In this document: positions 1 through 64,000 of the stretch, piece by piece
How positions within the stretch are numbered: the stretch's first letter is position 1
Layout: each line of letters opens with the position of its first letter
Source: Micromonospora sp. WMMD1102
GTDB taxonomy: Bacteria > Actinomycetota > Actinomycetes > Mycobacteriales > Micromonosporaceae
Direction of reading: 5' to 3'
Assembly: GCF_029626265.1 (NCBI RefSeq)
Contig: NZ_JARUBN010000001.1
Coordinates: 6,203,001-6,267,000, forward strand
DNA length: 64,000 nt
Made by a program: the position numbers and the translations under genes
The notes under the pieces: generated by a model
The model's database searches: none
What the model was told of the DNA's origin: nothing
Seen by the model: only the letters and a program-made list of their open reading frames with translations

Positions 1-60
1 CCGGTCGGCGGGGACGCTGGTGGCGTCAATGAGCACGCGGGGCGGGCGACCGGCGGTCAC
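1..60 (-). CDS. Glycosyltransferase, N-terminal tip only (partial)
   Basis: Only the first 20 codons lie in the window; the gene runs off its left edge. Read from a GTG at 60 on the minus strand, the peptide contains RVLIDATSVPADR, which resembles the first beta-strand and following loop of actinobacterial GT4-type (GT-B fold) glycosyltransferases that open with RVLIDATS.PxxxGGVGRY. A good ribosome binding site (GAGGAG) sits 7 nt before the GTG. The family call rests on this short match alone, so the sugar donor and acceptor cannot be given. The gene is divergent from the next one, across a repeat-containing spacer. Confidence 0.5.
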   Translation of the reverse strand, partial: MTAGRPPRVLIDATSVPADR

Positions 61-408
61 TTGGCGACTCCTCGGCTGGGTGTGATGTGGGGAACAACAC
101 TTACGCCAAGCCTACGCCGGACCGCCCCGGAAGCGTCGACTGCGACCCGTCGGGCAACTGTCTTTCCGGTGACTCGACGGCCGCTCTCCCGACTACTCTT
201 CCGACGACTCGGCGCCGGTCCTTCCGCTGACCGCACGCGGCCTCTTTCCGGTGGTGCACGCGGGGTCTTTCCGCTGGTCGCACGCGGTCTCTCCGCGGCT
301 GGTCGCACGCGGTGTCTTCGCGGCCGGTCGCACGCGGTGTCATGCCGGTGGCCCGACGCCGCCGACTCGGGCGGTGCCGCGCCGCCGTGGTCGGTATCGT
401 TCCGGTCG
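61..408. other. Intergenic spacer, divergent promoter region with tandem repeats
   Basis: This 348-bp stretch separates the leftward glycosyltransferase from the rightward TIGR03089 gene. It can be read through in frame with the latter, but the translation (Arg/Pro/Ser-rich, repetitive) looks like noncoding high-GC DNA, and the recognisable protein begins at 409. Its main content is the degenerate tandem repeat annotated separately. I see no convincing -10/-35 pair. Confidence 0.5.
222..341. repeat. Degenerate tandem repeat, five units of about 24 bp
   Basis: Five consecutive units follow the pattern TTCCGCTGGTCGCACGCGGT plus a 3-4 base tail ending in CTC or GTC. The last three units are nearly identical in their core GGTCGCACGCGGT. 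The units abut one another, so there are no spacers and this is not a CRISPR array. The repeat sits upstream of the TIGR03089 gene; its function is unknown. Confidence 0.6.
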
Positions 409-1116
409 ATGACCGAGAACATTGCCGGGCTGTTCGCCGCCGGGACCGCCGCCGACCCCACCCGACCGCTGCTGACCTGGTACGACGACGCCTCCGGGGA
501 CCGCACCGAACTCTCCGGGGCGACCCTGGCGAACTGGGTGGCGAAGACCGCGAACCTGCTTGTCGACGCGGCCGGGGTGGCGCCGGCCGATCCCGTCGGC
601 GTGCTGCTGCCGCCGCACTGGCAGACCGCCGCCGTGCTGCTCGGCTGCTGGTCGACCGGGGCGGCGGTGAGCGGCGCCCGGCCCGACGGGTCGGCCCCGG
701 GACCTGTCGACGTGCTCTTCGCCGCCGTCGACCGGATCGGCGAGTCGGCGGCCTGGCCGGCCGGTGAGCAGTACGCCCTCGCGCTCGCCCCGCTCGCCGC
801 CCCGGCCCGGGACCTGCCGCCGGGCTGGGCCGACTACGTGACCGAGGTACGCGGGCACGGCGACCACTTCACGCCGTACCCGGCGGCCGGTCCGCAGGAC
901 CCGGTACTCGTCGACCTGGCGATCCAACGCGCCACCGAGCTGGGCATCGACGCCGGTGACCGGGTGCTCGTCGACGCGGCCCGGCACCCGGACCCGGTGG
1001 ACTGGCTGCTCGCCCCGCTGGCCGCCGGGGCCAGCACGGTGCTCTGCGGCAACCTCGACCCGGCCCGGCTGGACGACCGGGCGGCGGCGGAGAAGGTCAC
1101 GGTTCGGTTGACGTAA
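409..1116 (+). CDS. TIGR03089 family protein (acyl-CoA synthetase-like N-terminal fragment)
   Basis: A 235-aa protein starting MTENIAGLFAAG. It resembles the N-terminal part of an AMP-forming acyl-CoA synthetase (substrate region, then a VGVLLPPHWQTAAVLLGCWSTGA motif) but stops before any ATP-binding P-loop. This is the form called TIGR03089 in actinobacteria, often found near glycosyltransferases or cell-envelope genes. Its biochemical role is not known to me, and catalysis seems unlikely without the adenylation motifs. The ATG at 409 was chosen because the upstream in-frame sequence is low-complexity repeat DNA; its ribosome binding site is weak. The gene converges on the acetoacetyl-CoA synthetase gene with a 40-bp gap. 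Confidence 0.7.
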   Translation: MTENIAGLFAAGTAADPTRPLLTWYDDASGDRTELSGATLANWVAKTANLLVDAAGVAPADPVGVLLPPHWQTAAVLLGCWSTGAAVSGARPDGSAPGPVDVLFAAVDRIGESAAWPAGEQYALALAPLAAPARDLPPGWADYVTEVRGHGDHFTPYPAAGPQDPVLVDLAIQRATELGIDAGDRVLVDAARHPDPVDWLLAPLAAGASTVLCGNLDPARLDDRAAAEKVTVRLT

Positions 1117-1156
1117 TCCACGTCACACCGCAGCGGGACCGGCGCCCCGCCCTGTG

Positions 1157-3163
1157 CTATGGCCGGCCGGCGGTCCGCTGCCGGGCGAACCGCTCGAAGG
1201 CGACGAGCGACTCCGGGTTGGCCAGTGCGCCGGTGGCGGCGGCCGAGTCCACCGCCGCGCCGGTGAGGATCTTCTTCACCGGCACCTCCAGCTTCTTCGC
1301 CGACAACGTCCTCGGCACCGCACCGACCTGGTGGATCGCGTCCGGCACGTGCCGGGGCGACAGCCCGGTACGCAGCTCCCGGTTGATCCGCCCGGTCAGC
1401 TCGGCGTCCAGCTCCAACCCCTGCGCGAGTACGACGAAGAGCAGCAGCTCGCCCGCGCCGCCCTCGTCGTCCTCCAGGTGCACCACCAGCGAGTCGGTCA
1501 CCTCGGGCAGCCCCTCGACCACCGAATAGAATTCGGCCGTGCCGAGGCGTACGCCGCCCCGGTTGAGGGTGGCGTCGGAACGGCCGGTTATCACACAGCT
1601 GCCCCGCCCGCTGACGGTGATCCAGTCGCCGTGCCGCCACACCCCGGGATAGACGTCGAAGTACGCCTCCCGGTAGCGGCTGCCGTCCGGGTCGTCCCAG
1701 AACCCGACCGGCATGCTCGGCATCGGTGCGGTGATCACCAGCTCGCCGAGCTGGTCCAGCACCGGCTCGCCGTCGGCCGACCGGGCCTCCACCCGGGCAC
1801 CGAGGCAGCGGCAGGTGATCTCACCGGCCACCACCGGCAGCAGCGGCACGCCGCCGACGAAACCGGTGCAGACGTCGGTGCCGCCGGAGATCGAGTCGAG
1901 CCGCAGGTGCGCGCCGACGGAGTCGTACACCCAGCGGAAGCCCTCGGCCGGCAGCGGCGCACCTGTCGAACCGACCCCGCGGACCGCGGAAAGGTCGAAT
2001 GATTCGGCCGGGCGTAGCCCGGCCTTGCGACAGGCCAGCAGGAACGGCGCCGAGGTGCCGAAGTAGCTGGTGCGGGTCTCGGCGGCCAGCCGCCACAGCG
2101 TGCCCAGGTCCGGCTCGGCCGGGCGGCCCGGCTCGGCCCGCACCGCCGGGTTGCCGTCGAAGAGCACGATCGCCGCACCCACCGCCGGGCCGGAGACCAG
2201 GAAGTTCCACATCATCCAGCCGGTGGTGGTGAACCAGAAGAACCGGTCGCCGGGGCCGAGGTCGTGGTGCAGGGCCAGCATCTTCAGGTGTTCGAGCAGG
2301 ATGCCGCCGTGCCCGTGCACGATCGGCTTCGGCAGCCCGGTGGTGCCGGAGGAGTAGAGCACGTAGAGCGGGTGCTCGAACGGCACGGCCGCGAAGGCCA
2401 GCGGCTCGTCGGTGCCGGCCGCCAGCTCCGCCCAGGCCAGCGTCCCGTCCGGCGGCGCGGCGTCCGGCTCCAGATAGGGCAGCACCACCGTGTGTACCAG
2501 GGACGGCAGCTCGGCCCGGATCGTCGCCACCTCGGCGCGCCGGTCGACGGGCTTGTCGCCGTACCGGTAGCCGTCCACCGCCACCAGCACGGTCGGGGCG
2601 ATCTGCCGCCATCGGTCGAGCACGCTGCGGGTGCCGAACTCGGGGGCGCAGGAGGAGAAGACCGCCCCGAGGCTGGCGGTGGCGAGCATCAGCACGAGGG
2701 TCTCGGGGACGTTCGGGGCGTACGCCGCCACCCGGTCGCCCCGGCCGACACCGAGCCGGACCAGTCCGGCCCGGACCCGGCGTACCTGCTCGCGCAGTTC
2801 CGCGGCGGTGAGGGTGACCGGGGCCCGGGTCTGGCTGTGCGCGATCACCACCGGCTCGTCGTCGCCGAGCCCGGGCATCCGGAGTACGTGCTCGGCGTAG
2901 TTGAGGGTGGCGCCGGGGAACCAGCGGGTGCCGGGCATGGTCGGGTCGACCAGGGTGGCGGTCGGCTCGGTGTGCGCCTGGACCTCGAAGTAGTCCCAGA
3001 TCGAGCGCCAGAAGCCGGCGAGATCGGTGACCGACCACGGCCAGAGCGCGGCGTAGTCGTCGAAGTCGAGTCCCCGGTGCCGGCGCAGCCAGCGCAGGTA
3101 GTCGCCGATCCGGGACCGGTCCTCGCCGGCCGGTGGCGGCGTCCAGAGCACCTCGCCCACCAT
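1157..3163 (-). CDS. Acetoacetyl-CoA synthetase (acetoacetate--CoA ligase)
   Basis: Activates acetoacetate to acetoacetyl-CoA with ATP through an acyl-adenylate in the cytoplasm. The 668-aa length fits the family (about 650). An N-terminal ACS-type extension (WRSIWDYF, FPGATLNYAEHVL) is followed by the AMP-binding motif YSSGTTGLPKPIVHG, the FWFTTTGWMMWN segment typical of acetoacetyl-CoA synthetases, and a C-terminal domain with ITGRSDATLNRGGVRLGTAEFY and the adenylation lysine region SAKKLEVPVKK. The ATG at 3163 (MVGEVLWTPP) has a GGGAGGAG site 7 nt upstream; a much longer in-frame opening upstream lacks family similarity. The acyl-CoA thioesterase gene lies just upstream on the same strand, about 160 bp away, suggesting a joint role in ketone-body or short-chain acyl-CoA handling. 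Confidence 0.9.
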   Translation of the reverse strand: MVGEVLWTPPPAGEDRSRIGDYLRWLRRHRGLDFDDYAALWPWSVTDLAGFWRSIWDYFEVQAHTEPTATLVDPTMPGTRWFPGATLNYAEHVLRMPGLGDDEPVVIAHSQTRAPVTLTAAELREQVRRVRAGLVRLGVGRGDRVAAYAPNVPETLVLMLATASLGAVFSSCAPEFGTRSVLDRWRQIAPTVLVAVDGYRYGDKPVDRRAEVATIRAELPSLVHTVVLPYLEPDAAPPDGTLAWAELAAGTDEPLAFAAVPFEHPLYVLYSSGTTGLPKPIVHGHGGILLEHLKMLALHHDLGPGDRFFWFTTTGWMMWNFLVSGPAVGAAIVLFDGNPAVRAEPGRPAEPDLGTLWRLAAETRTSYFGTSAPFLLACRKAGLRPAESFDLSAVRGVGSTGAPLPAEGFRWVYDSVGAHLRLDSISGGTDVCTGFVGGVPLLPVVAGEITCRCLGARVEARSADGEPVLDQLGELVITAPMPSMPVGFWDDPDGSRYREAYFDVYPGVWRHGDWITVSGRGSCVITGRSDATLNRGGVRLGTAEFYSVVEGLPEVTDSLVVHLEDDEGGAGELLLFVVLAQGLELDAELTGRINRELRTGLSPRHVPDAIHQVGAVPRTLSAKKLEVPVKKILTGAAVDSAAATGALANPESLVAFERFARQRTAGRP

Positions 3164-3323
3164 GGTCCTGCTCCTCCCTACGGCCAGCACACCGGTGTGC
3201 TGGGCCCGGTCGCCATACTGCCGTACCCCGACCCGCAATTCTCCGCCCGGAGGCCGGCACCGGTACGCGTGCCCGGCCCACATCTCCGACCCCTGGACCA
3301 TGTGGGTCGCCGCCGGGGTCGGC

Positions 3324-3866
3324 TCAGCCGGCGACCGAGGGGTCGGCGGCGGCGCCCCGGTGTGCCTGGATCGCCTTGCGCTTGGCCAGCCGGTGCGCCC
3401 GGCGGATCTCCGCCTCGCGGAACCGGCGCTCGTCCGAGGGGGTCTGCGGCAGTACCGGGCGGACCGGGCGCGGGTTGCCGGCCACGTCCACCCCGACGAA
3501 GACCAGGTAGGCGGTGGCCACCAGGATCGGGTCGTCCTCGGCGCTGTCCCAGCGCTCGGCGACCACCCGTACCCCGACCTCCATCGAGGTCTGGCCGGTC
3601 CAGTTGACCTGGGCGTGCGCGTGCACCAGGTCACCGACCCGGACCGGCTCGGCGAAGACGATCTCGTCGATCGCGGCGGTGACCGCGGTACCGCCGGAGT
3701 GCCGGGCCGCCGACGCCCCGGCCACGTCGTCGACGAACTTCATCAGGACCCCGCCGTGCACGGTGCCGTAGAGGTTGACGTCGACCGCCGTCATGATCCG
3801 GCTGAGCGTGACCCGGGAGTACGAGGTCGGCTTGCCGGACGGCTGCGGCGCGGGCTGCTCGGTCAT
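3324..3866 (-). CDS. Acyl-CoA thioesterase, hotdog fold
   Basis: A 180-aa single-hotdog protein that hydrolyses acyl-CoA to free acid and CoA. The segment NLYGTVHGGVLMKFVDDVAGASAARHSGG, near residues 32-60, carries the Asn/His and Asp positions of the BACH/YciA-type active site. The core beta-sheet follows (EIVFAEPVRVGDLVHAHAQVNWTGQTSMEVGVRV). The C-terminal tail is long and Arg-rich, as in actinobacterial members. The start MTEQPAPQP is a clear ATG and the length is normal. It is same-strand and directly upstream of acetoacetyl-CoA synthetase, so the two may be cotranscribed. The chain-length preference cannot be read from sequence. Confidence 0.85.
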   Translation of the reverse strand: MTEQPAPQPSGKPTSYSRVTLSRIMTAVDVNLYGTVHGGVLMKFVDDVAGASAARHSGGTAVTAAIDEIVFAEPVRVGDLVHAHAQVNWTGQTSMEVGVRVVAERWDSAEDDPILVATAYLVFVGVDVAGNPRPVRPVLPQTPSDERRFREAEIRRAHRLAKRKAIQAHRGAAADPSVAG

Positions 3867-4030
3867 GCCGCAACGGTACGGCGATCTCCCGGACCCCCGC
3901 CCGCGCCGGTGACGCCGGTTACCCCGATCACCCCGGTCCGCCGGTCACCGGACGGTGACAATCAGCAAGTTCGATTTAAGACGCGCCGAGGCAGGCTGCC
4001 GGGCGGCGTCCGAGGCGGTACGGTGCGCGG

Positions 4031-4690
4031 ATGCGACATCTCTGGAGCTTCCTCGCCGGAGTGGTGGCGGCGCCACTGACCTGGGCCTTGATCGCGCTCG
4101 GTCAGGACGGGTCCGCCCGCACCGTCACCCGCTGGGTGGAAGTCGGTACGTTCAACACGGCCAACCTGATCCAGGGGGCCGTCTACCTCGGCGTCGCCGG
4201 CATCCTGCTCGGCCTGCTCGGCACGCTGCGGCTCTCCCCGGCCGGTCCACTCGTCGCCGGCCTGCTGCTGGTCGCGCCGTACGTCGGGCTGTTCGTCGAC
4301 CCCTTCACCGTGCGCGACGCGGTGCCGGCGAACTGGAAGGTCTTCGGCGACCCGCTGCCGCTGGTGCAGGTGCTCGACAACGGCACGACGTTCCTGGTCG
4401 GCGTGCTGCTGGTGATGGCGACCTTCAGCATCCAGCGCTGGCGTCGCTGGCCCCAGCCGGCTGCCGCCAGCCCCGCGCCGACGCCGTCCGATGTGGAGGA
4501 GAAGACCCCGACCGACTGGTCCCTGCTGAACAACCCGCCGGACAGCGACGTCAAGCCGCCGACGCTGGGCTATCCGGAGCGGGACACCGAACCCCTGCCG
4601 CCACTGCCGCGCCGGGACGCCGGATCGCCGTGGTCGGCGCCGCCCCGGACCGCGACGAAGCACGACGACGCCGGCAGTACGACAAGCTGA
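4031..4690 (+). CDS. Small polytopic membrane protein, MRHL-type paralogue 1
   Basis: A 219-aa membrane protein of unknown function. It has an N-terminal hydrophobic helix (LWSFLAGVVAAPLTWALIALG), further membrane spans around residues 45-100 and 120-140, then a polar cytoplasmic-type tail rich in Pro, Asp and Arg. The N-terminus MRHLWSFLAGVVAAPLTW closely parallels that of the next gene (VRHLGSLVFGLVSAPIIW), so the two are probably tandem duplicates. The ATG at 4031 has only a poor ribosome binding site. No catalytic motif is visible. Confidence 0.7.
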   Translation: MRHLWSFLAGVVAAPLTWALIALGQDGSARTVTRWVEVGTFNTANLIQGAVYLGVAGILLGLLGTLRLSPAGPLVAGLLLVAPYVGLFVDPFTVRDAVPANWKVFGDPLPLVQVLDNGTTFLVGVLLVMATFSIQRWRRWPQPAAASPAPTPSDVEEKTPTDWSLLNNPPDSDVKPPTLGYPERDTEPLPPLPRRDAGSPWSAPPRTATKHDDAGSTTS

Positions 4691-4800
4691 CCCGTGCCGG
4701 GGCGGGTCGTCCGATCGGCCCGCCCCGGACCGACACGCCGAGGCCGGTGTTGCCCGGTCCGGATATGGTGCCGGCAGGCACCCGGTGCGAGGAGGATGCA

Positions 4801-5748
4801 GTGCGACACCTTGGATCCCTGGTATTCGGGCTGGTCAGCGCGCCGATCATCTGGGTGTTGTCCGGGATCGGCCTGGTCCAGTTCAACGGCGGCATCACCC
4901 GGGCCCGGACCGAGGACATGATCGTCGGATTCGTCGTGATCGCGGTCGTCGCCGGGCTGCTCGCCGCCCTGCTGCTGCCCCGCTGGTCCCCGGTCGGTAC
5001 GGCCGCCGCCGGCCTGCTCTTCATGATCATGGCACTCTGGTCGATGGTCGACTTCGGGTCGATGGTCGACGTGCTGCCGCGCTCCTTCCTCGGCGTCGAC
5101 TTCGCGTTCACCGCGCCGTCCGGAGCGTTCGCCACACTTGTCGCCGTGCTGCTGGGCGCCACCGTGCTCGTGCCGCAGCGCTGGCGCTCGCCCCGGCCCG
5201 CGACGGCCGGCTTCCCCGGTGCCGCCGGCCAGCCCGGCTACCCGTCGCACCCGCCGGCCGGGCAGTTCCCGCCCGGTGCACAGCAGCCGGGCCAGTTCCC
5301 GCCCGGTGCACAGCAGCCGGGCCAGTTCCCGCCCGGCGGGCCCGGTGCGCCGGGAGCCCCGCATCCGCCGAACTACGGCCCGTCGACCGGACCGAACTAC
5401 GCCCAGTCCGCTCCGCCGAACTTCGGTCCCGCCGTGCCGCCGAGCTACGGTCCCGGAACGCCGCAGTATCCGGCGCCGCAGTATCCGGCGCCGCCGTACA
5501 ACGCGCCGGCCGCCGGGGCACCGCAGTACGGTCCGCCGATCTCCAGCCCGCCGGTGCCGAGCGCGCCGCCCGTGCCGCCCACCTTCAGCCCGCTGACGCC
5601 GCCGGCTCCGGCGCCCCGGCCCGGTCGACCCGGCGGTGACGCGACGACCCAGTTCGTCGGCGGTCGATCGGACGAGACCACTCAGTTCACCGGCGGACCG
5701 GACGACGACGGCATGGACGGGGCGACCCGCCGCCTCGGCGACCGCTGA
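4801..5748 (+). CDS. Membrane protein with proline-rich repeat tail, MRHL-type paralogue 2
   Basis: A 315-aa protein starting at a GTG with GGAGGA 6-8 nt upstream. Residues 1-125 hold four hydrophobic segments related to the preceding gene product. Residues 135-275 form a long Pro/Gly/Gln/Tyr-rich tail with three near-perfect GQFPPGAQQP units, a QYPAP doublet and several PPNYGP/PPSYGP units. The extreme C-terminus carries two acidic-flanked TTQF motifs (DATTQFVGG and DETTQFTGG). Threonines in TTQF-like settings are typical Ser/Thr-kinase phosphosites read by FHA domains in actinobacteria; that role here is inference. No enzyme motif is present. The tail may be a flexible cytoplasmic docking region. 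Confidence 0.7.
   Translation: MRHLGSLVFGLVSAPIIWVLSGIGLVQFNGGITRARTEDMIVGFVVIAVVAGLLAALLLPRWSPVGTAAAGLLFMIMALWSMVDFGSMVDVLPRSFLGVDFAFTAPSGAFATLVAVLLGATVLVPQRWRSPRPATAGFPGAAGQPGYPSHPPAGQFPPGAQQPGQFPPGAQQPGQFPPGGPGAPGAPHPPNYGPSTGPNYAQSAPPNFGPAVPPSYGPGTPQYPAPQYPAPPYNAPAAGAPQYGPPISSPPVPSAPPVPPTFSPLTPPAPAPRPGRPGGDATTQFVGGRSDETTQFTGGPDDDGMDGATRRLGDR
5261..5340 (+). repeat. 30-bp in-frame tandem repeat coding GQFPPGAQQP
   Basis: Two identical 30-bp units and a third truncated unit encode the decapeptide GQFPPGAQQP in the tail of the membrane protein. The near-perfect nucleotide identity points to recent unit duplication, and hence likely length polymorphism between strains. Confidence 0.8.
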
Positions 5749-5886
5749 ACCACCCCGGCGAGCGCCGGACCCCGCCCCGGTAGACCCCGCCGAGGAGCGC
5801 GTCCGGGGACCCGGGCTGCCGCCCGACCGCCGCTGACGCTGCCTGCGATCGCCGCCGTCGAGCGGCGAGGTGCATCGATGCGAATC

Positions 5887-5899
5887 GTTTGACGTATGA
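5887..5899 (-). promoter_or_regulatory. Candidate TCATACG-type operator, site 1
   Basis: On the minus strand this reads TCATACGTCAAAC. It overlaps the candidate -35 element of the esterase promoter. The same TCATACG core occurs in the other three promoter regions of the carbohydrate locus (8619, 19957, 25629). Binding by the encoded FadR-type regulator is inferred, not shown. Confidence 0.4.
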
Positions 5900-5917
5900 C
5901 GTTGTTAGCGCTAACTT
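5889..5917 (+). promoter_or_regulatory. Candidate sigma-70-type promoter of the feruloyl esterase gene
   Basis: TTGACG at 5889-5894, a 17-nt spacer, then TAACTT at 5912-5917. The same TTGACG-17-TANCTT layout is found before the CUT1 ABC operon at 8606-8634. Both candidate operators overlap it, which fits repression. Confidence 0.45.
5904..5915. promoter_or_regulatory. Perfect 12-bp palindrome GTTAGCGCTAAC, LacI-type operator candidate
   Basis: GTTAGCGCTAAC is a perfect palindrome that overlaps the candidate -10 element. Palindromes with a central CG of this form are typical LacI/GalR-family operators, and similar sites precede many actinobacterial glycan-degradation genes. No LacI-type regulator is encoded in this window, so the cognate protein would be elsewhere. 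Confidence 0.5.
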
Positions 5918-6145
5918 TTCCGGTGGGTCGAAGGCTGCCGGGAGCCTGACCCGAAGCAGCGGCGCGGACTGCCCAGGCTGCTCGACGTTCGCCGGCCCAC
6001 GGGCAGGGGCCGGAACGCGAGCGCCGACCGCGCCGCCGTGCTCGCACACCAACCTGACGTGCTGACGCCACCACCGGACGCCGGCACACGGCAGGCCAGC
6101 CCGCGTCCGTCCTGATCGCGGGTGGCCCGATCGAAGGAGCGGATC

Positions 6146-7543
6146 ATGAAGGCCACCGGTGCGGCACCACCCGCTGTCAGGCACAGACACCGCTGGCGGG
6201 CAGGCTTGGCGGCGATGGCCGCGGCGGTCCTCGCGGCCGGCGCCCTCGGCGTACTGCACGCGACACCCGCCTCGGCGGCCACCGTGGACACCAACGCCTG
6301 GTACGTGCTGGTCAACCGGAACAGCGGCAAGGCCCTGGACCTGTACGGCCTGGCCACCAACGACGGTGCGCGGATCAGCCAGTGGACCCGCAACGACGGG
6401 GCCAACCAGCAGTGGCAGTTCGTCGACTCCGGCGGCGGCTACTACCGGTTGAAGTCCCGGCACTCCGGCAAGGTCCTCGACGTGTCGAACGCGTCGACCG
6501 CCGACGGCGGCGCGATCGTCCAGTGGGCCGACCACAACGGCACGAACCAGCAGTTCCGGCTCGCCGACTCGGACGGCGGCCACGTCCGGCTGCTCAACCG
6601 GAACAGCAACAAGGCGGTGGAGGTGCAGGGCGCCTCGACGGCCGACGGCGCGAACGTCGTCCAGTACGCCGACGGCAACGGCAACAACCAGCAGTGGCAG
6701 CTGGTCCGGCTCGGCGGCGGCGGACCGACCGACCCGCCGCCGACCGGTGGCAGCGCCGGATGTGGCAAGGCACCGACGCTGCGCAACGGCACGCACTCGA
6801 TCCAGAGCAACGGCAAGGCCCGCAGCTTCATCCTGCGGATGCCGAACAACTACAACAACAGCACCCCGTACCGGCTGATCTTCGCCTTCCACTGGCGGGG
6901 CGGCACCGCCAACGAGATCGACTCGGGCGGCACCAGCGGCCAGGCCTGGTCCTACTACGGCCAGTGGGAGCAGTCGGGCAACAACAGCGCGATCCTGGTG
7001 GCACCGCAGGGCTTCGGCAACGGCTGGGCCAACTCCGGCGGTGAGGACGTGGTCTTCGTCGACGACATGATCCGCCAGATCGAGAGCGACCTCTGCGTCA
7101 ACCCGGCCCGCCGGTTCGCCACCGGCTTCAGCTGGGGCGGCGGGATGAGCTACGCCCTGGCCTGCGCGCGGGCCACGGTCTTCCGGGCGGTCGCGGTGAT
7201 CGCCGGCGCGCAGATCAGCGGGTGCAGCGGCGGGTCACAACCCATCGCGTACTTCGGGCTGCACGGCATCTCGGACAACGTCCTGAACATCTCCCAGGGC
7301 CGGGGCCTGCGGGACACGTTCGTCCGGAACAACGGGTGCACCGCGCAGAACCCGCCCGAGCCGGCGGCGGGCAGCCGGACGCACCGCACCACCGCCTACT
7401 CGGGCTGCCGGTCGGGGTACCCGGTGCAGTGGGCCGCGTTCGACAACGGCCACATGCCCGGCCCGGTCGACGGGACCTACTCGGAGAGTGGCGTCACGAC
7501 CTGGACCAAGGGTGAGATCTGGCGGTTCTTCGCGCAGTTCTAG
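6146..7543 (+). CDS. Secreted RICIN (CBM13)-feruloyl esterase/CE1-type esterase
   Basis: A 465-aa exported enzyme predicted to cleave ester-linked aromatic or acyl groups from plant polysaccharide. An N-terminal signal peptide (residues about 1-44, ending PASA) is followed by a ricin-type beta-trefoil lectin domain (46-190) with repeated QQW motifs. A short PTDPPPTGG linker leads to a CE1/PHB-depolymerase-like alpha/beta hydrolase (about 205-465). Serine 329 in GFSWGG is the likely nucleophile; the Asp in HGISDNV and the His in DNGHMPG probably complete the triad. The ATG at 6146 has GAAGGAG 6 nt upstream; a start eight codons earlier lacks one. The lectin domain is N-terminal, whereas many homologues carry it at the C-terminus. 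The promoter has two operator candidates. Confidence 0.85.
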   Translation: MKATGAAPPAVRHRHRWRAGLAAMAAAVLAAGALGVLHATPASAATVDTNAWYVLVNRNSGKALDLYGLATNDGARISQWTRNDGANQQWQFVDSGGGYYRLKSRHSGKVLDVSNASTADGGAIVQWADHNGTNQQFRLADSDGGHVRLLNRNSNKAVEVQGASTADGANVVQYADGNGNNQQWQLVRLGGGGPTDPPPTGGSAGCGKAPTLRNGTHSIQSNGKARSFILRMPNNYNNSTPYRLIFAFHWRGGTANEIDSGGTSGQAWSYYGQWEQSGNNSAILVAPQGFGNGWANSGGEDVVFVDDMIRQIESDLCVNPARRFATGFSWGGGMSYALACARATVFRAVAVIAGAQISGCSGGSQPIAYFGLHGISDNVLNISQGRGLRDTFVRNNGCTAQNPPEPAAGSRTHRTTAYSGCRSGYPVQWAAFDNGHMPGPVDGTYSESGVTTWTKGEIWRFFAQF

Positions 7544-7768
7544 GGACACGCCCTTCCGCGCTCTGGCGGGACAGGGCAGCGGCCACGGCCCGGGGCACTA
7601 CGGGTCGTGGCCCTGCTCCCGCCGGGGTCCAGCAGATACTCCGGCCCCGACGGCTCGGCGCCGACCGGACGAGGCGGGCTCACGGCGGCGGAAGTGGGCC
7701 CTCCGCCGACCGGGAGCCCGCTCCGGCGTCGGGCCGCGGGGCCGGACCTCCGGCCGCGCGGGGTCGGA

Positions 7769-8539
7769 TCACCGTTGCAGGCGCGCCGGACTGCCCGATC
7801 CACCCCGGCGCACCAGCCACGCCTCGGTGATGTGCGTGAACATCGCCTCGGCGGCGCCCTCCGGGTCCTGCGCGGCGATCCGGTCGTAGATGCGCCGGTG
7901 TCCCTGGTTGGACGCCACGCAGAGCGCCCGTTCGGTCCGGCCCATGTACCGGGCGGTGTTCACCACCTGGCTCTCCAGCGACCGTACGACGCCGCGGGCG
8001 ATCCGGTTTCCGGACGCCTGCATGACGGTGTCGTGGAAGGCGCGGTCGTGGTCGTGGTAGGCGACGTGGTCGTCCACCAGCTCGTCCATCCGGTCCACCA
8101 GCTCGCGCAGTCGTCGCAGGTGCTCCGGGCCGGCCTGCCGGGCGGCCACGTTCGCCATGTCGGACTCCAGCACCCGCCGGGTGACGACGAGGTCGTCCAG
8201 GATCGCCAGGGTGTCGTCCTGGGCGATTGTCGCACCGAGGACCAGCTCGTCGAGCATGTCCCACATCGAGGGCGGGGTGACGGTGGTGCCGCTGCCCTGC
8301 CGGACCTGCACCAGCCCCTTCTCCTGGAGAATCTTCACGGCCTCCCGGACGACGGTCCGGCTGACCGAGAAGGTCTCGCAGAGGATCGGCTCGGGCGGCA
8401 GCGGCGTGCCGGACGGGTGCTGTCCGCGGACGATCCGCTCGACCAGTTCCGCGGTCACCGCCCTGGCCAGGTTGGCCGGTCGCCGTGACCAGGCCGGGGG
8501 TGCGGGAGCGCCCGGATTCGCTTGTCGCGATGTCGTCAT
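7769..8539 (-). CDS. FadR-subfamily GntR transcriptional regulator (wHTH-FCD)
   Basis: A 256-aa DNA-binding regulator. Residues about 25-90 form the winged helix-turn-helix (GTPLPPEPILCETFSVSRTVVREAVKILQEKGLVQVRQGSGTTV). Residues about 100-240 form an all-helical FCD effector domain with conserved metal/ligand residues (RRVLE, HDHDRAFHDTVMQASGN). FadR-type members of this kind commonly respond to sugar acids or uronates and repress adjacent catabolic operons. The gene is divergent from the CUT1 ABC operon and shares its 159-bp intergenic region, where a TCATACG site lies between the candidate -35 and -10. It is therefore the best candidate regulator of the locus. The effector is not known. 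Confidence 0.85.
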   Translation of the reverse strand: MTTSRQANPGAPAPPAWSRRPANLARAVTAELVERIVRGQHPSGTPLPPEPILCETFSVSRTVVREAVKILQEKGLVQVRQGSGTTVTPPSMWDMLDELVLGATIAQDDTLAILDDLVVTRRVLESDMANVAARQAGPEHLRRLRELVDRMDELVDDHVAYHDHDRAFHDTVMQASGNRIARGVVRSLESQVVNTARYMGRTERALCVASNQGHRRIYDRIAAQDPEGAAEAMFTHITEAWLVRRGGSGSPARLQR

Positions 8540-8605
8540 GTCCCCTCCGGGGTGCCGTGCGCATGTGTGGGATACGAACGGCGTGTTCAGTGTACGGCCT
8601 GACTA

Positions 8606-8634
8606 TTGACGTCAGACGTCATACGAGTTACCTT
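8606..8634 (+). promoter_or_regulatory. Candidate promoter of the CUT1 ABC-catabolic operon
   Basis: TTGACG at 8606-8611, 17-nt spacer, TACCTT at 8629-8634. Inside it is an imperfect palindrome TGACGTC-A-GACGTCA (8607-8621), which runs into the TCATACG site. The arrangement suits repression by the divergently encoded FadR-type protein. Confidence 0.5.
8619..8631 (+). promoter_or_regulatory. Candidate TCATACG-type operator, site 2
   Basis: TCATACGAGTTAC. It matches the site at 19957 (TCATACGTGTTAC) at 12 of 13 positions. It lies in the spacer of the candidate ABC-operon promoter, between two divergent genes. Confidence 0.45.
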
Positions 8635-8698
8635 CGCCGCAATCTAGCAACATCCCCGGCCGCCCGGTCGGCCACTCCCTACGAAGGTGAGCAGCGCG

Positions 8699-9964
8699 AT
8701 GAAGCGAGCAGTCTGGTCAGCGGTCCTCGTTGCGGGATTGGCGCTGGCCGGCTGCGGAAGCGCCACAGAATCCGGTTCCTCGTCCTCGGGCTCCGGGGAC
8801 AAACTGGTGGTCTGGGACTGGAAATCCGGTGAACCCGCAGCCGCAGCCTATATCGAGAAGGCGAAGGCCGACTTCGCCAAGAAGCACCCCGACGTCACCG
8901 TCGAGTTCGTGGCTCAGCCGTTCGACCAGTACTACACCCTGCTCGGTGCGGCCATCCAGGCCGGCAAGGGGCCGGACGTCGTCCTCTTCAACGGCGGCGG
9001 CCAGATCCGCGACCGGGTCAGCGCACTCCTGCCGCTCGACGAGTACGTGGCCGAGGACCGGCAACGACTGGCCGGCTGGGAGGCGTTCACCGCCGCCGAC
9101 AAGACCTACGCCAGCCCGGTCACCCTGCAGGGGCACCCGATCTACTACAACAAGTCGCTCTACGAGAAGGCCGGACTCGACCCGGCGAAGCCGGCCGGCA
9201 CCTGGGACGAGTTCGCCGCCAACTGCGCCACCATCACCAGCAAGACCGGCGCCAGGTGCTTCGCCCTCGGCAACAAGGAGGGCTACGGCATCCAGTTCTG
9301 GCTCTCCGGCCTGGCCTCCGGCGTGCTCACCACCGCCGAGTACGACGCCTGGATCGCCGGCAAGCGGGACTGGAACTCGCCGGACGTCAAGCGGATCTTC
9401 CAGCTCTGGAAGGAGGCCGGCGACAAGAAGCTGAACAACGACGGCGCCAACTCGACGGCGATGTTCAACGACTCCTTCGCGCTGTTCCAGTCCGGCAAGG
9501 CCGCCCACGTGATCGGGCTGATGTCGGACGTGGGGCACTGGAAGGACTTCAACGAGTTCCTGACGCCGGAGAAGCTCGGCGTGATGGGCGCCCCGGTGGT
9601 CACCGCCGGCACCACCCCGAGCCTGCCGTACGACGGCGGCATCGGGTACGGCGTCGCGAAGTGGACCAAGGACCCGAAGGTGGCCGCCGACCTGGTGCGC
9701 TCGCTGACCTCCACCGACGCCCTGAAGGCGTTCTTCGCCGATGCCGGCGCGATCGCCGCCGACACCACGATCGACGCGACCCAGGCCGGCCCGGCCGTCG
9801 GGACGATGATCTCGGGGCTGAAGTCCGGCAAGCCAGCGCTGCACGTCGCGCTCTCCTCGGAGGCGCTGGAGCTGATGGGACGCCTCTCCCAGCAGCTCCT
9901 GAGCGGCTCGGTCACCGTCGACGAGGTCGCCAAGCAGATGGCCGCGGTCGACAAGGCGGGTTGA
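8699..9964 (+). CDS. Sugar ABC transporter substrate-binding lipoprotein (CUT1)
   Basis: A 421-aa extracellular solute-binding protein (family 1, SBP_bac_1) that captures a sugar or oligosaccharide for the two permeases downstream. A lipoprotein signal with lipobox LAGC places the mature cysteine near residue 18. The segment KLVVWDWKSGEPAAAAYIEKAKADFAKKHPDV is the typical N-terminal lobe opening, and the TPSLPYDGGIGYGV segment is also typical. The ATG at 8699 (MKRAVWSAV) is preceded by GAAGGTGA at 8 nt; the GTG at 8687 lies inside that ribosome binding site. It is first gene of an operon with permeases, enolase-superfamily enzyme, ADH, SDR and AKR. The substrate is not identifiable from sequence. 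Confidence 0.9.
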   Translation: MKRAVWSAVLVAGLALAGCGSATESGSSSSGSGDKLVVWDWKSGEPAAAAYIEKAKADFAKKHPDVTVEFVAQPFDQYYTLLGAAIQAGKGPDVVLFNGGGQIRDRVSALLPLDEYVAEDRQRLAGWEAFTAADKTYASPVTLQGHPIYYNKSLYEKAGLDPAKPAGTWDEFAANCATITSKTGARCFALGNKEGYGIQFWLSGLASGVLTTAEYDAWIAGKRDWNSPDVKRIFQLWKEAGDKKLNNDGANSTAMFNDSFALFQSGKAAHVIGLMSDVGHWKDFNEFLTPEKLGVMGAPVVTAGTTPSLPYDGGIGYGVAKWTKDPKVAADLVRSLTSTDALKAFFADAGAIAADTTIDATQAGPAVGTMISGLKSGKPALHVALSSEALELMGRLSQQLLSGSVTVDEVAKQMAAVDKAG

Positions 9965-9968
9965 TCAG

Positions 9969-10943
9969 GTGTCGATCCGAGAAACCGTGTCGTCGGCCCG
10001 CCCGGCTTCGGCCGGGCGGGCCGGCGAGGCTGCCCGAGGCACGCCCGGCGGCCGTACCCGGCCGCGGCGGCGGTCCCGAGGGCTGACCGCCGAGCGGCTG
10101 GCGCCGTACGTGCTGGTGGCGCCGGCCGTCCTGATCATCGTGGTACTGCGGCTCTGGCCGCTGCTGCTCGGAGTCAACTTCTCCTTCACCGGCGACGGCG
10201 ACCGCAACGGCACGGCGGTCGGCTTCGACAACTACCTCCGGCTGCTCGACGACCCGCTGTTCCGGCAGGCGCTGCGGAACGTCGGGCTGCTCGTGCTGCT
10301 GCTGCCGGTGGCGGTGGCCATCCCGGGCCTGCTCGCGACCCTCATCTTCCTGCGCGTACCCGGGCACCGGCTCTACCGCAGCGTCTACTTCTTCCCGGCC
10401 GTACTCTCGCCGGTCATCGTCGGCGCGATCTTCAACCTGCTGCTCGCGTTCGACGGCCCGGTCAACAGCGTGCTCGGCTCGGTCGGCCTCGGTCCGGTGG
10501 ACTGGCTCGGCGACCCGGACGTGGCGATGTTCGTCGTGGTCGGCGTACACGTCTGGGCGACCTTCGGGATGGCCCTGGTGGTCTTCCTGGCCGGCTTCGC
10601 GACCCTGGACGCCGCGCTGCTCGACGCCGCCCGGGTCGACGGCGCGTCCCTGCCGCAGACCATCTGGCACGTGATCGTCCCCGGTCTGACCCGGACCATC
10701 CAGTTCGTCTTCGTGACCACGATGATCGGGATGCTGACCTCGATGTTCGGCCTGCTCTACGTCATGACCAGCGGTGGCCCGGAGGGCTCCACCTACCTAC
10801 CGGAGTACTACGTCTGGATCCAGCAGGGTCAGATGAACCGTCCGGCCCTGGCCTCGGCCGCGTCGACGGTGCTCTTCGTGATCATGCTGGTCGTCGGCCT
10901 GCTCCAGATCAGGCTGCTCCGCCGGACCGGAAGGGTGGACTGA
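9969..10943 (+). CDS. Sugar ABC transporter permease, MalF type
   Basis: A 324-aa inner-membrane permease of the CUT1 class with about six spans and the cytoplasmic EAA-loop motif (DAALLDAARVDGASLPQTIWHVIVPGLTR) that contacts the ATPase. It begins at a GTG only 4 bp after the binding-protein stop. The first 40 residues are polar and Arg/Ala/Gly-rich. A very stable UUCG-tetraloop hairpin lies over codons 9-18 (see 9994-10023). The gene overlaps the next permease by ATGA. No ATP-binding subunit is encoded in the operon; actinobacteria often share one MsiK-type ATPase among CUT1 systems. Confidence 0.9.
   Translation: MSIRETVSSARPASAGRAGEAARGTPGGRTRPRRRSRGLTAERLAPYVLVAPAVLIIVVLRLWPLLLGVNFSFTGDGDRNGTAVGFDNYLRLLDDPLFRQALRNVGLLVLLLPVAVAIPGLLATLIFLRVPGHRLYRSVYFFPAVLSPVIVGAIFNLLLAFDGPVNSVLGSVGLGPVDWLGDPDVAMFVVVGVHVWATFGMALVVFLAGFATLDAALLDAARVDGASLPQTIWHVIVPGLTRTIQFVFVTTMIGMLTSMFGLLYVMTSGGPEGSTYLPEYYVWIQQGQMNRPALASAASTVLFVIMLVVGLLQIRLLRRTGRVD
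9994..10023 (+). other. Perfect 13-bp stem with cUUCGg tetraloop, intra-operon RNA hairpin
   Basis: Arms 9994-10006 and 10011-10023 are perfectly complementary and enclose TTCG closed by a C-G pair, the most stable tetraloop type. It begins 30 nt after the binding-protein stop codon, inside the permease 5' coding end, and has no T-run. It is best read as a 3'-protecting or translation-tuning structure that favours binding-protein expression over the permeases. Confidence 0.55.
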
Positions 10944-11770
10944 TGTCCCGGATCGGCCTGGGCCGGTGGTTCGTCGCGATCCCGATGGCCCTGCTCGCGC
11001 TGGCCACGGTCTATCCGCTGGTCTTCACCGCGAACGTCGCGATGAAGACCCGGCGGGAGTACATCCTGGACCGCTTCTCGCTCACCGAGGCGCTGCGCTG
11101 GGAGAACGTCGTCACCGCCTGGACCAGCGTCGGGATGGGCCGGTACTTCGTCAACTCGCTCGTCGTGGTGACCGCCTCGGTGCTGCTGTTGCTGCTGTTC
11201 GGCTCGATGGCCGGCTTCGCCCTGAGCCAGCTGCGGTTCCGCGGGTCGTCGGCGCTCTTCCTGGGCTGTCTCGCCGGGCTCTTCGTCCCGTTCCAGGTGA
11301 TCATGGTGCCGCTCGCCAGGATCATGGCGGACACCGGCCTGCTCGACACGTACCCCGGGCTGATCCTGGTGTACGTGGCGCAGTTCCTGCCCTTCACGGT
11401 CTTCCTGATGACGAGCTACTACAAGACCATCCCGGCGGAGATCATCGACGCGGCCCGGATCGACGGCAACAGCGTGTACGGCGTCTACCGGCGGATCATG
11501 CTGCCGCTGGGCACCCCGGCCCTGCTGTCGGTCGGCATCCTCAACGCGCTGTTCTGCTGGAACGACGTCCTGATGGCGCTCGTGGTGATGCCCTCGGCCG
11601 AGCACCGCACCCTGATGGTCGGGGTGACCTCGCTGCGCGGGCAGTACTCCGACGACATCCCGACCTTCGCCGCCGGTGTCATGATCGCCGCGATTCCCGT
11701 CCTGCTGGTCTACCTCTTCCTCCAGCGCCAGATCGCCGACGGCGTCGCCGCCGGTTCCACGAAGGGCTGA
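10943..11770 (+). CDS. Sugar ABC transporter permease, MalG type
   Basis: A 275-aa second CUT1 permease with six predicted spans. The EAA loop reads SYYKTIPAEIIDAARIDGNSVYGVYRRIMLPLGTPAL. The ATG overlaps the previous stop (ATGA), so translational coupling is likely. The C-terminus ends QRQIADGVAAGSTKG; the stretch FLQRQIADGVAAGSTKG is the common MalG ending. It pairs with the MalF-type protein to form the membrane channel; the ATPase must come from outside the operon. Confidence 0.92.
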   Translation: MSRIGLGRWFVAIPMALLALATVYPLVFTANVAMKTRREYILDRFSLTEALRWENVVTAWTSVGMGRYFVNSLVVVTASVLLLLLFGSMAGFALSQLRFRGSSALFLGCLAGLFVPFQVIMVPLARIMADTGLLDTYPGLILVYVAQFLPFTVFLMTSYYKTIPAEIIDAARIDGNSVYGVYRRIMLPLGTPALLSVGILNALFCWNDVLMALVVMPSAEHRTLMVGVTSLRGQYSDDIPTFAAGVMIAAIPVLLVYLFLQRQIADGVAAGSTKG

Positions 11771-11771
11771 C

Positions 11772-12992
11772 ATGCGGATCACCGGGTACCGGACCCTCAG
11801 CACGGTCCAGGAGTGGGGGCGCCCCGTCGGCGACGCCAACGGGATCTTCCCGGACGGGGTCACCTCGCTGCCGATCGTCGTCGTCGAGACCGACGAGGGG
11901 ATCACCGGGGTGGGCTTCGGGCCGCACGTCGAGATCGAGCGGATCTTCCCGGCGGTGGAGGGCGAGGATCCCCGCGCGGTGCCGGCACTCTACGACCGGA
12001 TGCTGCGGCAGACCTTCAAGGCCGGCCACGCGGGACAGGTCTTCGGCACGATCGGCGCGATCGACACCGCCCTCTGGGACATCAAGGCCAAGGCGGCCGG
12101 TGAGCCGCTCTGGCGACTGCTGGGCGGCCGCGACCGGCGGGTCCCGGCGTACGCGTCCGGTCTGGACATCGGGCTGACCGACGACGAGCTGGTCGCGGAG
12201 TACCAGCGCTACGCCCGGCACGGGCTGCGGGCCGCCAAGCTCAAGGGCGGCCTCGACATCGACCGGGACCGGGAGCGGCTCTGCCTGGTCCGGGACGTAC
12301 TCGCCGAGGCGGCCCCCGGGCAGCGGCCGGGACTGATGCTCGACGTCAACGAGGCGTGGACCCGCAAGCAGGCAGTCCGGCACGTCGGCGAACTGGAGCG
12401 GGTGCTGGACCTCATCTGGATCGAGGAGCCGGTCCGGCGCTGGGACGCCGACGGGCTGGCCGCGGTCAGCCGCGGGGTGCGGGCCTCGGTCGCCACCGGG
12501 GAGAACCTGACCGGGCTCGAACAGTACCGCCCGCTGATCACGGCGGGGGCGGTCGACGTCGTCCAGGCGTCCGCCGTCTGGGGGATCACGCACTTCCTCC
12601 GGGTGGCCGCCCTCGCCCACGCCCACGACCTGCCGGTCAGCCCGATCGGCAACAGCCCGGCCGGGCTGCTGCACGCCGCCACCTCGGTGCCGAACCACCT
12701 GGTGAGCGAGTTGCAGGACCTGCACCGCCCGATCGGGGTCGCCCTCGACCTGCACGTCGAGGAGGGTGCCTTCGTCCTCGGCGACTCGCCGGGCCTCGGC
12801 GTACTGCTCGACGAGGAGGCGATCGGGCGGTCGGACCGTACTCCGGGGGGCGTGACCGCGGAGAGCCCGAACGTCCGGCCGGAACGGGCCGGGCGGCGGC
12901 TGCTGGCCGGAGCCGACGGCGCCCGCCCACTGCTCCCGGTCGGCCCGGTCGGCGTCGGCCCCACCGCCAACCACCGGCGGCACCATCCCTGA
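11772..12992 (+). CDS. Enolase-superfamily dehydratase/racemase (mandelate racemase/MLE group)
   Basis: A 406-aa enzyme expected to abstract the alpha-proton of a carboxylate, probably a sugar acid. The N-terminal capping domain precedes the TIM barrel. Visible residues are K156 and K158 in KLKGG, metal ligands D191 (DVNEAW), E219 (WIEEP) and E244 (GEN). The Asp-His dyad usual in mandelate racemase/rhamnonate-type dehydratases is not evident: the equivalent segments read QASAVWG and PIGNSP. Catalysis may therefore rest on K158, or on an unusual base. The last 40 residues are low-complexity. It starts one base after the permease stop and is part of the sugar-acid operon. Substrate unassigned. 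Confidence 0.8.
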   Translation: MRITGYRTLSTVQEWGRPVGDANGIFPDGVTSLPIVVVETDEGITGVGFGPHVEIERIFPAVEGEDPRAVPALYDRMLRQTFKAGHAGQVFGTIGAIDTALWDIKAKAAGEPLWRLLGGRDRRVPAYASGLDIGLTDDELVAEYQRYARHGLRAAKLKGGLDIDRDRERLCLVRDVLAEAAPGQRPGLMLDVNEAWTRKQAVRHVGELERVLDLIWIEEPVRRWDADGLAAVSRGVRASVATGENLTGLEQYRPLITAGAVDVVQASAVWGITHFLRVAALAHAHDLPVSPIGNSPAGLLHAATSVPNHLVSELQDLHRPIGVALDLHVEEGAFVLGDSPGLGVLLDEEAIGRSDRTPGGVTAESPNVRPERAGRRLLAGADGARPLLPVGPVGVGPTANHRRHHP

Positions 12993-13071
12993 CCCGCCGC
13001 AGACCTCCCGCACCGCGACCGCCCCGGCGGCCCGCGGCAACGGACAACCGAACGCCGAGACGGAGGATCGA

Positions 13072-14097
13072 TTGAAGGCAGTCGTCTACCGGGGCGCCCG
13101 CCACCTCGGGATCGAGGAGCGTGACCCGACGCCGCCGGGCCCCGGCCAGCTCCGGATCGCGGTGGCGTACACCGGGATCTGCGGCACCGACCTGCACATC
13201 TACCACGGGGACATGGACGCCCGGGTCGGCCCGTCGGCCGTACTCGGGCACGAGATGTCCGGCCTGGTCGAGGCGGTCGGTCCCGACGTCACCGGCTGGT
13301 CGGTGGGCCAGCCGGTGACGGTGATGCCCACCCGGTCCTGCGGCCGGTGTGCCGCCTGCCGGCGGGGTACCTCGCACATCTGTCACCGGATGGACTTCCT
13401 CGGCATCGACTCACCGGGCGCGATGCAGTCGTCCTGGACGCTGCCCGCCGACCTGGTGATCGCGCTGCCCGAGGAACTGCCGCTCGACCGGGCGGCGCTC
13501 GTCGAACCGGTCGCGGTCGCCGTGCACGACGTCCGGCGGGCGGACCTGCGGCCGGACGAGCACGTCGTCGTGGTGGGCGGCGGTCCGGTCGGCGTGCTCA
13601 TCGCCCTGGTCGCCCGGGCCCGGGGCGCCCGGGTGAAACTCGTCGAACCCGCTCCCGCGCGGCGGGCGGTCGCCGCCGAGCTGGGCATCGAGACGGTCGA
13701 CCCGAGCACCGCGGACGTGGTCGCGCTGACCGAGGAGTGGACCGGCGGCGCCGGCGCCGACGTGGCGTTCGAGGTGTCCGGCTCGGCCGCCGGTGTCGAC
13801 ACAGCGGTACGGGTGCTGACCACCCGGGGCCGGCTGGTGATGGTCGCGATCCATCCGCAACCCCGCCCGGTCGACCTGCACCGGTTCTTCTGGCGGGAAC
13901 TGGAGCTGCTCGGTGCACGGCTGTACCAGCGCGACGACGTGGTCGAGGCGGTCCGGCTGGTCGCCGCCGACACCGTCCCGGTCCAGCCGCTGATCTCCCA
14001 GGTCGTACCCGTCGACGGCGTGCACACCGCCTTCACGGCCCTGGAGGGCGGCGCCGTGCTGAAGGTACTGCTCGACTGGCGGGAGGATGCCCGGTGA
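13072..14097 (+). CDS. Zinc-dependent medium-chain dehydrogenase (polyol/threonine dehydrogenase type)
   Basis: A 341-aa NAD(P)-dependent alcohol/polyol dehydrogenase. Catalytic zinc ligands appear as C37 (GICGTD), H60 and E61 (LGHE). The structural zinc site is C90, C93, C96 and C104. A Rossmann motif VVVGGGPVGVLIALVARARGA follows. The start is TTG at 13072 with GGAGG five bases upstream and no better ATG/GTG nearby. A 79-bp gap separates it from the enolase-superfamily gene; its stop overlaps the SDR start, so the two are coupled. By context it oxidises a hydroxyl of a sugar-acid intermediate, but the exact substrate is unknown. Confidence 0.85.
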   Translation: MKAVVYRGARHLGIEERDPTPPGPGQLRIAVAYTGICGTDLHIYHGDMDARVGPSAVLGHEMSGLVEAVGPDVTGWSVGQPVTVMPTRSCGRCAACRRGTSHICHRMDFLGIDSPGAMQSSWTLPADLVIALPEELPLDRAALVEPVAVAVHDVRRADLRPDEHVVVVGGGPVGVLIALVARARGARVKLVEPAPARRAVAAELGIETVDPSTADVVALTEEWTGGAGADVAFEVSGSAAGVDTAVRVLTTRGRLVMVAIHPQPRPVDLHRFFWRELELLGARLYQRDDVVEAVRLVAADTVPVQPLISQVVPVDGVHTAFTALEGGAVLKVLLDWREDAR

Positions 14098-14855
14098 CCG
14101 GCCTGTTCGACCTGTCCGGGCGGACGGCGGTGGTGACCGGCGCCCGCCGGGGCATCGGGCTGGCCATGGCCGAGGCGCTGGCGCTGGCCGGGGCCGACAT
14201 CGTCGGCGTCTCCGCCCGGATGGAACCGGACGGCAGCGAGGTGGAACGCCGGGTCCGCGCCGCCGGGCGACGGTTCACGCCGCTGCGGGCGGACTTCGCC
14301 GACCGGGGCGCGGTGCACGAGCTGGCCGACCAGGTCGACGCGCTGGGCCCGGTCGACATCCTGGTAAACAACGGCGGCACGATCGCCCGGACCCCGGCGG
14401 TCGACCACCCGGACGAGATGTGGGACCACGTCATCGAGGTGAACCTGAACAGCCAGTTCGTGCTGAGCCGGCAGCTCGGCCGGCGGATGGTGGACCGGGG
14501 ACGCGGGAAGATCATCTTCACCGCGTCGCTGCTCAGCTTCCAGGGCGGGATCACCGTGCCGGGGTACGCGGCCGCGAAGTCCGGCATCGCCGGGCTGACC
14601 CGGGCACTGGCCAACGAGTGGGCGGCACACGGCGTGAACGTCAACGCCGTCGCGCCCGGCTACATCGCCACCGACAACACCCGGGCGCTGCGCGAGGACG
14701 CCGACCGGAACACCGCCATCCTCGCCCGGATCCCGACCGGCCGGTGGGGCCGCCCCGACGACCTGGCCGGCGCGACCGTCTTCCTCGCCTCCGCCGCCTC
14801 GGACTACGTCAACGGCGTGGTGCTGCCCGTCGACGGCGGATGGCTGGGCCGGTGA
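14094..14855 (+). CDS. kduD: Short-chain dehydrogenase, KduD-like (2-keto-3-deoxy sugar acid dehydrogenase)
   Basis: A 253-aa classical SDR. Cofactor motif TGARRGIG lies at 15-22, and the catalytic residues are S145, Y158 and K162. The stretch SLLSFQGGITVPGYAAAKSGIAGLTRALANEWAAHGVNVNAVAPGYIATDNT and the ending SDYVNGVVLPVDGGWLGR match KduD (2-dehydro-3-deoxy-D-gluconate 5-dehydrogenase) of uronate/pectin catabolism very closely from memory. The related 2-keto-3-deoxy-L-fuconate dehydrogenase is a possible alternative. The GTG at 14094 overlaps the upstream stop and has GGGAGGA 6 nt before it; its own stop overlaps the AKR start, so three genes are translationally coupled. Confidence 0.8.
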   Translation: MTGLFDLSGRTAVVTGARRGIGLAMAEALALAGADIVGVSARMEPDGSEVERRVRAAGRRFTPLRADFADRGAVHELADQVDALGPVDILVNNGGTIARTPAVDHPDEMWDHVIEVNLNSQFVLSRQLGRRMVDRGRGKIIFTASLLSFQGGITVPGYAAAKSGIAGLTRALANEWAAHGVNVNAVAPGYIATDNTRALREDADRNTAILARIPTGRWGRPDDLAGATVFLASAASDYVNGVVLPVDGGWLGR

Positions 14856-15877
14856 GCGGACAGCCGGGCAGCGGACAGCCGGCGGGCGGGGCGGTCGGGG
14901 AGCTGCCGCGTAGCCCACTGGTCCGGCTCAGCGCGCTGGGCTTCGGCGCCGCGCAGGGCGGCAACCTCTATCGGGCGAGCACCGACGAGGAGTTCGCCGC
15001 CGCCGTCGACGCCGCCTGGGACGGCGGGATCCGCTACTTCGACACCGCGCCGCACTACGGACTCGGGCTCTCCGAGCGGCGACTCGGCGCCGCCCTGCGC
15101 TCCCGCCCCCGCGACGAGTACGTGGTGTCGACGAAGGTCGGCCGGCTGCTCGTACCCTCGCCGGAGGACGCACACCGGCGCGACCCGGAAGGGTTCGACG
15201 TCCCGGCCAGCCACCGGCGGGTCTGGGACTTCAGCCGGGACGGCGTGCTCCGGTCGCTGGAGGCGAGCCTGGAACGCACCGGGCTGGACCGGTTCGACGT
15301 GGTCTACCTGCACGACCCGGACGAGCACTGGACCGAGGCCGTCACCGGGGCGCTGCCCGCGCTTGTCGAACTGCGGGAGCAGGGCGTGGTGCGGGCCATC
15401 GGCGCCGGGATGAACCAGTCTGCGATGCTGGCCCGGTTCGTGGCCGGCGGTGACGTCGACGTGGTGATGTGCGCCGGGCGGTACACCCTGCTGGAACAGG
15501 GCGCGGCCGGCGACCTGCTGCCCGCCGCCACCGATGCCGGGGTGGGCGTGGTGGTCGCCGGGGTCTACAACTCGGGGCTGCTCTCCCGGGACCGGCCACC
15601 GGCCGACGCGTACTACGACTACCGGCCCGCTCCGCCGGAACTCCTCGACCGGGCGCGGCGGATCGCGGCGGTCTGCGAGGAACACGGGGTCACCCTGCCG
15701 CAGGCGGCCCTGGCCTTCGTACGCCGGCATCCCGCGGTCGTCTCGACGGTGGTCGGCCTGCGCGACCGCTCCCAGGTCGCCGAGACCCTGCGCCGGTCGA
15801 CGGCGGTCGTTCCGGACGAACTCTGGGACGCGCTCGCGGCGGCCGGACTGCTCGAAACGCCCCCGTCCGCGGACTGA
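14852..15877 (+). CDS. Aldo-keto reductase (L-fucose/aldose dehydrogenase-like)
   Basis: A 341-aa (beta/alpha)8 NAD(P)H oxidoreductase. The tetrad is visible as D64 and Y69 (RYFDTAPHYG), K95 (VSTKVG) and H154 (YLHDPD). The segment PHYGLGLSERRLGAAL and the long insertion after VGRLLVP are typical of the AKR group that includes L-fucose/D-threo-aldose 1-dehydrogenase and pyridoxal 4-dehydrogenase. With an enolase-superfamily dehydratase and a KduD-type SDR in the operon, oxidation of a free aldose to its lactone as the first step of a nonphosphorylative pathway is plausible. Start GTG at 14852 overlaps the SDR stop. It is last in the operon, before a strong hairpin. Confidence 0.8.
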   Translation: MSGQPGSGQPAGGAVGELPRSPLVRLSALGFGAAQGGNLYRASTDEEFAAAVDAAWDGGIRYFDTAPHYGLGLSERRLGAALRSRPRDEYVVSTKVGRLLVPSPEDAHRRDPEGFDVPASHRRVWDFSRDGVLRSLEASLERTGLDRFDVVYLHDPDEHWTEAVTGALPALVELREQGVVRAIGAGMNQSAMLARFVAGGDVDVVMCAGRYTLLEQGAAGDLLPAATDAGVGVVVAGVYNSGLLSRDRPPADAYYDYRPAPPELLDRARRIAAVCEEHGVTLPQAALAFVRRHPAVVSTVVGLRDRSQVAETLRRSTAVVPDELWDALAAAGLLETPPSAD

Positions 15878-15912
15878 GCCCGCCGCCCGCGAGCGGCGGC
15901 CCGGCCGTTAGG

Positions 15913-15954
15913 AAGGGCCCCCTCATATACAAGAAGCGATATGAGGGGGCCCTT
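15913..15954. terminator. Bidirectional hairpin terminator, GGAAGGGCCCC family
   Basis: Perfect 16-bp stem (15913-15928 with 15939-15954) around the 10-nt loop ACAAGAAGCG. It lies between the convergent AKR and ThuA-fusion genes. Its GGAAGGGCCCC stem and loop recur almost unchanged at 43956-44017. Confidence 0.8.
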
Positions 15955-16011
15955 CTTCCTCCGCGGCGGCCCGACCGGGCCGTCACCGGCCTGCGCGTCG
16001 AGTCGAACGCG

Positions 16012-19000
16012 TCAGGCCGCGGTGAACCGCCACTGCTGGTTGGCGTTGCTGTGACAGCCCCACTGCAACAGCCGCGCCCCGTCGGCGGTGCCGCCGCCGT
16101 CGACGTCCAGGCAGTGCCCGCTGGGCACGCTCTTCACCGTGTACACCCCGGAGGTTCCGGTGGCGGTGACGGTGAACTTCTGCCGGTCGGTGTTGTTGCA
16201 GGTGGCCTGCTGGAGGTAGGCACCCTGCACGGTGGAGCCGCCGGTCACCTCGGCGCACTTGCCGCTGTGCCCGGCCTTCAGGTAGACCGCGCCGTTCCCG
16301 GCGTCGACGGCCTGCCACTTCTGGTTGTTGCCGCCGGTCGCCGCCCACTGGTGGATCTGTGCGCCGTCGGCGGTGGAGACGCCGCTGACGTCCATCAGCT
16401 TGCCGCTGTGCTGCGCGGTCAGGGTCCAGGTCTTGCCCGCCACGCCGCTGCCAGGATCGGGGTTACCGGAACCCGGTACGCCGACCCCGTTGCCGCCGAA
16501 GGTGTGCGAGTCGAGGTCGAACCAGTTGTTGGCGCTGCCCTTGAAGACCAGGTAGAGGGTGTGCGACCCGGTCAGCGACGCCACGCTGACCGGCGGGGTG
16601 GACTGGTAGTTGTCCCAGCCGCCGGTGCTCGGCACCGGAGTGGTGGCCAGCAGCGTGCCGGTCGGTGAACCGGCGCGCAGCTCGATCGTGCCGCCACCGG
16701 ACGGCGACGACAGCCGGTAGCTGACGTTCGTGATGCCCGACAGGCTCATCGGGGTGAACGCCACCCAGTCGTTGTTGGAGATGTCGCCGACCCGCTTGCC
16801 GCTCTCCGCACCGGCCTGGTCGACCACCCGGGTGCCGGACTGGCTGCTGTAGTACTCGGCCTGCTTGTGTTTCGGTTGCAGGATTGCCTGCCCGTGCCCG
16901 GTCAGCGGGTTCGCGCCGCCGGCACCGCCGTTGTCGGTGTACCGGGCGTTGAGCACGTAGAACAGGTTGGCCCCGTCGGGGTGCCCGCCGAGCAGGTCGG
17001 TGGAGATCGTCCCGGAGCAGCCGGCGTAGTCCGTGGTCTCGTGCGCGTGGTCGTCGTGGCCGAGGGCCGGGTTGAGCAGCACCTTGGAGCAGTCGACCGC
17101 GGCGCCACCCGGATCCGTGACGGTGATCTGGTACGACACCTTGTCCCCGAAGGTCAGCATGCCGCCGTTGGCCGGGGTGGTGATGGTGACCACCGGAGCG
17201 GTGTTGCCGACCGTGATCTGTACGTTGGCGAAGCCGCTCTTCCCGCTGCTGTCGGTGACCTTCAACTGGGCCGTGTAGTTGCCGTTGGCGGTGTAGACCT
17301 TCGCCGGGTTGGCCGCGGTCGAGGTGGTGCCGTCACCGAACGTCCACTGGTAGCTGAGCGTGTCGCCGGGGTCGGGATCGGCCGTGCCGGCGCTGCTGAA
17401 CTGGACGTTCAGCGGGGCGTTGCCGCTGGTGGGCGTACCGGTGGCCTTGACGATCGGCGACCGACCGCCCTGGATGTAGTCGATCCGGTAGAGCCCGGAG
17501 TCGCTGTTGCCGCCACCGAAGTTGGTGCCCCACTCCAGCAGGTAGAGCGAGCCGTCCTTGCCGAACTCCATGTCCATCGGCTTGTTGAAGTTGCCGGCCG
17601 GCAGGAACGGGTTGGTCCGGGTGACCGTGGTGGCGGAGTCGAAGTGCACCTCCTTGACATAGTTGCGCGCCCACTCGTAGAAGAAGTGCACCCCGTCGTA
17701 GTACGGCGGGAACTTCGTCTGGGACGGGTTCGCCGGGTCGTACCGGTAGACCGGGCCGCCCATCGGCGCCGAGCCGCCGGAGCCGAGCTCCTGGAAGGTC
17801 GGCGAGGTGCCGTAGCCGTACCAGATCTGGGGTGCGACGACCGGCCGCAGGCTGGTCAGGCCGGTGTTGTTCGGCGAGTTGTTCACCGGCGCCGAGCAGT
17901 TGAACTTGGCACCGACCACACCCGTGTCCGGGTTGAACGGCGCGTACGGCTGGTTGTCGCCGTGGCAGAACGGCCAGCCGTAGTTGCCCGGGGACTTGAT
18001 GACGTTGAGTTCGACGAGCCCCTCCGGGCCCCGGTTGGTGGTCGGCGGGTTCCGGTCAGGCCCGTAGTCGGCCAGGTAGACCCAGCCGTTCGCCGGGTCG
18101 ACCGAGAACCGGAACGGGTTGCGGAAGCCCATCGCGTAGATCTCGGGCTTGGTCTGCGCGGTGCCCTGCGGGTAGAGGTTGCCGGTCGGGATGGTGTATC
18201 CGCCGCTTGCCGAGGGCCTGATCCGGAGCAGCTTGCCGCGCAGGTCGTTGGTGTTGCCGGCGGACCGGGCGGCGTCCAGGTTGGACTTGCCGGACCGCCA
18301 GTCCAGCGGGGCGTAGCCCTGCCAGTTGGGGTCGAGGTTCGGCGGGGTGTCGTCACCGGTGCCGATGAAGAGGTTCCCGTCCGGGCCGAACTCGATGTAC
18401 CCGCCGGTGTGGCCGGGCTCGGGGAACGTCCGGTCCCGGTACGCCGGGATGTCGATGATCCGCACCTCGCTGGAGAGGTTCAGCGTGTCGCCGGTGAGGG
18501 TGTACCGGGAGACCCGGTTGACGTCGGTCGAGCTGCTGGCCGGCGAGTGGTAGAGGTAGACGTACCCGTTGCTGGCGAAGTTGGGGTCCAGCGCCATGCC
18601 GGTGAGGCCGTCCTCGCCGCCGGTGTAGACGCTGAGCGTGCCGGCGGTGACCGTGGTGTTCGTGGACGGCTTGAAGATCTTCAGTTGGCCGGCCCGCTGG
18701 GCGTAGAGCACCCGGCCGTCGGGTGCCACCGCCAGGGCCATCGGGTCGACGGTGTTGTCGTCGAGGGTGCGCTTCTCGAAGTTGCCCCAGACGGTGCCGC
18801 CGCAGTCGCCGGGCTCGTTGCCGGCGGCCCACTTGACCCCGCCGAGCACGTGGTTGCGGAAGTGCGTCTCGCTGTAGGACTCGATGGCGTGCCCCATCGC
18901 GGTGGCCCAGACCCGCCCGCCGCCGGTGTTGCGGCACCAGGAGATCGGGTGGTCCGGCCCCATCGCCCGGGAGCCCGGGTTGTAGGTCCGCTCGTCGGCG

Positions 19001-19575
19001 GTGACCAGGACGTGCACCTGGCCGCGCGGGTTGCGGTCGAAGTTGTACCACTCCTCGCTGCGGTTCCACCGGTCCGGCAGGCTGGCCGTCGACGGGTGCT
19101 TCTTGTCGGCGACGATGGCGGTGCCGGGCAGTACCCCGGGTGAGTGCTCCGGCATGTGCGCTCCGGCGTTCACCGTCTGGTCCCACCACGGGTACTCGGA
19201 CTCGATGCCCATGTCCGTGGCGTTGTGGATGGCGACGATGCCCTTGCCGCTGGCCAGGTAGCCCTCCACCGCCTGCCGCTGGGCGGCCGAGGTCCAGACC
19301 ATGCCCGAGGTCTGGAACATGATGAGTACGTCGAAGGTGGCCAGGTTGGCCTGGGTGAAGACGCTCGAGTCCTCGCTGTGCACCAGCTCGAAGTTGTTCG
19401 CCGCCGCCTGCTGCTGGAACATCGAGATCCCCGCGGGGATGGAGTCGTGCCGGTAGCCGGTGGTCTTGGTGAACAGCAGGGCTCGGAAGGTGGGGGCCGC
19501 CGCTGCCGGCGGGACGAGTGCCAGTGCCAGCAACATGCCGGCCAGCACTCCGGTGATAAGTGTCTTGCGACGCAT
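16012..19575 (-). CDS. Secreted ThuA-GSDH-PKD-CBM6-RICIN multidomain protein
   Basis: A 1187-aa exported protein. Order: signal peptide (1-27, ending AAA); ThuA-like domain (28-255; FRALLFTKTTGYRHDSIPAG); glucose/sorbosone-dehydrogenase beta-propeller, PQQ type (about 270-690; MALAVAPDGRVLYAQRAGQLKIFKP, FSVDPANGWVYLADYGPD); PKD domain (about 715-790; YQWTFGDGTTS); a beta-sandwich region with GHDDHAHETTDYAGC; CBM6-like domain (about 915-1040); C-terminal ricin trefoil (about 1060-1187). Such fusions are known in actinobacteria and Bacteroidetes; the reaction is unproven, though sugar oxidation and glycan binding are implied. The ATG at 19575 follows a GAAAGAGAG stretch; an in-frame opening 52 codons upstream lacks signal-peptide character. 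It shares a divergent promoter region with the CUT2 operon. Confidence 0.85.
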   Translation of the reverse strand: MRRKTLITGVLAGMLLALALVPPAAAAPTFRALLFTKTTGYRHDSIPAGISMFQQQAAANNFELVHSEDSSVFTQANLATFDVLIMFQTSGMVWTSAAQRQAVEGYLASGKGIVAIHNATDMGIESEYPWWDQTVNAGAHMPEHSPGVLPGTAIVADKKHPSTASLPDRWNRSEEWYNFDRNPRGQVHVLVTADERTYNPGSRAMGPDHPISWCRNTGGGRVWATAMGHAIESYSETHFRNHVLGGVKWAAGNEPGDCGGTVWGNFEKRTLDDNTVDPMALAVAPDGRVLYAQRAGQLKIFKPSTNTTVTAGTLSVYTGGEDGLTGMALDPNFASNGYVYLYHSPASSSTDVNRVSRYTLTGDTLNLSSEVRIIDIPAYRDRTFPEPGHTGGYIEFGPDGNLFIGTGDDTPPNLDPNWQGYAPLDWRSGKSNLDAARSAGNTNDLRGKLLRIRPSASGGYTIPTGNLYPQGTAQTKPEIYAMGFRNPFRFSVDPANGWVYLADYGPDRNPPTTNRGPEGLVELNVIKSPGNYGWPFCHGDNQPYAPFNPDTGVVGAKFNCSAPVNNSPNNTGLTSLRPVVAPQIWYGYGTSPTFQELGSGGSAPMGGPVYRYDPANPSQTKFPPYYDGVHFFYEWARNYVKEVHFDSATTVTRTNPFLPAGNFNKPMDMEFGKDGSLYLLEWGTNFGGGNSDSGLYRIDYIQGGRSPIVKATGTPTSGNAPLNVQFSSAGTADPDPGDTLSYQWTFGDGTTSTAANPAKVYTANGNYTAQLKVTDSSGKSGFANVQITVGNTAPVVTITTPANGGMLTFGDKVSYQITVTDPGGAAVDCSKVLLNPALGHDDHAHETTDYAGCSGTISTDLLGGHPDGANLFYVLNARYTDNGGAGGANPLTGHGQAILQPKHKQAEYYSSQSGTRVVDQAGAESGKRVGDISNNDWVAFTPMSLSGITNVSYRLSSPSGGGTIELRAGSPTGTLLATTPVPSTGGWDNYQSTPPVSVASLTGSHTLYLVFKGSANNWFDLDSHTFGGNGVGVPGSGNPDPGSGVAGKTWTLTAQHSGKLMDVSGVSTADGAQIHQWAATGGNNQKWQAVDAGNGAVYLKAGHSGKCAEVTGGSTVQGAYLQQATCNNTDRQKFTVTATGTSGVYTVKSVPSGHCLDVDGGGTADGARLLQWGCHSNANQQWRFTAA

Positions 19576-20001
19576 GCCGTCTCTCTTTCGCAGGGGCGGG
19601 GCGGGGTGCGACCACGGGCCGGCCGCGGGCCGCGGCGTGCCAGGTCGGGGCCTGGACGCCGGGAGCGCGGGTTCGCCCGGTCGGTCGTCGTGCCGTCCGC
19701 CGCGACGGCAGTCAGCGCCGCAGAACGTCACACAGCGTTACTTGGGCTGCCGTGTGTCCGTCCCGTGGTCCGCGAGGTCAGGATGACCAGATCATAGATA
19801 CATGTCAATATTTCCTCGCAGGATTGATCTGATGTTCCAGGCCGAGCGGTTGCCATCCCCTGTCCGGCCATCGTGGACGGTTCGACGCCGCGTGGGGCCA
19901 CACGCCGGGCCGGACGGCAGAACGAGGATTGCATGCACGGATGTGAACATCTATCTTCATACGTGTTACGTCTCATGGGTGTCAAGGAAGTGATCTGAGC
20001 T
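19576..20001. other. Divergent promoter region between the ThuA fusion and the CUT2 operon
   Basis: A 426-bp gap. The first 160 bp are GC-rich leader; from about 19780 to 19990 it turns AT-rich, as promoters do here. It holds AT-rich DNA around 19791-19815 (ATCATAGATACATGTCAATA), a GATGT-GA-ACATC palindrome at 19940-19951 and a TCATACG site at 19957. No coding potential seen. Confidence 0.55.
19957..19969 (+). promoter_or_regulatory. Candidate TCATACG-type operator, site 3
   Basis: TCATACGTGTTAC, one mismatch from the site at 8619. It lies 33 bp before the CUT2 ATPase start and is flanked by the GATGTGAACATC palindrome. It could serve the CUT2 operon and possibly the divergent ThuA fusion. 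Confidence 0.45.
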
Positions 20002-21522
20002 TTGTCAGACGATGCCGCCATACGGACGCCGCTGCTCTCGCTCCGCGACGTCGGCAAGTCGTTCCTCGGAGTACGCGTCCTCGACGGGGTGGACCTCGAC
20101 GTGGCGGCCGGCGAGGTGCACGCGGTGGTCGGCGAGAACGGCGCCGGGAAGTCCACCCTCATGAAGATCGTCTCGGGTGCGCACGCCCCGGACGGCGGCA
20201 CCCTCACCTTCGCCGGTGCGGACCGGACGTTCCGCGGCCCGCGCGACGCGCAGCGGGCCGGCATCGGCATCATCCACCAGGAGTTCAACCTGCTGCCGGA
20301 GCGCACCGTCGCGGAGAACGTCTACCTGGGCCACGAGCCGGTGCGCCGCGGCCTGGTCGACCGCCGGGCCATGCACCGGCGCACCGCCGAACTGCTCGGC
20401 TCGATCGGCGAGACCTCGCTGCCGACCGACGTGCCGGTCGGACAGCTCGGGGTGGCACAGCAGCAGGTCGTCGAGATCGCCAAGGCGCTCGCCCTCGACG
20501 TGCGGCTGCTCATCATGGACGAGCCCACCGCGGCACTCGCCGACCACGAGGTCGAACTGCTCTACGGCCTGGTCCGCCGGCTCACCGAACGCGGCATCGG
20601 CCTGCTCTACGTCTCGCACCGGCTCACCGAGGTCTTCGCGCTGTCCAGCCGGATCACGGTGCTCAAGGACGGCCGCCGGGTCTGCACCCTGGAGACCGCC
20701 GACACCACAGTGGACGACCTGGTGCGGCACATGGTCGGCCGGGAGCTGTCCAGCTACTACCCGGAGCGGGCCGCACCGGACGACGTCGGGCCGGTCCGGC
20801 TCAGCGTCCGGGACGGCGGCAACCGGAAACTGCGCGGGGTCGACCTGGAGCTGCGCGCCGGCGAGGTGCTCGGCATCGGCGGCCTACAGGGCTCCGGGCG
20901 CTCGGCGCTGGCCCGGGCGCTCTTCGGCGTCGCCCCGTTCACCAGCGGCACCGTGACCGTCAACGGCACCACCCGGGCACTGCGCTCGCCGCGCGAGGCG
21001 ATCCGGGCCGGCATCGCCTACGTCAGCGAGGACCGCAAGGGCGAGGGGATCGTCGGCCGGCAGTCGGTGCTGGACAACGCCCTGCTGGCCAGCCGGGCGG
21101 TGCGGATGCGGGTCCGCTCCGGCCACGCCGCCCGGACCGTACGGGTCCGGGAACTGCTCGGTGCCGTGGAACTGCGCTCCGCCGGGGAGGACCAGGAGAT
21201 CCGCTTCCTCTCCGGCGGCAACCAGCAGAAGGTGGTACTCGCCCGCTGGCTCGCCCTCAGTCCCCGGATCCTGCTCTTCGACGAGCCGACCCGGGGCATC
21301 GACGTGGGCGCCAAGGCGGTGGTGCACGACCTCGTCCGCCGGCTCGCCCGGGACGGCGCCGCGGTGCTGATGATCTCGTCCGAGCTGCCGGAGCTGATCG
21401 GCATGAGCGACCGGATAGTCGTCCTCCGCGACGGCCGGATCGCCGGCGAGCTGCCGGCCGGCGCCGCCGAGCAGGACGTGCTCGCCCTGGCCGTCGGTGC
21501 GGTACGGGAGACCGCCGGATGA
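20002..21522 (+). CDS. Sugar ABC transporter ATP-binding protein, RbsA/XylG type (CUT2)
   Basis: A 506-aa protein with two fused ABC domains that energises uptake of a monosaccharide. Domain 1 has Walker A GENGAGKST (about residues 48-56) and Walker B LLIMDEPTAAL. Domain 2 has the degenerate P-loop GGLQGSGRS, signature LSGGNQQKVVLARWL and LLFDEPTRGIDVGAK, all typical of CUT2 ATPases. The start appears to be TTG at 20002 (LSDDAAIRTPLLSLRDVGKSF), with AAGGAAG 11 nt upstream. First gene of an ATPase-permease-permease-binding protein-epimerase operon; its stop overlaps the next start by ATGA. Confidence 0.92.
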   Translation: MSDDAAIRTPLLSLRDVGKSFLGVRVLDGVDLDVAAGEVHAVVGENGAGKSTLMKIVSGAHAPDGGTLTFAGADRTFRGPRDAQRAGIGIIHQEFNLLPERTVAENVYLGHEPVRRGLVDRRAMHRRTAELLGSIGETSLPTDVPVGQLGVAQQQVVEIAKALALDVRLLIMDEPTAALADHEVELLYGLVRRLTERGIGLLYVSHRLTEVFALSSRITVLKDGRRVCTLETADTTVDDLVRHMVGRELSSYYPERAAPDDVGPVRLSVRDGGNRKLRGVDLELRAGEVLGIGGLQGSGRSALARALFGVAPFTSGTVTVNGTTRALRSPREAIRAGIAYVSEDRKGEGIVGRQSVLDNALLASRAVRMRVRSGHAARTVRVRELLGAVELRSAGEDQEIRFLSGGNQQKVVLARWLALSPRILLFDEPTRGIDVGAKAVVHDLVRRLARDGAAVLMISSELPELIGMSDRIVVLRDGRIAGELPAGAAEQDVLALAVGAVRETAG

Positions 21523-22490
21523 CCGCCGCACCCATCCTGGCGGTCCGGCGGAGCGTTCCGGGAGTCTTCGTCGCCTTGGCCCTGACCCTGGCGATCGGCG
21601 CCCTGGTGGTCGGGATCGACGGCGGCCAGCTCTTCAACCAGGCGACCACGGTGAGCCTGCTGCACGTCGCCGCCGGGCTCGGGCTCGTCGCCGTCGGGCA
21701 GACCCTGGTCATCCTCGGCGGCTCCCTCGACCTCTCCGTGGCGTACGTGGTCAGCCTCAGTACCCTGCTCGCCGCCGAGACCATGGCCGGCAGCGACGGC
21801 GCACTGCTGCCGGCCGTCCTGCTCGCCCTCGGGGTGAGCGCCGCGATCGGGCTGCTCAACGGGCTCTTCGTCACCCGGCTGCGGGTGAACGCCTTCATCG
21901 CCACCCTCGGCGTCGGGCTGCTGCTGAAGGGTTACCTCGACCACGGGTACGCCGGCCCGGCCGGCAGGACCTCCCCGGCGCTGGTGCAGACCCTCGGCTA
22001 CCAGCGGATCGGCCCGGTGCCGGTGTCGTTCCTGCTGCTGCTCGCCGTCGCCGCGGCAGTCTGGTTCGCGCTCACGCGTACCCGGTTCGGGCACCACCTG
22101 CTCGCCGTCGGCGGCGATCCGGAGGTGGCCCGGCTCTCCGGGGTACGCACCGGCCGGGTCCTGGTCACCGCCCACGTACTCTGCTCGCTCTGCGCCGGGT
22201 TGGCCGGGATCTACCTGGCCAGCCGGCTCGGCTCGGGCGCTCCCCGGGTCGGCACCGAGGGCCTCTACGACCTGGAGTCGATCGCGGCGGTGGTGATCGG
22301 CGGGACCGCGCTGGCCGGCGGGCGGGGCGGCGTGGTCGGCACCGTCGGCGGGGTACTGCTGCTGGCCAGCATCGACGCCGTCTTCAACCAGCTCGAGGTC
22401 GACGCGTTCGTCAAGCAGGTGATCCGGGGCATCGTGATCATCGCCGCGGTCGCCCTCTACGCCCACCGGTCCCTGCGGAAGGCGGCCTAG
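21519..22490 (+). CDS. Sugar ABC transporter permease, RbsC type (first)
   Basis: A 323-aa CUT2 permease (BPD_transp_2) with eight to ten hydrophobic spans. The family signatures GQTLVILGGSLDLSV, LFVTRLRVNAFIATLG, GGDPEVARLSGVRTGRV and VVIGGTALAGGRGGVVGTVGG are all visible. The ATG overlaps the ATPase stop. It is followed with no gap by a second RbsC-like permease, so the importer is probably a heterodimer. Confidence 0.92.
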   Translation: MTAAPILAVRRSVPGVFVALALTLAIGALVVGIDGGQLFNQATTVSLLHVAAGLGLVAVGQTLVILGGSLDLSVAYVVSLSTLLAAETMAGSDGALLPAVLLALGVSAAIGLLNGLFVTRLRVNAFIATLGVGLLLKGYLDHGYAGPAGRTSPALVQTLGYQRIGPVPVSFLLLLAVAAAVWFALTRTRFGHHLLAVGGDPEVARLSGVRTGRVLVTAHVLCSLCAGLAGIYLASRLGSGAPRVGTEGLYDLESIAAVVIGGTALAGGRGGVVGTVGGVLLLASIDAVFNQLEVDAFVKQVIRGIVIIAAVALYAHRSLRKAA

Positions 22491-23474
22491 ATGCAGACCG
22501 TCGAGCGCCCTCCGCTGCGGTCACCGCTGTCCCGGGTACGCCCCGGCGGGCTACTGCCGATCGTCGCCATCCTCGCGCTGCTGCTGGTGCTGGTCGCGGT
22601 CCGGCAGCCCGACTTCCTCGCCCCGCCGTCGCTGATGTCCTTCCTCGGCCGCTCCGCACCGATCATCCTGCTCGCCGCCGGGCAGTACTTCGTGATCGTC
22701 TCCGGCGAGTTCGACCTCTCCGTCGGCTCCCTGGTCACCGCGCAGGTGGTGGTCGCCGCCCGGCTGATCGACAGCGACCCGGGCCGGACCTGGCCGGTGG
22801 TGTTGCTGCTGCTCGCCGCCGGCCTGTTCGTCGGGCTGGTCAACGGCCTGGTCACCACCCGGCTGCGGGTGCCGTCCTTCATCACCACGCTGGGCATGTT
22901 CCTGATCCTCGTCGGCGCGGTGTACCTCTGGTCCGACGGTGCGCCGAGGGGCGGGCTCTCCGAGGAGTTCCGCCGGTTCGGCCGGCGTGCCTTCGAGGAC
23001 GTGCCGCTGCTCGGCCGGGTCCCGTACGCGCTGCTCGTGCTGCTGGTCCTCGCCGCCCTGGCCGTCCTGCTGGGCCGCTCCGACTTCGGCCGGACGCTCG
23101 TCGCCGTCGGCGACAACCCGCGCACCGCCGAACTGGCCGGGGTACGGGTCTGGCGTACCCGGACGATCGCCTTCATGCTCAGCGGCCTCGCGGCGGCGGT
23201 CGCGGCGATCCTGCTCGGCGGCTACAGCGGGGTCTCGTTCCAGGCCGGCGCCGGCCTGGAGTTCACCGCGATCACCGCCGTCGTGCTGGGCGGCGTCGCG
23301 CTGGGCGGCGGCCGCGGCTCGGTCGTCGGCGCGATGCTCGGGGCGCTGACCCTCGAACTGCTCTTCACCCTGATGAATTTCTACGGCGTCTCCGGCGCCC
23401 TCAGGTCGACCGTCCAGGGCGTGATCATCCTGGCCGCCGTGGCGGTCTCGGCAATGCGTTCCTCGTCCAGATAA
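22491..23474 (+). CDS. Sugar ABC transporter permease, RbsC type (second)
   Basis: A 327-aa paralogue of the preceding permease, starting at the very next base after its stop. Signatures GQYFVIVSGEFDLSVGSLVTAQ, VTTRLRVPSFITTLGMFLI, VAVGDNPRTAELAGVRVWRTR and VVLGGVALGGGRGSVVGAMLG are visible. Tandem distinct RbsC-like permeases occur in several actinobacterial CUT2 systems. Function: transmembrane channel for the same substrate. Confidence 0.92.
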   Translation: MQTVERPPLRSPLSRVRPGGLLPIVAILALLLVLVAVRQPDFLAPPSLMSFLGRSAPIILLAAGQYFVIVSGEFDLSVGSLVTAQVVVAARLIDSDPGRTWPVVLLLLAAGLFVGLVNGLVTTRLRVPSFITTLGMFLILVGAVYLWSDGAPRGGLSEEFRRFGRRAFEDVPLLGRVPYALLVLLVLAALAVLLGRSDFGRTLVAVGDNPRTAELAGVRVWRTRTIAFMLSGLAAAVAAILLGGYSGVSFQAGAGLEFTAITAVVLGGVALGGGRGSVVGAMLGALTLELLFTLMNFYGVSGALRSTVQGVIILAAVAVSAMRSSSR

Positions 23475-23485
23475 GGGGAAATACC

Positions 23486-24670
23486 GTGAAACGCTCCCTC
23501 GCGGCTCTGGCCGCGGTCACCCTTTTGTCGCTCGCCGGGTGCGCCACCGACGAGCCGACCGCGACCCCCTCCGGCACCGCCAGCGCGGCCGCCGGCTCGG
23601 GCACCGGCGAACAGTCCAAGTTCTTCGTGCAGGCCGACTACGACGCCGAACTCGCGCTGCTCGGCGCCACCCCGACCGGCCCGGCGGACAAGCCGTGGGA
23701 GCAGGTCCTCGACCCGAAGATGGCGGAGACCACGAAGTTCAAGAAGGCCGGCCCGCACAAGATCTGCTTCTCCAACGCGGCCCTGAACAACCCGTGGCGG
23801 CAGGTCGGGTTCAAGACCATGCAGGCCGAGGTCGAGGCCCAGAAGAGCCGGATCAGCGAGTTCGTGCACGTCGACGCCGAGGGCAAGGACCAGAAGCAGA
23901 TCGCGGACATCAACGACCTGCTCGGCAAGGACTGCGACGCGCTGCTCGTCTCGCCGAACACCACCGCCACGCTCACCCCGGCCGTCGAGGCGGCCTGCCG
24001 GGCGGGCCTGCCGGTCGTCGTTTTCGACCGCGGTGTCGACACCGACTGCCCGGTGACCTTCATCAACCCGATCGGCGGCTACGGCTTCGGGCACGTCGGT
24101 GCCGAGTTCGTCAGCCAGCGGATGAAGCCCGGCGGCAAGCTGCTCGCGCTGCGCATCCTGCCCGGTGTCGACGTACTGGAGACCCGCTGGTCCGCCGCGA
24201 AGGTCGCCTTCGACAAGGCGAAGGTCGACGTCGTCGGGGTGGAGTTCACCGACGGGGACCCGGCCAAGACCAAGAAGATCGTCAACGACTACCTCCAGCG
24301 GCACGGCTCCATCGACGGCGTCTGGATGGACGCCGGAGCGGTCGCGGTCGCGGCGGTCGAGGCGTTCCAGGACGCCGGCAAGCCGGTGCCGCCGATCAAC
24401 GGCGAGGACCAGCTCGACTTCCTGAAGCTGTGGAAGGAGAAGAACCTCACCGCCATCGCACCGACCTACCCGACCTACCAGTGGCGTACCCCGGTGCTGG
24501 CCGCGCTGCGGATCCTGGACGGCCAGCCGGTCTCCAACCCGTGGAAGCTGCCGCAGCCGACGATCACCCAGGAGAACCTGGACCAGTACCTCGACCCGGG
24601 CATGCCACCGCTGCACTACGCGATGTGCGGCTGCACCGACCTGCCCGGCTACCCGCAACGCTGGAAGTAG
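23486..24670 (+). CDS. Sugar ABC transporter substrate-binding lipoprotein (CUT2, periplasmic-binding type)
   Basis: A 394-aa binding protein of the RbsB/Peripla_BP_4 class. Start is GTG at 23486 with AAGGGGAA 5 nt upstream. A lipoprotein signal (KRSLAALAAVTLLSLAGC) puts the lipidated cysteine near residue 19. The core shows ICFSNAALNNPWRQVGFKTMQAE, DALLVSPNTTATLTPAVEAACRAGLPVVVFDRGVDTD and NGEDQLDFLKLW, the hinge and ligand loops of this class. It is longer than RbsB (about 300), because of an N-terminal extension and a C-terminal tail with CGC. Ligand unknown. Confidence 0.9.
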   Translation: MKRSLAALAAVTLLSLAGCATDEPTATPSGTASAAAGSGTGEQSKFFVQADYDAELALLGATPTGPADKPWEQVLDPKMAETTKFKKAGPHKICFSNAALNNPWRQVGFKTMQAEVEAQKSRISEFVHVDAEGKDQKQIADINDLLGKDCDALLVSPNTTATLTPAVEAACRAGLPVVVFDRGVDTDCPVTFINPIGGYGFGHVGAEFVSQRMKPGGKLLALRILPGVDVLETRWSAAKVAFDKAKVDVVGVEFTDGDPAKTKKIVNDYLQRHGSIDGVWMDAGAVAVAAVEAFQDAGKPVPPINGEDQLDFLKLWKEKNLTAIAPTYPTYQWRTPVLAALRILDGQPVSNPWKLPQPTITQENLDQYLDPGMPPLHYAMCGCTDLPGYPQRWK

Positions 24671-24675
24671 GCAGC

Positions 24676-25593
24676 TTGTACGCCATCGGTGTCAACCCGT
24701 GGGTCTGGACGTCCCCGGTCGACGACCGGGCCCTCGCCGACCTCGTCCCGCGGATCGCCGCGTACGGCTTCGACGCGGTCGAGCTGCCGATCGAGCAGCC
24801 CGGCGACTGGGACCCGGCCCGGACCCGCGAACTGCTGGCCCGGTACGGCCTGGCCGCCGTCGCCGTCTGCGCGGTCACGCCGCCGGGGCGGGACCTGGTG
24901 TACGCGCCGCCGGCCGTGGTCGAGTCCACCGTGGCGTACCTGAAAGGCTGTGTGGACAGTGCGGCGGCCGTCGGCGCGTCCTGCGTCTGCGGCCCGCTGT
25001 ACGCCTCGGTCGGCCGGACCTGGCGGATGTCGGCGGCGGAGCGCTTCGCCTGCTACGCCGAGTTCCGGCGGGCGCTCGCGCCGGTCGCCGACCATGCCGC
25101 CGAGCGGGGCGTCTCGCTCGGGGTGGAGGCGCTCAACCGGTACGAGACGAGTGTCGTGAACACGTTGGGGCAGGCCGTGGAGATGATCGAGGGCCTGCCG
25201 TCGAACGTCGGCCTGATGGTCGACACGTACCACATGAACATCGAGGAGGCGGACCCGTACGCGGCACTGGCGACCGCCGGCCCCTACCTCAAGCATGTGC
25301 AGGTCAGCGGCACCGACCGGGGCGCTCCCGGCGCGGACCACTTCGACTGGCCGCGCTTCCTCGGCACGCTGGGCGGGACCGGTTACCGGGGCGCGGTCTG
25401 CATCGAGTCGTTCACGGCCGAGAACGAGACGATCGCCACCGCCGCCTCGATCTGGCGCCCACTCGCCGTCACGCAGGACCGGCTCGCCCTGGACGGCCTG
25501 GAGCATCTCCGGAGGCTCCTGGACGGACGGTCCACAGCCACCACACCGTCCGCCCCGGCCGCTGCTCCGGGGCCGCCGGAGCCGCCGGACTGA
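24676..25593 (+). CDS. Sugar phosphate isomerase/epimerase (tagatose/psicose 3-epimerase-like TIM barrel)
   Basis: A 305-aa AP_endonuc_2/xylose-isomerase-like barrel. Metal-site residues are suggested by E in SLGVEALNRYETSVVN, D in GLMVDTYHMNIEE, H in KHVQVSGTDRG and E in AVCIESF, the pattern of ketose 3-epimerases. The start is TTG at 24676, five bases after the binding-protein stop, reading LYAIGVNPWVWTSP, where homologues typically begin MYAIGVNPW. The last 25 residues are Pro/Ala-rich. It closes the CUT2 operon and probably channels the imported ketose or isomerised sugar. Substrate is inferred only. Confidence 0.82.
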   Translation: MYAIGVNPWVWTSPVDDRALADLVPRIAAYGFDAVELPIEQPGDWDPARTRELLARYGLAAVAVCAVTPPGRDLVYAPPAVVESTVAYLKGCVDSAAAVGASCVCGPLYASVGRTWRMSAAERFACYAEFRRALAPVADHAAERGVSLGVEALNRYETSVVNTLGQAVEMIEGLPSNVGLMVDTYHMNIEEADPYAALATAGPYLKHVQVSGTDRGAPGADHFDWPRFLGTLGGTGYRGAVCIESFTAENETIATAASIWRPLAVTQDRLALDGLEHLRRLLDGRSTATTPSAPAAAPGPPEPPD

Positions 25594-25628
25594 GACCGCC
25601 AGTCAGCTCGATCGATTCTTGCGGAAAC

Positions 25629-25641
25629 ATAATTCGTATGA
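25629..25641 (-). promoter_or_regulatory. Candidate TCATACG-type operator, site 4
   Basis: On the minus strand it reads TCATACGAATTAT. It is embedded in the palindrome-like CATA-ATTCG-TATG (25628-25640) and overlaps a TATGAT hexamer (25637-25642) that could be a -10 element for the beta-helix protein gene. Confidence 0.4.
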
Positions 25642-25720
25642 TGAACTTCGAGACGGAGAGCCTTCGGCGGGGCGCCTACCACCACCAGCACCACCCACCC
25701 CCAGGTAAGGAGACCGTCCC

Positions 25721-28117
25721 GTGTCCGTACCGTCATCTGCCCCCGGCCGGCGGCGGGTGCTGGCCGGCGCCGCCGCGGCGGCACTGGCCACAGTGGCCCT
25801 CGTCGCCGCCGCACCCTCCCCCGCGTCAGCCGCCACCACCACCCTCTACGCCGCCCCCTCCGGCAGCGGCACCACCTGCTCGGCCGCCCAGCCCTGTTCG
25901 CTGACCGGAGCGCAGACCGCAGTGCGCGGGCTCACCGCCGCGATGTCCGGCGACGTCGTCGTGCAGCTCGCCGACGGGGTCTACCGGCTCTCCGCGCCGT
26001 TGCGGTTCACCGCCGCCGACTCCGGCAACAACGGCTACCGGGTGGTCTGGCAGGCCGCCGCGTCGGCCCGCCCGGTGATCAGCGGCTCCCGGGCGGTCAC
26101 CGGCTGGACCCAGGTCGACGCCGGCCGCAACATCTGGCGGGCCAACGTCGGCGCCGGCACCGAGAGCCGGCAGCTCTACGTCGACGGTGCCATCGCCACC
26201 CGGGCCCGCACCCAGGTCAACCGGGCCGACTTCACCCCGTCCAGCACCGGGATGCGGTTCACCAACAGCGCGCTCAACTACCTGAACAACCTGGCCAACC
26301 AGAGCCGGATCGAGATGGAGAGCGTCGGCTCCTTCACCGACCGCTACTCCCCGGTGCAGAGCATCAGCGGAAACCTGATCACGATGCAGCAGCCGGCCTG
26401 GAACAACAACAACTTCGGGTACGACACCTTCACCAGCCCGCACCGGGCCGGCCCGCTCTACCTGACCAACGCGTACGAGTTCCTGGACGCCGCCAACGAG
26501 TGGTACCTGAACCGGACCACCGGTGACCTCTTCTACATCCCGCCGTCCGGGCAGAACATCAACAACCTCGGCATCGAACTGCCGACGTTGCAGTCCCTGC
26601 TGAACCTCGGCGGCACGTACGACGCACCGGCGCACCACGTCACGTTCAGCGGGATCACGTTCACCGGCACGAGTTGGCTCGGCCCGAGCAGTAACCAGGG
26701 CTACGTCGACCAGCAGACCGGCGCCTACATCGCCGGGAACTGGAGCTGGCCCGCCTTCAGCTCCTGCCACAACGGCTGCCCGCAATTCGAGGCCGCCCGG
26801 CCGAACTGGTTCCAGTCGCCGGCCGCCGTGCAGATCTCCGCTGCCAACAACATCACCGTCACCGACTCCCGGTTCTTCAACCTCGGGCAGACCGCGATCG
26901 GCATCGGCAACGACGCCAACGCGCACGCCAGCGGGGTGGGTCTGGGCGCCAGCAACATCACGATCGACCGGTCCGAGATCGCCCGCACCTCGGCCGGCGG
27001 CATCGTGGTCGGCGGCGTCCGCGCCGACGCCCACCACCCGAGCGACCAGCGGATGACCAACCGGGACATCACAATCAGCAACAACCGCATCCACGACATC
27101 GGCGTGGAGCACCGGGGCATCGTCTCGGTGCTGACCACCTACGTCAACACCGCCACCATCTCGCACAACGAGGTCTACAACATGCCGTACACCGGCATGT
27201 CCATGGGGTACGGCTGGGGCGCCAACGACGCCGGGGGCAGCAACCACTACGCCGACCGTGGCCTCTACAACTACCAGCCGCGCTACTCCACCCCGACCAC
27301 GGCGTCGAACAACCGGCTGATCGGCAACTACGTGCACGACGTGATGCAGCAGATGAACGACGGCGGCTGCATCTACACCCTCTCGGCCAACCAGGGCGGG
27401 CTGATCAGCGACAACTACTGCCTGCGGACCAACGGCTACTTCGGGATCTACTTCGACGAGGGCTCGCGGTACTGGACCGCCCGGAACAACGTCTTCTCGA
27501 ACACCGGCACCTGGGCCACCGCCAACTACTGGTTCGCCGAGAACATGGGCAACTTCACCGTCACCAACAACTGGTCGACGAACAACAGCACGAACGTGAC
27601 GAACGGCGACCGGGGCAACGTGGTCAACAACAACGTCACGGTCAGCGGCGGCAACTGGCCGGCCGGCGCCCAGGCGGTGATGGCCGCCGCCGGGCCGCAG
27701 GGCGGCGGCGACGGACAACCACAGCCGCAGACCGGCCGGATCGTCGGGGCGCAGTCCGGGCGCTGCCTGGAGATCGGCGGATCGAGTACGGCCAACGGCA
27801 CCCAGGCGCAGATCTGGGACTGCGGCACCGGCACCAACCAGCGGTGGACCTACACCAGCAGCGGGCAGCTCATGGTGTACGGCAACAAGTGCCTGGACGC
27901 CAACGGGCAGGGCACCGCCAACGGCACCCTGGCGATCATCTGGGACTGCAACGGGCAGACCAACCAGCGGTGGAACGTCAACTCGAACGGCACCATCACC
28001 GGCGTACAGTCCGGGCTCTGCCTGGACGCCAGCGGCAACGGGACCGCGAACGGCACCAAGGTGCACCTCTGGGCGTGCCACGGCGGCACCAACCAGCGCT
28101 GGACCCTGGGGAGCTGA
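25721..28117 (+). CDS. Secreted right-handed beta-helix protein (GH141-like) with RICIN domain
   Basis: A 798-aa exported protein starting at GTG with TAAGGAGA 7 nt upstream. An arginine-rich signal (GRRRVLAGAAAAALATVALVAAA, possibly Tat-dependent) ends near SPASA. Residues about 40-660 form a parallel beta-helix with many Asn/Gly-rich rungs (NITVTDSRFFNLGQT, NITIDRSEIARTSAGGIVVGG, RDITISNNRIHDIGVEHRG). The N-terminal pattern, with PVISGSRAVTGW and RQLYVDGAIATRAR, recalls GH141 (alpha-L-fucosidase/xylanase) from memory; a polysaccharide lyase is an alternative. Residues 668-798 are a ricin trefoil with three NQRW repeats. It is likely the extracellular enzyme that supplies sugar to the adjacent transporters. 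Confidence 0.75.
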   Translation: MSVPSSAPGRRRVLAGAAAAALATVALVAAAPSPASAATTTLYAAPSGSGTTCSAAQPCSLTGAQTAVRGLTAAMSGDVVVQLADGVYRLSAPLRFTAADSGNNGYRVVWQAAASARPVISGSRAVTGWTQVDAGRNIWRANVGAGTESRQLYVDGAIATRARTQVNRADFTPSSTGMRFTNSALNYLNNLANQSRIEMESVGSFTDRYSPVQSISGNLITMQQPAWNNNNFGYDTFTSPHRAGPLYLTNAYEFLDAANEWYLNRTTGDLFYIPPSGQNINNLGIELPTLQSLLNLGGTYDAPAHHVTFSGITFTGTSWLGPSSNQGYVDQQTGAYIAGNWSWPAFSSCHNGCPQFEAARPNWFQSPAAVQISAANNITVTDSRFFNLGQTAIGIGNDANAHASGVGLGASNITIDRSEIARTSAGGIVVGGVRADAHHPSDQRMTNRDITISNNRIHDIGVEHRGIVSVLTTYVNTATISHNEVYNMPYTGMSMGYGWGANDAGGSNHYADRGLYNYQPRYSTPTTASNNRLIGNYVHDVMQQMNDGGCIYTLSANQGGLISDNYCLRTNGYFGIYFDEGSRYWTARNNVFSNTGTWATANYWFAENMGNFTVTNNWSTNNSTNVTNGDRGNVVNNNVTVSGGNWPAGAQAVMAAAGPQGGGDGQPQPQTGRIVGAQSGRCLEIGGSSTANGTQAQIWDCGTGTNQRWTYTSSGQLMVYGNKCLDANGQGTANGTLAIIWDCNGQTNQRWNVNSNGTITGVQSGLCLDASGNGTANGTKVHLWACHGGTNQRWTLGS

Positions 28118-28124
28118 CCCAGAC

Positions 28125-28164
28125 CGGGAGGTGGGGCCGATACGCCGACCGGCCCCACCTCCCG
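28125..28164. terminator. Bidirectional hairpin terminator
   Basis: A perfect 14-bp GC-rich stem (28125-28138 with 28151-28164) around a 12-nt loop, between the convergent beta-helix and Uma2 genes. No T-run, as is usual in actinobacteria. Confidence 0.7.
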
Positions 28165-28200
28165 CCACACCGCACGCCGTGCGAAACCGCGACCGGACGA

Positions 28201-28758
28201 TCAGCCGATCTGGTGGTCGGCCGGGTCGGTCTGCAACAGCCAGGCCAGGGGCATCTTCGCCGCCACCTCGTACGACCGGTCCGGGCCGAGGACGTGCAGG
28301 GTGACCGTCTGGGCCGCGTCCCGCTCGACCATCCAGTAGCGGGGGATGCCGGCCTGGGCGTACTCGCGGCGCTTGACCACCTCGTCCACCGCGGCCGAGC
28401 CGGGCGAGACGATCTCGATCACCAGAACCAGGTCGGTGAGGGTCAGCCAGACCGTCCGGGGCTGCGGCCGGGCCCAGACCGTGAGGTCGGGTATCCGGCC
28501 ACCGTCGCCGTCTGGACCGGGGATCCGGAGGCCCGCGGCCTGCAACACCTGCTCGGCCGGCCAACCCGCCATCGCCAGCCAGACCAGGAGGCGGCTGGCG
28601 ATCGCGGCATGCTCGGAATCGGGCGGCGGCATGATCGACAGGGCTCCCTCAGGGCTCAGCTCATACCGATGGCCGTGCTGGTCAGCACCGATCATGGCCG
28701 CCAGGTCGTCGAGCGTGACGACGGCGGGCAGATGCCTGCCGAACGCCTCCGCACTCAT
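28201..28758 (-). CDS. Uma2/DUF820 family protein (PD-(D/E)XK nuclease-like fold)
   Basis: A 185-aa protein of the Uma2 family, which has a restriction-endonuclease-like fold but no settled function and is expanded in cyanobacteria and actinobacteria. The core motifs are visible: HRYELSPEGALSIMPPPDSEHAAIASRLLVWL, RIPDLTVWA (active-site Asp) and LVIEIVSPGSAAVDEVVKRREYAQAGIPRYWMVE (the E-x-x-S segment and K-R-x-Y-A). The ATG at 28758 (MSAEAFGRH) is chosen because family similarity begins there; its ribosome binding site is weak. It is isolated between two convergent or co-directional metabolic genes and has no obvious partner. Confidence 0.8.
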   Translation of the reverse strand: MSAEAFGRHLPAVVTLDDLAAMIGADQHGHRYELSPEGALSIMPPPDSEHAAIASRLLVWLAMAGWPAEQVLQAAGLRIPGPDGDGGRIPDLTVWARPQPRTVWLTLTDLVLVIEIVSPGSAAVDEVVKRREYAQAGIPRYWMVERDAAQTVTLHVLGPDRSYEVAAKMPLAWLLQTDPADHQIG

Positions 28759-28838
28759 CCCAGCATCGTAGCCGCAGCCCGTTCCACCGGTCGGCGTCGC
28801 GTCGTCCCAGGCGTGGCGACGGCGTGCCGGGAGCGGCG

Positions 28839-30002
28839 TCAGTCCTTGAGGAGTTGCCGGGCCATCACGATCCGCTGGACCTGGTTGGTGCCCTCGTAGA
28901 TCTGCGTGATCTTGGCGTCCCGCATCATCCGCTCGACCGGGTAGTCGCGGGTGTAGCCGTACCCGCCGAGGAGCTGCACCGCGTCGGTGGTGATCTCCAT
29001 GGCGGCGTCCGAGGCGAAGCACTTCGCGGCGGCGCCGAAGTAGGTCAGGTCGGCGTCACCACGCTCCGACTTTCCGGCCGCCGCGTACGTCAACTGCCGG
29101 GCCGCCTCCAGCTTCATCCCCATGTCGGCGAGCATGAACTGGATGCCCTGGAACTCGGCGACCGCCCTGCCGAACTGCCTGCGCTCCCTGACGTACGCCT
29201 TGGCGTAGTCGAGCGCGCCCTGGGCGATCCCGAGCGCCTGGGCGGCGATGGTGACCCGGGTGTGGTCCAGGGTCCGCATAGCGGTGCCGAAGCCGGTCCC
29301 CGGCTCGCCGATCATGCGGTCGGCCGGGATCCGCACGCTGTCCAGGTAGACCTCGCGGGTCGGCGAGCCCTTGATGCCGAGCTTCTTCTCCGGTGCCCCG
29401 AAACTGACCCCGGGATCGGACTTCTCCACCACGAAGGCGGAAATGCCCCGGGACCGCGCCGCCGGATCGGTCACCGCGAAGACCGTGTAGTACTCCGACA
29501 CCCCGGCGTTGGTGATCCACCGCTTGACCCCGTCGAGCACGTAGAAGTCGCCGTCACGCACCGCCCGGGTGGTCATCGAGGCGGCGTCGCTGCCCGCCTC
29601 CGGCTCGGAGAGGCAGTACGAGAACATCGCCTCGCCCCGGGCCACCGCGGGCAGGTAGCGCCGCTTCAGCTCGGCGGAGGCGGCCAGCAGCAGCGGCATG
29701 GTGCCAAGCTTGTTCACCGCCGGGATCAGCGATGACGCGGCACAGGCCCGGGCAACCTCCTCGATCACGATCGCGGTCGCGAGCGCGTCGGCGCCGGCTC
29801 CGCCGTACTCCTCGGGAATGTGCGGGGCGTGGAAGTCGGCGGCCTTCAGCGCCTCGTACGACGCCTTGGGGAACTCGCCGGTCTCGTCGACCTCGGCCGC
29901 CTGCGGCGCGACCTTGGCGTCGCAGACCTCCCGGACGGCCGCCCGCACCGCCTCGTGCTCCTCAGGCATCCGGTACGCGTCGAACGACGACTCCACGGTC
30001 AT
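28839..30002 (-). CDS. Acyl-CoA dehydrogenase
   Basis: A 387-aa FAD-dependent enzyme that introduces the 2,3-double bond into acyl-CoA in beta-oxidation or branched-chain acid breakdown. Motifs: FSYCLSEPEAGSDAASMTTRA (flavin/substrate binding), WITNAGVSEYYTVFAVTD, and the C-terminal IYEGTNQVQRIVMARQLL with the catalytic glutamate. Length is normal. The ATG at 30002 (MTVESSFDAYRMPEEHEAV) has GGGGAG 6-7 nt upstream, better than a start six codons earlier. It is transcribed away from the P450 cluster and appears to be a housekeeping neighbour. Confidence 0.92.
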   Translation of the reverse strand: MTVESSFDAYRMPEEHEAVRAAVREVCDAKVAPQAAEVDETGEFPKASYEALKAADFHAPHIPEEYGGAGADALATAIVIEEVARACAASSLIPAVNKLGTMPLLLAASAELKRRYLPAVARGEAMFSYCLSEPEAGSDAASMTTRAVRDGDFYVLDGVKRWITNAGVSEYYTVFAVTDPAARSRGISAFVVEKSDPGVSFGAPEKKLGIKGSPTREVYLDSVRIPADRMIGEPGTGFGTAMRTLDHTRVTIAAQALGIAQGALDYAKAYVRERRQFGRAVAEFQGIQFMLADMGMKLEAARQLTYAAAGKSERGDADLTYFGAAAKCFASDAAMEITTDAVQLLGGYGYTRDYPVERMMRDAKITQIYEGTNQVQRIVMARQLLKD

Positions 30003-30244
30003 CACGGCACTCCCCGTCACTCGTCCTCGGCGGCATCCCGCCCCGACATCACGAGGGTACTTGTCAGTAACGAAGACATGATATCGGCAGGTGTTCGACG
30101 GCGGCCCCGACGAAGGAACCCGGCGGTCGTACCTCTTGATCTAGGAGTCACGACCTCGTTACATTGCCCTCGGCGCTCATCACGGAGCCGGAGATGTCGG
30201 GGGCACGCGTGGGGAGAACAACGGTTAGAGGGTGAGCTACCCGT
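30003..30244. other. Divergent promoter region before the P450/A-PCP cassette
   Basis: A 242-bp gap between the acyl-CoA dehydrogenase and P450 genes, visibly richer in A/T than its surroundings. It contains a candidate promoter at 30136-30165 for the cassette. No cluster-specific regulator gene is present. Confidence 0.5.
30136..30165 (+). promoter_or_regulatory. Candidate promoter of the P450/A-PCP/TEII cassette
   Basis: TTGATC at 30136-30141, 18-nt spacer, TACATT at 30160-30165, about 80 nt upstream of the P450 start codon. The spacer carries GTCGT...ACGAC inverted repeat arms (30127-30153). Confidence 0.4.
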
Positions 30245-31471
30245 ATGAGAGACATCGACACACCGAAATCATCAGCGCGCGAGTTGAGCATCCTCTCGGT
30301 CCTGGGCCGTCCGCAGGCACAGGACGACCTGTTCCTACGCCTGAATCGAGAGGACCCGGTCCACTGGGACAGGTATGCCGGGCTCTGGCTCGTGTCAGGT
30401 CGCAGCGCGGTCGAAGCCGTGCTGACCGACAAGCGTTTCAGCGCCCGCCGAACGGTGAAGGCCGTCACGTCAACGGCGAGTGACTCCTCCGGGCTGCGCT
30501 CGTTCGTCCACGACGCGATCGCACGGCAGGCGCTCTTCCTCGATGGCCCGGAACACGCCAGGTGGCGCCGGATCATCCACCACGTACTCGAACCCGCGCG
30601 GGTCGCGGCACTCGAGCCGTGGATCGAAGAGGCCACCCGGAGCCTGCTGGCTGACCTGCCCGAGCAGTTCGACCTCGTGGCGACCGTCGCCCGGCCGCTG
30701 CCACTTTCCGTTGTGGTACGGCTACTCGGCCTACCGATCAGCGACGTCGGGGAAATCCAGGAATGGTCGGACGCCTACACCCGCCTGGTCACCGGCGTCA
30801 ACCCGGTCACGGACCCGCAGACGATCTCGCTGGTCGCCGACTTCCTCGGCTACGCCGTCGACGTCGTCAAACTTGGCCGGTCCCGCCGGGGCGACGATGC
30901 CGTCGGCCGGATGGTGGGGGCTGCGGGAGACGCCACCGACCTCGACCTCGCGACGAACCTGGTCATGCTGTTGGCCGCCGGCCACCAGACCACCACGGGA
31001 TTCCTTTCCGCCGCGGTCCTCGACCTGCTCAGCACCGCGCCTCAGCGCATCCCTCGACCGGATCTGGTTGCCGCCGACGTGGAACGGCTGCTGGCCCGGA
31101 TCTCGCCATCCCGGTTCGTGGGCCGCCACGTGGTCGGCGACGTCGACCTCGACGGGCGGTCGCTACAGGCTGGGCACTCCGTCCTCGTGCTGCTCGCCGC
31201 CGCCAACTGGGCTGAAACCAACGGTGACGGCCACGCGGGATCGGCGCACGGACGCCACCTGGCCTTCGGGTTCGGCCGGCATCGCTGCCCAGGCGCACAG
31301 CTCGCCCGCCTCGAGTCCCGCGTCGTACTGCGCCGGATCATCGCCGACCCGAGGGGGCTCTCGCTGGTCGACGAGTCGACACCGTGGTCCGACAACATCA
31401 ATCTCCCGAGTCCGATGTGCGTCCGGATCGCTCGCCGCACCGGACGAACCCCTGCCGGCGCGACCGGCTAG
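30245..31471 (+). CDS. Cytochrome P450 lacking the ExxR motif
   Basis: A 408-aa bacterial P450. The heme-binding loop FGFGRHRCPGAQLARLE gives C348 as thiolate ligand, and the C-helix H104-xxx-R108 pair is present. Two signatures are altered. The I-helix reads AGHQTT (245-250), with Gln where most have Asp/Glu. The K-helix segment that normally reads EExLR is VERLLAR (279-285), so the near-universal ExxR is absent. The following SPSRFVGR and DVDLDGRSLQAG segments align normally, so this is not a frame error. As first gene of a cassette with A-PCP proteins and thioesterases, it probably oxidises a PCP-bound aminoacyl thioester, as NikQ or NovI do. Start ATG at 30245, with GAGGGTGAG upstream. 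Confidence 0.88.
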   Translation: MRDIDTPKSSARELSILSVLGRPQAQDDLFLRLNREDPVHWDRYAGLWLVSGRSAVEAVLTDKRFSARRTVKAVTSTASDSSGLRSFVHDAIARQALFLDGPEHARWRRIIHHVLEPARVAALEPWIEEATRSLLADLPEQFDLVATVARPLPLSVVVRLLGLPISDVGEIQEWSDAYTRLVTGVNPVTDPQTISLVADFLGYAVDVVKLGRSRRGDDAVGRMVGAAGDATDLDLATNLVMLLAAGHQTTTGFLSAAVLDLLSTAPQRIPRPDLVAADVERLLARISPSRFVGRHVVGDVDLDGRSLQAGHSVLVLLAAANWAETNGDGHAGSAHGRHLAFGFGRHRCPGAQLARLESRVVLRRIIADPRGLSLVDESTPWSDNINLPSPMCVRIARRTGRTPAGATG

Positions 31472-31495
31472 CCGACCGTCTGCGGAGGAATCAGG

Positions 31496-33235
31496 ATGAC
31501 CGAACGAACGAGCGTCGACACGACCTTCCGGAAGCGTACGGATGGCAGTGTCATGGGGCTGGTGGCCGGCCAGGTCCGGCGTCGACCAGACGCACCTGCC
31601 GTCGTCGACCACGACCGCATGCTGAGCTACGGCGAACTGGCTGACGCGGCCGACCTGGTGGCAGCGCAGCTGACCGACACCGGCCTGCGACCGGGCGGGG
31701 TGGTCGGGTTGACCGTTCCCCCTTCCGCAACCGCGATCGCCGCCGCGATGGGAGTTCTGCACGCCGGGGGTGTTCTGCTGCCGTGCGACCCGTCCCAACC
31801 GCCGCTGCGCCAGCAGCAGATCCTCCAAAGCTCGGACGCCGGCCTCGTGGTCGCAGCGGGAGCCCGCACGGACGCGGTACAGGTGGTCGCGACCGACGGC
31901 CGCCGCGTCCTGGCAGGTGCGGAGGTCGACCCCGCTTACGTCATCTACACGTCCGGCAGCACCGGTACGCCCAAGGGCGTGGTCTGCTCGCACCCGGCAT
32001 GGGCGAACGTAGCACGGGCTCAGCACGGCATCGTGGGGATCGTGCCCGCCGACCGGGTAGCCCAGCTCGCACCGTGGTGCGTGGACGCCGCCCTGTTCGA
32101 GATGGTGCTCGCCCTGACGGCCGGGGCCACCCTCTGCGTCGCCCGTCCCGAAGACCGGTATCCCGGACCTCCCGCCGAGCGGTTCCTGCACGAGAACGAT
32201 GTGACCGTGGCGGTGATGACGCCGTCGACCCTCCGGGCGCTGCGATCCGAGCGGCTGACGAACCTGCGGTTGATCATCAGCGCGGGTGAGGCGCTGCCGA
32301 CCTCCGTCGCTCGCCCCTGGACCTCGAGCGTGCGGCTGTTGAACGCGTACGGTCCGACAGAAGGGACGATCTGGTCCACCTGGGCCGAGGTCACCGGCGA
32401 TGAGGAAGAAGGAGACGGTACCGCACCGATCGGAATCCCTATCGGTGGCTGCGAGGTCACGGTCCGGGGGCCGGACCTCGAACCGGTCGGGGCCGGTCAG
32501 CGGGGCGAGATCTGCCTCGGCGGGATCGGGGTCGCGGTCGGCTACCTCGACCACGACGACACCGCCGAAGACCGGTTCACCACCGGTCAGGGTGGGCGCC
32601 TCCTCCGGACGGGCGACATCGGCAGCATCGATGCCCAAGGGCGCCTCCTGTTCCATGGCCGCGACGACGACCAGGTGAAACTGGGCGGACTGCGTGTCGA
32701 GCTCGGCGAGGTGCGCGAGGCCCTGCGGTCCCATCCAGCCGTCGACGACTGCGTGGTCCGGCCGGACGGCGGCCGTCTGGTGGCGCACCTCGTCCCGGCC
32801 CGGGACACGTCGGTGGACACCACAGACCTCATCGAGTGGATGGAGCGGCGGCTTCCGCTGGCCATGGTGCCGACGCTCTATGTGGAGATGGATAGCCTGC
32901 CACTCACCGCCTGGGGAAAGGTCGATGTCGCGGCATTGCCGGACGCCTCGGCGGTCCGGCCCCGGACGTCCGTCGATCGAACCCTGACGCCGACGGAGGC
33001 GCTGCTGCTGCGTGTTGCGATCGACACACTGCAGTTCGATCAACTCGGTCCCGACGACGACCTCTTCATGCTGGGCCTGACCTCCCTGTCCCTGGCCCGC
33101 CTGATGGTCGGGCTCAGCGAGGGCGCGGGCATCGACGTCGAGCCGGTCGACATCTTCGAGCATCCGACGATCAGCGCACTCGCGTCCGTGCTCGACGACC
33201 GAGCACGGCTGTCACCCACGCAGCTCGGGAGGTGA
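31496..33235 (+). CDS. NRPS-like A-PCP didomain protein 1
   Basis: A 579-aa stand-alone adenylation plus peptidyl-carrier protein. A-domain motifs: YTSGSTGTPKG (151-161), NAYGPTEGT, LLRTGD, GRDDDQVKLGGLRVELGEVREAL and the A10 lysine in WGKVDV. The carrier motif DDDLFMLGLTSLSL has the phosphopantetheine serine at about 530. Aligning core motifs to GrsA by eye gives the pocket DAFVIAAIW(K), similar to the phenylalanine code DAWTIAAICK, so a bulky hydrophobic or aromatic substrate is likely; this is inference. There is no condensation, epimerisation or MbtH domain. Start ATG at 31496, 24 bp after the P450. Its stop overlaps the next ribosome binding site. Confidence 0.88.
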   Translation: MTERTSVDTTFRKRTDGSVMGLVAGQVRRRPDAPAVVDHDRMLSYGELADAADLVAAQLTDTGLRPGGVVGLTVPPSATAIAAAMGVLHAGGVLLPCDPSQPPLRQQQILQSSDAGLVVAAGARTDAVQVVATDGRRVLAGAEVDPAYVIYTSGSTGTPKGVVCSHPAWANVARAQHGIVGIVPADRVAQLAPWCVDAALFEMVLALTAGATLCVARPEDRYPGPPAERFLHENDVTVAVMTPSTLRALRSERLTNLRLIISAGEALPTSVARPWTSSVRLLNAYGPTEGTIWSTWAEVTGDEEEGDGTAPIGIPIGGCEVTVRGPDLEPVGAGQRGEICLGGIGVAVGYLDHDDTAEDRFTTGQGGRLLRTGDIGSIDAQGRLLFHGRDDDQVKLGGLRVELGEVREALRSHPAVDDCVVRPDGGRLVAHLVPARDTSVDTTDLIEWMERRLPLAMVPTLYVEMDSLPLTAWGKVDVAALPDASAVRPRTSVDRTLTPTEALLLRVAIDTLQFDQLGPDDDLFMLGLTSLSLARLMVGLSEGAGIDVEPVDIFEHPTISALASVLDDRARLSPTQLGR

Positions 33236-33240
33236 TCGAC

Positions 33241-34017
33241 GTGGCCTCCACCACCCCCGCGACCGGCTACGGGCCCTGGTTCAACTATGTCGTCCGGCGG
33301 AGGAAGCCGCGGCTGCGCCTGCTCTGCCTGGCCGGAGCGGGCAGCGGGCCGTCCGAGTTCGCACGCTGGGGCGAGGCCCTGCCGGAGACGGTCGAGGTCT
33401 GGCCGGTGCAGTTGCCCGGCCGGGAGCAACGCATGCGCGAGGCGCCGTGGTCGGACCTCGAACTCATCGTCGCGGCGGTGGCGACGGCGCTGGACGAGGC
33501 GGTCGATCCGTCCGACACGCCGCTGGTGTGCTTCGGTCACAGTTTCGGCGCCCTCGTCATGTTCGAGTGGTGCCAGCGCATTCAGGCGGATGCCCGAGCT
33601 ACGGTCGCCGGCCTGATGGTGTGTGGCCTGGCCGCTCCCGGCCGGCCGGGCGGCCAGCCCGGCGTGGCGGAGCGGAACGACGCCGACCTGCTGGCCTGGA
33701 TCGGTGAGCTGGGCGGCACCCCGCACGAACTGCTGAAACACTCGTGGTTCACCGACTGGCTGGTTCGCGACGTACGCACCGCCTACCAGATCCGCGGGCG
33801 TTACGACGCTTCCCGCACCGAACCGTTGTCCTGCTCGATCGTGGCCTTCGGCGGCGCGGACGACTTCGAGACCAGCGATGCCGACCTCGACGCGTGGGCG
33901 GAGTTCACCCGTTCCCGGTTCCGACGCCACACACTGCCAGGCGGCCACTTCTTCGTCCGGGACTCCCGCGACCGGCTGCTGACCCTGGTACGGGAAGAAC
34001 TAGAGGCGCTGGCATGA
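33241..34017 (+). CDS. Type II thioesterase 1
   Basis: A 258-aa alpha/beta-hydrolase thioesterase that releases acyl groups from carrier proteins. The nucleophile S101 lies in GHSFGA, with D207/D208 in FGGADDFE and H236 in PGGHFF as the likely triad. The LPGREQR motif (about 58-64) is typical of TEII. GTG at 33241 is preferred because GGGAGGTG ends 6-8 nt upstream; a GTG at 33232 would lie inside that ribosome binding site. It sits between two A-PCP genes beside a second, diverged TEII. In nikkomycin-type pathways such an enzyme hydrolyses the modified amino acid off the carrier; alternatively it edits misprimed carriers. Confidence 0.88.
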   Translation: MASTTPATGYGPWFNYVVRRRKPRLRLLCLAGAGSGPSEFARWGEALPETVEVWPVQLPGREQRMREAPWSDLELIVAAVATALDEAVDPSDTPLVCFGHSFGALVMFEWCQRIQADARATVAGLMVCGLAAPGRPGGQPGVAERNDADLLAWIGELGGTPHELLKHSWFTDWLVRDVRTAYQIRGRYDASRTEPLSCSIVAFGGADDFETSDADLDAWAEFTRSRFRRHTLPGGHFFVRDSRDRLLTLVREELEALA

Positions 34018-34799
34018 CCCTGCCGGACTCCGTACGCCGATGGTTTCCCGGTCTGCCGGCGGACCACGGCACACTGCCGACCGTCATCTGCCTCGCCGGC
34101 GCTGGCGGTGGGTCCGGCGAGTTTCGTGACTGGGGCCGCATCCTGCAGGGGAGGATCACGGTCGCGCCGGTGGCGCTACCAGGCAGGGAGCACCGTGTGG
34201 CGGAGTCGCTGCACGAGCCCGCGGCCGCGTTGGCCGACCAGATCGTGCGCGCGGTCGCACCGTTGACCACCCGGCCGTTCGCGTTGTTCGGTCACAGCCT
34301 CGGCGCGCTGCTGTTGTACGAGGTCGCCCGGCGCCTGGACGGCCCGGCCCGCCGGTCGTTGCGCCATCTCTTCGTCGGCGCGCAGCCGGCGCCGAGCTGG
34401 CCGCAGACCGACACGATCTACAGCACGATGACCGACGACGCGCTGATCGCCTATCTTCGCCGCCTCGGCGGTACGCCCGAACCAGTGCTCAACCACGCCC
34501 CGCTGATGGCGTTGTACCTGAAGGTGTTGCGGGCCGACGCCCGGCTGGCGGAGGAGTACGTGTATTCCGGTCCGGCCGGACTGGAATGCCCCCTGACCGT
34601 GTTCCGTGCCGCGCAGGACACCGAAACCCCGCCTCACACGCTGGCCGCCTGGGCGGTCGAGACGTCCGGACCGTTTCGGACCGTTGATCTGCCGGGAGGG
34701 CACTTCAGCCTGAGGACCGACCGCCACCACATCATCGACCGGATGGTTGCATGCCTCGCCGACCCTCCCGTGGGAAGCTCTCCGCAAGGGATCAGTTGA
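34014..34799 (+). CDS. Type II thioesterase 2
   Basis: A 261-aa TEII related to the preceding one but clearly diverged. S95 lies in GHSLGA, D202 in FRAAQDTE and H230 in PGGHFS; LPGREHR is conserved. The ATG overlaps the previous stop (ATGA), so translation is coupled. Two TEIIs beside two A-PCPs suggests one thioesterase per carrier, or one releasing and one editing enzyme. The C-terminus runs close to the next start, with two bases separating stop and the chosen ATG of A-PCP 2. Confidence 0.88.
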   Translation: MTLPDSVRRWFPGLPADHGTLPTVICLAGAGGGSGEFRDWGRILQGRITVAPVALPGREHRVAESLHEPAAALADQIVRAVAPLTTRPFALFGHSLGALLLYEVARRLDGPARRSLRHLFVGAQPAPSWPQTDTIYSTMTDDALIAYLRRLGGTPEPVLNHAPLMALYLKVLRADARLAEEYVYSGPAGLECPLTVFRAAQDTETPPHTLAAWAVETSGPFRTVDLPGGHFSLRTDRHHIIDRMVACLADPPVGSSPQGIS

Positions 34800-34801
34800 A
34801 C

Positions 34802-36673
34802 ATGTTCGACAAAATCGATGCGCGCGTGCTGGCGTGGAACCAGACTGCGACCGCCTATCCCCGGGACGCGAGTCTGGTCGCTCTGTTCGATGAAAGCGCC
34901 CGGCTGGCCGGCTCGGCGTGCGCGGTCGTGGACGGCGATCGTAGCCTCGACTATCAGGAACTCCACGCCAGGTCCAACGGCCTCGCACACGTGCTCGAGG
35001 CGGGCGGCGTCCGGGGCCGACGCGTCGGCGTCCTCGGCAAGCGCTGCGCCGACGCTGTCGTGGCCATGCTCGCCATTCTCAAGGCGGGAGGCGCGTACGT
35101 GCCCCTCGACGACTCGTACCCGCCGGCGAGGCTGCACTCGATGCTGGAGGCGGCAGGTGTGGGGTGTGTCGTCGTTTTGCCCGGCCAGGAGTCCGCGCCG
35201 TCGATGTCGGTGCCGACGTTCGACGTGGGTGACGCGTCCTGCCCCGACCCGCCGCGCTCGGCCAGCGAGGCCCGCGGCGAAGACCTCGCCTGCGTCATGT
35301 TCACGTCCGGCTCCACCGGCCAGCCGAAGGCGGTCGGCATGCGGCACCGCAACATATCGAGGCTTGCGATCAATTCCGATTTCACCACGCTCGACGGTAC
35401 GGACCGGGTGCTGCACGCGTCGTCGCCATCGTTCGACGCCTCGTTGTTCGAGATCTGGTGTGCGCTGCTCCGGCAGGCCGGGCTGGTCGTGCTGCCGTCG
35501 AGCACCCTGCTGTCGCCAGGCGACTTCCAGGCCGCCATCCACCGCCACGGCATCACCACGGCATTCCTCACCACCGCCGTCTTCCACTACCTCGCCCGGC
35601 GCCGCCCCGGCATCTTCGGCGAGCTGCGTGAGCTACTCGTCGGCGGTGAAGTGGTCAATCCGGAGCGGGTTCGGCAGGTCCTGTCGTCCCGGCCGCCCGG
35701 CCGTCTCGTTCACTGCTACGGGCCAACCGAAGGCACGACCTTCACCACCACGTACCCCATCACCAAGCTGCCGGCCAGGCAGGCGAGCATTCCCATCGGC
35801 CGCCCGATCGCGAACGCGGCCTGCTATGTGCTGCGCGCCGACGGGACGCCGGCGGACGTCGACGAGTCGGGTGAGTTGTGGATCGGTGGCGACGGCGTAA
35901 CCGCGGGCTACCTCAACGATACGGCCCTGACGGCCGAACGATTCCGACCGGACCCGTTCGACACCGACCCGTCGGCACGCCTCTACCGCACCGGTGACCG
36001 GGCATTGTGGCGGGCCGACGGCGTCATCGAGTTCCTCGGTCGAGTGGACACCCAGATCAAGATTCTCGGCCATCGTATCGAGCCCGCCGAGATCGAGTAC
36101 CAGTTGTGCCAGGAGGAAACGGTCGCCGAGGCCGTGGTGACACGCGAGGAGAGTGACGAGGGAGAGGCGGTACATCTGGTGGCGCATATCGTCCCGGTCG
36201 ACGGGGCGAGCGTCGGCGCGGCGGCATTGCGCCGCTCGCTGGCACAGCGCCTGCCGACCTATCTCGTACCGACGCGGTTCCACGAGCTGGATCGACTACC
36301 GCTGTTGCCGTCCGGCAAGGTCGACCGCGCGGCGCTGCCGTCCGCACGCCCCGCCGCCCCGCCGACGCGGGATGGCGTCCTGGAACAGACCGTCCGGCTC
36401 GCGTGGTTGTCAGCCCTGGCCGGCAGCGGAATCGACCCGGACTTCGACGCGCGGAGCACGCTTTTCGAACTCGGCTGCGGCTCGCTGGACCTCATCCGGA
36501 TCCACGATCAGGTCGCGTCGTTGTTCCCGCTCCCCGACCTGTCGGTGACGGACCTCTTCGCCCACCCGTCCCTGCGCGCCTACACGATCCACCTTGCCGG
36601 CATGCTCGACCGAGCCTCGGCCCACACCGCCGCAGACGAGTCGACCGGTGGTGCATACATAGACCTGCCATAG
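34802..36673 (+). CDS. NRPS-like A-PCP didomain protein 2
   Basis: A 623-aa adenylation plus carrier protein. Motifs: MFTSGSTGQPKAVG, SFDASLFEIW, HCYGPTEGTTF, YRTGDRALW, GRVDTQIKILGHRIEPAEIE and SGKVDR; carrier motif STLFELGCGSLDL with serine at about 561. The eye-aligned specificity pocket is DAFFLGCTF(K), near the known Val (DAFWIGGTFK) and Ile (DAFFYGITFK) codes, so a beta-branched aliphatic amino acid is predicted. There is no condensation or thioesterase domain. ATG at 34802 (MFDKIDARV) has AAGGGA 10 nt upstream; an ATG at 34751 would overlap TEII by 49 bp. Last gene of the cassette; a 20-residue acidic tail follows the carrier domain. Confidence 0.88.
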   Translation: MFDKIDARVLAWNQTATAYPRDASLVALFDESARLAGSACAVVDGDRSLDYQELHARSNGLAHVLEAGGVRGRRVGVLGKRCADAVVAMLAILKAGGAYVPLDDSYPPARLHSMLEAAGVGCVVVLPGQESAPSMSVPTFDVGDASCPDPPRSASEARGEDLACVMFTSGSTGQPKAVGMRHRNISRLAINSDFTTLDGTDRVLHASSPSFDASLFEIWCALLRQAGLVVLPSSTLLSPGDFQAAIHRHGITTAFLTTAVFHYLARRRPGIFGELRELLVGGEVVNPERVRQVLSSRPPGRLVHCYGPTEGTTFTTTYPITKLPARQASIPIGRPIANAACYVLRADGTPADVDESGELWIGGDGVTAGYLNDTALTAERFRPDPFDTDPSARLYRTGDRALWRADGVIEFLGRVDTQIKILGHRIEPAEIEYQLCQEETVAEAVVTREESDEGEAVHLVAHIVPVDGASVGAAALRRSLAQRLPTYLVPTRFHELDRLPLLPSGKVDRAALPSARPAAPPTRDGVLEQTVRLAWLSALAGSGIDPDFDARSTLFELGCGSLDLIRIHDQVASLFPLPDLSVTDLFAHPSLRAYTIHLAGMLDRASAHTAADESTGGAYIDLP

Positions 36674-37179
36674 CGGTAGTGGCGCGGTCGACCCGGCGCC
36701 CCGGGGCGGGCTGGGGAATCCGACACCGGTTCCCGTTCCGGCCGTGCCCTGGCCGATCAGCCGAGCCGAGCAAGGAGCCGATCAACCGACATAATCACCT
36801 GACGGGCGTCAGGAAGTGCCCTCTCTGGGCAGAAGGGATAGGAGTGCCTTCCCCTGCGGCCAGCCGCCCGCCTGCCTGCAGGTGGGGCATCCTGGGTCGT
36901 TGAAAGTACGCCTAACAGTAGAAATAGGGGGAATAGCCGCGATGCCGGGCGGTCCGGATGACCGGTACGCTGTGAAGATGCCGACCGAAGGTGCACCGGC
37001 AAGCGCGGTCCGCGTAGGCTCAGCGCTTGTCGTCCCGGCACCGGCGGCCACCCACCGGCCGAGCGCCGTCGACACCAGGTGAACAAGGCCCACAATGTCC
37101 GACATCGGCGCCCGCCTCCGGCGCCGAACTCCCACCGCGACGCAATGAAGCGCCGCCACTGCGAGCGGAGAACACAGGC
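36674..37179. other. Intergenic region after the A-PCP cassette
   Basis: A 506-bp gap. It contains a CCTGACG-GG-CGTCAGG inverted repeat at 36798-36813 and some AT-richer promoter-like DNA near 36905-36935. A possible 46-codon frame runs from an ATG at 36942 (AGGGGGAA upstream) to 37082, but with no recognisable similarity. No terminator with a clear stem directly after 36673 was found. The right half is probably the leader of the UDP-sugar dehydrogenase gene. Confidence 0.4.
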
Positions 37180-38607
37180 GTGACGATCCCGTACCCGAGC
37201 ACCCAGCCCATGCCGGCGATCCCGGCGGTCGCCCCGCCGTCCGGTGCCGCCCGCCCGCGGCTGACCTTCCTCGGCACCGGCTACCTGGGCGCGACGTACG
37301 CCATCTGCTTCGCCGAACTCGGCTACGAGGTGATCGGCTTCGACGTCGACGCCGAGAAGATCGCTAAGCTGGCCAGCGGCGAGGTACCGTTCCACGAGCC
37401 CGGCCTGGACGAGCTGCTCAAGCGCAACCTGGCGGCCGGTCGGCTCCGGTTCTCGACCGACATCGCCGAGACCGCCGTCTTCGGCGACGTGCACTTCATC
37501 TGCGTCGGCACCCCGCAGCGGGCCGACGGCATGGGCGCCGACCTGTCGTACGTCGAGGCGGCCGTCACCGGGCTCTCCCAGCACCTGATCCGCAAGGCGC
37601 TGATCGTCGGCAAGTCCACCGTCCCGGTCGGCACCGCCGAGTGGATCGAGCAGCTCGTCGGCAAGCACGCCGAGGCCGACCTCGGGGTCGAGGTGGCCTG
37701 GAGCCCCGAGTTCCTCCAGGAGGGCTTCGCCGTCGAGGACGTGCTCCGGCCCAACCGGATCGTGGTCGGGGTCAAGAGCGAGTGGGCCAACGGCATGCTC
37801 TACTCCGCGCACAAGGGCGTCTTCGACCTCGCCGCCACCGAGGACCGGGAGGTCCCGCTGGTGGTGACCGATTTCGCCACCGCCGAGCTGGTCAAGGTGG
37901 CCGCGAACGCCTTCCTGGCCACCAAGATCTCGTTCATCAACGCGATGGCCGAGGTCTGCGAGGTGGCCGGCGGCGACGTCACCCAGCTCGCCCGGGCGAT
38001 CGGCTACGACCCCCGGATCGGCAACCGCTTCCTCCAGGCCGGCGTCGGCTTCGGCGGCGGCTGCCTGCCCAAGGACATCCGGGCGTTCCAGGCCCGCGCC
38101 CAGGAGCTGGGCGCCGGCGAGGCGCTGCGCTTCCTGCACGAGGTCGACCTGATCAACCTGCGCCGCCGCAGCCGGGTGCTCCAGCTCGCCGCCGAACTGC
38201 TCGGCCGCCGGTACGGGCCGGCCGGGCCGGACCTCTCCGGCACCCGGATCGCGGTGCTCGGCGCCACCTTCAAGCCGAACTCCGACGACGTGCGGGACGC
38301 CCCCTCGCTGGCCGTCGCCGCCGCCCTGCACAAGGCCGGCGCCGACGTGCACGTGCACGACCCGCAGGGCATGGAGAACGCCCGCCGGGAGCGGCCCGAG
38401 CTGACCTACGAGGCCAGCATGGAGGAGGCGGTGCGCGGGGCCGACCTGCTCTGCGTACTCACCGAGTGGGCCGACTTCCGCAACGCCGACCCGGTGGCAC
38501 TCGGCGAACTCGCCGCCGGACGGCGGGTGGTGGACGGCCGAAACTGCCTCGACTCCGGACTGTGGACCCAGGCCGGCTGGGACTACCGGGGGATGGGCCG
38601 ACCGTAA
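37180..38607 (+). CDS. UDP-glucose/GDP-mannose dehydrogenase family protein (UDP-glucose 6-dehydrogenase)
   Basis: A 475-aa NAD-dependent enzyme that oxidises UDP-glucose to UDP-glucuronate in two steps. N-terminal Rossmann motif LTFLGTGYLGATYAICFAELGYEVIGFDVD (29-57); central helices; catalytic cysteine C295 in GVGFGGGCLPKD; C-terminal Rossmann-like domain with AVLGATFKPNSDDVRDAPSL. GTG at 37180 has GGAG 9 nt upstream; ATG at 37210 is an alternative, since the first 27 residues are Pro/Ala-rich. It supplies UDP-glucuronate for glycosylation or envelope polymers. A Rho-independent-like hairpin follows. It is probably not part of the A-PCP cassette, given the 506-bp gap. Confidence 0.88.
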   Translation: MTIPYPSTQPMPAIPAVAPPSGAARPRLTFLGTGYLGATYAICFAELGYEVIGFDVDAEKIAKLASGEVPFHEPGLDELLKRNLAAGRLRFSTDIAETAVFGDVHFICVGTPQRADGMGADLSYVEAAVTGLSQHLIRKALIVGKSTVPVGTAEWIEQLVGKHAEADLGVEVAWSPEFLQEGFAVEDVLRPNRIVVGVKSEWANGMLYSAHKGVFDLAATEDREVPLVVTDFATAELVKVAANAFLATKISFINAMAEVCEVAGGDVTQLARAIGYDPRIGNRFLQAGVGFGGGCLPKDIRAFQARAQELGAGEALRFLHEVDLINLRRRSRVLQLAAELLGRRYGPAGPDLSGTRIAVLGATFKPNSDDVRDAPSLAVAAALHKAGADVHVHDPQGMENARRERPELTYEASMEEAVRGADLLCVLTEWADFRNADPVALGELAAGRRVVDGRNCLDSGLWTQAGWDYRGMGRP

Positions 38608-38682
38608 CGCGGCGGAACGTCGCACCGGCCGGCCCTCGCTGGACCGGCCGGACGGCGACAAACGTGAATTCGACAACGACTT

Positions 38683-38721
38683 GCCGGCCGTGGACCCCTC
38701 GGGCTCCACGGCCGGCCTTTT
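38683..38721 (+). terminator. Rho-independent terminator after UDP-glucose dehydrogenase
   Basis: A perfect 12-bp stem (38683-38694 with 38705-38716), 10-nt loop, followed by CTTTT. It is the only terminator in the window with a clear T-run. Confidence 0.85.
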
Positions 38722-38836
38722 AGGATTCCCTCAGCCGGGTTTCGCATGCGATCAGGGGCTGTTCAACGCAGACCCCGGGTGGGCATGCTCGGTGTAGGCC
38801 CGGGACGCGGCGTCAGCGCCGGCTGGAGGGGGTGCC

Positions 38837-41800
38837 GTGAGTACGACGTACCAGTGCTCCTCGTGCGGCCGCGAGATCGAGGCGGCGCCGTACTGCCCGA
38901 ACTGTGGGGCGGAGCAGCTCCAGTGGGCCGACGACGTGGCCCGGATCGAGCGCTCGATCGCCGAGATGAAGATCCGCGAAGCGGCGATCGCCAAGGAACA
39001 GAAGACGATCGCCTCGCAGATGCAGGCGGCGCTCTTCCAGCGGGACATCCTGTCGCACGCCGCCGACCAGCGACGCAAGCAGAGCACCAAACCCCGCCGG
39101 GTGCTCCGGCGCAAGGCCGGCCGCCGGCCGCCGACCGCCGCGCCGGGCAGCGCGCCGGGCGGGCCGCCGCCCCGGGTGCCCCGCCAGCCCCGCGGCGGCG
39201 GCCCGGACCGGATGCCGCCGGTCGCCCCGCCACCGCCGCCACCGCCGCCGCCGGGCGCCGAACCGTCCTGGGACGACGGCAAGGCCCGCCCCGAGGCGTC
39301 CACCCTCGAGGTGCAGAACATCCTGCTCGGACTCGGGGCACTGCTGCTCGGCGTCGCGGCGGTGGTCTTCGTCGCCGTCGCGCTCAGCTCGTTCGACGAC
39401 TTCAGCCGGGTGGCGATCCTGGTGCTGGCCACCGCGCTGATGCTGGCCGCGCCGCCCCGGGTGGCCCAGCGTGGGCTGGTCGCCACCGCCGAGACTGTCG
39501 CGGCGGTCGGGCTGCTGCTGGTGCCGCTGACCGGGTACGCACTCTGGACCGTCGACCGGTTCGGCGACAGCGGCCTGCCCGGCTCGATCTTCGCCGGGCT
39601 GACCTTCCTGGTCACCACCGTGGTGGCGGCCGGCTACGCCGTGGCGACCGGGCTGAACGCGCCCCGCTACGCCGCCGTACTCGCGGTGCAGCCGGTCCTG
39701 CCGCTGCTGGCGTACTCCTGGGTGACCGGGCCGGCCGGCTGGGCGGCGGTACTCGTGGCGGTGGCGGTCGGCAACCTCTACCTCGCCCGGCTCTTCGGCG
39801 ACGACGGCCGGCTGACCGGCTGGCCCGCCCGGTTCCGGTTCGGCCCACAGGCCGGTGTGGACGCCCCGCCCGCGCCGCCGCGCCGCCCCGACGGCCGGCC
39901 GGGGCGGGCACCGGCCGACCCGACCGACGACCCCGACCGGGACACCGGGTCCGGGCCGGCCGCGACCGGACCGGACCGGCCGGAGACCTTCCCGGAGGAG
40001 GCGGACGCGGTCGTCCAGGCGGATCCGCCCCAGGACGGGCCGGTGCAGCGGGTCCGCACTCCGGGCGTCCGCCCGCCGGCCGGCACCCCGGGTGCCCGGC
40101 CGACGACAAGCACGCCGTGGGTACGCGAACTGGCCTGGACCCTGCACGGGGTCGCCTTCGCCGTCGCCGTGATCTGCGCGGTGATCGCCCTGGTGGACGC
40201 CGACACGGTGCCGGGCGCGGCCCGGGCCGGCCTGGCCCTGCTGCTCGCCGCCGGAGTCGGCCTGGTCGGCGCGCTGGTACTGCGCAGGCCACCGCTGCCG
40301 GACGTCGCCGCCGGAATCCTCACGCTGGCCGTGATCGGCGCCGCCGGCCGGGTCGCCGCGGTGGCCCTGCCGGGGCGGGCACTGGTGGTGATCGCCGCCG
40401 TCATCGCGCTGACCGGACTCGGCGTACGCGCGGTGCCCGAGGCGGCCCGGCGCGGCCCGCAACTCGCCTCCGCCGCCGCCCTGATCGTGATCGGCATCGT
40501 GGTGGCCGGCGGCGCGCTGCGGGCCGCCCTGGCCCCGATCCGGGCCGCGCTGCCGGTCTGGGAGGCCGACCTCGCCGAATATCCCGGAAAACTCGCCGCC
40601 GGGGTCGGCGACACCTCCTGGCAGCTCGTCGTCACCGCACTGCTGCTCACCATCGCCGCAGTGCTCTCCTCGCCACCCGAGGTACGCCGCGAGTTCGCCG
40701 TGGTCGGCGCCGCGCTCACCGCACTGGCCGCCCCCGCCTCGCTCGGGCTCGGCTGGGCCGCCGCGCCCTGGCCGCCGGTGCTGGTCGCGGTCGGCATCGG
40801 GCTGGTCGGGCTCACCGCGCAGACCCGACGGGCCGCGCTGACCCACGCCGTCGCCGCCGCCGTGGTCGGCCTCGCCGGGGCGGCCGCCTCGGTGGTCCGG
40901 CCCGGCCTGACCGCCGCCGTGCTCTTCGCACTCGCGCTCGGCGGCGCACTCGTCGCACTCGCCCCGCTGGCCCGTACCGCGCCGCTGGGCCGGTACGCCG
41001 GGCTGGTCGGCGACTGGGCGGCCGGCGGGGCCGCGTTCGCCTTCCCCGGCGCGGTGGCGTCCTTCGTCGCCTCGGCGGTACCCGTCGACCCCACCCCGAC
41101 CGTCCTGTCGACCCGCGAGGCCACCGAGCCGGTGCTGGCCGCCAGCTTCCTCGCCGTCTGCGCCGTACTCTGCTACGCGGCGGTCACCCAGGTGGCCCAG
41201 CGGCAGATCAGCGGGCCGCTGGCCGTCGGCACCGGCCTCGGTGCGCTCGCCGTCACCGCGGCGGCCTTCGGCGCACCCGGCGCCACCCTGCCGGACGCCC
41301 TGGTCGGCGGGTTGCTGCTGGTCAGTGCGATCCTGCTGGTGCTGGCGCCGTCGATCGACGCCGGCCGCCGGGCCGACCGGCTGCTCGACGGCTCGGACAT
41401 CGCCGCCGCGGCCGTCACCGCCGCCCTGGTCGGCACCCTCGCCCGGATCGCCGGCATCCTCGGCGACGGAGCCGAACTGGCCGCCGCCGCCTTCCTCATC
41501 CTGGTGGTGGCCGCCGGGATCCGGGCCATGCCGGCCGACTGGCGGCGCGGACCGGTCCTCGGCATCTCGCTCACCGGCGGCATCGTCGCGCTGCTCGCCG
41601 GCGCGACGGCGGCCAGCGGCGGGCTACAGGTGCTGGCCACCCCCGGCCGGCTCTGGGAGGCCGACCTCTCGCAGTGGCACGTCAGCCCGGACGGCACCGG
41701 CTGGCAGGCCCCGGTCGCGCTGCTCCTGCTGGCCGGGGCCGCCGCGATCGCCCTGCCCCGGCCGTGGGCGTACGACGTGTCCGCGGTCTGCGTCGGACTC

Positions 41801-43930
41801 GCCACCATCGGCATCCCGGCGGCGTTCGGGCTGCCCTGGTGGTCCCCGATCGTGGTCGGCGGTGCCGTCGCCACCGTCTACGGGGTGAGTTCCGTCGTCG
41901 CCACCGACCCCCGGGCCGGGCTGGCCCGGGCCACCGTGGCCGGCGTGGTCGCCCTGCACGCGGTCGGCACGAGCCTGGTCCGGCCGTGGACGACCGCCGC
42001 CGCGCTCGGCATCGTCGCGCTGATCGGCGCCGTCGTCGCCACCCTCGCCCGGGTCGTCGGCACCCTCTCCGGTCCGGCCGAGGAGGACGACTCCTGGTCG
42101 ATGCCGCCACAGACCGCGCTGATCGGCGGGATCGCCGCCGGCGGGGGGCTGTTCGCGCTCACCGGGGCGCTCGCCTCGCTCGCCGCCGCGCTGGACTGGC
42201 CGGCCGAGGTGGTGGTGCTGGCCACCCTCGCCGGGGCCAGCCTCGGCGTGGCGGTGGTCGGACTGGTCCGCCGGCAGGTCCCGCAGTACCTCCCGTACGC
42301 CACGGTGGGCATCGTCGGCGGCGCGACCGCGACCTCGGTGGCGGCCCTCTTCACCGGCCTGCCCTGGGGCGTCTACGCCGCCTCGGCCGTACTCCTCGGG
42401 GTGCTCGCCGAGCTGGTCCGGGCGGTCACCCCGGCACCTACCCCGCTGCGGGAGCCGATCCGGCGCTGGTCGGTGATGCTCGGCGGGGCGCTCCGCCGGC
42501 TGCCCGAGCCGGCCCGGGGCGGCCGCTGGTCGGTCAGCCCCGCCGTCGGGGCGATGCTCGCCGCCGTCCTGCCGACCGCGCTCGCGGTGGCCGCACTGGC
42601 GCCCGCGCTGGTGGTGGCGCTTGTCGAGCCGTACCAGACGCTCACCGGGATCTGGGCCGGGCCGCCGGCCGCACTCACCGACCCCGAGCCCGGTGCCGCC
42701 GACCCCGGCAACGTACTCGCCGCGCTGCTGCTGACCATCGCCGCCGGGCTGGCCGCCACCGGGTTCGGCGGCGGCCGGCCGGCCCGGGCGGTGCCGGTGG
42801 TACTCCCCGGTGCCGCGATCACCCTGCTGATCGCCCCGATCTCGCTCGACCTGGGCTGGCCGAACGTCACCCTGGCCGCGCTCGGGGTGTTCACCATCGC
42901 GATGCTCGGGCTGGCGCTCACCCCGCCGCCGCCGGACGCCGAGATCGCCCGCTCGCTGCGGCTGACCCGGATCCTGGTCTTCGGCATCGGGCTGGCCGCC
43001 GGTGGTGCCGGGCTGGCCGGCGCGCTCGCCACCCGGGAGCTGACCCTGTTCACCCTGGGCGCGGCGGTCGGGGTCGGCGCCGTCGCCGCGCTGGGCGGCC
43101 GGAGCCAGAACGCCCGCATCCTCGGCTGGCTCTTCGCCTCGGTGATGGCCCAGACCTTCGTCTTCACCGCCGGGCTGGTGTTCGGCCTCGACCCGGCCTG
43201 GTCCGCCTTCGGGGTACTGGCGGTGGGCGCGATCCTGCTGCTGGTCGCCGCGCTGCTGCCCCGACTGCGCCGTCCGGAGGCGATCCGCGAGGCGACCACC
43301 GTGGAGTGGAGCGGGTACGCCGCCGCGCTGATCGCCGCCGCGCTCGCCTACGACTCGCCCCGGCACATCGCCGCACTCCTCGCCGCCTGGGGTGCCGTGC
43401 TCGGGATGGCCGCCGTACGCCCCTACCGCAGTACCGTCGAGCGGCGCACCCTCTTCTGGTCGGCGGTCGGCTGCGAGGTGGTCGCCTGGTGGCTGCTGAT
43501 GGCACTCGCCGACGTGGCGCTGCCGGAGGCGTACACGCTCGTCTTCGCCGTGCTGGCCCTGCTGGTCGGCCTGCTGGAGCTGCGGCACCGCACCGACCTG
43601 AGCAGCTGGGCGGCGTACGGGCCGGCGCTGGTGGCGGCGTTCCTGCCGACCCTGGTGATCGTGCTGGCCGGCAACGACAGCGCGCTCCGGCAGGTGTTGC
43701 TGCTGCTCGGCGGGGTGGCCACACTGATCTGGGGTTCCTACCGCCGGCAGCAGGCCCCGGTGATCATCGGGGCGGTGGTCACCGCGCTGGCCGCGCTGCG
43801 TGCCCTGTTCAGCTTCGGTCCGTGGCTGGTGCTGATCCCGGTCGGCCTGCTGCTGCTGGCGTTCGGGGCCGGCAACGAGAACCGCCGCCGCACCCAGGAG
43901 CGCCTGCGCGCCGTACGCGGCATGCGCTGA
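38837..43930 (+). CDS. Giant zinc-ribbon polytopic membrane protein (SCO7613 C-terminal domain type)
   Basis: A 1697-aa protein of unknown function. Residues 5-27 form a zinc ribbon (CSSC then CPNC). Residues 30-75 look like a coiled coil (ARIERSIAEMKIREAAIAKEQKTIASQMQAALF). A Pro-rich stretch follows, with a run of nine prolines near residue 135. From about 155 to the end there are several dozen hydrophobic segments rich in Ala, Leu, Val and Gly, broken by one long polar loop (about 335-430) and short polar gaps. This is the actinobacterial family with an SCO7613 C-terminal domain. Start GTG at 38837, GGAGGGG 8 nt upstream. The product is Ala-rich with no catalytic motif; envelope roles are guesswork. 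Its stop codon begins a 13-bp tandem repeat. Confidence 0.8.
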   Translation: MSTTYQCSSCGREIEAAPYCPNCGAEQLQWADDVARIERSIAEMKIREAAIAKEQKTIASQMQAALFQRDILSHAADQRRKQSTKPRRVLRRKAGRRPPTAAPGSAPGGPPPRVPRQPRGGGPDRMPPVAPPPPPPPPPGAEPSWDDGKARPEASTLEVQNILLGLGALLLGVAAVVFVAVALSSFDDFSRVAILVLATALMLAAPPRVAQRGLVATAETVAAVGLLLVPLTGYALWTVDRFGDSGLPGSIFAGLTFLVTTVVAAGYAVATGLNAPRYAAVLAVQPVLPLLAYSWVTGPAGWAAVLVAVAVGNLYLARLFGDDGRLTGWPARFRFGPQAGVDAPPAPPRRPDGRPGRAPADPTDDPDRDTGSGPAATGPDRPETFPEEADAVVQADPPQDGPVQRVRTPGVRPPAGTPGARPTTSTPWVRELAWTLHGVAFAVAVICAVIALVDADTVPGAARAGLALLLAAGVGLVGALVLRRPPLPDVAAGILTLAVIGAAGRVAAVALPGRALVVIAAVIALTGLGVRAVPEAARRGPQLASAAALIVIGIVVAGGALRAALAPIRAALPVWEADLAEYPGKLAAGVGDTSWQLVVTALLLTIAAVLSSPPEVRREFAVVGAALTALAAPASLGLGWAAAPWPPVLVAVGIGLVGLTAQTRRAALTHAVAAAVVGLAGAAASVVRPGLTAAVLFALALGGALVALAPLARTAPLGRYAGLVGDWAAGGAAFAFPGAVASFVASAVPVDPTPTVLSTREATEPVLAASFLAVCAVLCYAAVTQVAQRQISGPLAVGTGLGALAVTAAAFGAPGATLPDALVGGLLLVSAILLVLAPSIDAGRRADRLLDGSDIAAAAVTAALVGTLARIAGILGDGAELAAAAFLILVVAAGIRAMPADWRRGPVLGISLTGGIVALLAGATAASGGLQVLATPGRLWEADLSQWHVSPDGTGWQAPVALLLLAGAAAIALPRPWAYDVSAVCVGLATIGIPAAFGLPWWSPIVVGGAVATVYGVSSVVATDPRAGLARATVAGVVALHAVGTSLVRPWTTAAALGIVALIGAVVATLARVVGTLSGPAEEDDSWSMPPQTALIGGIAAGGGLFALTGALASLAAALDWPAEVVVLATLAGASLGVAVVGLVRRQVPQYLPYATVGIVGGATATSVAALFTGLPWGVYAASAVLLGVLAELVRAVTPAPTPLREPIRRWSVMLGGALRRLPEPARGGRWSVSPAVGAMLAAVLPTALAVAALAPALVVALVEPYQTLTGIWAGPPAALTDPEPGAADPGNVLAALLLTIAAGLAATGFGGGRPARAVPVVLPGAAITLLIAPISLDLGWPNVTLAALGVFTIAMLGLALTPPPPDAEIARSLRLTRILVFGIGLAAGGAGLAGALATRELTLFTLGAAVGVGAVAALGGRSQNARILGWLFASVMAQTFVFTAGLVFGLDPAWSAFGVLAVGAILLLVAALLPRLRRPEAIREATTVEWSGYAAALIAAALAYDSPRHIAALLAAWGAVLGMAAVRPYRSTVERRTLFWSAVGCEVVAWWLLMALADVALPEAYTLVFAVLALLVGLLELRHRTDLSSWAAYGPALVAAFLPTLVIVLAGNDSALRQVLLLLGGVATLIWGSYRRQQAPVIIGAVVTALAALRALFSFGPWLVLIPVGLLLLAFGAGNENRRRTQERLRAVRGMR

Positions 43931-43962
43931 GGTGTAGCGCTGAGGTGTAGCGCTGAGGTGTA
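43928..43962 (+). repeat. Tandem triplication of a stop-codon-containing 13-mer
   Basis: TGAGGTGTAGCGC occurs twice and then TGAGGTGTA again, starting with the stop codon of the membrane-protein gene and running into the hairpin that follows. Confidence 0.75.
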
Positions 43963-44017
43963 AGGAAGGGCCCCTTCTTATACAAAAAGCGATAAGAAGG
44001 GGCCCTTCCTTACACCT
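43956..44017. terminator. Bidirectional hairpin terminator, GGAAGGGCCCC family (26-bp stem)
   Basis: A perfect 26-bp stem (43956-43981 with 43992-44017) around the loop ACAAAAAGCG. The right arm contains the purE stop codon. Stem core and loop match the element at 15913-15954 (loop ACAAGAAGCG). Lies between convergent genes. Confidence 0.85.
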
Positions 44018-44516
44018 GGAGGCTGGCGCGGAGGTTGGCTTCCTTCTGGGCGACGAGCGCCGCCAGGTCGGCCTGGTAGCCGACCATCCGGTCCCGGAGC
44101 GCCTCGTCGGCGGCGGCGAGGATGCGCACCGCCAGCAGGCCGGCGTTGCGGCCGTTGCCGATCGAGACGGTCGCCACCGGAATGCCGGCCGGCATCTGCA
44201 CGATGGAGAGCAGCGAGTCGAGCCCGTCGAGGTGCGCCAGCGGCACCGGCACCCCGATCACCGGCAGCGGGGTGGCCGAGGCCACCATGCCGGGCAGTGC
44301 CGCCGCGCCGCCCGCCCCGGCGATGATCACCCGGATGCCCCGCCCGGCGGCGGACTGGGCGTACTCCATCATCTTGACCGGGGTACGGTGCGCCGAAACC
44401 ACCCCGACCTCGTAGCCGACCCCGAACTCGGTGAGCGCCTCGGCCGCCGCGCCCATCACCGGCCAGTCCGAGTCGCTGCCCATGATCAGGCCGACCGGCG
44501 GCGCAGACTCCGTCAC
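44010..44516 (-). CDS. purE: N5-carboxyaminoimidazole ribonucleotide mutase (class I PurE)
   Basis: A 168-aa purine-biosynthesis enzyme that converts N5-CAIR, made by PurK, to CAIR. Motifs: [13 protein letters not shown] (18-30 in family numbering), [15 protein letters not shown] with the catalytic histidine, [17 protein letters not shown] and IGVPV. GTG at 44516 overlaps the purK stop (GTGA) and has GGGAGGG 6 nt upstream, so it is preferred over a GTG seven codons earlier. Translationally coupled to purK. Its last codons and stop lie inside the terminator hairpin. Confidence 0.95.
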
Positions 44517-45688
44517 TCGTGTCCCTCCCGTAGCCACCAGGCGGCCCGGACGGCCCGGGCGCGTACCTTCTCCAGGTCGTCACCGAGCACCGTGACGTGC
44601 CCGATCTTCCGGCCGGGCCGGACCTGCTTGCCGTAGAGGTGCACCTTGACGCCCGGGTCCTCGGCGAAGAGGTGGTGCAGCCGCTCGTCGATCGACATGC
44701 CGCCGTCCGGGCCGCCGAGCACGTTGGCCATCACCACCACCGGGGCGGCGAGCGCGGTGTCGCCCATCGGATAGTCGAGCACCGCCCGCAGGTGCTGCTC
44801 GAACTGGGAGGTCCGGGCACCCTCGATCGTCCAGTGCCCCGAGTTGTGCGGGCGCATCGCCAACTCGTTGACGACGAGCGCCGGCCCGCCGTCCGGGCCG
44901 GCCACCTCGAACAGCTCGACCGCCAGCAGGCCGACCACGCCGAGCGCGGTGGCCAGGTCGATGGCGAGCTGCTGGGCCCGCAGCGCCAGCTCCTCCGGCA
45001 GCCTCGGCGCCGGTGCCAGCACCTCGACGCAGATGCCGTCCCGCTGCACGGTCTCCACCACCGGGTACGCCGCCACCTGGCCGAACGGCGAGCGGGCGAC
45101 CTGCACCGCCAGCTCCCGGCGCAGCGCCACCCGCTCCTCGGCGATCAGCTCGGTGCCGGCCTCCCGCAGCGTGCGGACCAGCTCGGTCGCCTCGGCCGGG
45201 CCGGAGACGACCCAGACTCCCCGGCCGTCGTAGCCGCCCCGGGCCGCTTTCAGGATCACCGGCCAGCCCAGTTCGGCACCGAACTCCACCAGCTCGCCCG
45301 GTTCGGCGACCGGCCGCCAGCGCGGCACCGGCGCGGCCAGCTCGGTCAGCCGCTCCCGCATCGCCCGCTTGTCCTGGGCGTAACGCAGCGCGTCGGCGGG
45401 CGGATAGACCGCCACCCCGGCCTCGGCGAGCGCCCGCACGTGCTCGGTCGGCACGTGCTCGTGGTCGAAGGTGACCACGTCGGCGCCGTCGGCGAAGTCA
45501 CGCAGCGCGGCGAGGTCGGTGTGCTGGCCGTACCGGACGTCGGCGGCGACCAGCGCGGCACCGTCCTCCGGGGTGAGCGCGAGGACGCGGAGCGACTGGC
45601 CGAGGGCGATCGCGGCCTGGTGGGTCATCCGGGCCAGTTGGCCGCCACCCACCATGCCGACAACGGGCAGACCCGTGCGGGAATCCAT
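44513..45688 (-). CDS. purK: 5-(carboxyamino)imidazole ribonucleotide synthase (PurK)
   Basis: A 391-aa ATP-grasp enzyme that carboxylates AIR to N5-CAIR with ATP and bicarbonate. Motifs: [27 protein letters not shown] (N-terminal domain), [18 protein letters not shown] (ATP-binding glycine loop), [31 protein letters not shown] and [38 protein letters not shown], typical of PurK. Start ATG at 45688 ([11 protein letters not shown]). A 13-bp gap from the upstream YyaL-type gene suggests cotranscription of all three genes. Confidence 0.95.
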
Positions 45689-45701
45689 AGCGCGGGCAAG
45701 C

Positions 45702-47702
<2,001 letters not shown>

Positions 47703-47813
47703 CCGACGACCATAACCGCTGTGCCGGTACGCCGCTCGGCGCTCGGCCCGCTCGGCGCTCGCGGCGGTGGGCGCTCGACGCTCGGGGCGGTCGGCCCGGC
47801 CCCGTCGTGGTGG

Positions 47814-50621
47814 CTAGGAGGCGCCGTCGGCGCGTAGCGGCAGGATCCGGGCCTGGGCGGAGTCGAGCAGCGAGCGCAGCACCGCGACGATCTTGTCCGA
47901 CGGCATCGGCCGGAAGAAGTGGTAGCCCTGGGCAGCCGTACAGCCCAGTTCGGCGAGCGCGGCCCGCTGGTCGGCGGTCTCCACCCCCTCGGCCACCACC
48001 CGCAACCCCAGCTCGCGGCCGAGGTCGACGGTGGTGCGCACGATCGCCGCCGCCTCCGGCGACTCCGCCATCTTCATCACGAACGACCGGTCGACCTTCA
48101 GCTCGTCCACCGAGATCCGGGTCAGGAAGGTGAGCGAGGAGAAGCCGGTGCCGAAGTCGTCCACGGCCAACTGCACGCCCATGGTGCGCAGCGCGGAGAG
48201 CACCTCGTCGATGACCTCCAGCTCGCTCATCACCACCGTCTCGGTGATCTCCAACACCAGCCGGCGCGCCGGCACCTGGTGCCGGCGCAGCGACTCGGCC
48301 ACCTCGGCCGGCAGCCTCGGGTCGAGCAGGCTGCGCGCCGACAGGTTGATCGAGATCGGTACGTCGAGACCGTGCCGGGCCCACTCGGCGGCCACCCCGA
48401 GCGCCTTGTCCACCACATACCGGGTGAAGGCGCCGAGCAGTTCGCTGCCCTCGATGGTCCGGACGAAGTCGGCCGGGCTGAGCCGGCCCCGCCGGGGGTG
48501 CCGCCAGCGAATCAGTGCCTCCACCCCGGTCGGCTCCCCGGTGCAGAGGTCCACCGCCGGCTGGAGCGCGAGTTCGAGCTGGTCGTCGACGTCCAGCGCC
48601 TCGCGCAACTCGGCGAGCAGGGCGAGCTTGTCGGTGCTGGCCGCGTCCCGGGCGCTGTCGTACGACGCGACGCTGCCGCCGCCCTGCTTCGCCTGGTACA
48701 TCGCGATGTCGGCCCGGCGCAGTAGCTCGGTCATGTCGGCGGTACCCGCGCCGGCCACCACCACCCCGACGGAGACCTCGACCGACATCCGCACCCCGGC
48801 CACCTCGATCGGGGTGGCCAGCAGCTCGACGATCTCCCGGGCCCGGCGCAGCACGTTCGGCATCGGCGAGCGGTCGGTGGACGGTTCGGTGAGTACCGCC
48901 GGGGTGGGGATCAGCAGGGCGAACTCGTCCCCGCCGAGCCGGCCCAGCAGTTCGCCGGGGCGGACCACGGCGTCCAGCCGGTCGGCCGTCACCTGGAGGA
49001 GTTCGTCGCCGGCCGCGTGCCCCAGGGTGTCGTTGACCTCCTTGAAGTGGTCGATGTCGAGCAGCAGCAGCGCCACCGGATGGTCGTGGCCGAGCTGGTG
49101 CAGCGCGACGTCGCCCTTGCTCAGCAACGCCGCCCGGTTGATCAGGTTGGTGAGCGCGTCGTGCACCGCCTCGTACGACGACCGGGCCGTCACCAGCCGG
49201 AGCTGGCGGTGCGTCGCCGCGTCGTGCAGCGCCGCCGCCAGCGCGTCCCCGAACGCGGAGAGCGCGTCCTGCTCCCGCTGGCTCGGCGGGGCGGAGCGGG
49301 GGAACCGGACCCGCAGCTCGCCGACCGGGGACGCGCCGACGACCAGCGGTCGGACGAGTTCCTGCTCGGTCCGTCCGGTCACGGCGAGGCCCGGCGGGCT
49401 GCCGGCACGACCGCCGGCCGGCCCGGTGCCCCGGTCGGCGGCCAGGTCGCCGCCGACCTGACTCGCGGCCAGGTCCAGGCCGAGCCGGCTGGCGAGCGGC
49501 AGTCGGCCGTTCCCGGCGATCGGCGCCCCGGCGGGCCCGGCCGGCTCCGGGTCGGCCCGCTCGGCGGTGGTCAGGTCGCGGTGCACCACCGGCCGGCCCG
49601 GCTCGCCCCGGTAGCGCCGCCACCGGCCGTCGCCGCGCCGCACGTCCACCTCGACCCACTCCGCGCCGAACAGCGCCAGCGGGCCGGCCACGCCGGCGGT
49701 GGCCACGCCGTGCTCGTCGAGCTGGTTGAGCGCGCCGGTCGCCTCGGCCAGGGCCCGCCAGGCCCGGCGCTCGTCGTCGGCGCGGAGCCGGTGACTGTAC
49801 GTCTGCTGGAGCAGCCAGAGCACCGGCGGCAGGAAGAGCAGCCAGCGGGGGTCGTACTCGAGCACGGCCACCACGGCCAGCCCGACGAAGACGTTGCCGA
49901 CGAACATCAGCAGTTTGCCCTGAAGGGCGCGGAGCAGCGCCGGCCAGAGCCGTTCGCCGTGCCGCAGCGCCAGGGTGAGCCCGACCAGCCAGGCCGAGGC
50001 CAGCAGGTAGCTCAGCGAACCGACGGCGAGCGCGGCGATCAGCGGCGGCGACAGGTCGCCGGCGAACCGGGTCCGCAGCGCCTCCGGTACGTTCGTGCCG
50101 AGTGTTCCGGCGACCGCCAGTGCCACAGTGACGGCCAGCCCGACCGAGACGGCCATCGAGGCGGCGGTGTGCACGACGTCCAGCGCCGAGCGCCGGTCAA
50201 CGAAGATCGTCAGTAGGGTCCAGGCGAGCACCGCGCCGAGCAGGGCGGCGGCCGGCAGCCAGCCGGGTGGCACCAGGGCGAGGCCGATGATGAACGACGC
50301 CTCGCCCCAGGTGACGCTGACCCGGCCGGAACCGATCCGCAACCGCAGCCGGAACAGTTGCGCGACCGCCATCACCGCGATGGCGATGCCGAACCGGGCC
50401 ACCGCCGGCAGCGGGTCGTCGGCCGACGGACTGGTGGGGAGGAGCAGGCCGGCCACGGCGAGGGCCACCGCGACGGGCAGGACGCTGAAGGTGAGGGCGC
50501 GCGCCCGACGGGGTGTCGACGCGATGCCGGCCAGGGCGAGGAAGCGTCCCGGCCGACGCCCCGAGGTCACGGATCGCCGCCGTTCGCCGGCGGCCACTTC
50601 GGAACGTGGCCATGCCGCCAC
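47814..50621 (-). CDS. Membrane-anchored GGDEF-EAL protein (c-di-GMP turnover)
   Basis: A 935-aa protein. Residues about 40-275 hold seven or eight membrane spans; 300-470 a degenerate, Gly/Pro-rich sensor-like region; 480-655 a GGDEF domain with DALTNLINR (488-496) and an intact LGGDEF (562-567); 665-915 an EAL domain with EALIRW (E701), INLSA, EITET, DDFGTG (D821/D822) and LKVDRSF, so both activities could be present. The inhibitory I-site RxxD is replaced by RPGE (554-557), so product inhibition may be weak. The GTG start at 50621 is uncertain; GTG codons 9 and 18 codons in are possible. Confidence 0.88.
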   Translation of the reverse strand: MAAWPRSEVAAGERRRSVTSGRRPGRFLALAGIASTPRRARALTFSVLPVAVALAVAGLLLPTSPSADDPLPAVARFGIAIAVMAVAQLFRLRLRIGSGRVSVTWGEASFIIGLALVPPGWLPAAALLGAVLAWTLLTIFVDRRSALDVVHTAASMAVSVGLAVTVALAVAGTLGTNVPEALRTRFAGDLSPPLIAALAVGSLSYLLASAWLVGLTLALRHGERLWPALLRALQGKLLMFVGNVFVGLAVVAVLEYDPRWLLFLPPVLWLLQQTYSHRLRADDERRAWRALAEATGALNQLDEHGVATAGVAGPLALFGAEWVEVDVRRGDGRWRRYRGEPGRPVVHRDLTTAERADPEPAGPAGAPIAGNGRLPLASRLGLDLAASQVGGDLAADRGTGPAGGRAGSPPGLAVTGRTEQELVRPLVVGASPVGELRVRFPRSAPPSQREQDALSAFGDALAAALHDAATHRQLRLVTARSSYEAVHDALTNLINRAALLSKGDVALHQLGHDHPVALLLLDIDHFKEVNDTLGHAAGDELLQVTADRLDAVVRPGELLGRLGGDEFALLIPTPAVLTEPSTDRSPMPNVLRRAREIVELLATPIEVAGVRMSVEVSVGVVVAGAGTADMTELLRRADIAMYQAKQGGGSVASYDSARDAASTDKLALLAELREALDVDDQLELALQPAVDLCTGEPTGVEALIRWRHPRRGRLSPADFVRTIEGSELLGAFTRYVVDKALGVAAEWARHGLDVPISINLSARSLLDPRLPAEVAESLRRHQVPARRLVLEITETVVMSELEVIDEVLSALRTMGVQLAVDDFGTGFSSLTFLTRISVDELKVDRSFVMKMAESPEAAAIVRTTVDLGRELGLRVVAEGVETADQRAALAELGCTAAQGYHFFRPMPSDKIVAVLRSLLDSAQARILPLRADGAS

Positions 50622-50756
50622 CGGCGCCGGGCGTCGGGTCTGCTTCTCATCGGCGCCCCCCTCCCGCGCACGGTGCGGGGACTTTTGGTCCCCCGGCGGA
50701 AGGCTAAGCCAATCCGATTGAGCGCAACAGGGGGCGCCTGGGCGGATTAGCGTGAA

Positions 50757-51095
50757 TCATGGCGCGGACTGGTCGTTCCGGCCCTGCTGGGCGGTATTGG
50801 GAGCGCTTCCAGCAGATTCCTCCGGCCCGGACGCCACGGCGGACTCCGGCACAGCAGACTCCGCCTCGTCGGCCGACGGCTCGCCGGCCGACGCCGCGGT
50901 GCCCGGCAGGTCGTCGTCGCGCTGGTGCGGGAAGCGGTCCGGCAGCCGGCGCAACCTGGCGTTCATGTTGCGGATCAGCAGAACCGTGGCGATGGCCAGT
51001 ACGGTGATCAGGAACAGACCCATCGGTCCGGCCAGGCCACCGGTCCGGGTGTCGCCGAAGTTGTTCTGCGCGAGCACCTGCGCAGCGCTAAGCAT
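50757..51095 (-). CDS. Small single-pass membrane protein downstream of mca
   Basis: A 112-aa protein with one transmembrane segment (GLFLITVLAIATVLLIRNM, about residues 24-43), a basic patch (RLRRLPDRFPHQRDDD) and a disordered acidic Ala/Glu/Ser tail. ATG at 51095 has GGAGGA 9 nt upstream. It follows mca by 56 bp on the same strand, and a protein of this type next to mca is common in actinobacteria. Function unknown; it may anchor or stabilise a partner. Confidence 0.75.
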   Translation of the reverse strand: MLSAAQVLAQNNFGDTRTGGLAGPMGLFLITVLAIATVLLIRNMNARLRRLPDRFPHQRDDDLPGTAASAGEPSADEAESAVPESAVASGPEESAGSAPNTAQQGRNDQSAP

Positions 51096-51151
51096 GACTG
51101 GAAATCCTCCGATGTGCCGGCCTACCGCTTTACGGTACGCCTAACCCGGGC

Positions 51152-52033
51152 TCAGCGGACCTGCGCGGTCTCGCGTACTCCGGCGAAGAGGTCCGACTCG
51201 GGCAGCGGACTCTCCACCACCGAACGGACCAGCTCGAAGTCCTCGGTCGGCCAGGCCTGCTGCTGCAACTCCATCGGCACGTGGAACCAGAAGCCGTCCG
51301 GGTCGACCTGGGTGGCGTGCGCCCGCAGCGCGGCGTCCCGGACCGGGAAGTAGTCGGCGCACGGCACCCGGGTGGTGATCCGCGGCCCCTTGTCCGGCCG
51401 GTCCTCCCAGCGCTCCAGCCACTCCGCGTACGGCGACTCGGCGCCCCGGGCGAGCATCCCCTCGTGCAGCGCCATGATCTTGGCCTTGGAGAAGCCGATG
51501 TCGTAGTAGAGCTTCAACGGCTGCCACGCCGCACCCAGCTCCGGGAAGCGCTCCGGGTCGCCGGCCGCGTCGAACGCCGCCACGCTGACCTTGTGACACA
51601 TGATGTGGTCGGGGTGCGGATAGCCGCCGTCCTCGTCGTAGGTGGTGACGACGTGCGGCCGGAACTCGCGCATCAGCTTGACCAGTGGCGCCGCCGCGAC
51701 CTCGACGTCCTGGAGCGCGAAGCAGCCCTCCGGCAGCGGGGGCAGCGGGTCACCCTCCGGCAGCCCCGAGTCGACGAAGCCGAGCCAGGCCTGCTCGATG
51801 CCGAGGATCGCCCGGGCGGCGTCCATCTCGGCCCGGCGGATCTCGGCGATGTTCGCCCAGACGTCCGGTCGGTCCAACTTCGGGTTCAGGACGCTGCCCC
51901 GCTCGCCGCCCGTACAGGTGACGACGAGGACCTGCACGCCTTCGGCGACGTACTTGGCCATGGTCGCCGCGCCCTTGCTCGACTCGTCGTCGGGATGGGC
52001 GTGCACGGCCATCAGCCGTAGCTGCTCTGCCAA
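51152..52033 (-). CDS. mca: Mycothiol S-conjugate amidase
   Basis: A 293-aa zinc hydrolase of the PIG-L/LmbE family that cleaves mycothiol S-conjugates during detoxification. Zinc motifs are AVHAHPDDESSKGA (H13, D15, D16) and GGYPHPDHIMCH. Segments TCTGGERGSVLNPKLDRPDVWANIAEIRRAEMDAA and the long C-terminal region separate Mca from the related deacetylase MshB. The start is TTG at 52033, with GGGAG 8 nt upstream; an internal ATG seven codons later is the alternative. It is divergent from a DUF4307 gene, the usual actinobacterial arrangement. Confidence 0.93.
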   Translation of the reverse strand: MAEQLRLMAVHAHPDDESSKGAATMAKYVAEGVQVLVVTCTGGERGSVLNPKLDRPDVWANIAEIRRAEMDAARAILGIEQAWLGFVDSGLPEGDPLPPLPEGCFALQDVEVAAAPLVKLMREFRPHVVTTYDEDGGYPHPDHIMCHKVSVAAFDAAGDPERFPELGAAWQPLKLYYDIGFSKAKIMALHEGMLARGAESPYAEWLERWEDRPDKGPRITTRVPCADYFPVRDAALRAHATQVDPDGFWFHVPMELQQQAWPTEDFELVRSVVESPLPESDLFAGVRETAQVR

Positions 52034-52171
52034 CTCAGGTGCTCCCTCGTGATGCCTGGGCCGGGCTCGGCCCCCGGTCCCCCTCCAGGCGCCCGTCCCT
52101 CGTCTACTGCGAGAATGGGCGTACCCATTCTTGCCGATGCCACCGACAACAGCCCCAGGAGATACCCGCTG

Positions 52172-52606
52172 GTGCCCGAGACGCCCGCCACACCCGTACC
52201 CTCCGCCCCGGTGTTCCCACCCGGCCGGTACGGTCGGCGCCGCGCGCACCGGCGCCGCCGGCCCTGGATCCCAGCGCTGCTGGCGGTGGCCCTGCTGGCG
52301 GTGACCGTCGCCGCCTCCTACCGCCTCTACCGGCAGTACGGCGACCCGAACTACGACGCCCAGGTGATCACCTACACCGAGATCACCGACAGCCAGCTGG
52401 TACTCGACTTCCGGGTGACCGTCCCGGCGGGCGGCTCGGCGGTCTGCGTGCTGCGGGCCCGCGCCAAGGACGGCGCCGAGGTCGCCCGCGAGGAGGTACG
52501 GGTCGACGCCGGGCCGGGACAGCGGCACCTGACGGTCCGGCACCTGCTGGCCACCACGGCCCGGCCGATGCTCGGCGAGGTGCTCCGCTGCCGCCCGGCC
52601 GGCTGA
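52172..52606 (+). CDS. DUF4307 family membrane protein
   Basis: A 144-aa protein with a Pro-rich N-terminus, a basic stretch (GRYGRRRAHRRRRP), one transmembrane helix (WIPALLAVALLAVTVAASYRLY) and an extracytoplasmic domain (YTEITDSQLVLDFRVTVPAGGSAVCVLRARAKDGAEVAREEV). The family is actinobacterial, of unknown function and usually divergent from mca, as here. GTG at 52172 has AGGAGA 9 nt upstream. Confidence 0.82.
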   Translation: MPETPATPVPSAPVFPPGRYGRRRAHRRRRPWIPALLAVALLAVTVAASYRLYRQYGDPNYDAQVITYTEITDSQLVLDFRVTVPAGGSAVCVLRARAKDGAEVAREEVRVDAGPGQRHLTVRHLLATTARPMLGEVLRCRPAG

Positions 52607-52622
52607 GCACCTGCCCCCGCTG

Positions 52623-52642
52623 CCGCCCGGCCTGCCGGGCGG
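52623..52642 (+). terminator. Possible hairpin after the DUF4307 gene
   Basis: CCGCCCGGC-CT-GCCGGGCGG forms a short GC-only stem (8 bp with a 4-nt loop) 16 bp after the stop, without a T-run. Such short GC palindromes are common by chance at this base composition. Confidence 0.35.
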
Positions 52643-52786
52643 GCCCTGCTCCGCCGGGGTCGGTCCACGGGTGCCCGAGGAACGCCGTCCGCACCTGTAC
52701 AGCGGTAAATGACGTGGCGTCCGGTGTGTAGCGCACTGGTAACTTGGTAATTCGTCCCTGTCCACGACTACCCGAGGAGATCGTCT

Positions 52787-53284
52787 GTGTCCACGACCGA
52801 CCGCGCGGCAGCCACCTGGCTGTCCCAGGAGGCCTACGACCGGCTGCAGGCGGAGCTCAACGAGCTGATCGCCGGGCGGCCGGCGATCGCCGCCGAGATC
52901 AACGCCCGGCGAGAAGAGGGTGACCTCAGGGAGAACGGCGGTTACCACGCCGCCCGGGAGGAACAGGGCAAACAGGAATTCCGGATCCGTCAACTACAGG
53001 AACTGCTGCGTACCGCCCAGGTGGGCGAGGCGCCGGCCGCCGACGTGGTGGCACCGGGCTGCGTCGTCACGATCCACTTCGACGACGACACCGACGACAC
53101 CGAGACCTTCCTGCTGGGGTCCCGGGAGATCGCCGCCACCACCGACCTGACCGTCTACAGCCCGGAGTCCGCGCTCGGCAAGTCCATCCTCGGCGCCCGC
53201 CCCGGCCAGACCGTCACGTACACGGCGCCCAGCGGGGCGGAGATCAAGGTGACGGTGGTCCGCTTCGAGGCGTACGGCGGCTGA
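52787..53284 (+). CDS. greA: Transcription elongation factor GreA
   Basis: A 165-aa factor that enters the RNA polymerase secondary channel and stimulates cleavage of backtracked RNA. The N-terminal coiled coil carries the acidic tip EEGDLRENGGYHAAREEQG; the C-terminal FKBP-like domain is visible (VVTIHFDDDTDDTETFLLGS, VYSPESALGKSILGARPGQTVTYTAPSG). GTG at 52787 has GAGGAGAT upstream. It is monocistronic and converges on ilvA with a 43-bp gap. Confidence 0.95.
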   Translation: MSTTDRAAATWLSQEAYDRLQAELNELIAGRPAIAAEINARREEGDLRENGGYHAAREEQGKQEFRIRQLQELLRTAQVGEAPAADVVAPGCVVTIHFDDDTDDTETFLLGSREIAATTDLTVYSPESALGKSILGARPGQTVTYTAPSGAEIKVTVVRFEAYGG

Positions 53285-53327
53285 GCAGGAGACGACCGGC
53301 GACGGACGACGTCCCAGCCCGGCCGGC

Positions 53328-54548
53328 TCAGCCCGGCTGGGCGACGTCGACCTGGTAGCCGCAGCCGCGCAACGCACTGATCAGCCGGTCGGAGTGCTCG
53401 GGCCCCCGGGTCTCCACCGAGAGCGCCACCTCCACCTCGCCGAGCCGCAGGTGCGGGTTCTGCCGCTGGTGCACCACGTCGACGACGTTGCCCCGGTGCT
53501 CGCCGATCAGCCCCAACAGCGACGCCAACTGGCCGGGCCGGTCCGCGCAACGCACGGTGATCCGCAGGAAGCGGCCCGCCGAGGCGAGCCCGTGCTCGAT
53601 CACCCGCAGCATCAGCAGCGGGTCGATGTTGCCGCCGGAGAGCACCGCCACCACCGGCGGCTCGACCTGCACCGCCCCGGACATCAGCGCCGCCACCCCG
53701 GCGGCACCGGCCGGCTCCACCACCTGCTTGCCGCGCTCCAGCAGCATCAGCAGGGCCCGGGAGATGTCCTCGTCCGGCACCGTCACGATCTCGTCCACCA
53801 GCTTGCTGACGTGCGCGAAGGTGACCTCGCCGGGGCGGCCCACCGCGATGCCGTCGGCGATGGTGGCGAAGGCGGGCAGGCGTACCGGCTCGCCGGCCCG
53901 CAGCGAGGCGGGGAAGGCGGCGGCACCGGCGGCCTGCACCCCGATCACCCGTACCTCCGGGCGGAGCGCCTTGGCCGCCACCGCGATCCCGGAGATCAGG
54001 CCCCCGCCGCCGACCCCGGCGACGATGGTCCGCACCTCCGGACACTGCTCCAGGATCTCCAGCGCCACCGTGCCCTGCCCGGCGATCACGTCCGGGTGGT
54101 CGAACGGGTGGATGAAGACCGCCCCGGTACGGTCGGCGAAGTCCTCCGCCGCCACCAGTGACTCGTCCACGGTGTTGCCGACCAGTTCCACCCGGGCGCC
54201 GTACCCCTTGGTGGCCGCCACCTTCGGCAGCGGCGCGCCCACCGGCATGAAGACGGTGGCGGCGGCGCCGAGCAGGCCGGCGGCGAGCGCGACCCCCTGG
54301 GCGTGGTTGCCGGCGCTGGCCGCCACCACCCCCCGGTCCCGCTCCGCCGCCGAGAGCCGGGCGATCCGCACGTACGCGCCACGGACCTTGTACGACCCGG
54401 CCCGCTGCACGTGCTCGCACTTGAGCCAGACCGGTCCGCCCAGGGCGGCGGAGAGCGGCCGGGACGGCTCCAGCGGAGTGGTCCGGACGACCCCGGCGAG
54501 CAGTTCGCGCGCGGCGGTCACCTCGGCGAGTCCTACCAGCTCCGTCAT
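53328..54548 (-). CDS. ilvA: Threonine ammonia-lyase (biodegradative type with ACT domain)
   Basis: A 406-aa PLP enzyme that deaminates threonine to 2-oxobutanoate, the first step to isoleucine. K54 in GSYKVRGA is the PLP lysine; SAGNHAQGVALAA and the phosphate-binding GVGGGGLISG loop follow. A single C-terminal ACT-like domain (about 325-400; ITVRCADRPGQLASLLGLIGEHRGNVVDVVHQR) suggests allosteric control. ATG at 54548 (MTELVGLAEVTAAR) is where family similarity begins. It is convergent with greA and divergent from a membrane protein gene. Confidence 0.92.
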   Translation of the reverse strand: MTELVGLAEVTAARELLAGVVRTTPLEPSRPLSAALGGPVWLKCEHVQRAGSYKVRGAYVRIARLSAAERDRGVVAASAGNHAQGVALAAGLLGAAATVFMPVGAPLPKVAATKGYGARVELVGNTVDESLVAAEDFADRTGAVFIHPFDHPDVIAGQGTVALEILEQCPEVRTIVAGVGGGGLISGIAVAAKALRPEVRVIGVQAAGAAAFPASLRAGEPVRLPAFATIADGIAVGRPGEVTFAHVSKLVDEIVTVPDEDISRALLMLLERGKQVVEPAGAAGVAALMSGAVQVEPPVVAVLSGGNIDPLLMLRVIEHGLASAGRFLRITVRCADRPGQLASLLGLIGEHRGNVVDVVHQRQNPHLRLGEVEVALSVETRGPEHSDRLISALRGCGYQVDVAQPG

Positions 54549-54703
54549 GTCCCAGATCGTCGCATCCCGGCCCGGCCGCGCTCGACCCGGCGCTGCCGGC
54601 GTGCCCGAGGTCACCCGGCACCGGATTGTCGCCGCCGTTCTATCCTCCGCTCGGGTCGTCGCCCTCTCCTCCAGCCGCCGCAGCATGGGAACGGAGCCTG
54701 AAG

Positions 54704-55984
54704 ATGTCTGCCGGCACCGAGCCGACCTCCGCGGGCGGGTCGCTGCCCGGCGGGCCGCCGCCACCGCTGCCCTGGCGGGACGTGGTCCGGCTCAGGCTGA
54801 CCGCCGAACCGGAGAGCCGGCCGGAGTGGCTGGTCTGGTACGCCCGCTGGCTCGCCCTCGGCGCCGGCCTGCTGCTCTGCGGCGTGCTACTTGCCGTCAT
54901 GCCGGCCGCCCCCTGCACGGCGGCGGACCCGTGCGGCCCGGACCGGGCCGGCAACGTCGTCGTCGGGCTGATCGGCAGCCTCCCGCTGCTCGCCCTCGTC
55001 CGGCTGGAGTTCGCCTCGGCGGTGACCGCCGCGACGGTGCCCACCGCGCTCGGCTACGAGCTGACCCAGGCCGACCACCTGCCGGTCTGGTTCTACCTGC
55101 TGCTCGTCGGCTACGCGGTCGGCTGCGGGCTGCTCGCCCGGCTGACCCGGCTGCCCCGGCGGCACCGGGCGGCGGTGCGCGACTGGCACCGCCGGGCCCG
55201 CCAGGCGAGGCCACCCCGGCCGGCCCGGCCGCCCCACCTCCCGCTGGGCTCGGTGGTCGCCGGCACGGTGCTGCTCACCGTCGCGCTGGCCCTGGCCGCC
55301 TGGAGCGCCGTGCGGCAGGGCGAGGTCGACGACCAGCAGCGCCGGGCCGAGGTGGTGAGCGCCACCGTGCTCTCCCACCCGTCCTGGGCAGAGATCCAAC
55401 TCGGTTTCCCGGACGGCCGGCCGGGCGAACGGCTGCCGGTCTACGAACCGGCCGACTATCCGGTCGGTTCCACCGTCGAGGTCGCGCTGGACGACGCCGG
55501 CCTGCGGCAACTCGTCAGCGAGCCGTACGACGTGACGCCGATGCTGACCCTGGTGACGGTCCTCGCCCTGCTCGGGCTCGGCGTCGGTGCCCGGGCCGCC
55601 GCCCGGGTACTGGCCGGCCGCCGGTTCTTCCGGCGACCGCAGCCGCTGCACACTGTCGCCGTGCACCAGGGCGTCGACCGGGTGTACGTCTACGCCGGCA
55701 CCGGCCCCGACGTACTCCCGCTGGCCGAGATCCAGGTACGGGACCGGCTGGTACCGTCGGCCGGCCGCGAGCCCCGACCGGCGGTGCTGCACGGTGTGCC
55801 CGTACCCGGACAGTGGGGCACGGTGACTGTCGACGGCCGTACCCTCTCGCCGGTCGGCCCGGTCCTGCTGCCCGAGCCGACCGCACCATGGCTGGCGACC
55901 CCGCGTCGCCGCGGGGTGCTCCGGCCGGGTCGGGTGTCGCCGGTCCGGCCCGGTCCGACCGCTGCGCGGGACCGACCGAGGTGA
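54704..55984 (+). CDS. Polytopic membrane protein, unknown function
   Basis: A 426-aa protein. It has a Pro/Gly-rich N-terminus, then spans near residues 50-68, 85-105, 120-145 and 185-205, an extracytoplasmic segment of about 75 residues (TVLSHPSWAEIQLGFPDGRPGERLPVYEPADYPVGSTVEVALDD), another span near 270-290, and a cytoplasmic C-terminal domain of about 130 residues. The layout recalls DUF3592-like proteins, but I cannot make a firm family call. ATG at 54704 has GGAG 7 nt upstream. It is convergent with the amidase gene. Confidence 0.7.
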   Translation: MSAGTEPTSAGGSLPGGPPPPLPWRDVVRLRLTAEPESRPEWLVWYARWLALGAGLLLCGVLLAVMPAAPCTAADPCGPDRAGNVVVGLIGSLPLLALVRLEFASAVTAATVPTALGYELTQADHLPVWFYLLLVGYAVGCGLLARLTRLPRRHRAAVRDWHRRARQARPPRPARPPHLPLGSVVAGTVLLTVALALAAWSAVRQGEVDDQQRRAEVVSATVLSHPSWAEIQLGFPDGRPGERLPVYEPADYPVGSTVEVALDDAGLRQLVSEPYDVTPMLTLVTVLALLGLGVGARAAARVLAGRRFFRRPQPLHTVAVHQGVDRVYVYAGTGPDVLPLAEIQVRDRLVPSAGREPRPAVLHGVPVPGQWGTVTVDGRTLSPVGPVLLPEPTAPWLATPRRRGVLRPGRVSPVRPGPTAARDRPR

Positions 55985-56046
55985 CCGACGCCGGCCCGCT
56001 CGTCGCGATCCTGGACGCACTGGCGGTTCCGGACCCGCCGGGGGCG

Positions 56047-57441
56047 TCAGCCGGCCGGGGTCGGCACCCGGGGCCAGTTCGGGGCGTGCCGGCGCCACGG
56101 GCCGGTCATCTCGAACTGCCCCGCCACCCCGAGCAGCAGCAGCTCCGAGCCGGGCGGCCCGACCAGTTGCACTCCGACCGGCAGCCCGTCCGGGCGCAGT
56201 CCGACCGGTACCACGAGCGACGGCAGTCCGGCCAGGTTCCACGGCCCGGCGTACGGGGCGTACCGGATGCAGGTCAGCAGGTTCGCCCGCCACGGCCGCG
56301 ACGCCCAGCCGTCGGCCGGCGGCGGAGCGCTGGCCAGGGCCGGGGTGAGCAGCAGGTCGACCGAGTGGTCGCCGAAGAAGCCGATGCTCCGCTCCCGCCA
56401 CCGGGTGCGGTCCTGCTCGCGTACCAGGCCGCGGCGCAGGGCCCAACCGCCGAGGGCGGCGTGCCGCCGGCTGCGCTGTTGCAGGGTGGCCGGATCGAGG
56501 CCGGCCGCCTCGATCTCGTTCGCCGCCGACGCCAGCCAGGTGGCGATGCCGCGCAACCCCAGCGAGGTCGGATAGACCGGGTCGACCGAGACGGTGTCGT
56601 GTCCGGCCACCGCCAGCAGCTTCGCGGCGGCGGCCACCGCGTCCCGGTTCGGCTGGTCCGGGCGTACCCCGGCCACCGGCGACCGGAGCGAGACGGCGAC
56701 CCGCAGCCGCTGCGGAGGTGTCAGCTTCTCCGGCCGGCGTCCGGCGAGCACCGCGAAGCCGACCGCGGCGTCCGCCACGGTGCTGGCCAGGATGCCCTGC
56801 TCGGCGAGTCCGTACCAGTCGTTGGCGCCGAGCTGGCACGGCACCACGCCCCGGCCCGGCTTGAGCCCGACCAGGCCGCAGCAGGCGGCCGGGATCCGGA
56901 TCGAGCCGAGTCCGTCGTTGCCGTGCGCGATCGGCACCATGCCGGAGGCCACCGCCGCCGCCGCGCCGCCGGAGGAGCCGCCCGGGGTGCGGTCGGGCGC
57001 CCACGGGTTGCGGGTCGCCACCGCCTCGTCGTCGGTGAACCCGAACAGCCCGAGTTCCGGCATCCGGGTCACCCCGACGATCACCGCACCGGCGCCGCGC
57101 AGCCGCCGGACCACCTCGTGGTCGGACTCGGCAACCGGGGTACGCGCCGCCGCCGACCCGTTCCAGGTCGGCAGGCCCGCCACGGCGGTGTTCTCCTTGA
57201 CCGCCACCGGCACCCCGGCCAGCGGCAGGTTCGCCAGGTCGTCCTGCTCGTCGACCTTCTCCGCCTCGACGATCGCCTCGCCGCCCCGCACCACCCGGAA
57301 CGCGGACAGCTCACGGTCGGTCCGGTCGATGTGGTCGAGGTGGTCCGCCACCACCTGGGTGGCGGAGGCGTCCCCGCGACGGACGGCCCGGGCGATCTGC
57401 TTCGCGGTCGCGCCCACCCAGTTCGGCGTGATGTCCTGCAC
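56047..57441 (-). CDS. Amidase-signature family amidase
   Basis: A 464-aa hydrolase of amides or, in related enzymes, of nylon oligomers or aryl acylamides. The Ser-cisSer-Lys triad is visible: K82 in AVKENT, S156 in TPGGSSGGAAAAVASG and S180 in GSIRIPAACCGLVGLKP. GTG at 57441 has GGGGAG 6 nt upstream; a GTG two codons earlier would overlap that ribosome binding site. Length is typical. Downstream of the metB-like gene on the same strand with a 61-bp gap. Substrate unknown. Confidence 0.88.
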   Translation of the reverse strand: MQDITPNWVGATAKQIARAVRRGDASATQVVADHLDHIDRTDRELSAFRVVRGGEAIVEAEKVDEQDDLANLPLAGVPVAVKENTAVAGLPTWNGSAAARTPVAESDHEVVRRLRGAGAVIVGVTRMPELGLFGFTDDEAVATRNPWAPDRTPGGSSGGAAAAVASGMVPIAHGNDGLGSIRIPAACCGLVGLKPGRGVVPCQLGANDWYGLAEQGILASTVADAAVGFAVLAGRRPEKLTPPQRLRVAVSLRSPVAGVRPDQPNRDAVAAAAKLLAVAGHDTVSVDPVYPTSLGLRGIATWLASAANEIEAAGLDPATLQQRSRRHAALGGWALRRGLVREQDRTRWRERSIGFFGDHSVDLLLTPALASAPPPADGWASRPWRANLLTCIRYAPYAGPWNLAGLPSLVVPVGLRPDGLPVGVQLVGPPGSELLLLGVAGQFEMTGPWRRHAPNWPRVPTPAG

Positions 57442-57502
57442 GGCCACCTCCCCATCGGCTTGTCCGCGGCGCCGTCCGGGCGGCCAGCCGGCCGGACGAC
57501 GG

Positions 57503-58645
57503 TCAGCCGAGCGCCTGCTCCAGGTCTGCGAGTAGGTCGTCGGCGGTCTCGATGCCGACAGACAGTCGCACGAGATCGGCGGGAACTTCAAGCGGCGAGC
57601 CGGCAGCACTTGCGTGTGTCATCCGGCCCGGGTGTTCGATCAGCGACTCGATCCCGCCCAGCGACTCGGCGAGGACGAAGAGTTTCGCCCGGTCGCAGAT
57701 CTGTACGGCGTGCTCCTCGCCGCCGGCCGCCCGGAAGGAGATCATCCCCCCGAACCGGCGCATCTGCTTCGCCGCGACCTCGTGCCCGGGGTGCTCCGGC
57801 AGGCCGGGATAGAGCACCTGGGCCACCGCCCGGTGCCCGGCGAGGTAGTCGGCGATCCGCTCGGCGTTGTCGCAGTGCCGGTCCATCCGTACCCCGAGGG
57901 TCTTCACCCCGCGCAGGGTCAGCCAGGCGTCGAACGGCCCGTTCACCGCCCCCATCGCGTTCTGGTGGTAGCGCAGCTCCTCGCCGAGCGCGGCGCTGGC
58001 CGCGACGAGGGCGCCGCCGACGACGTCGGAGTGCCCGCCGACGTACTTGGTGGTGGAGTGCACCACCACGTCCGCGCCGAGCGCGATCGGCTGCTGGAGG
58101 TACGGCGAGGCGAAGGTGTTGTCGACCACGAGCAGCGCGTCGACGTCACTGGCCAGTCCGGCGAGCCCGGCGATGTCGGCGATCCCGAGCAGCGGGTTGG
58201 TGGGAGTCTCCACCCAGATCACCCTGGTCTGGCCGGGGCGGACCGCCGCGCGTACCGCGTCGACGTCGGATATCCGGGCCGCCGTCCAGGTCAGCCCCCA
58301 GCGCTCGGCGACCCGGGCGAAGAGCCGGAACGTGCCCCCGTACGCGTCGTCCGGGATCACCACGTGGTCACCGGGCCGGCAGACCGTACGCAGCAGGGTG
58401 TCCTCGGCGGCCAGCCCGCTGGCGAAGGTCAGCCCGACCGGGCCGCCCTCCAGCGCGGCGAGGCAGTCCTGCAGCGCGTCCCGGGTCGGGTTCGCCGACC
58501 GGCTGTACTCGTAGCCGAGCCGGGGCGCGCCGACGGCGTCCTGGGCGTAGGTGCTGGTCTGGTATATCGGTGGCACCACCGCCCCGGTGCGGGGCTCCGG
58601 CTCCTGGCCGGCGTGGATGGCGAGTGTCTCGAAGCCGTGACTCAT
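57503..58645 (-). CDS. metB: Cystathionine gamma-synthase/lyase (PLP, Cys/Met metabolism)
   Basis: A 380-aa PLP enzyme of transsulfuration. K200 in HSTTKYVGGHSD is the Schiff-base lysine; YEYSRSANPTRDALQDCLAALE, SGLAAEDTLLRTVCRPGDHVV and the C-terminal SLGGIESLIEHPGRMTH are the family hallmarks. Synthase is favoured over lyase from the overall similarity, but the two cannot be separated reliably by eye. ATG at 58645. Just 23 bp beyond the start lies a truncated copy of the HIT gene 5' end, so the ancestral neighbour was probably the HIT gene now at 59832. Confidence 0.88.
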   Translation of the reverse strand: MSHGFETLAIHAGQEPEPRTGAVVPPIYQTSTYAQDAVGAPRLGYEYSRSANPTRDALQDCLAALEGGPVGLTFASGLAAEDTLLRTVCRPGDHVVIPDDAYGGTFRLFARVAERWGLTWTAARISDVDAVRAAVRPGQTRVIWVETPTNPLLGIADIAGLAGLASDVDALLVVDNTFASPYLQQPIALGADVVVHSTTKYVGGHSDVVGGALVAASAALGEELRYHQNAMGAVNGPFDAWLTLRGVKTLGVRMDRHCDNAERIADYLAGHRAVAQVLYPGLPEHPGHEVAAKQMRRFGGMISFRAAGGEEHAVQICDRAKLFVLAESLGGIESLIEHPGRMTHASAAGSPLEVPADLVRLSVGIETADDLLADLEQALG

Positions 58646-58668
58646 TTGCAGAAGGCTAGCCTGCCGTG

Positions 58669-58773
58669 ATGGCGGCTTGCGTGTTCTGCGGGATAGCGGG
58701 GACGCGAGGACGTTGCGAAAACGCTACCCCTCATCCAGATCCAGCAACTTCGCGGCGGCAGCCGTATCCATGA
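58669..58773 (+). pseudogene. Truncated duplicate of the HIT-protein gene 5' end
   Basis: ATG at 58669 begins MAACVFCGIA, the same first nine residues as the intact HIT protein at 59832. Positions 58670-58694 and 59833-59857 are identical over 25 bp, and the few bases upstream (AGGCT..CCT.CCGTG) are also alike. After that the frame runs into unrelated sequence and stops at 58773. It looks like the displaced original 5' end left behind when the 1.1-kb islet to its right was gained. Confidence 0.75.
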
Positions 58774-59482
58774 TGTTCGACCAGGCCTGCTCGTTGGCCC
58801 GGAGGCTCCGCTCCGGCAGGACGGTCTCCGGGTACCAGCCACCATGGTCACAGCCGGGAACGATGTCGAGGATGATCTTCGTGATGTTCTCCGGCACCGA
58901 GCCGGTGACCCGGATAGCGACGTAGGTCTCGTGTCCGGCGTCGGCACGGACCTGGACACCGAGGACGAAGGTATCGAGATCCATCGAGTGCTCGTGCCCG
59001 TCCCTGAGGGAGGCGCCCACGAGGCCCGGGACTGTCCGCTCCAACCTCCGGACGAACCGCAGGCCCGCCTCCAACCGGTAACGCAACCGGTCGTCCTGAG
59101 TCGGTAGCAGGTACGCCGAACAGGTGTCGGTAGCCAACGGCGGCCGAATCTCGGCGTTGTGCCGGGCGCGCCGCCCTGCCCGCCGCGACCAGGCGGCGTA
59201 GAAGTCGTCCGGGCTGCCGGACTCGCGACGCCCGGCGGCAACCAGCCACGGCAGTCCGGTTTCCGCCCACACCGCACCACGCCACCGCTGAACCTTGACC
59301 TTGAAGAAGACCTGGTCGTCGAGGGCCCGGATACGCTCGTGCGGGGTTTCGGCCGCGGCGAACTGTTCACCCGCCTTGTGCAGCAGGGGGTGCGCGATGC
59401 TGTCGAGCGGCTTGTCGAGCGAGGGAAGGGGTAGGTCCAGGTCGTCCCGGAGGCAGCGCAGAGTCGGGCGGGCGGCTTCCAT
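58724..59482 (-). CDS. Uncharacterised 252-aa protein of the HIT-flanked islet
   Basis: I do not recognise this family. The protein is soluble, with no signal or membrane segment. Notable stretches are DDLDLPLPSLDKPLDSIAHPLLHKAGEQFAAAETPHERIRALDDQVFFKVKVQRWRGAVW (about 12-70), a basic SRRAGRRARHNAEIRPP near 95-115, and an acidic end. It starts 8 bp after the stop of a small ribbon-helix-helix-like protein on the same strand. That order, small DNA-binding protein then larger partner, is typical of toxin-antitoxin operons; a toxin role is inference from context only. ATG at 59482 with GGGGAG 11 nt upstream. Confidence 0.65.
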   Translation of the reverse strand: MEAARPTLRCLRDDLDLPLPSLDKPLDSIAHPLLHKAGEQFAAAETPHERIRALDDQVFFKVKVQRWRGAVWAETGLPWLVAAGRRESGSPDDFYAAWSRRAGRRARHNAEIRPPLATDTCSAYLLPTQDDRLRYRLEAGLRFVRRLERTVPGLVGASLRDGHEHSMDLDTFVLGVQVRADAGHETYVAIRVTGSVPENITKIILDIVPGCDHGGWYPETVLPERSLRANEQAWSNIMDTAAAAKLLDLDEG

Positions 59483-59490
59483 GCCGGCGG

Positions 59491-59757
59491 CTACTCCCCT
59501 ACCCCGCCGAGTCGGTCGATGTCCTCGCGCGGAACGCCGGTCAGCAGGCTCAGCCGCGAAGTCGTGCTGCCGTCGAGCAGCCGCATCGCCTCGGCCATCC
59601 GCTCCTGTATCTCCGTACGACGGGCCGCGAGGTAGTCCTTGACCGCCTCGGCGACCAAGTCCTTCTTTGTGAGCCCGAGGAAGTGTGCGCCCTGTGAAAT
59701 CAACTCGTCGACCGCCGGATCGACCTTGAGCGGCGCCTGTCGTTTCGGCTTCACCAT
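59491..59757 (-). CDS. Small ribbon-helix-helix-like protein, putative antitoxin
   Basis: An 88-aa protein. The basic N-terminus (MVKPKRQAPLKVDPAVDELI) as a possible beta-strand and the helices ISQGAHFLGLTKKDLVAEAVKDYLAARR resemble RHH/CopG-type DNA-binding antitoxins. The C-terminal part (TEIQERMAEAMRLLDGSTTSRLSLLTGVPREDIDRLGG) is helical. It is first gene of a two-gene operon with the 252-aa protein. It would both repress the operon and neutralise the partner if this is a toxin-antitoxin pair. ATG at 59757. Confidence 0.65.
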   Translation of the reverse strand: MVKPKRQAPLKVDPAVDELISQGAHFLGLTKKDLVAEAVKDYLAARRTEIQERMAEAMRLLDGSTTSRLSLLTGVPREDIDRLGGVGE

Positions 59758-59831
59758 GCCGTCACCCCCTACCTCGCCGCAATGGTACCCAAGTACCTCA
59801 CGCCCGCCGGCCGGTCCACTAGGCTCCCTCC

Positions 59832-60278
59832 GTGGCGGCTTGCGTGTTCTGCGGGATCGTGGCGGGTGGGGTGGCGTTCCGGGTGGCGGACAGCCCGGAC
59901 GGGGTGGCCTTCCTCGACGTACGGCCGGTGTTCAGGGGGCACGTGCTGGTGGTGCCCCGGGAGCACGTGGAGACTCTCGGTGACCTGCCGGAGCAGGCGT
60001 TGCCGGGCTACTTCCGGCTGGTCCGGCGACTCGCGCTCGCCGTCGAGGCCGGGATCGGTGCCGGCGGCACGTTCGTGGCGATGAACAACCGGGTGTCCCA
60101 GTCCGTCCCGCACCTGCACACCCACGTCGTACCCCGGACCAAGGGTGACGGGCTGCGCGGCTTCTTCTGGCCGCGGACCAGGTACGCCTCGGACGAGGAG
60201 GCCAGCTGGTACGCCGACCGGATCTCCGCCGCACTCGGTGCGACCGGGCCGACGGGTGGTGCGGGCCGGGGCGGGTAA
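59832..60278 (+). CDS. HIT family protein (histidine triad nucleotide hydrolase/transferase)
   Basis: A 148-aa protein with the triad motif VPHLHTHVVPR (H94, H96, H98) and an N-terminal zinc-type CVFCGI. The family hydrolyses nucleotide phosphoramidates or Ap4A-like dinucleotides. GTG at 59832 has no clear ribosome binding site (AGGCTCCCTCC upstream), perhaps because the region before it was rebuilt by recombination; see the truncated copy at 58669. The C-terminal 15 residues are Gly/Thr-rich. The msrA gene follows 54 bp downstream on the same strand. Confidence 0.88.
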   Translation: MAACVFCGIVAGGVAFRVADSPDGVAFLDVRPVFRGHVLVVPREHVETLGDLPEQALPGYFRLVRRLALAVEAGIGAGGTFVAMNNRVSQSVPHLHTHVVPRTKGDGLRGFFWPRTRYASDEEASWYADRISAALGATGPTGGAGRGG

Positions 60279-60332
60279 GGATCCGGGTACGTGCCGCGTT
60301 GCACCCGACAGAGGTACGAGAGGAGTTCCATC

Positions 60333-60992
60333 GTGTTCCTACGGCGTGCAAATGCCGAACTGCCCACCCCCGACCAGGCCCTGCCCGGCCGGCCGATCGC
60401 GATGCCGGTTTCCGACCGGCACGAGGTGCTCGGCACCCCGCTGCGGGGGCCGTGGCCGGCCGGCGCCCAGGTCGCCGTCTTCGGGATGGGTTGCTTCTGG
60501 GGGGCAGAGCGGCTGTTCTGGACCCTGCCCGGGGTGATTTCCACCTCTGCGGGCTATGCGGGCGGTTACACCCGGAATCCGACCTACGAGGAGGTCTGTT
60601 CGGGCCGGACCGCGCACGCCGAGGTGGTCCAGGTGGTCTACGACCCGTCGAAGATCGGCTACGAGGACCTGCTCAAGGTCTTCTGGGAGAACCACGACCC
60701 GACCCAGGGAATGCGGCAGGGCAACGACGTCGGTACCCAGTACCGGTCGGCGATCTACACCACGACGGACGAGCAGGCGGCGACCGCCCGGTCCTCCCGG
60801 GACGCGTTCGCCCCGGTGGTGGCGCAGGCCGGACGCGGCGAGATCACCACCGAGATCGCGGAGCTGGGCGACTACTACTACGCCGAGGACTACCACCAGC
60901 AGTATTTGGCGCCGACCAAAAATCCCGATGGTTATTGCAACCACGGCCCGAACGGGATGACCTGCCCCGTGGGCGTGGCCAAGACGGCCTGA
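60333..60992 (+). CDS. msrA: Peptide-methionine (S)-S-oxide reductase MsrA
   Basis: A 219-aa repair enzyme that reduces methionine-S-sulfoxide in proteins. The catalytic C54 lies in [50 protein letters not shown] and [13 protein letters not shown] are the family core; C-terminal cysteines in [17 protein letters not shown] can act as resolving residues. GTG at 60333 ([11 protein letters not shown]) has GAGAGGAG 7-8 nt upstream. A hairpin follows the stop. Two degenerate copies of its 3' end occur at 62946 and 63531. Confidence 0.93.
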
Positions 60993-61003
60993 CCCCGGCA
61001 CCG

Positions 61004-61031
61004 CGCGGGTCCGCAGATCCGCGGACCCGCG
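61004..61031 (+). terminator. Hairpin terminator of msrA
   Basis: A perfect 11-bp stem (61004-61014 with 61021-61031) around AGATCC, 12 bp after the msrA stop. Parts of it (CGCGGGTCCGC and GCGCCAGCGCC) reappear in the hairpin at 63569-63600. Confidence 0.7.
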
Positions 61032-61085
61032 CCAGCGCCGACATGGCGTGGCCGGGGCGCTCCACGGCCGTGGCAAACTCAGCTC

Positions 61086-61538
61086 GTGAGGATCAGTCAG
61101 GCGAGCGCGGACGACGTCGCGGAGCTGGCCCGGCTGTTGTGGCTGGACACACTCCATGAGGAGCCAGCACCGCTGTCCGTTGAGGCATTCACGGCGGACC
61201 TTGCGCGGTGGTGGGCAGCCCACCAGGACTCGCATCTGGCGTTCGTCGCTCGACTCCGCCGACCGGAGATCGTCGGCATGGCCTGGGTCGCGCTCGTCCC
61301 CCGCATCCCGCGCCCCGGGGCGACAGGTCGGCTGTCCGCAGACATACAAAGCGTCTTCGTCATGCCGGATCAGCGAGGCCAGGGGATCGGCTCGGCGCTC
61401 GTGAAGGCTGCGTCAGAGCATGCGACACACCTCGGATCTCTCCGCGTGACGGTTCAATCCGGTCGCAAGGCAGTCCCGGTGTACGAACGGCTGGGCTTCG
61501 AGTCGTCCCGACAGCTTCTCCAGCGATCGGCGGGCTAG
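61086..61538 (+). CDS. GNAT family N-acetyltransferase
   Basis: A 150-aa acetyl-CoA-dependent transferase. Motif A reads VFVMPDQRGQGIGSALVKAASEHA (R/Q-x-x-G-x-G/A acetyl-CoA loop); motif B is AVPVYERLGFESS. The N-terminus MRISQASADDVAELARLLW is typical. GTG at 61086. Its stop overlaps the stop of the convergent Phd-like gene by 4 bp. Substrate unknown. It lies inside the msrA-relic patchwork, so it is probably an accessory gene. Confidence 0.82.
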   Translation: MRISQASADDVAELARLLWLDTLHEEPAPLSVEAFTADLARWWAAHQDSHLAFVARLRRPEIVGMAWVALVPRIPRPGATGRLSADIQSVFVMPDQRGQGIGSALVKAASEHATHLGSLRVTVQSGRKAVPVYERLGFESSRQLLQRSAG

Positions 61539-62209
61539 GCGGCGCGGTAGGTCGTTCGGTGAGAACGATCCACGCCTCCCAGGTGTTCGACCGGGCGGCC
61601 TGACACAGGTGTTCCCAACCTTTGGCGGGCCTCGGACGTGGCGAACCGCGCTTCCCACCCGCCCGGTTTCCCCGGCGGGGCCACCCGATCGCCTCGCTTA
61701 GCGGGCATCAGCGTCGCCATCCATGGGAGCAGGCACCGGGCCCAGGTCCTCGTCCCCGGGCCGCTCAGCTGGCGCAGAAGATCCGGATCGGCATAGACCA
61801 TGGCCGTCGACTTCCACCCACGCAGCATCTCGGCCAGTACCGACCATTGCCCCAACTCGGCCGATATCCTCGCTGCCTTGATGAATTCGGCGACGAACTG
61901 AGCCACCGCGTCGGCAGGCAGCAGTTCGAGCCAGGGAAACTCCTCGCTCAGCGCCGCTGCGGCGGTCTCGACGGGAACATGCGCCAGAAGGTTGCGGAGC
62001 GCCCGCACGGTGGCGATGGCTCCCTCGCCGGAAGTGGCTATCCGATCTTCCCTGGTCAACAGCAGGTCGGCGCCGTCCCTGCGTCGCACACGCACGTCGC
62101 CGGCATCGGCTAGCGCTGCGACGCTCTTGGGATCACGCTGCAACTCGCTCCAGTGCACTTCCTTGACATCGACACGGTCAATTCTGAACTTGTTCAGAAC
62201 TCCTGGCAA
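61535..62209 (-). CDS. Phd/prevent-host-death-like protein with extended C-terminus
   Basis: A 224-aa frame. Residues 16-55 (KEVHWSELQRDPKSVAALADAGDVRVRRRDGADLLLTREDR) match the N-terminal fold of Phd/YefM antitoxins as found in actinobacteria. Residues 60-150 are helical (LLAHVPVETAAAALSEEFPWLELLPADAVAQFVAEFIKAARISAELGQW). The last 70 residues are Arg/Gly/Pro-rich and may be a run-on rather than a folded part. The TTG start at 62209 is doubtful: a perfect TTCTGAAC-TT-GTTCAGAA palindrome would lie inside the first codons, and GTG at 62158 is an alternative. No toxin partner sits next to it on this strand. Confidence 0.55.
   Translation of the reverse strand: MPGVLNKFRIDRVDVKEVHWSELQRDPKSVAALADAGDVRVRRRDGADLLLTREDRIATSGEGAIATVRALRNLLAHVPVETAAAALSEEFPWLELLPADAVAQFVAEFIKAARISAELGQWSVLAEMLRGWKSTAMVYADPDLLRQLSGPGTRTWARCLLPWMATLMPAKRGDRVAPPGKPGGWEARFATSEARQRLGTPVSGRPVEHLGGVDRSHRTTYRAA
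62182..62199. promoter_or_regulatory. 18-bp perfect inverted repeat, candidate autoregulatory operator
   Basis: TTCTGAAC-TT-GTTCAGAA lies at the 5' end of the leftward Phd-like gene and 110 bp before the rightward RelB-like gene. It is AT-richer than its surroundings. Phd/YefM-type proteins bind such palindromes at their own promoters. Confidence 0.5.
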
Positions 62210-62296
62210 GGCGGATGGTCAGGATGCCGAATCAGTCGTCGGACCAGTACAGCAGGATGCCCGGAGATCTGTGCAGACTTCGCGCCAGACACTGCC

Positions 62297-62302
62297 TATA
62301 CT
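62297..62302 (+). promoter_or_regulatory. -10 element of the RelBE-type pair; probably leaderless
   Basis: TATACT lies 7 bp before the ATG at 62309, so transcription would start at or one base from the start codon. There is no Shine-Dalgarno sequence in TTCGAGC, the only sequence between. No strong -35 is visible. Confidence 0.5.
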
Positions 62303-62308
62303 TCGAGC

Positions 62309-62593
62309 ATGACTACCGTGCCGTTCACCGAGGCCCGCAACCGCCTCTCGGAACTCATCGACGAGGTGGCCTCGACACACGAGCGGATAGAGATCACCAG
62401 GCACGGCCACGCCGCCGCGGTGCTCATCTCTGCCGACGATCTTGCGGCGCTGGAGGAGACCCTGGAGGTCCTGTCCAGCGCCGAGGCTATGCGGCAACTC
62501 GCCGAATCCAGGGCAGCCGTCGAAGCTGGTGACGTCCTCGACGCCGACGAGCTCGCCGCTCTGATGGCGAAGCGGTCGAACCGGTCACGATGA
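62309..62593 (+). CDS. Type II antitoxin, Phd/YefM (RelB-like) family
   Basis: A 94-aa antitoxin, MTTVPFTEARNRLSELIDEVASTHERIEITRHGHAAAVLISADDLAALEETLEVL. This is the Phd/YefM N-terminal DNA-binding and dimerisation fold followed by an acidic toxin-neutralising tail (VEAGDVLDADELAALMAK). The stop overlaps the toxin start (ATGA), the canonical antitoxin-toxin layout. It probably represses its own promoter. The ATG is immediately preceded by a -10 element, implying a leaderless message. Confidence 0.88.
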   Translation: MTTVPFTEARNRLSELIDEVASTHERIEITRHGHAAAVLISADDLAALEETLEVLSSAEAMRQLAESRAAVEAGDVLDADELAALMAKRSNRSR

Positions 62594-62880
62594 CCGACCC
62601 GAATCCCCACCGCTACCGACTCCAGGTCACCGGCCCTGCCGCACGCGCCTTAGCCGGAAGGCTGCCGGAGAAGATCGCAGCGGCCGTCTACGAGTTCATC
62701 ACCACGGTCCTGCTCGACAACCCGAATCGGGTCGGCAAACGGCTTCTTCTACCACCCTTCGAAGGCACCTGGTCGGCGCGACGGGGCACGTACCGCGTCC
62801 TCTACGAGATCGACGAAGACAACCGCGTCGTGACCGTTACGGCGATCGAAGACCGCGCGGACGCGTACCGGTCGCGTTGA
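62590..62880 (+). CDS. Type II toxin, RelE/ParE family
   Basis: A 96-aa basic toxin of the RelE superfamily, which cleaves mRNA at the ribosome. The family core is visible: YRLQVTGPAARALAGRLPEKIAAAVYEFI, NPNRVGKRLLLPPFEGTWSARRGTYRVLYEIDEDNRVVTVTAIEDRADAYRSR. RRGTYRVLYEI is the hallmark strand, and the basic residues there match the catalytic side of RelE. It is translationally coupled to the antitoxin. Confidence 0.88.
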   Translation: MTDPNPHRYRLQVTGPAARALAGRLPEKIAAAVYEFITTVLLDNPNRVGKRLLLPPFEGTWSARRGTYRVLYEIDEDNRVVTVTAIEDRADAYRSR

Positions 62881-63165
62881 CTCACCGCGGGCCACGTCGG
62901 CCCGGTCCCACCCTCTCGCCAGCAGCTCACCGTTCGCCACGGTGCGGCTACCGCAACCACGGCCCCACCGGGATGAGCTGCCCCGTCGGCGTCGCCCGGG
63001 TGCCGTCCGACCTTCACCCGTCTCCTGGCACGACAGGCTCCTGGCCACACAGCTCCCCACCGACATCGACGTGAAAACGTCCTGCCCGAGGTGTCGTATC
63101 CACTCGGCGCCGTCCGTAGGTGGTACGGAGGCAGACGAAGGTCCGCCCGAGACGAGGGAGCAGAC
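62881..63165. other. Spacer between the RelE and YCII genes
   Basis: A 285-bp gap. It holds the msrA 3' relic (62946-62999) and otherwise unremarkable sequence; the region before 63166 provides a GAGGGAG ribosome binding site. Confidence 0.5.
62946..62999 (+). pseudogene. Relic of the msrA 3' end (copy 1)
   Basis: Eighteen codons read GYRNHGPTGMSCPVGVAR, against [18 protein letters not shown] at the end of the intact MsrA. No start or upstream msrA sequence precedes them and they run into unrelated sequence. The codon differences show it is diverged, so it is an old or foreign copy rather than a recent duplication. Confidence 0.7.
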
Positions 63166-63525
63166 ATGGCCCATTACCTCATCTACTTCAACCAGCAGTG
63201 GGTGGGCGACCACACCGAGGAGTGGTTCCGCGAGCGCGGCCCACTCGCCTCGGCGGTCGTGGACGAGATCAGGGCAGCCGGGGCGTACGTGTTCGCCGGA
63301 GGCCTGGAGCAGGGCCCCGTCTTCAGTGCCGACGCCACGAGCGGCACGTTGGTGTTCACCGACGGGCCCTACGTCGACAACAAGGAGTGGCTGGGCGGGC
63401 TGACCGTGGTGGACGTGCCCGACGAGGAGACGGCCCGGATGTGGGCCGGCAAGCTCGCCGAAGCATGCGGCTGGCCCCAGGAGGTCCGACGGTTCGGCTC
63501 GCAGTCGAAACCCGGTGACGAGTGA
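63166..63525 (+). CDS. YCII-related domain protein (YciI-like)
   Basis: A 119-aa protein: MAHYLIYFNQQWVGDHTEEWFRERGPLASAVVDEIRAAGAYVFAGGLEQGP, then TLVFTDGPYVDNKEWLGGLTVVDVPDEETARMWAGKLAEACGWPQEVRRF. The TDGPY...KEWLGG segment is the DGPF/YCII signature, common in actinobacteria next to sigma factors, though none is here. The fold is ferredoxin-like; function is not settled. ATG at 63166 has GAGGGAG upstream. A second msrA relic begins 5 bp after its stop. Confidence 0.85.
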   Translation: MAHYLIYFNQQWVGDHTEEWFRERGPLASAVVDEIRAAGAYVFAGGLEQGPVFSADATSGTLVFTDGPYVDNKEWLGGLTVVDVPDEETARMWAGKLAEACGWPQEVRRFGSQSKPGDE

Positions 63526-63530
63526 GCCGA

Positions 63531-63563
63531 GTCGCCGTGGCCAGGACAGCCTGACCCCGGTAC
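63531..63563 (+). pseudogene. Relic of the msrA 3' end (copy 2) with stop codon
   Basis: GTC GCC GTG GCC AGG ACA GCC TGA is the same reading as the last eight codons of msrA (VGVAKTA-stop versus VAVARTA-stop), with 20 of 24 bases identical, and the next six bases match too. The msrA-like terminator hairpin follows at 63569. Confidence 0.6.
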
Positions 63564-63568
63564 AGGCG

Positions 63569-63600
63569 CTGGCGCTGGCGCGGGTCCGCGCCAGCGCCAG
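63569..63600. terminator. Perfect 13-bp hairpin terminator after msrA relic 2
   Basis: Arms 63569-63581 and 63588-63600 are perfectly complementary around GGGTCC. It shares CGCGGGTCCGC and GCGCCAGCGCC with the msrA terminator at 61004-61039. It ends the YCII transcript. Confidence 0.75.
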
Positions 63601-63700
63601 TTGCCCGCCGGGCCGACCAACCGAAATTCCGGGACAGACAACACGGTGTGTGTTTGCTTCAATACCTCTGCCGGGGGACGTGACGACGAGCGGGGGAACG

Positions 63701-64000
63701 GTGCTGGACAGGGATCCGACCGAGGCCGAGGAATGGATCCGCTCCTGGTCGGCCCAGGCCTCCGCCCGGGCCGAGGCGACCACGGCCATGGCCGACCGGG
63801 TTGCCGGCGTCACCACCACCGCGGCCAATCTCGACGGTACGGTCCGGGTCCGGATCGCCTCGTCCGGCGTACTGCTGGGCCTGGAGCTGGACGACCGCAC
63901 CCGGGCGCTCTCCGGCCGCGACCTCGCCGCCGAGATCATGGCCACCATGCGCCGCGCGCAGGCAAAGCTGGCCGAGTCGGTCACCGCCGCCGTCCGGGAG
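63701..64000 (+). CDS. YbaB/EbfC-type DNA-binding protein, N-terminal part (partial)
   Basis: One hundred codons to the window edge. The sequence VLDRDPTEAEEWIRSWSAQASARAEATTAMADRVAGVTTTAANLDGTVRVRIASSGVLLGLELDDRTRALSGRDLAAEIMATMRRAQAKLAESV has the helix-strand-strand-helix order of YbaB/EbfC nucleoid-associated proteins, as the actinobacterial variants found near ESX or WXG100 genes. GTG at 63701 has GGGGGAA about 3 nt upstream; a GTG seven codons earlier (63680) is possible. The C-terminus and neighbours lie outside the window. Confidence 0.75.
   Translation, partial: MLDRDPTEAEEWIRSWSAQASARAEATTAMADRVAGVTTTAANLDGTVRVRIASSGVLLGLELDDRTRALSGRDLAAEIMATMRRAQAKLAESVTAAVRE

Follow-up and report, generated by a model that had tools for sequence, protein, structure and literature searches.

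A recurring, locally gained cassette of two A-PCP didomains and an unusual cytochrome P450, with no condensation gene in its operon, in Micromonospora sp. WMMD1102

Five predicted genes, all on the + strand, occupy positions 30245–36673 of the window, by which we mean the whole 64,000-nucleotide (64-kb) stretch of Micromonospora sp. WMMD1102 DNA that was analyzed. Open reading frames and Pfam scores above the curated cut-offs confirmed the tightly packed order of a P450, an A-PCP didomain, two type II thioesterases and a second A-PCP didomain that had been reported in a preliminary description of this DNA, and since the domain matches exceeded the Pfam cut-offs, chance open reading frames were rejected. 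The cytochrome P450 gene, P450a (30245..31471), scored 43.7 bits for the P450 family against a cut-off of 22.8. It is followed after a gap of 24 bp by the first didomain gene, A1-PCP (31496..33235), which overlaps the first thioesterase gene, TE1 (33232..34017), by 4 bp; TE1 in turn overlaps TE2 (34014..34799) by 4 bp. Both thioesterases matched PF00975, and their Ser-Asp-His residues were located (GHSFG in TE1, GHSLG in TE2, each with the Asp and the His). Two start candidates were read from the reading frame of the second didomain gene, A2-PCP: an ATG at 34751, giving a 49-bp overlap with TE2, and an ATG at 34802, 2 bp past the TE2 stop, which is the more likely start (34802..36673).

Both didomain proteins matched AMP-binding, AMP-binding_C and PP-binding, and the motif check showed that the core motifs of the A domain were kept in A1 as well as in A2; by Pfam and motif check, an A-PCP didomain with intact A motifs and the PCP serine is present in the window. 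The PP-binding match of A2 was weak (22.5 against a cut-off of 20.8) and is absent from the precomputed Pfam list of the identical protein P0207; the PCP serine is retained in the motif LGCGS. The A2 PCP is divergent.

When the five proteins were searched with Pfam at E 0.001, no match to the condensation, ketosynthase or transglutaminase families was obtained, which sets the cassette apart from an NRPS assembly line, and no MbtH gene was found in the cassette. The condensation family PF00668 gave 23 matches in the genome and none in the window, the nearest (C1:6358931) being about 119 kb downstream of the cassette end. The proposal of a condensation-free cassette for loading, oxidation and release was therefore upheld for these proteins.

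The flanks of the cassette were compared by blastn with the corresponding loci of six congeners (L043–L048), to which the flanking DNA is 82–92% identical. A segment at 30051..36907 is missing at this site from all six, which carry other gene content there; its limits lie at about 30050 and at 36908–36969, and the exact edges differ among congeners by some tens of bases. The same interval holds 2.4–7.3 kb of other DNA in the congeners, and in five of the six it contains an open reading frame of 950–974 aa (84–92% alike mutually), of which the L044 copy, the one scanned, matched Peptidase_M14; with a simple gene picker, no such frame was found in the 2.4-kb interval of L047. None of the five cassette proteins had a match at E 1e-3 among the proteins picked from the six intervals. 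The cassette was thus gained at this site, as the earlier suggestion of transfer had implied. That suggestion came from base and codon use, and this difference was also borne out: GC3 is 0.84–0.87 in the five cassette genes vs a median of 0.938 for 25 hand-chosen flanking open reading frames (3 of which are equally low, at 0.83–0.85), and codons of the listed rare set make up 6.1% vs 3.1%. The gain is better shown by the six congener loci than by GC3 and codon use. No direct repeat of at least 10 bp was found between the compared junction zones, no repeat worth note within either zone, and no tRNA within the window. The flanking genes for an acyl-CoA dehydrogenase and, on the opposite flank, a UDP-glucose dehydrogenase were considered as cluster members and rejected, as both are present in all six congeners without the cassette and have the usual GC3; the UDP-glucose dehydrogenase protein is 92–97% to the six congeners.

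To follow the cassette beyond this genome, P450a was used for searches. As a single query (E 1e-40) it found its own genome only among 61 genomes, a scan of genome contigs yielded one poor relative (L010, 28%), and the plasmid collection gave no match at E 1e-30. A profile of the P450a family revealed two further carriers, G1269 and G1386, which belong to genus g50 of family f8, a family other than that of the window within the same taxonomic order. For the profile searches, in which the genome draws overlap and mostly 4 to 15 candidates were scored per genome so that misses are possible, the matches at E 1e-75 were the own genome only of 300 in its own family (299 others without), G1269 only of 301 in family f8, G1269 and G1386 of 150 in genus g50, 0/392 in the genus of G083, 0/198 in the genus of G132, and 0/35 and 0/140 in two further families. 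Looser cut-offs brought in 33 of 296 genomes at E 1e-50 and 76 of 118 at E 1e-15; since the best of these matches besides the own genome reached 232 bits vs 507–557 bits for the three carriers, they were taken as general P450s.

The operons of G1269 and G1386 each encode, on one strand, P450b, P450a, A1-PCP, TE and A2-PCP, so that the core P450a/A1-PCP/TE/A2-PCP is common to the window and both relatives. This core is highly diverged. Between G1269 and G1386 the identities are 45% for P450b, 59% for P450a, 65% for A1, 65% for TE and 54% for A2, and the values of the window against the two relatives are 41 and 38% for P450a, 43 and 46% for A1, and 38 and 37% for A2. The single TE of each relative, assigned as type II by Pfam in G1386 and by BLAST in G1269, resembles TE2 (36 and 40%) more closely than TE1 (32 and 28%); TE2 is likely, by this resemblance, the counterpart of the relatives' single TE, and TE1 has no counterpart in either operon. 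The Ser-Asp-His residues were also found in the G1269 TE, and in the G1386 TE the pattern recovered the Ser and His and misplaced the Asp. Of the window's order P450/A-PCP/TEII/TEII/A-PCP, the two relatives have the core P450/A-PCP/TE/A-PCP without the pair of thioesterases. Because one TE is present in both relatives, the doubled TE does not belong to the conserved core and was rejected as a defining trait. The single P450 is not conserved either, as both relatives carry P450b in addition. Of the view that loading and release are doubled around one P450, the two A-PCPs stood in all three loci read, while the doubled release and the lone P450 did not.

Two A-PCPs and no condensation gene in the operon were found in all three loci read (window, G1269 and G1386). 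It had been stated beforehand that a condensation gene within the operon of relatives would overturn the condensation-free proposal; neither of the two relatives with a readable operon has one. This absence is claimed for the operons and not for the whole stretches, because Pfam covered selected proteins rather than every open reading frame (11 proteins from G1386 and 6 from G1269). About 9 kb upstream of the G1386 cassette lies an NRPS protein in which two condensation stretches are combined with an A-PCP and a TE domain, and between this protein and the cassette are nitrile hydratase subunits, a FIST protein and, by eye, apparent molybdate-uptake genes; downstream are a zinc-type oxidoreductase and a KAS III-like protein. 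The surroundings of the G1269 operon include a WYL-type regulator, a racemase-like protein, a reductase and a radical SAM/SPASM protein.

P450a adjoins A1-PCP in 3/3 loci, and the two are joined in a single protein of 890 aa, P0104, whose parts are 44% and 42% to the window pair; the fusion, whose P450 part is without the N-terminal region, is possibly an effect of gene calling. P450a has 13 relatives on contigs above 5 kb in length; 8 of them were matched to an A1-clade protein on a contig of exactly equal size, and 5 of these 8 also share the organism name. The other five (P0009, P0012, P0019, P0020 and P0022) had no A1 entry of equal contig size among the matches listed, which are 120 of 3126 and proteins of limited length. 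The miss for P0020 is a gap in the matches listed, as its 97%-identical counterpart in G1269 adjoins A1. P0009 and P0012 are encoded on contigs of 7.8 and 7.9 Mb, and their A1 may be part of a protein too large for the length limit, which would weaken the condensation-free picture.

P450a of the window keeps the heme Cys348 and the I-helix Thr, has Gln248 in place of the I-helix acid, and has no in-register K-helix ExxR. These states recur in the family: the heme Cys and the I-helix Thr are kept in 24/24 members, and Gln replaces the acid in 24/24, vs Glu or Asp in 58 of the 64 outsiders (P0023–P0086). An ExxR pattern was found in 2/24 members, off register, vs 56/64 outsiders; at the position of the ExxR Arg the family has Ala, Thr, Val or Ser. 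The segment preceding the heme Cys is also shorter (median 26 residues vs 31 in the 64 outsiders). As judged from these motifs, P450a is not a plain monooxygenase, and ordinary hydroxylation cannot be assumed, because the family lacks both the in-register ExxR and the I-helix acid. CYP157 P450s are reported likewise to lack the Arg in the ExxR region, where they have EVLW, EQILW or EQSLW (PMC3599690); P450a differs from this description in the residues found there and in having also lost the I-helix acid. Among the matches listed in a structure look-up (50 + 50), OxyD, P450sky and NikQ were not named, and among the 60 of 401 chains listed by sequence no member of the Sky32/OxyD/OhmL family was recognized; neither result excludes anything.

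The specificity codes of the A domains were read by alignment at nine pocket positions, which are those of GrsA. The window and G1386 share the A1 code DAFVIAAIW, which in G1269 is DAFVLAAIW; 20 of the 32 A1 relatives P0088–P0119 read DAFV(I/V/M)AAIW and 12 have other codes. The code agrees with the GrsA Phe code at 6 of 9 positions, and this Phe-like code is common to the three loci. The A2 codes are DAFFLGCTF in the window, DALFLGCII in G1269 and DALFIGCIV in G1386, which appear Val/Ile/Leu-like in the three loci and Val/Ile-like in the window.

A tree of 67 A-PCPs was built to place the didomains. The A1 didomains of all three loci fall in an A1 clade of 34 rows at 100/100. The window A2 joins 18 of the 19 rows P0208–P0226 (all except P0223) at 100/100, and it lies within a 26-row group (100/99) that excludes the A2 pair of the relatives, in a tree with a midpoint root and weak deeper forks in which only two A2 groups were sampled, one-sidedly with respect to the kin of the relatives' A2. 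The group line of the tree reports 1 change for the three A2 rows; it compares them against A1 rows only and is uninformative on the A2 grouping. On the separate grouping, and with caution given the one-sided sampling, the window A2 was rejected as an ortholog of the relatives' A2. Tree and codes suggest that the window and the relatives acquired their second loaders independently of each other, though with similar aliphatic codes, and such separate recruitment gives reasonable grounds to think that a second aliphatic amino acid is important.

The novobiocin pair NovH/NovI and the nikkomycin set NikP1/NikQ/NikP2 use one A-PCP with a P450 to form a beta-hydroxy amino acid on the carrier. The cassette resembles them in combining an A-PCP with a P450 and differs in having two A-PCPs; one A-PCP per cassette, as in the Qui18/Qui15 and NovH/NovI kind, was found in none of the three loci. 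P0148, named NovH in its source, lies outside the A1 clade and reads DATVVAAVC vs DAFVIAAIW in A1. The earlier comparison with the NikP1/NikQ/NikP2 and NovH/NovI kind is supported in the tie of the P450 to an A-PCP, including the P0104 fusion; the P450 itself is unusual in lacking the in-register ExxR and the I-helix acid. A further likeness is offered by the beta-hydroxytryptophan cassette of quinomycin/echinomycin (Qui18 A-PCP, Qui15 P450, Qui14 TEII and Qui5 MbtH), in which hydroxylation of Trp is reported to occur solely while it is bound to the PCP, with a type II TE as the proposed releasing enzyme (PMC3578932). Aromatic loading, an on-PCP P450 and a TEII would be shared with that cassette, here as predictions from sequence. 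By its description, the Qui cassette has one A-PCP, needs the MbtH protein and lies inside an NRPS cluster, unlike the present one with two A-PCPs, two TEs and no NRPS. Sky32, OxyD, OhmL and Ecm12 are described as P450 beta-hydroxylases of PCP-bound amino acids, OhmL having 52–57% similarity to the other three (PMC6920865); their likeness to P450a lies in the presumed PCP-bound substrate and is one of description rather than of sequence comparison.

Gene content, shared core, P450–A1 pairing, motif states and the gain at the site were computed, and on them a working of the cassette can be proposed. We consider it somewhat probable that the cassette modifies aminoacyl carriers, with a first amino acid oxidized on its carrier and a second one loaded as its partner. 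As its motifs and code suggest, A1 would activate an aromatic (Phe-like) amino acid and load its own PCP. P450a would dock on the aminoacyl-A1-PCP and oxidize it, most simply at the beta-carbon, as the co-occurrence, the one fusion and the known analogues suggest. A2 would, by its code, charge the second PCP with a Val/Ile-like, branched aliphatic amino acid, TE2 would release the product, and TE1 would be a local extra, probably for proofreading or serving the other PCP. As three operons pair two A-PCPs and have no condensation gene, a single product, or a single downstream user, seems to require both residues. Counting against the proposal as a whole are the loss of the in-register ExxR and of the I-helix acid throughout the P450a family, the lack of an MbtH gene in the cassette, the divergent PCP of A2, the five P450a relatives with no A1 entry of equal contig size among the matches listed, and the other codes of 12 of the 32 A1 relatives.

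Such a product could also be a conjugate formed without condensation, in which TE2 (or TE1) acts as an acyl transferase or the oxidized first residue attacks the second thioester to give a dipeptide, an ester or a diketopiperazine. The differently coded A-PCP pair without a condensation gene in 3/3 operons argues for this, as does the separate recruitment of A2, by which the second aliphatic loader looks selected for; plain hydrolysis of an unmodified Val/Ile-PCP would, moreover, be futile. Both TEs of the window, however, resemble ordinary type II thioesterases, type II TEs are not known to make such bonds, and no comparable system was found in a non-exhaustive search of the literature, so that we regard the conjugate as unlikely. 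Direct joining of the two loaded amino acids in general is put at unlikely to rather unlikely, and it is rather unlikely that the cassette is a minimal two-residue synthetase, in which two A-PCP-loaded amino acids would be joined without a condensation domain after modification of one by a P450 without the in-register ExxR and the I-helix acid, the bond being made by the TE-like enzymes or the P450. Alternatively, one or both modified amino acids might be supplied in trans to an assembly line encoded elsewhere in the genome. The 23 condensation-domain matches elsewhere offer room for this, and the Qui18/Qui15/Qui14 cassette does feed an NRPS according to PMC3578932. That cassette, however, sits in its NRPS's own cluster, whereas about 119 kb separate the present cassette from the nearest condensation match, the NRPS of G1386 stands about 9 kb upstream behind the nitrile hydratase and FIST genes, and the present cassette was acquired locally and has no known partner among the resident genes; supply in trans thus appears doubtful.

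Compared with aminoacyl-carrier modification by a monooxygenase, P450a might instead be a peroxygenase-, isomerase- or scaffold-type P450-like partner of A1-PCP. The Gln in place of the acid in 24/24 members, the ExxR in 2/24 off register and the short stretch before the Cys point that way. The Cys and Thr, however, are kept in 24/24, and CYP157 members without the ExxR Arg are still counted as P450s in PMC3599690, and we hold this role for P450a to be a low probability. Finally, the local gain, the atypical codon use and the lack of any match to P450a at E 1e-75 among 299 further genomes drawn from the own family would also fit a decaying or silent acquired island, but all five genes have open reading frames and lie close together, their catalytic motifs are preserved, and the gene order is kept in relatives despite large divergence, which makes decay very improbable.

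No paper found in the literature search was recognized as describing the cassette, and no claim is made that it is unpublished. The cassette is real, recurring and locally gained, and it is a variation on A-PCP/P450 cassettes already known, in which the P450 belongs to an unusual family. That family, coherent, tied to one A-PCP type and with two hallmark motifs lost, is a good test of the function of these motifs. A recurring two-loader operon without a recognizable joining enzyme raises the question of how, or whether, carrier-bound amino acids combine without a condensation domain.

The interval between the acyl-CoA dehydrogenase and UDP-glucose dehydrogenase genes, which flank the cassette, is a variable site: in six congeners (loci L043-L048) it spanned 2.4-7.3 kb and differed in gene content. 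An ORF of 950-974 aa was located inside it in five of the six, and the single congener copy that was scanned was a Peptidase_M14 protein; this ORF is absent from the equivalent place of the window genome. Elsewhere in the window, the gene at 25721-28117, which encodes a 798-aa protein with a ricin-type beta-trefoil lectin at the C-terminal end and a weak GH141-like stretch, was matched in L044 at 95% DNA identity, with no match in the remaining five congener stretches (L043 and L045-L048). The ABC transporter operon at 20002-23474 (an ATPase and two BPD_transp_2 permeases) looks sugar-type. The sole match of the 1697 aa ORF at 38837-43930 was DUF2157, weak and under the cut-off; the GC content of this ORF is very high (∼78%).

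In both relatives carrying the related operon, a second P450, namely P450b, was found upstream of P450a (L032:19582-20000 together with L033:1-1411, minus strand, in G1269; L035:14559-15734 in G1386). The two copies matched each other at 45%. Both ExxR and the heme Cys were kept in P450b, and the usual acid-Thr pair was missing from the I helix (AAYAPLT and AAHTPLA). Close to the G1269 cassette, a radical SAM/SPASM protein (L032:711-2213) resembles, by eye, a mycofactocin gene.

Among the A1 relatives, sub-clades (P0103, P0111-P0114, and P0116-P0119) showed the divergent codes EAFVIGSIA, EGFVIASIA, and DALRIG(T/A)IV, in two of which the usual Asp235 was replaced by Glu. These sub-clades possibly represent related cassettes with a different substrate.
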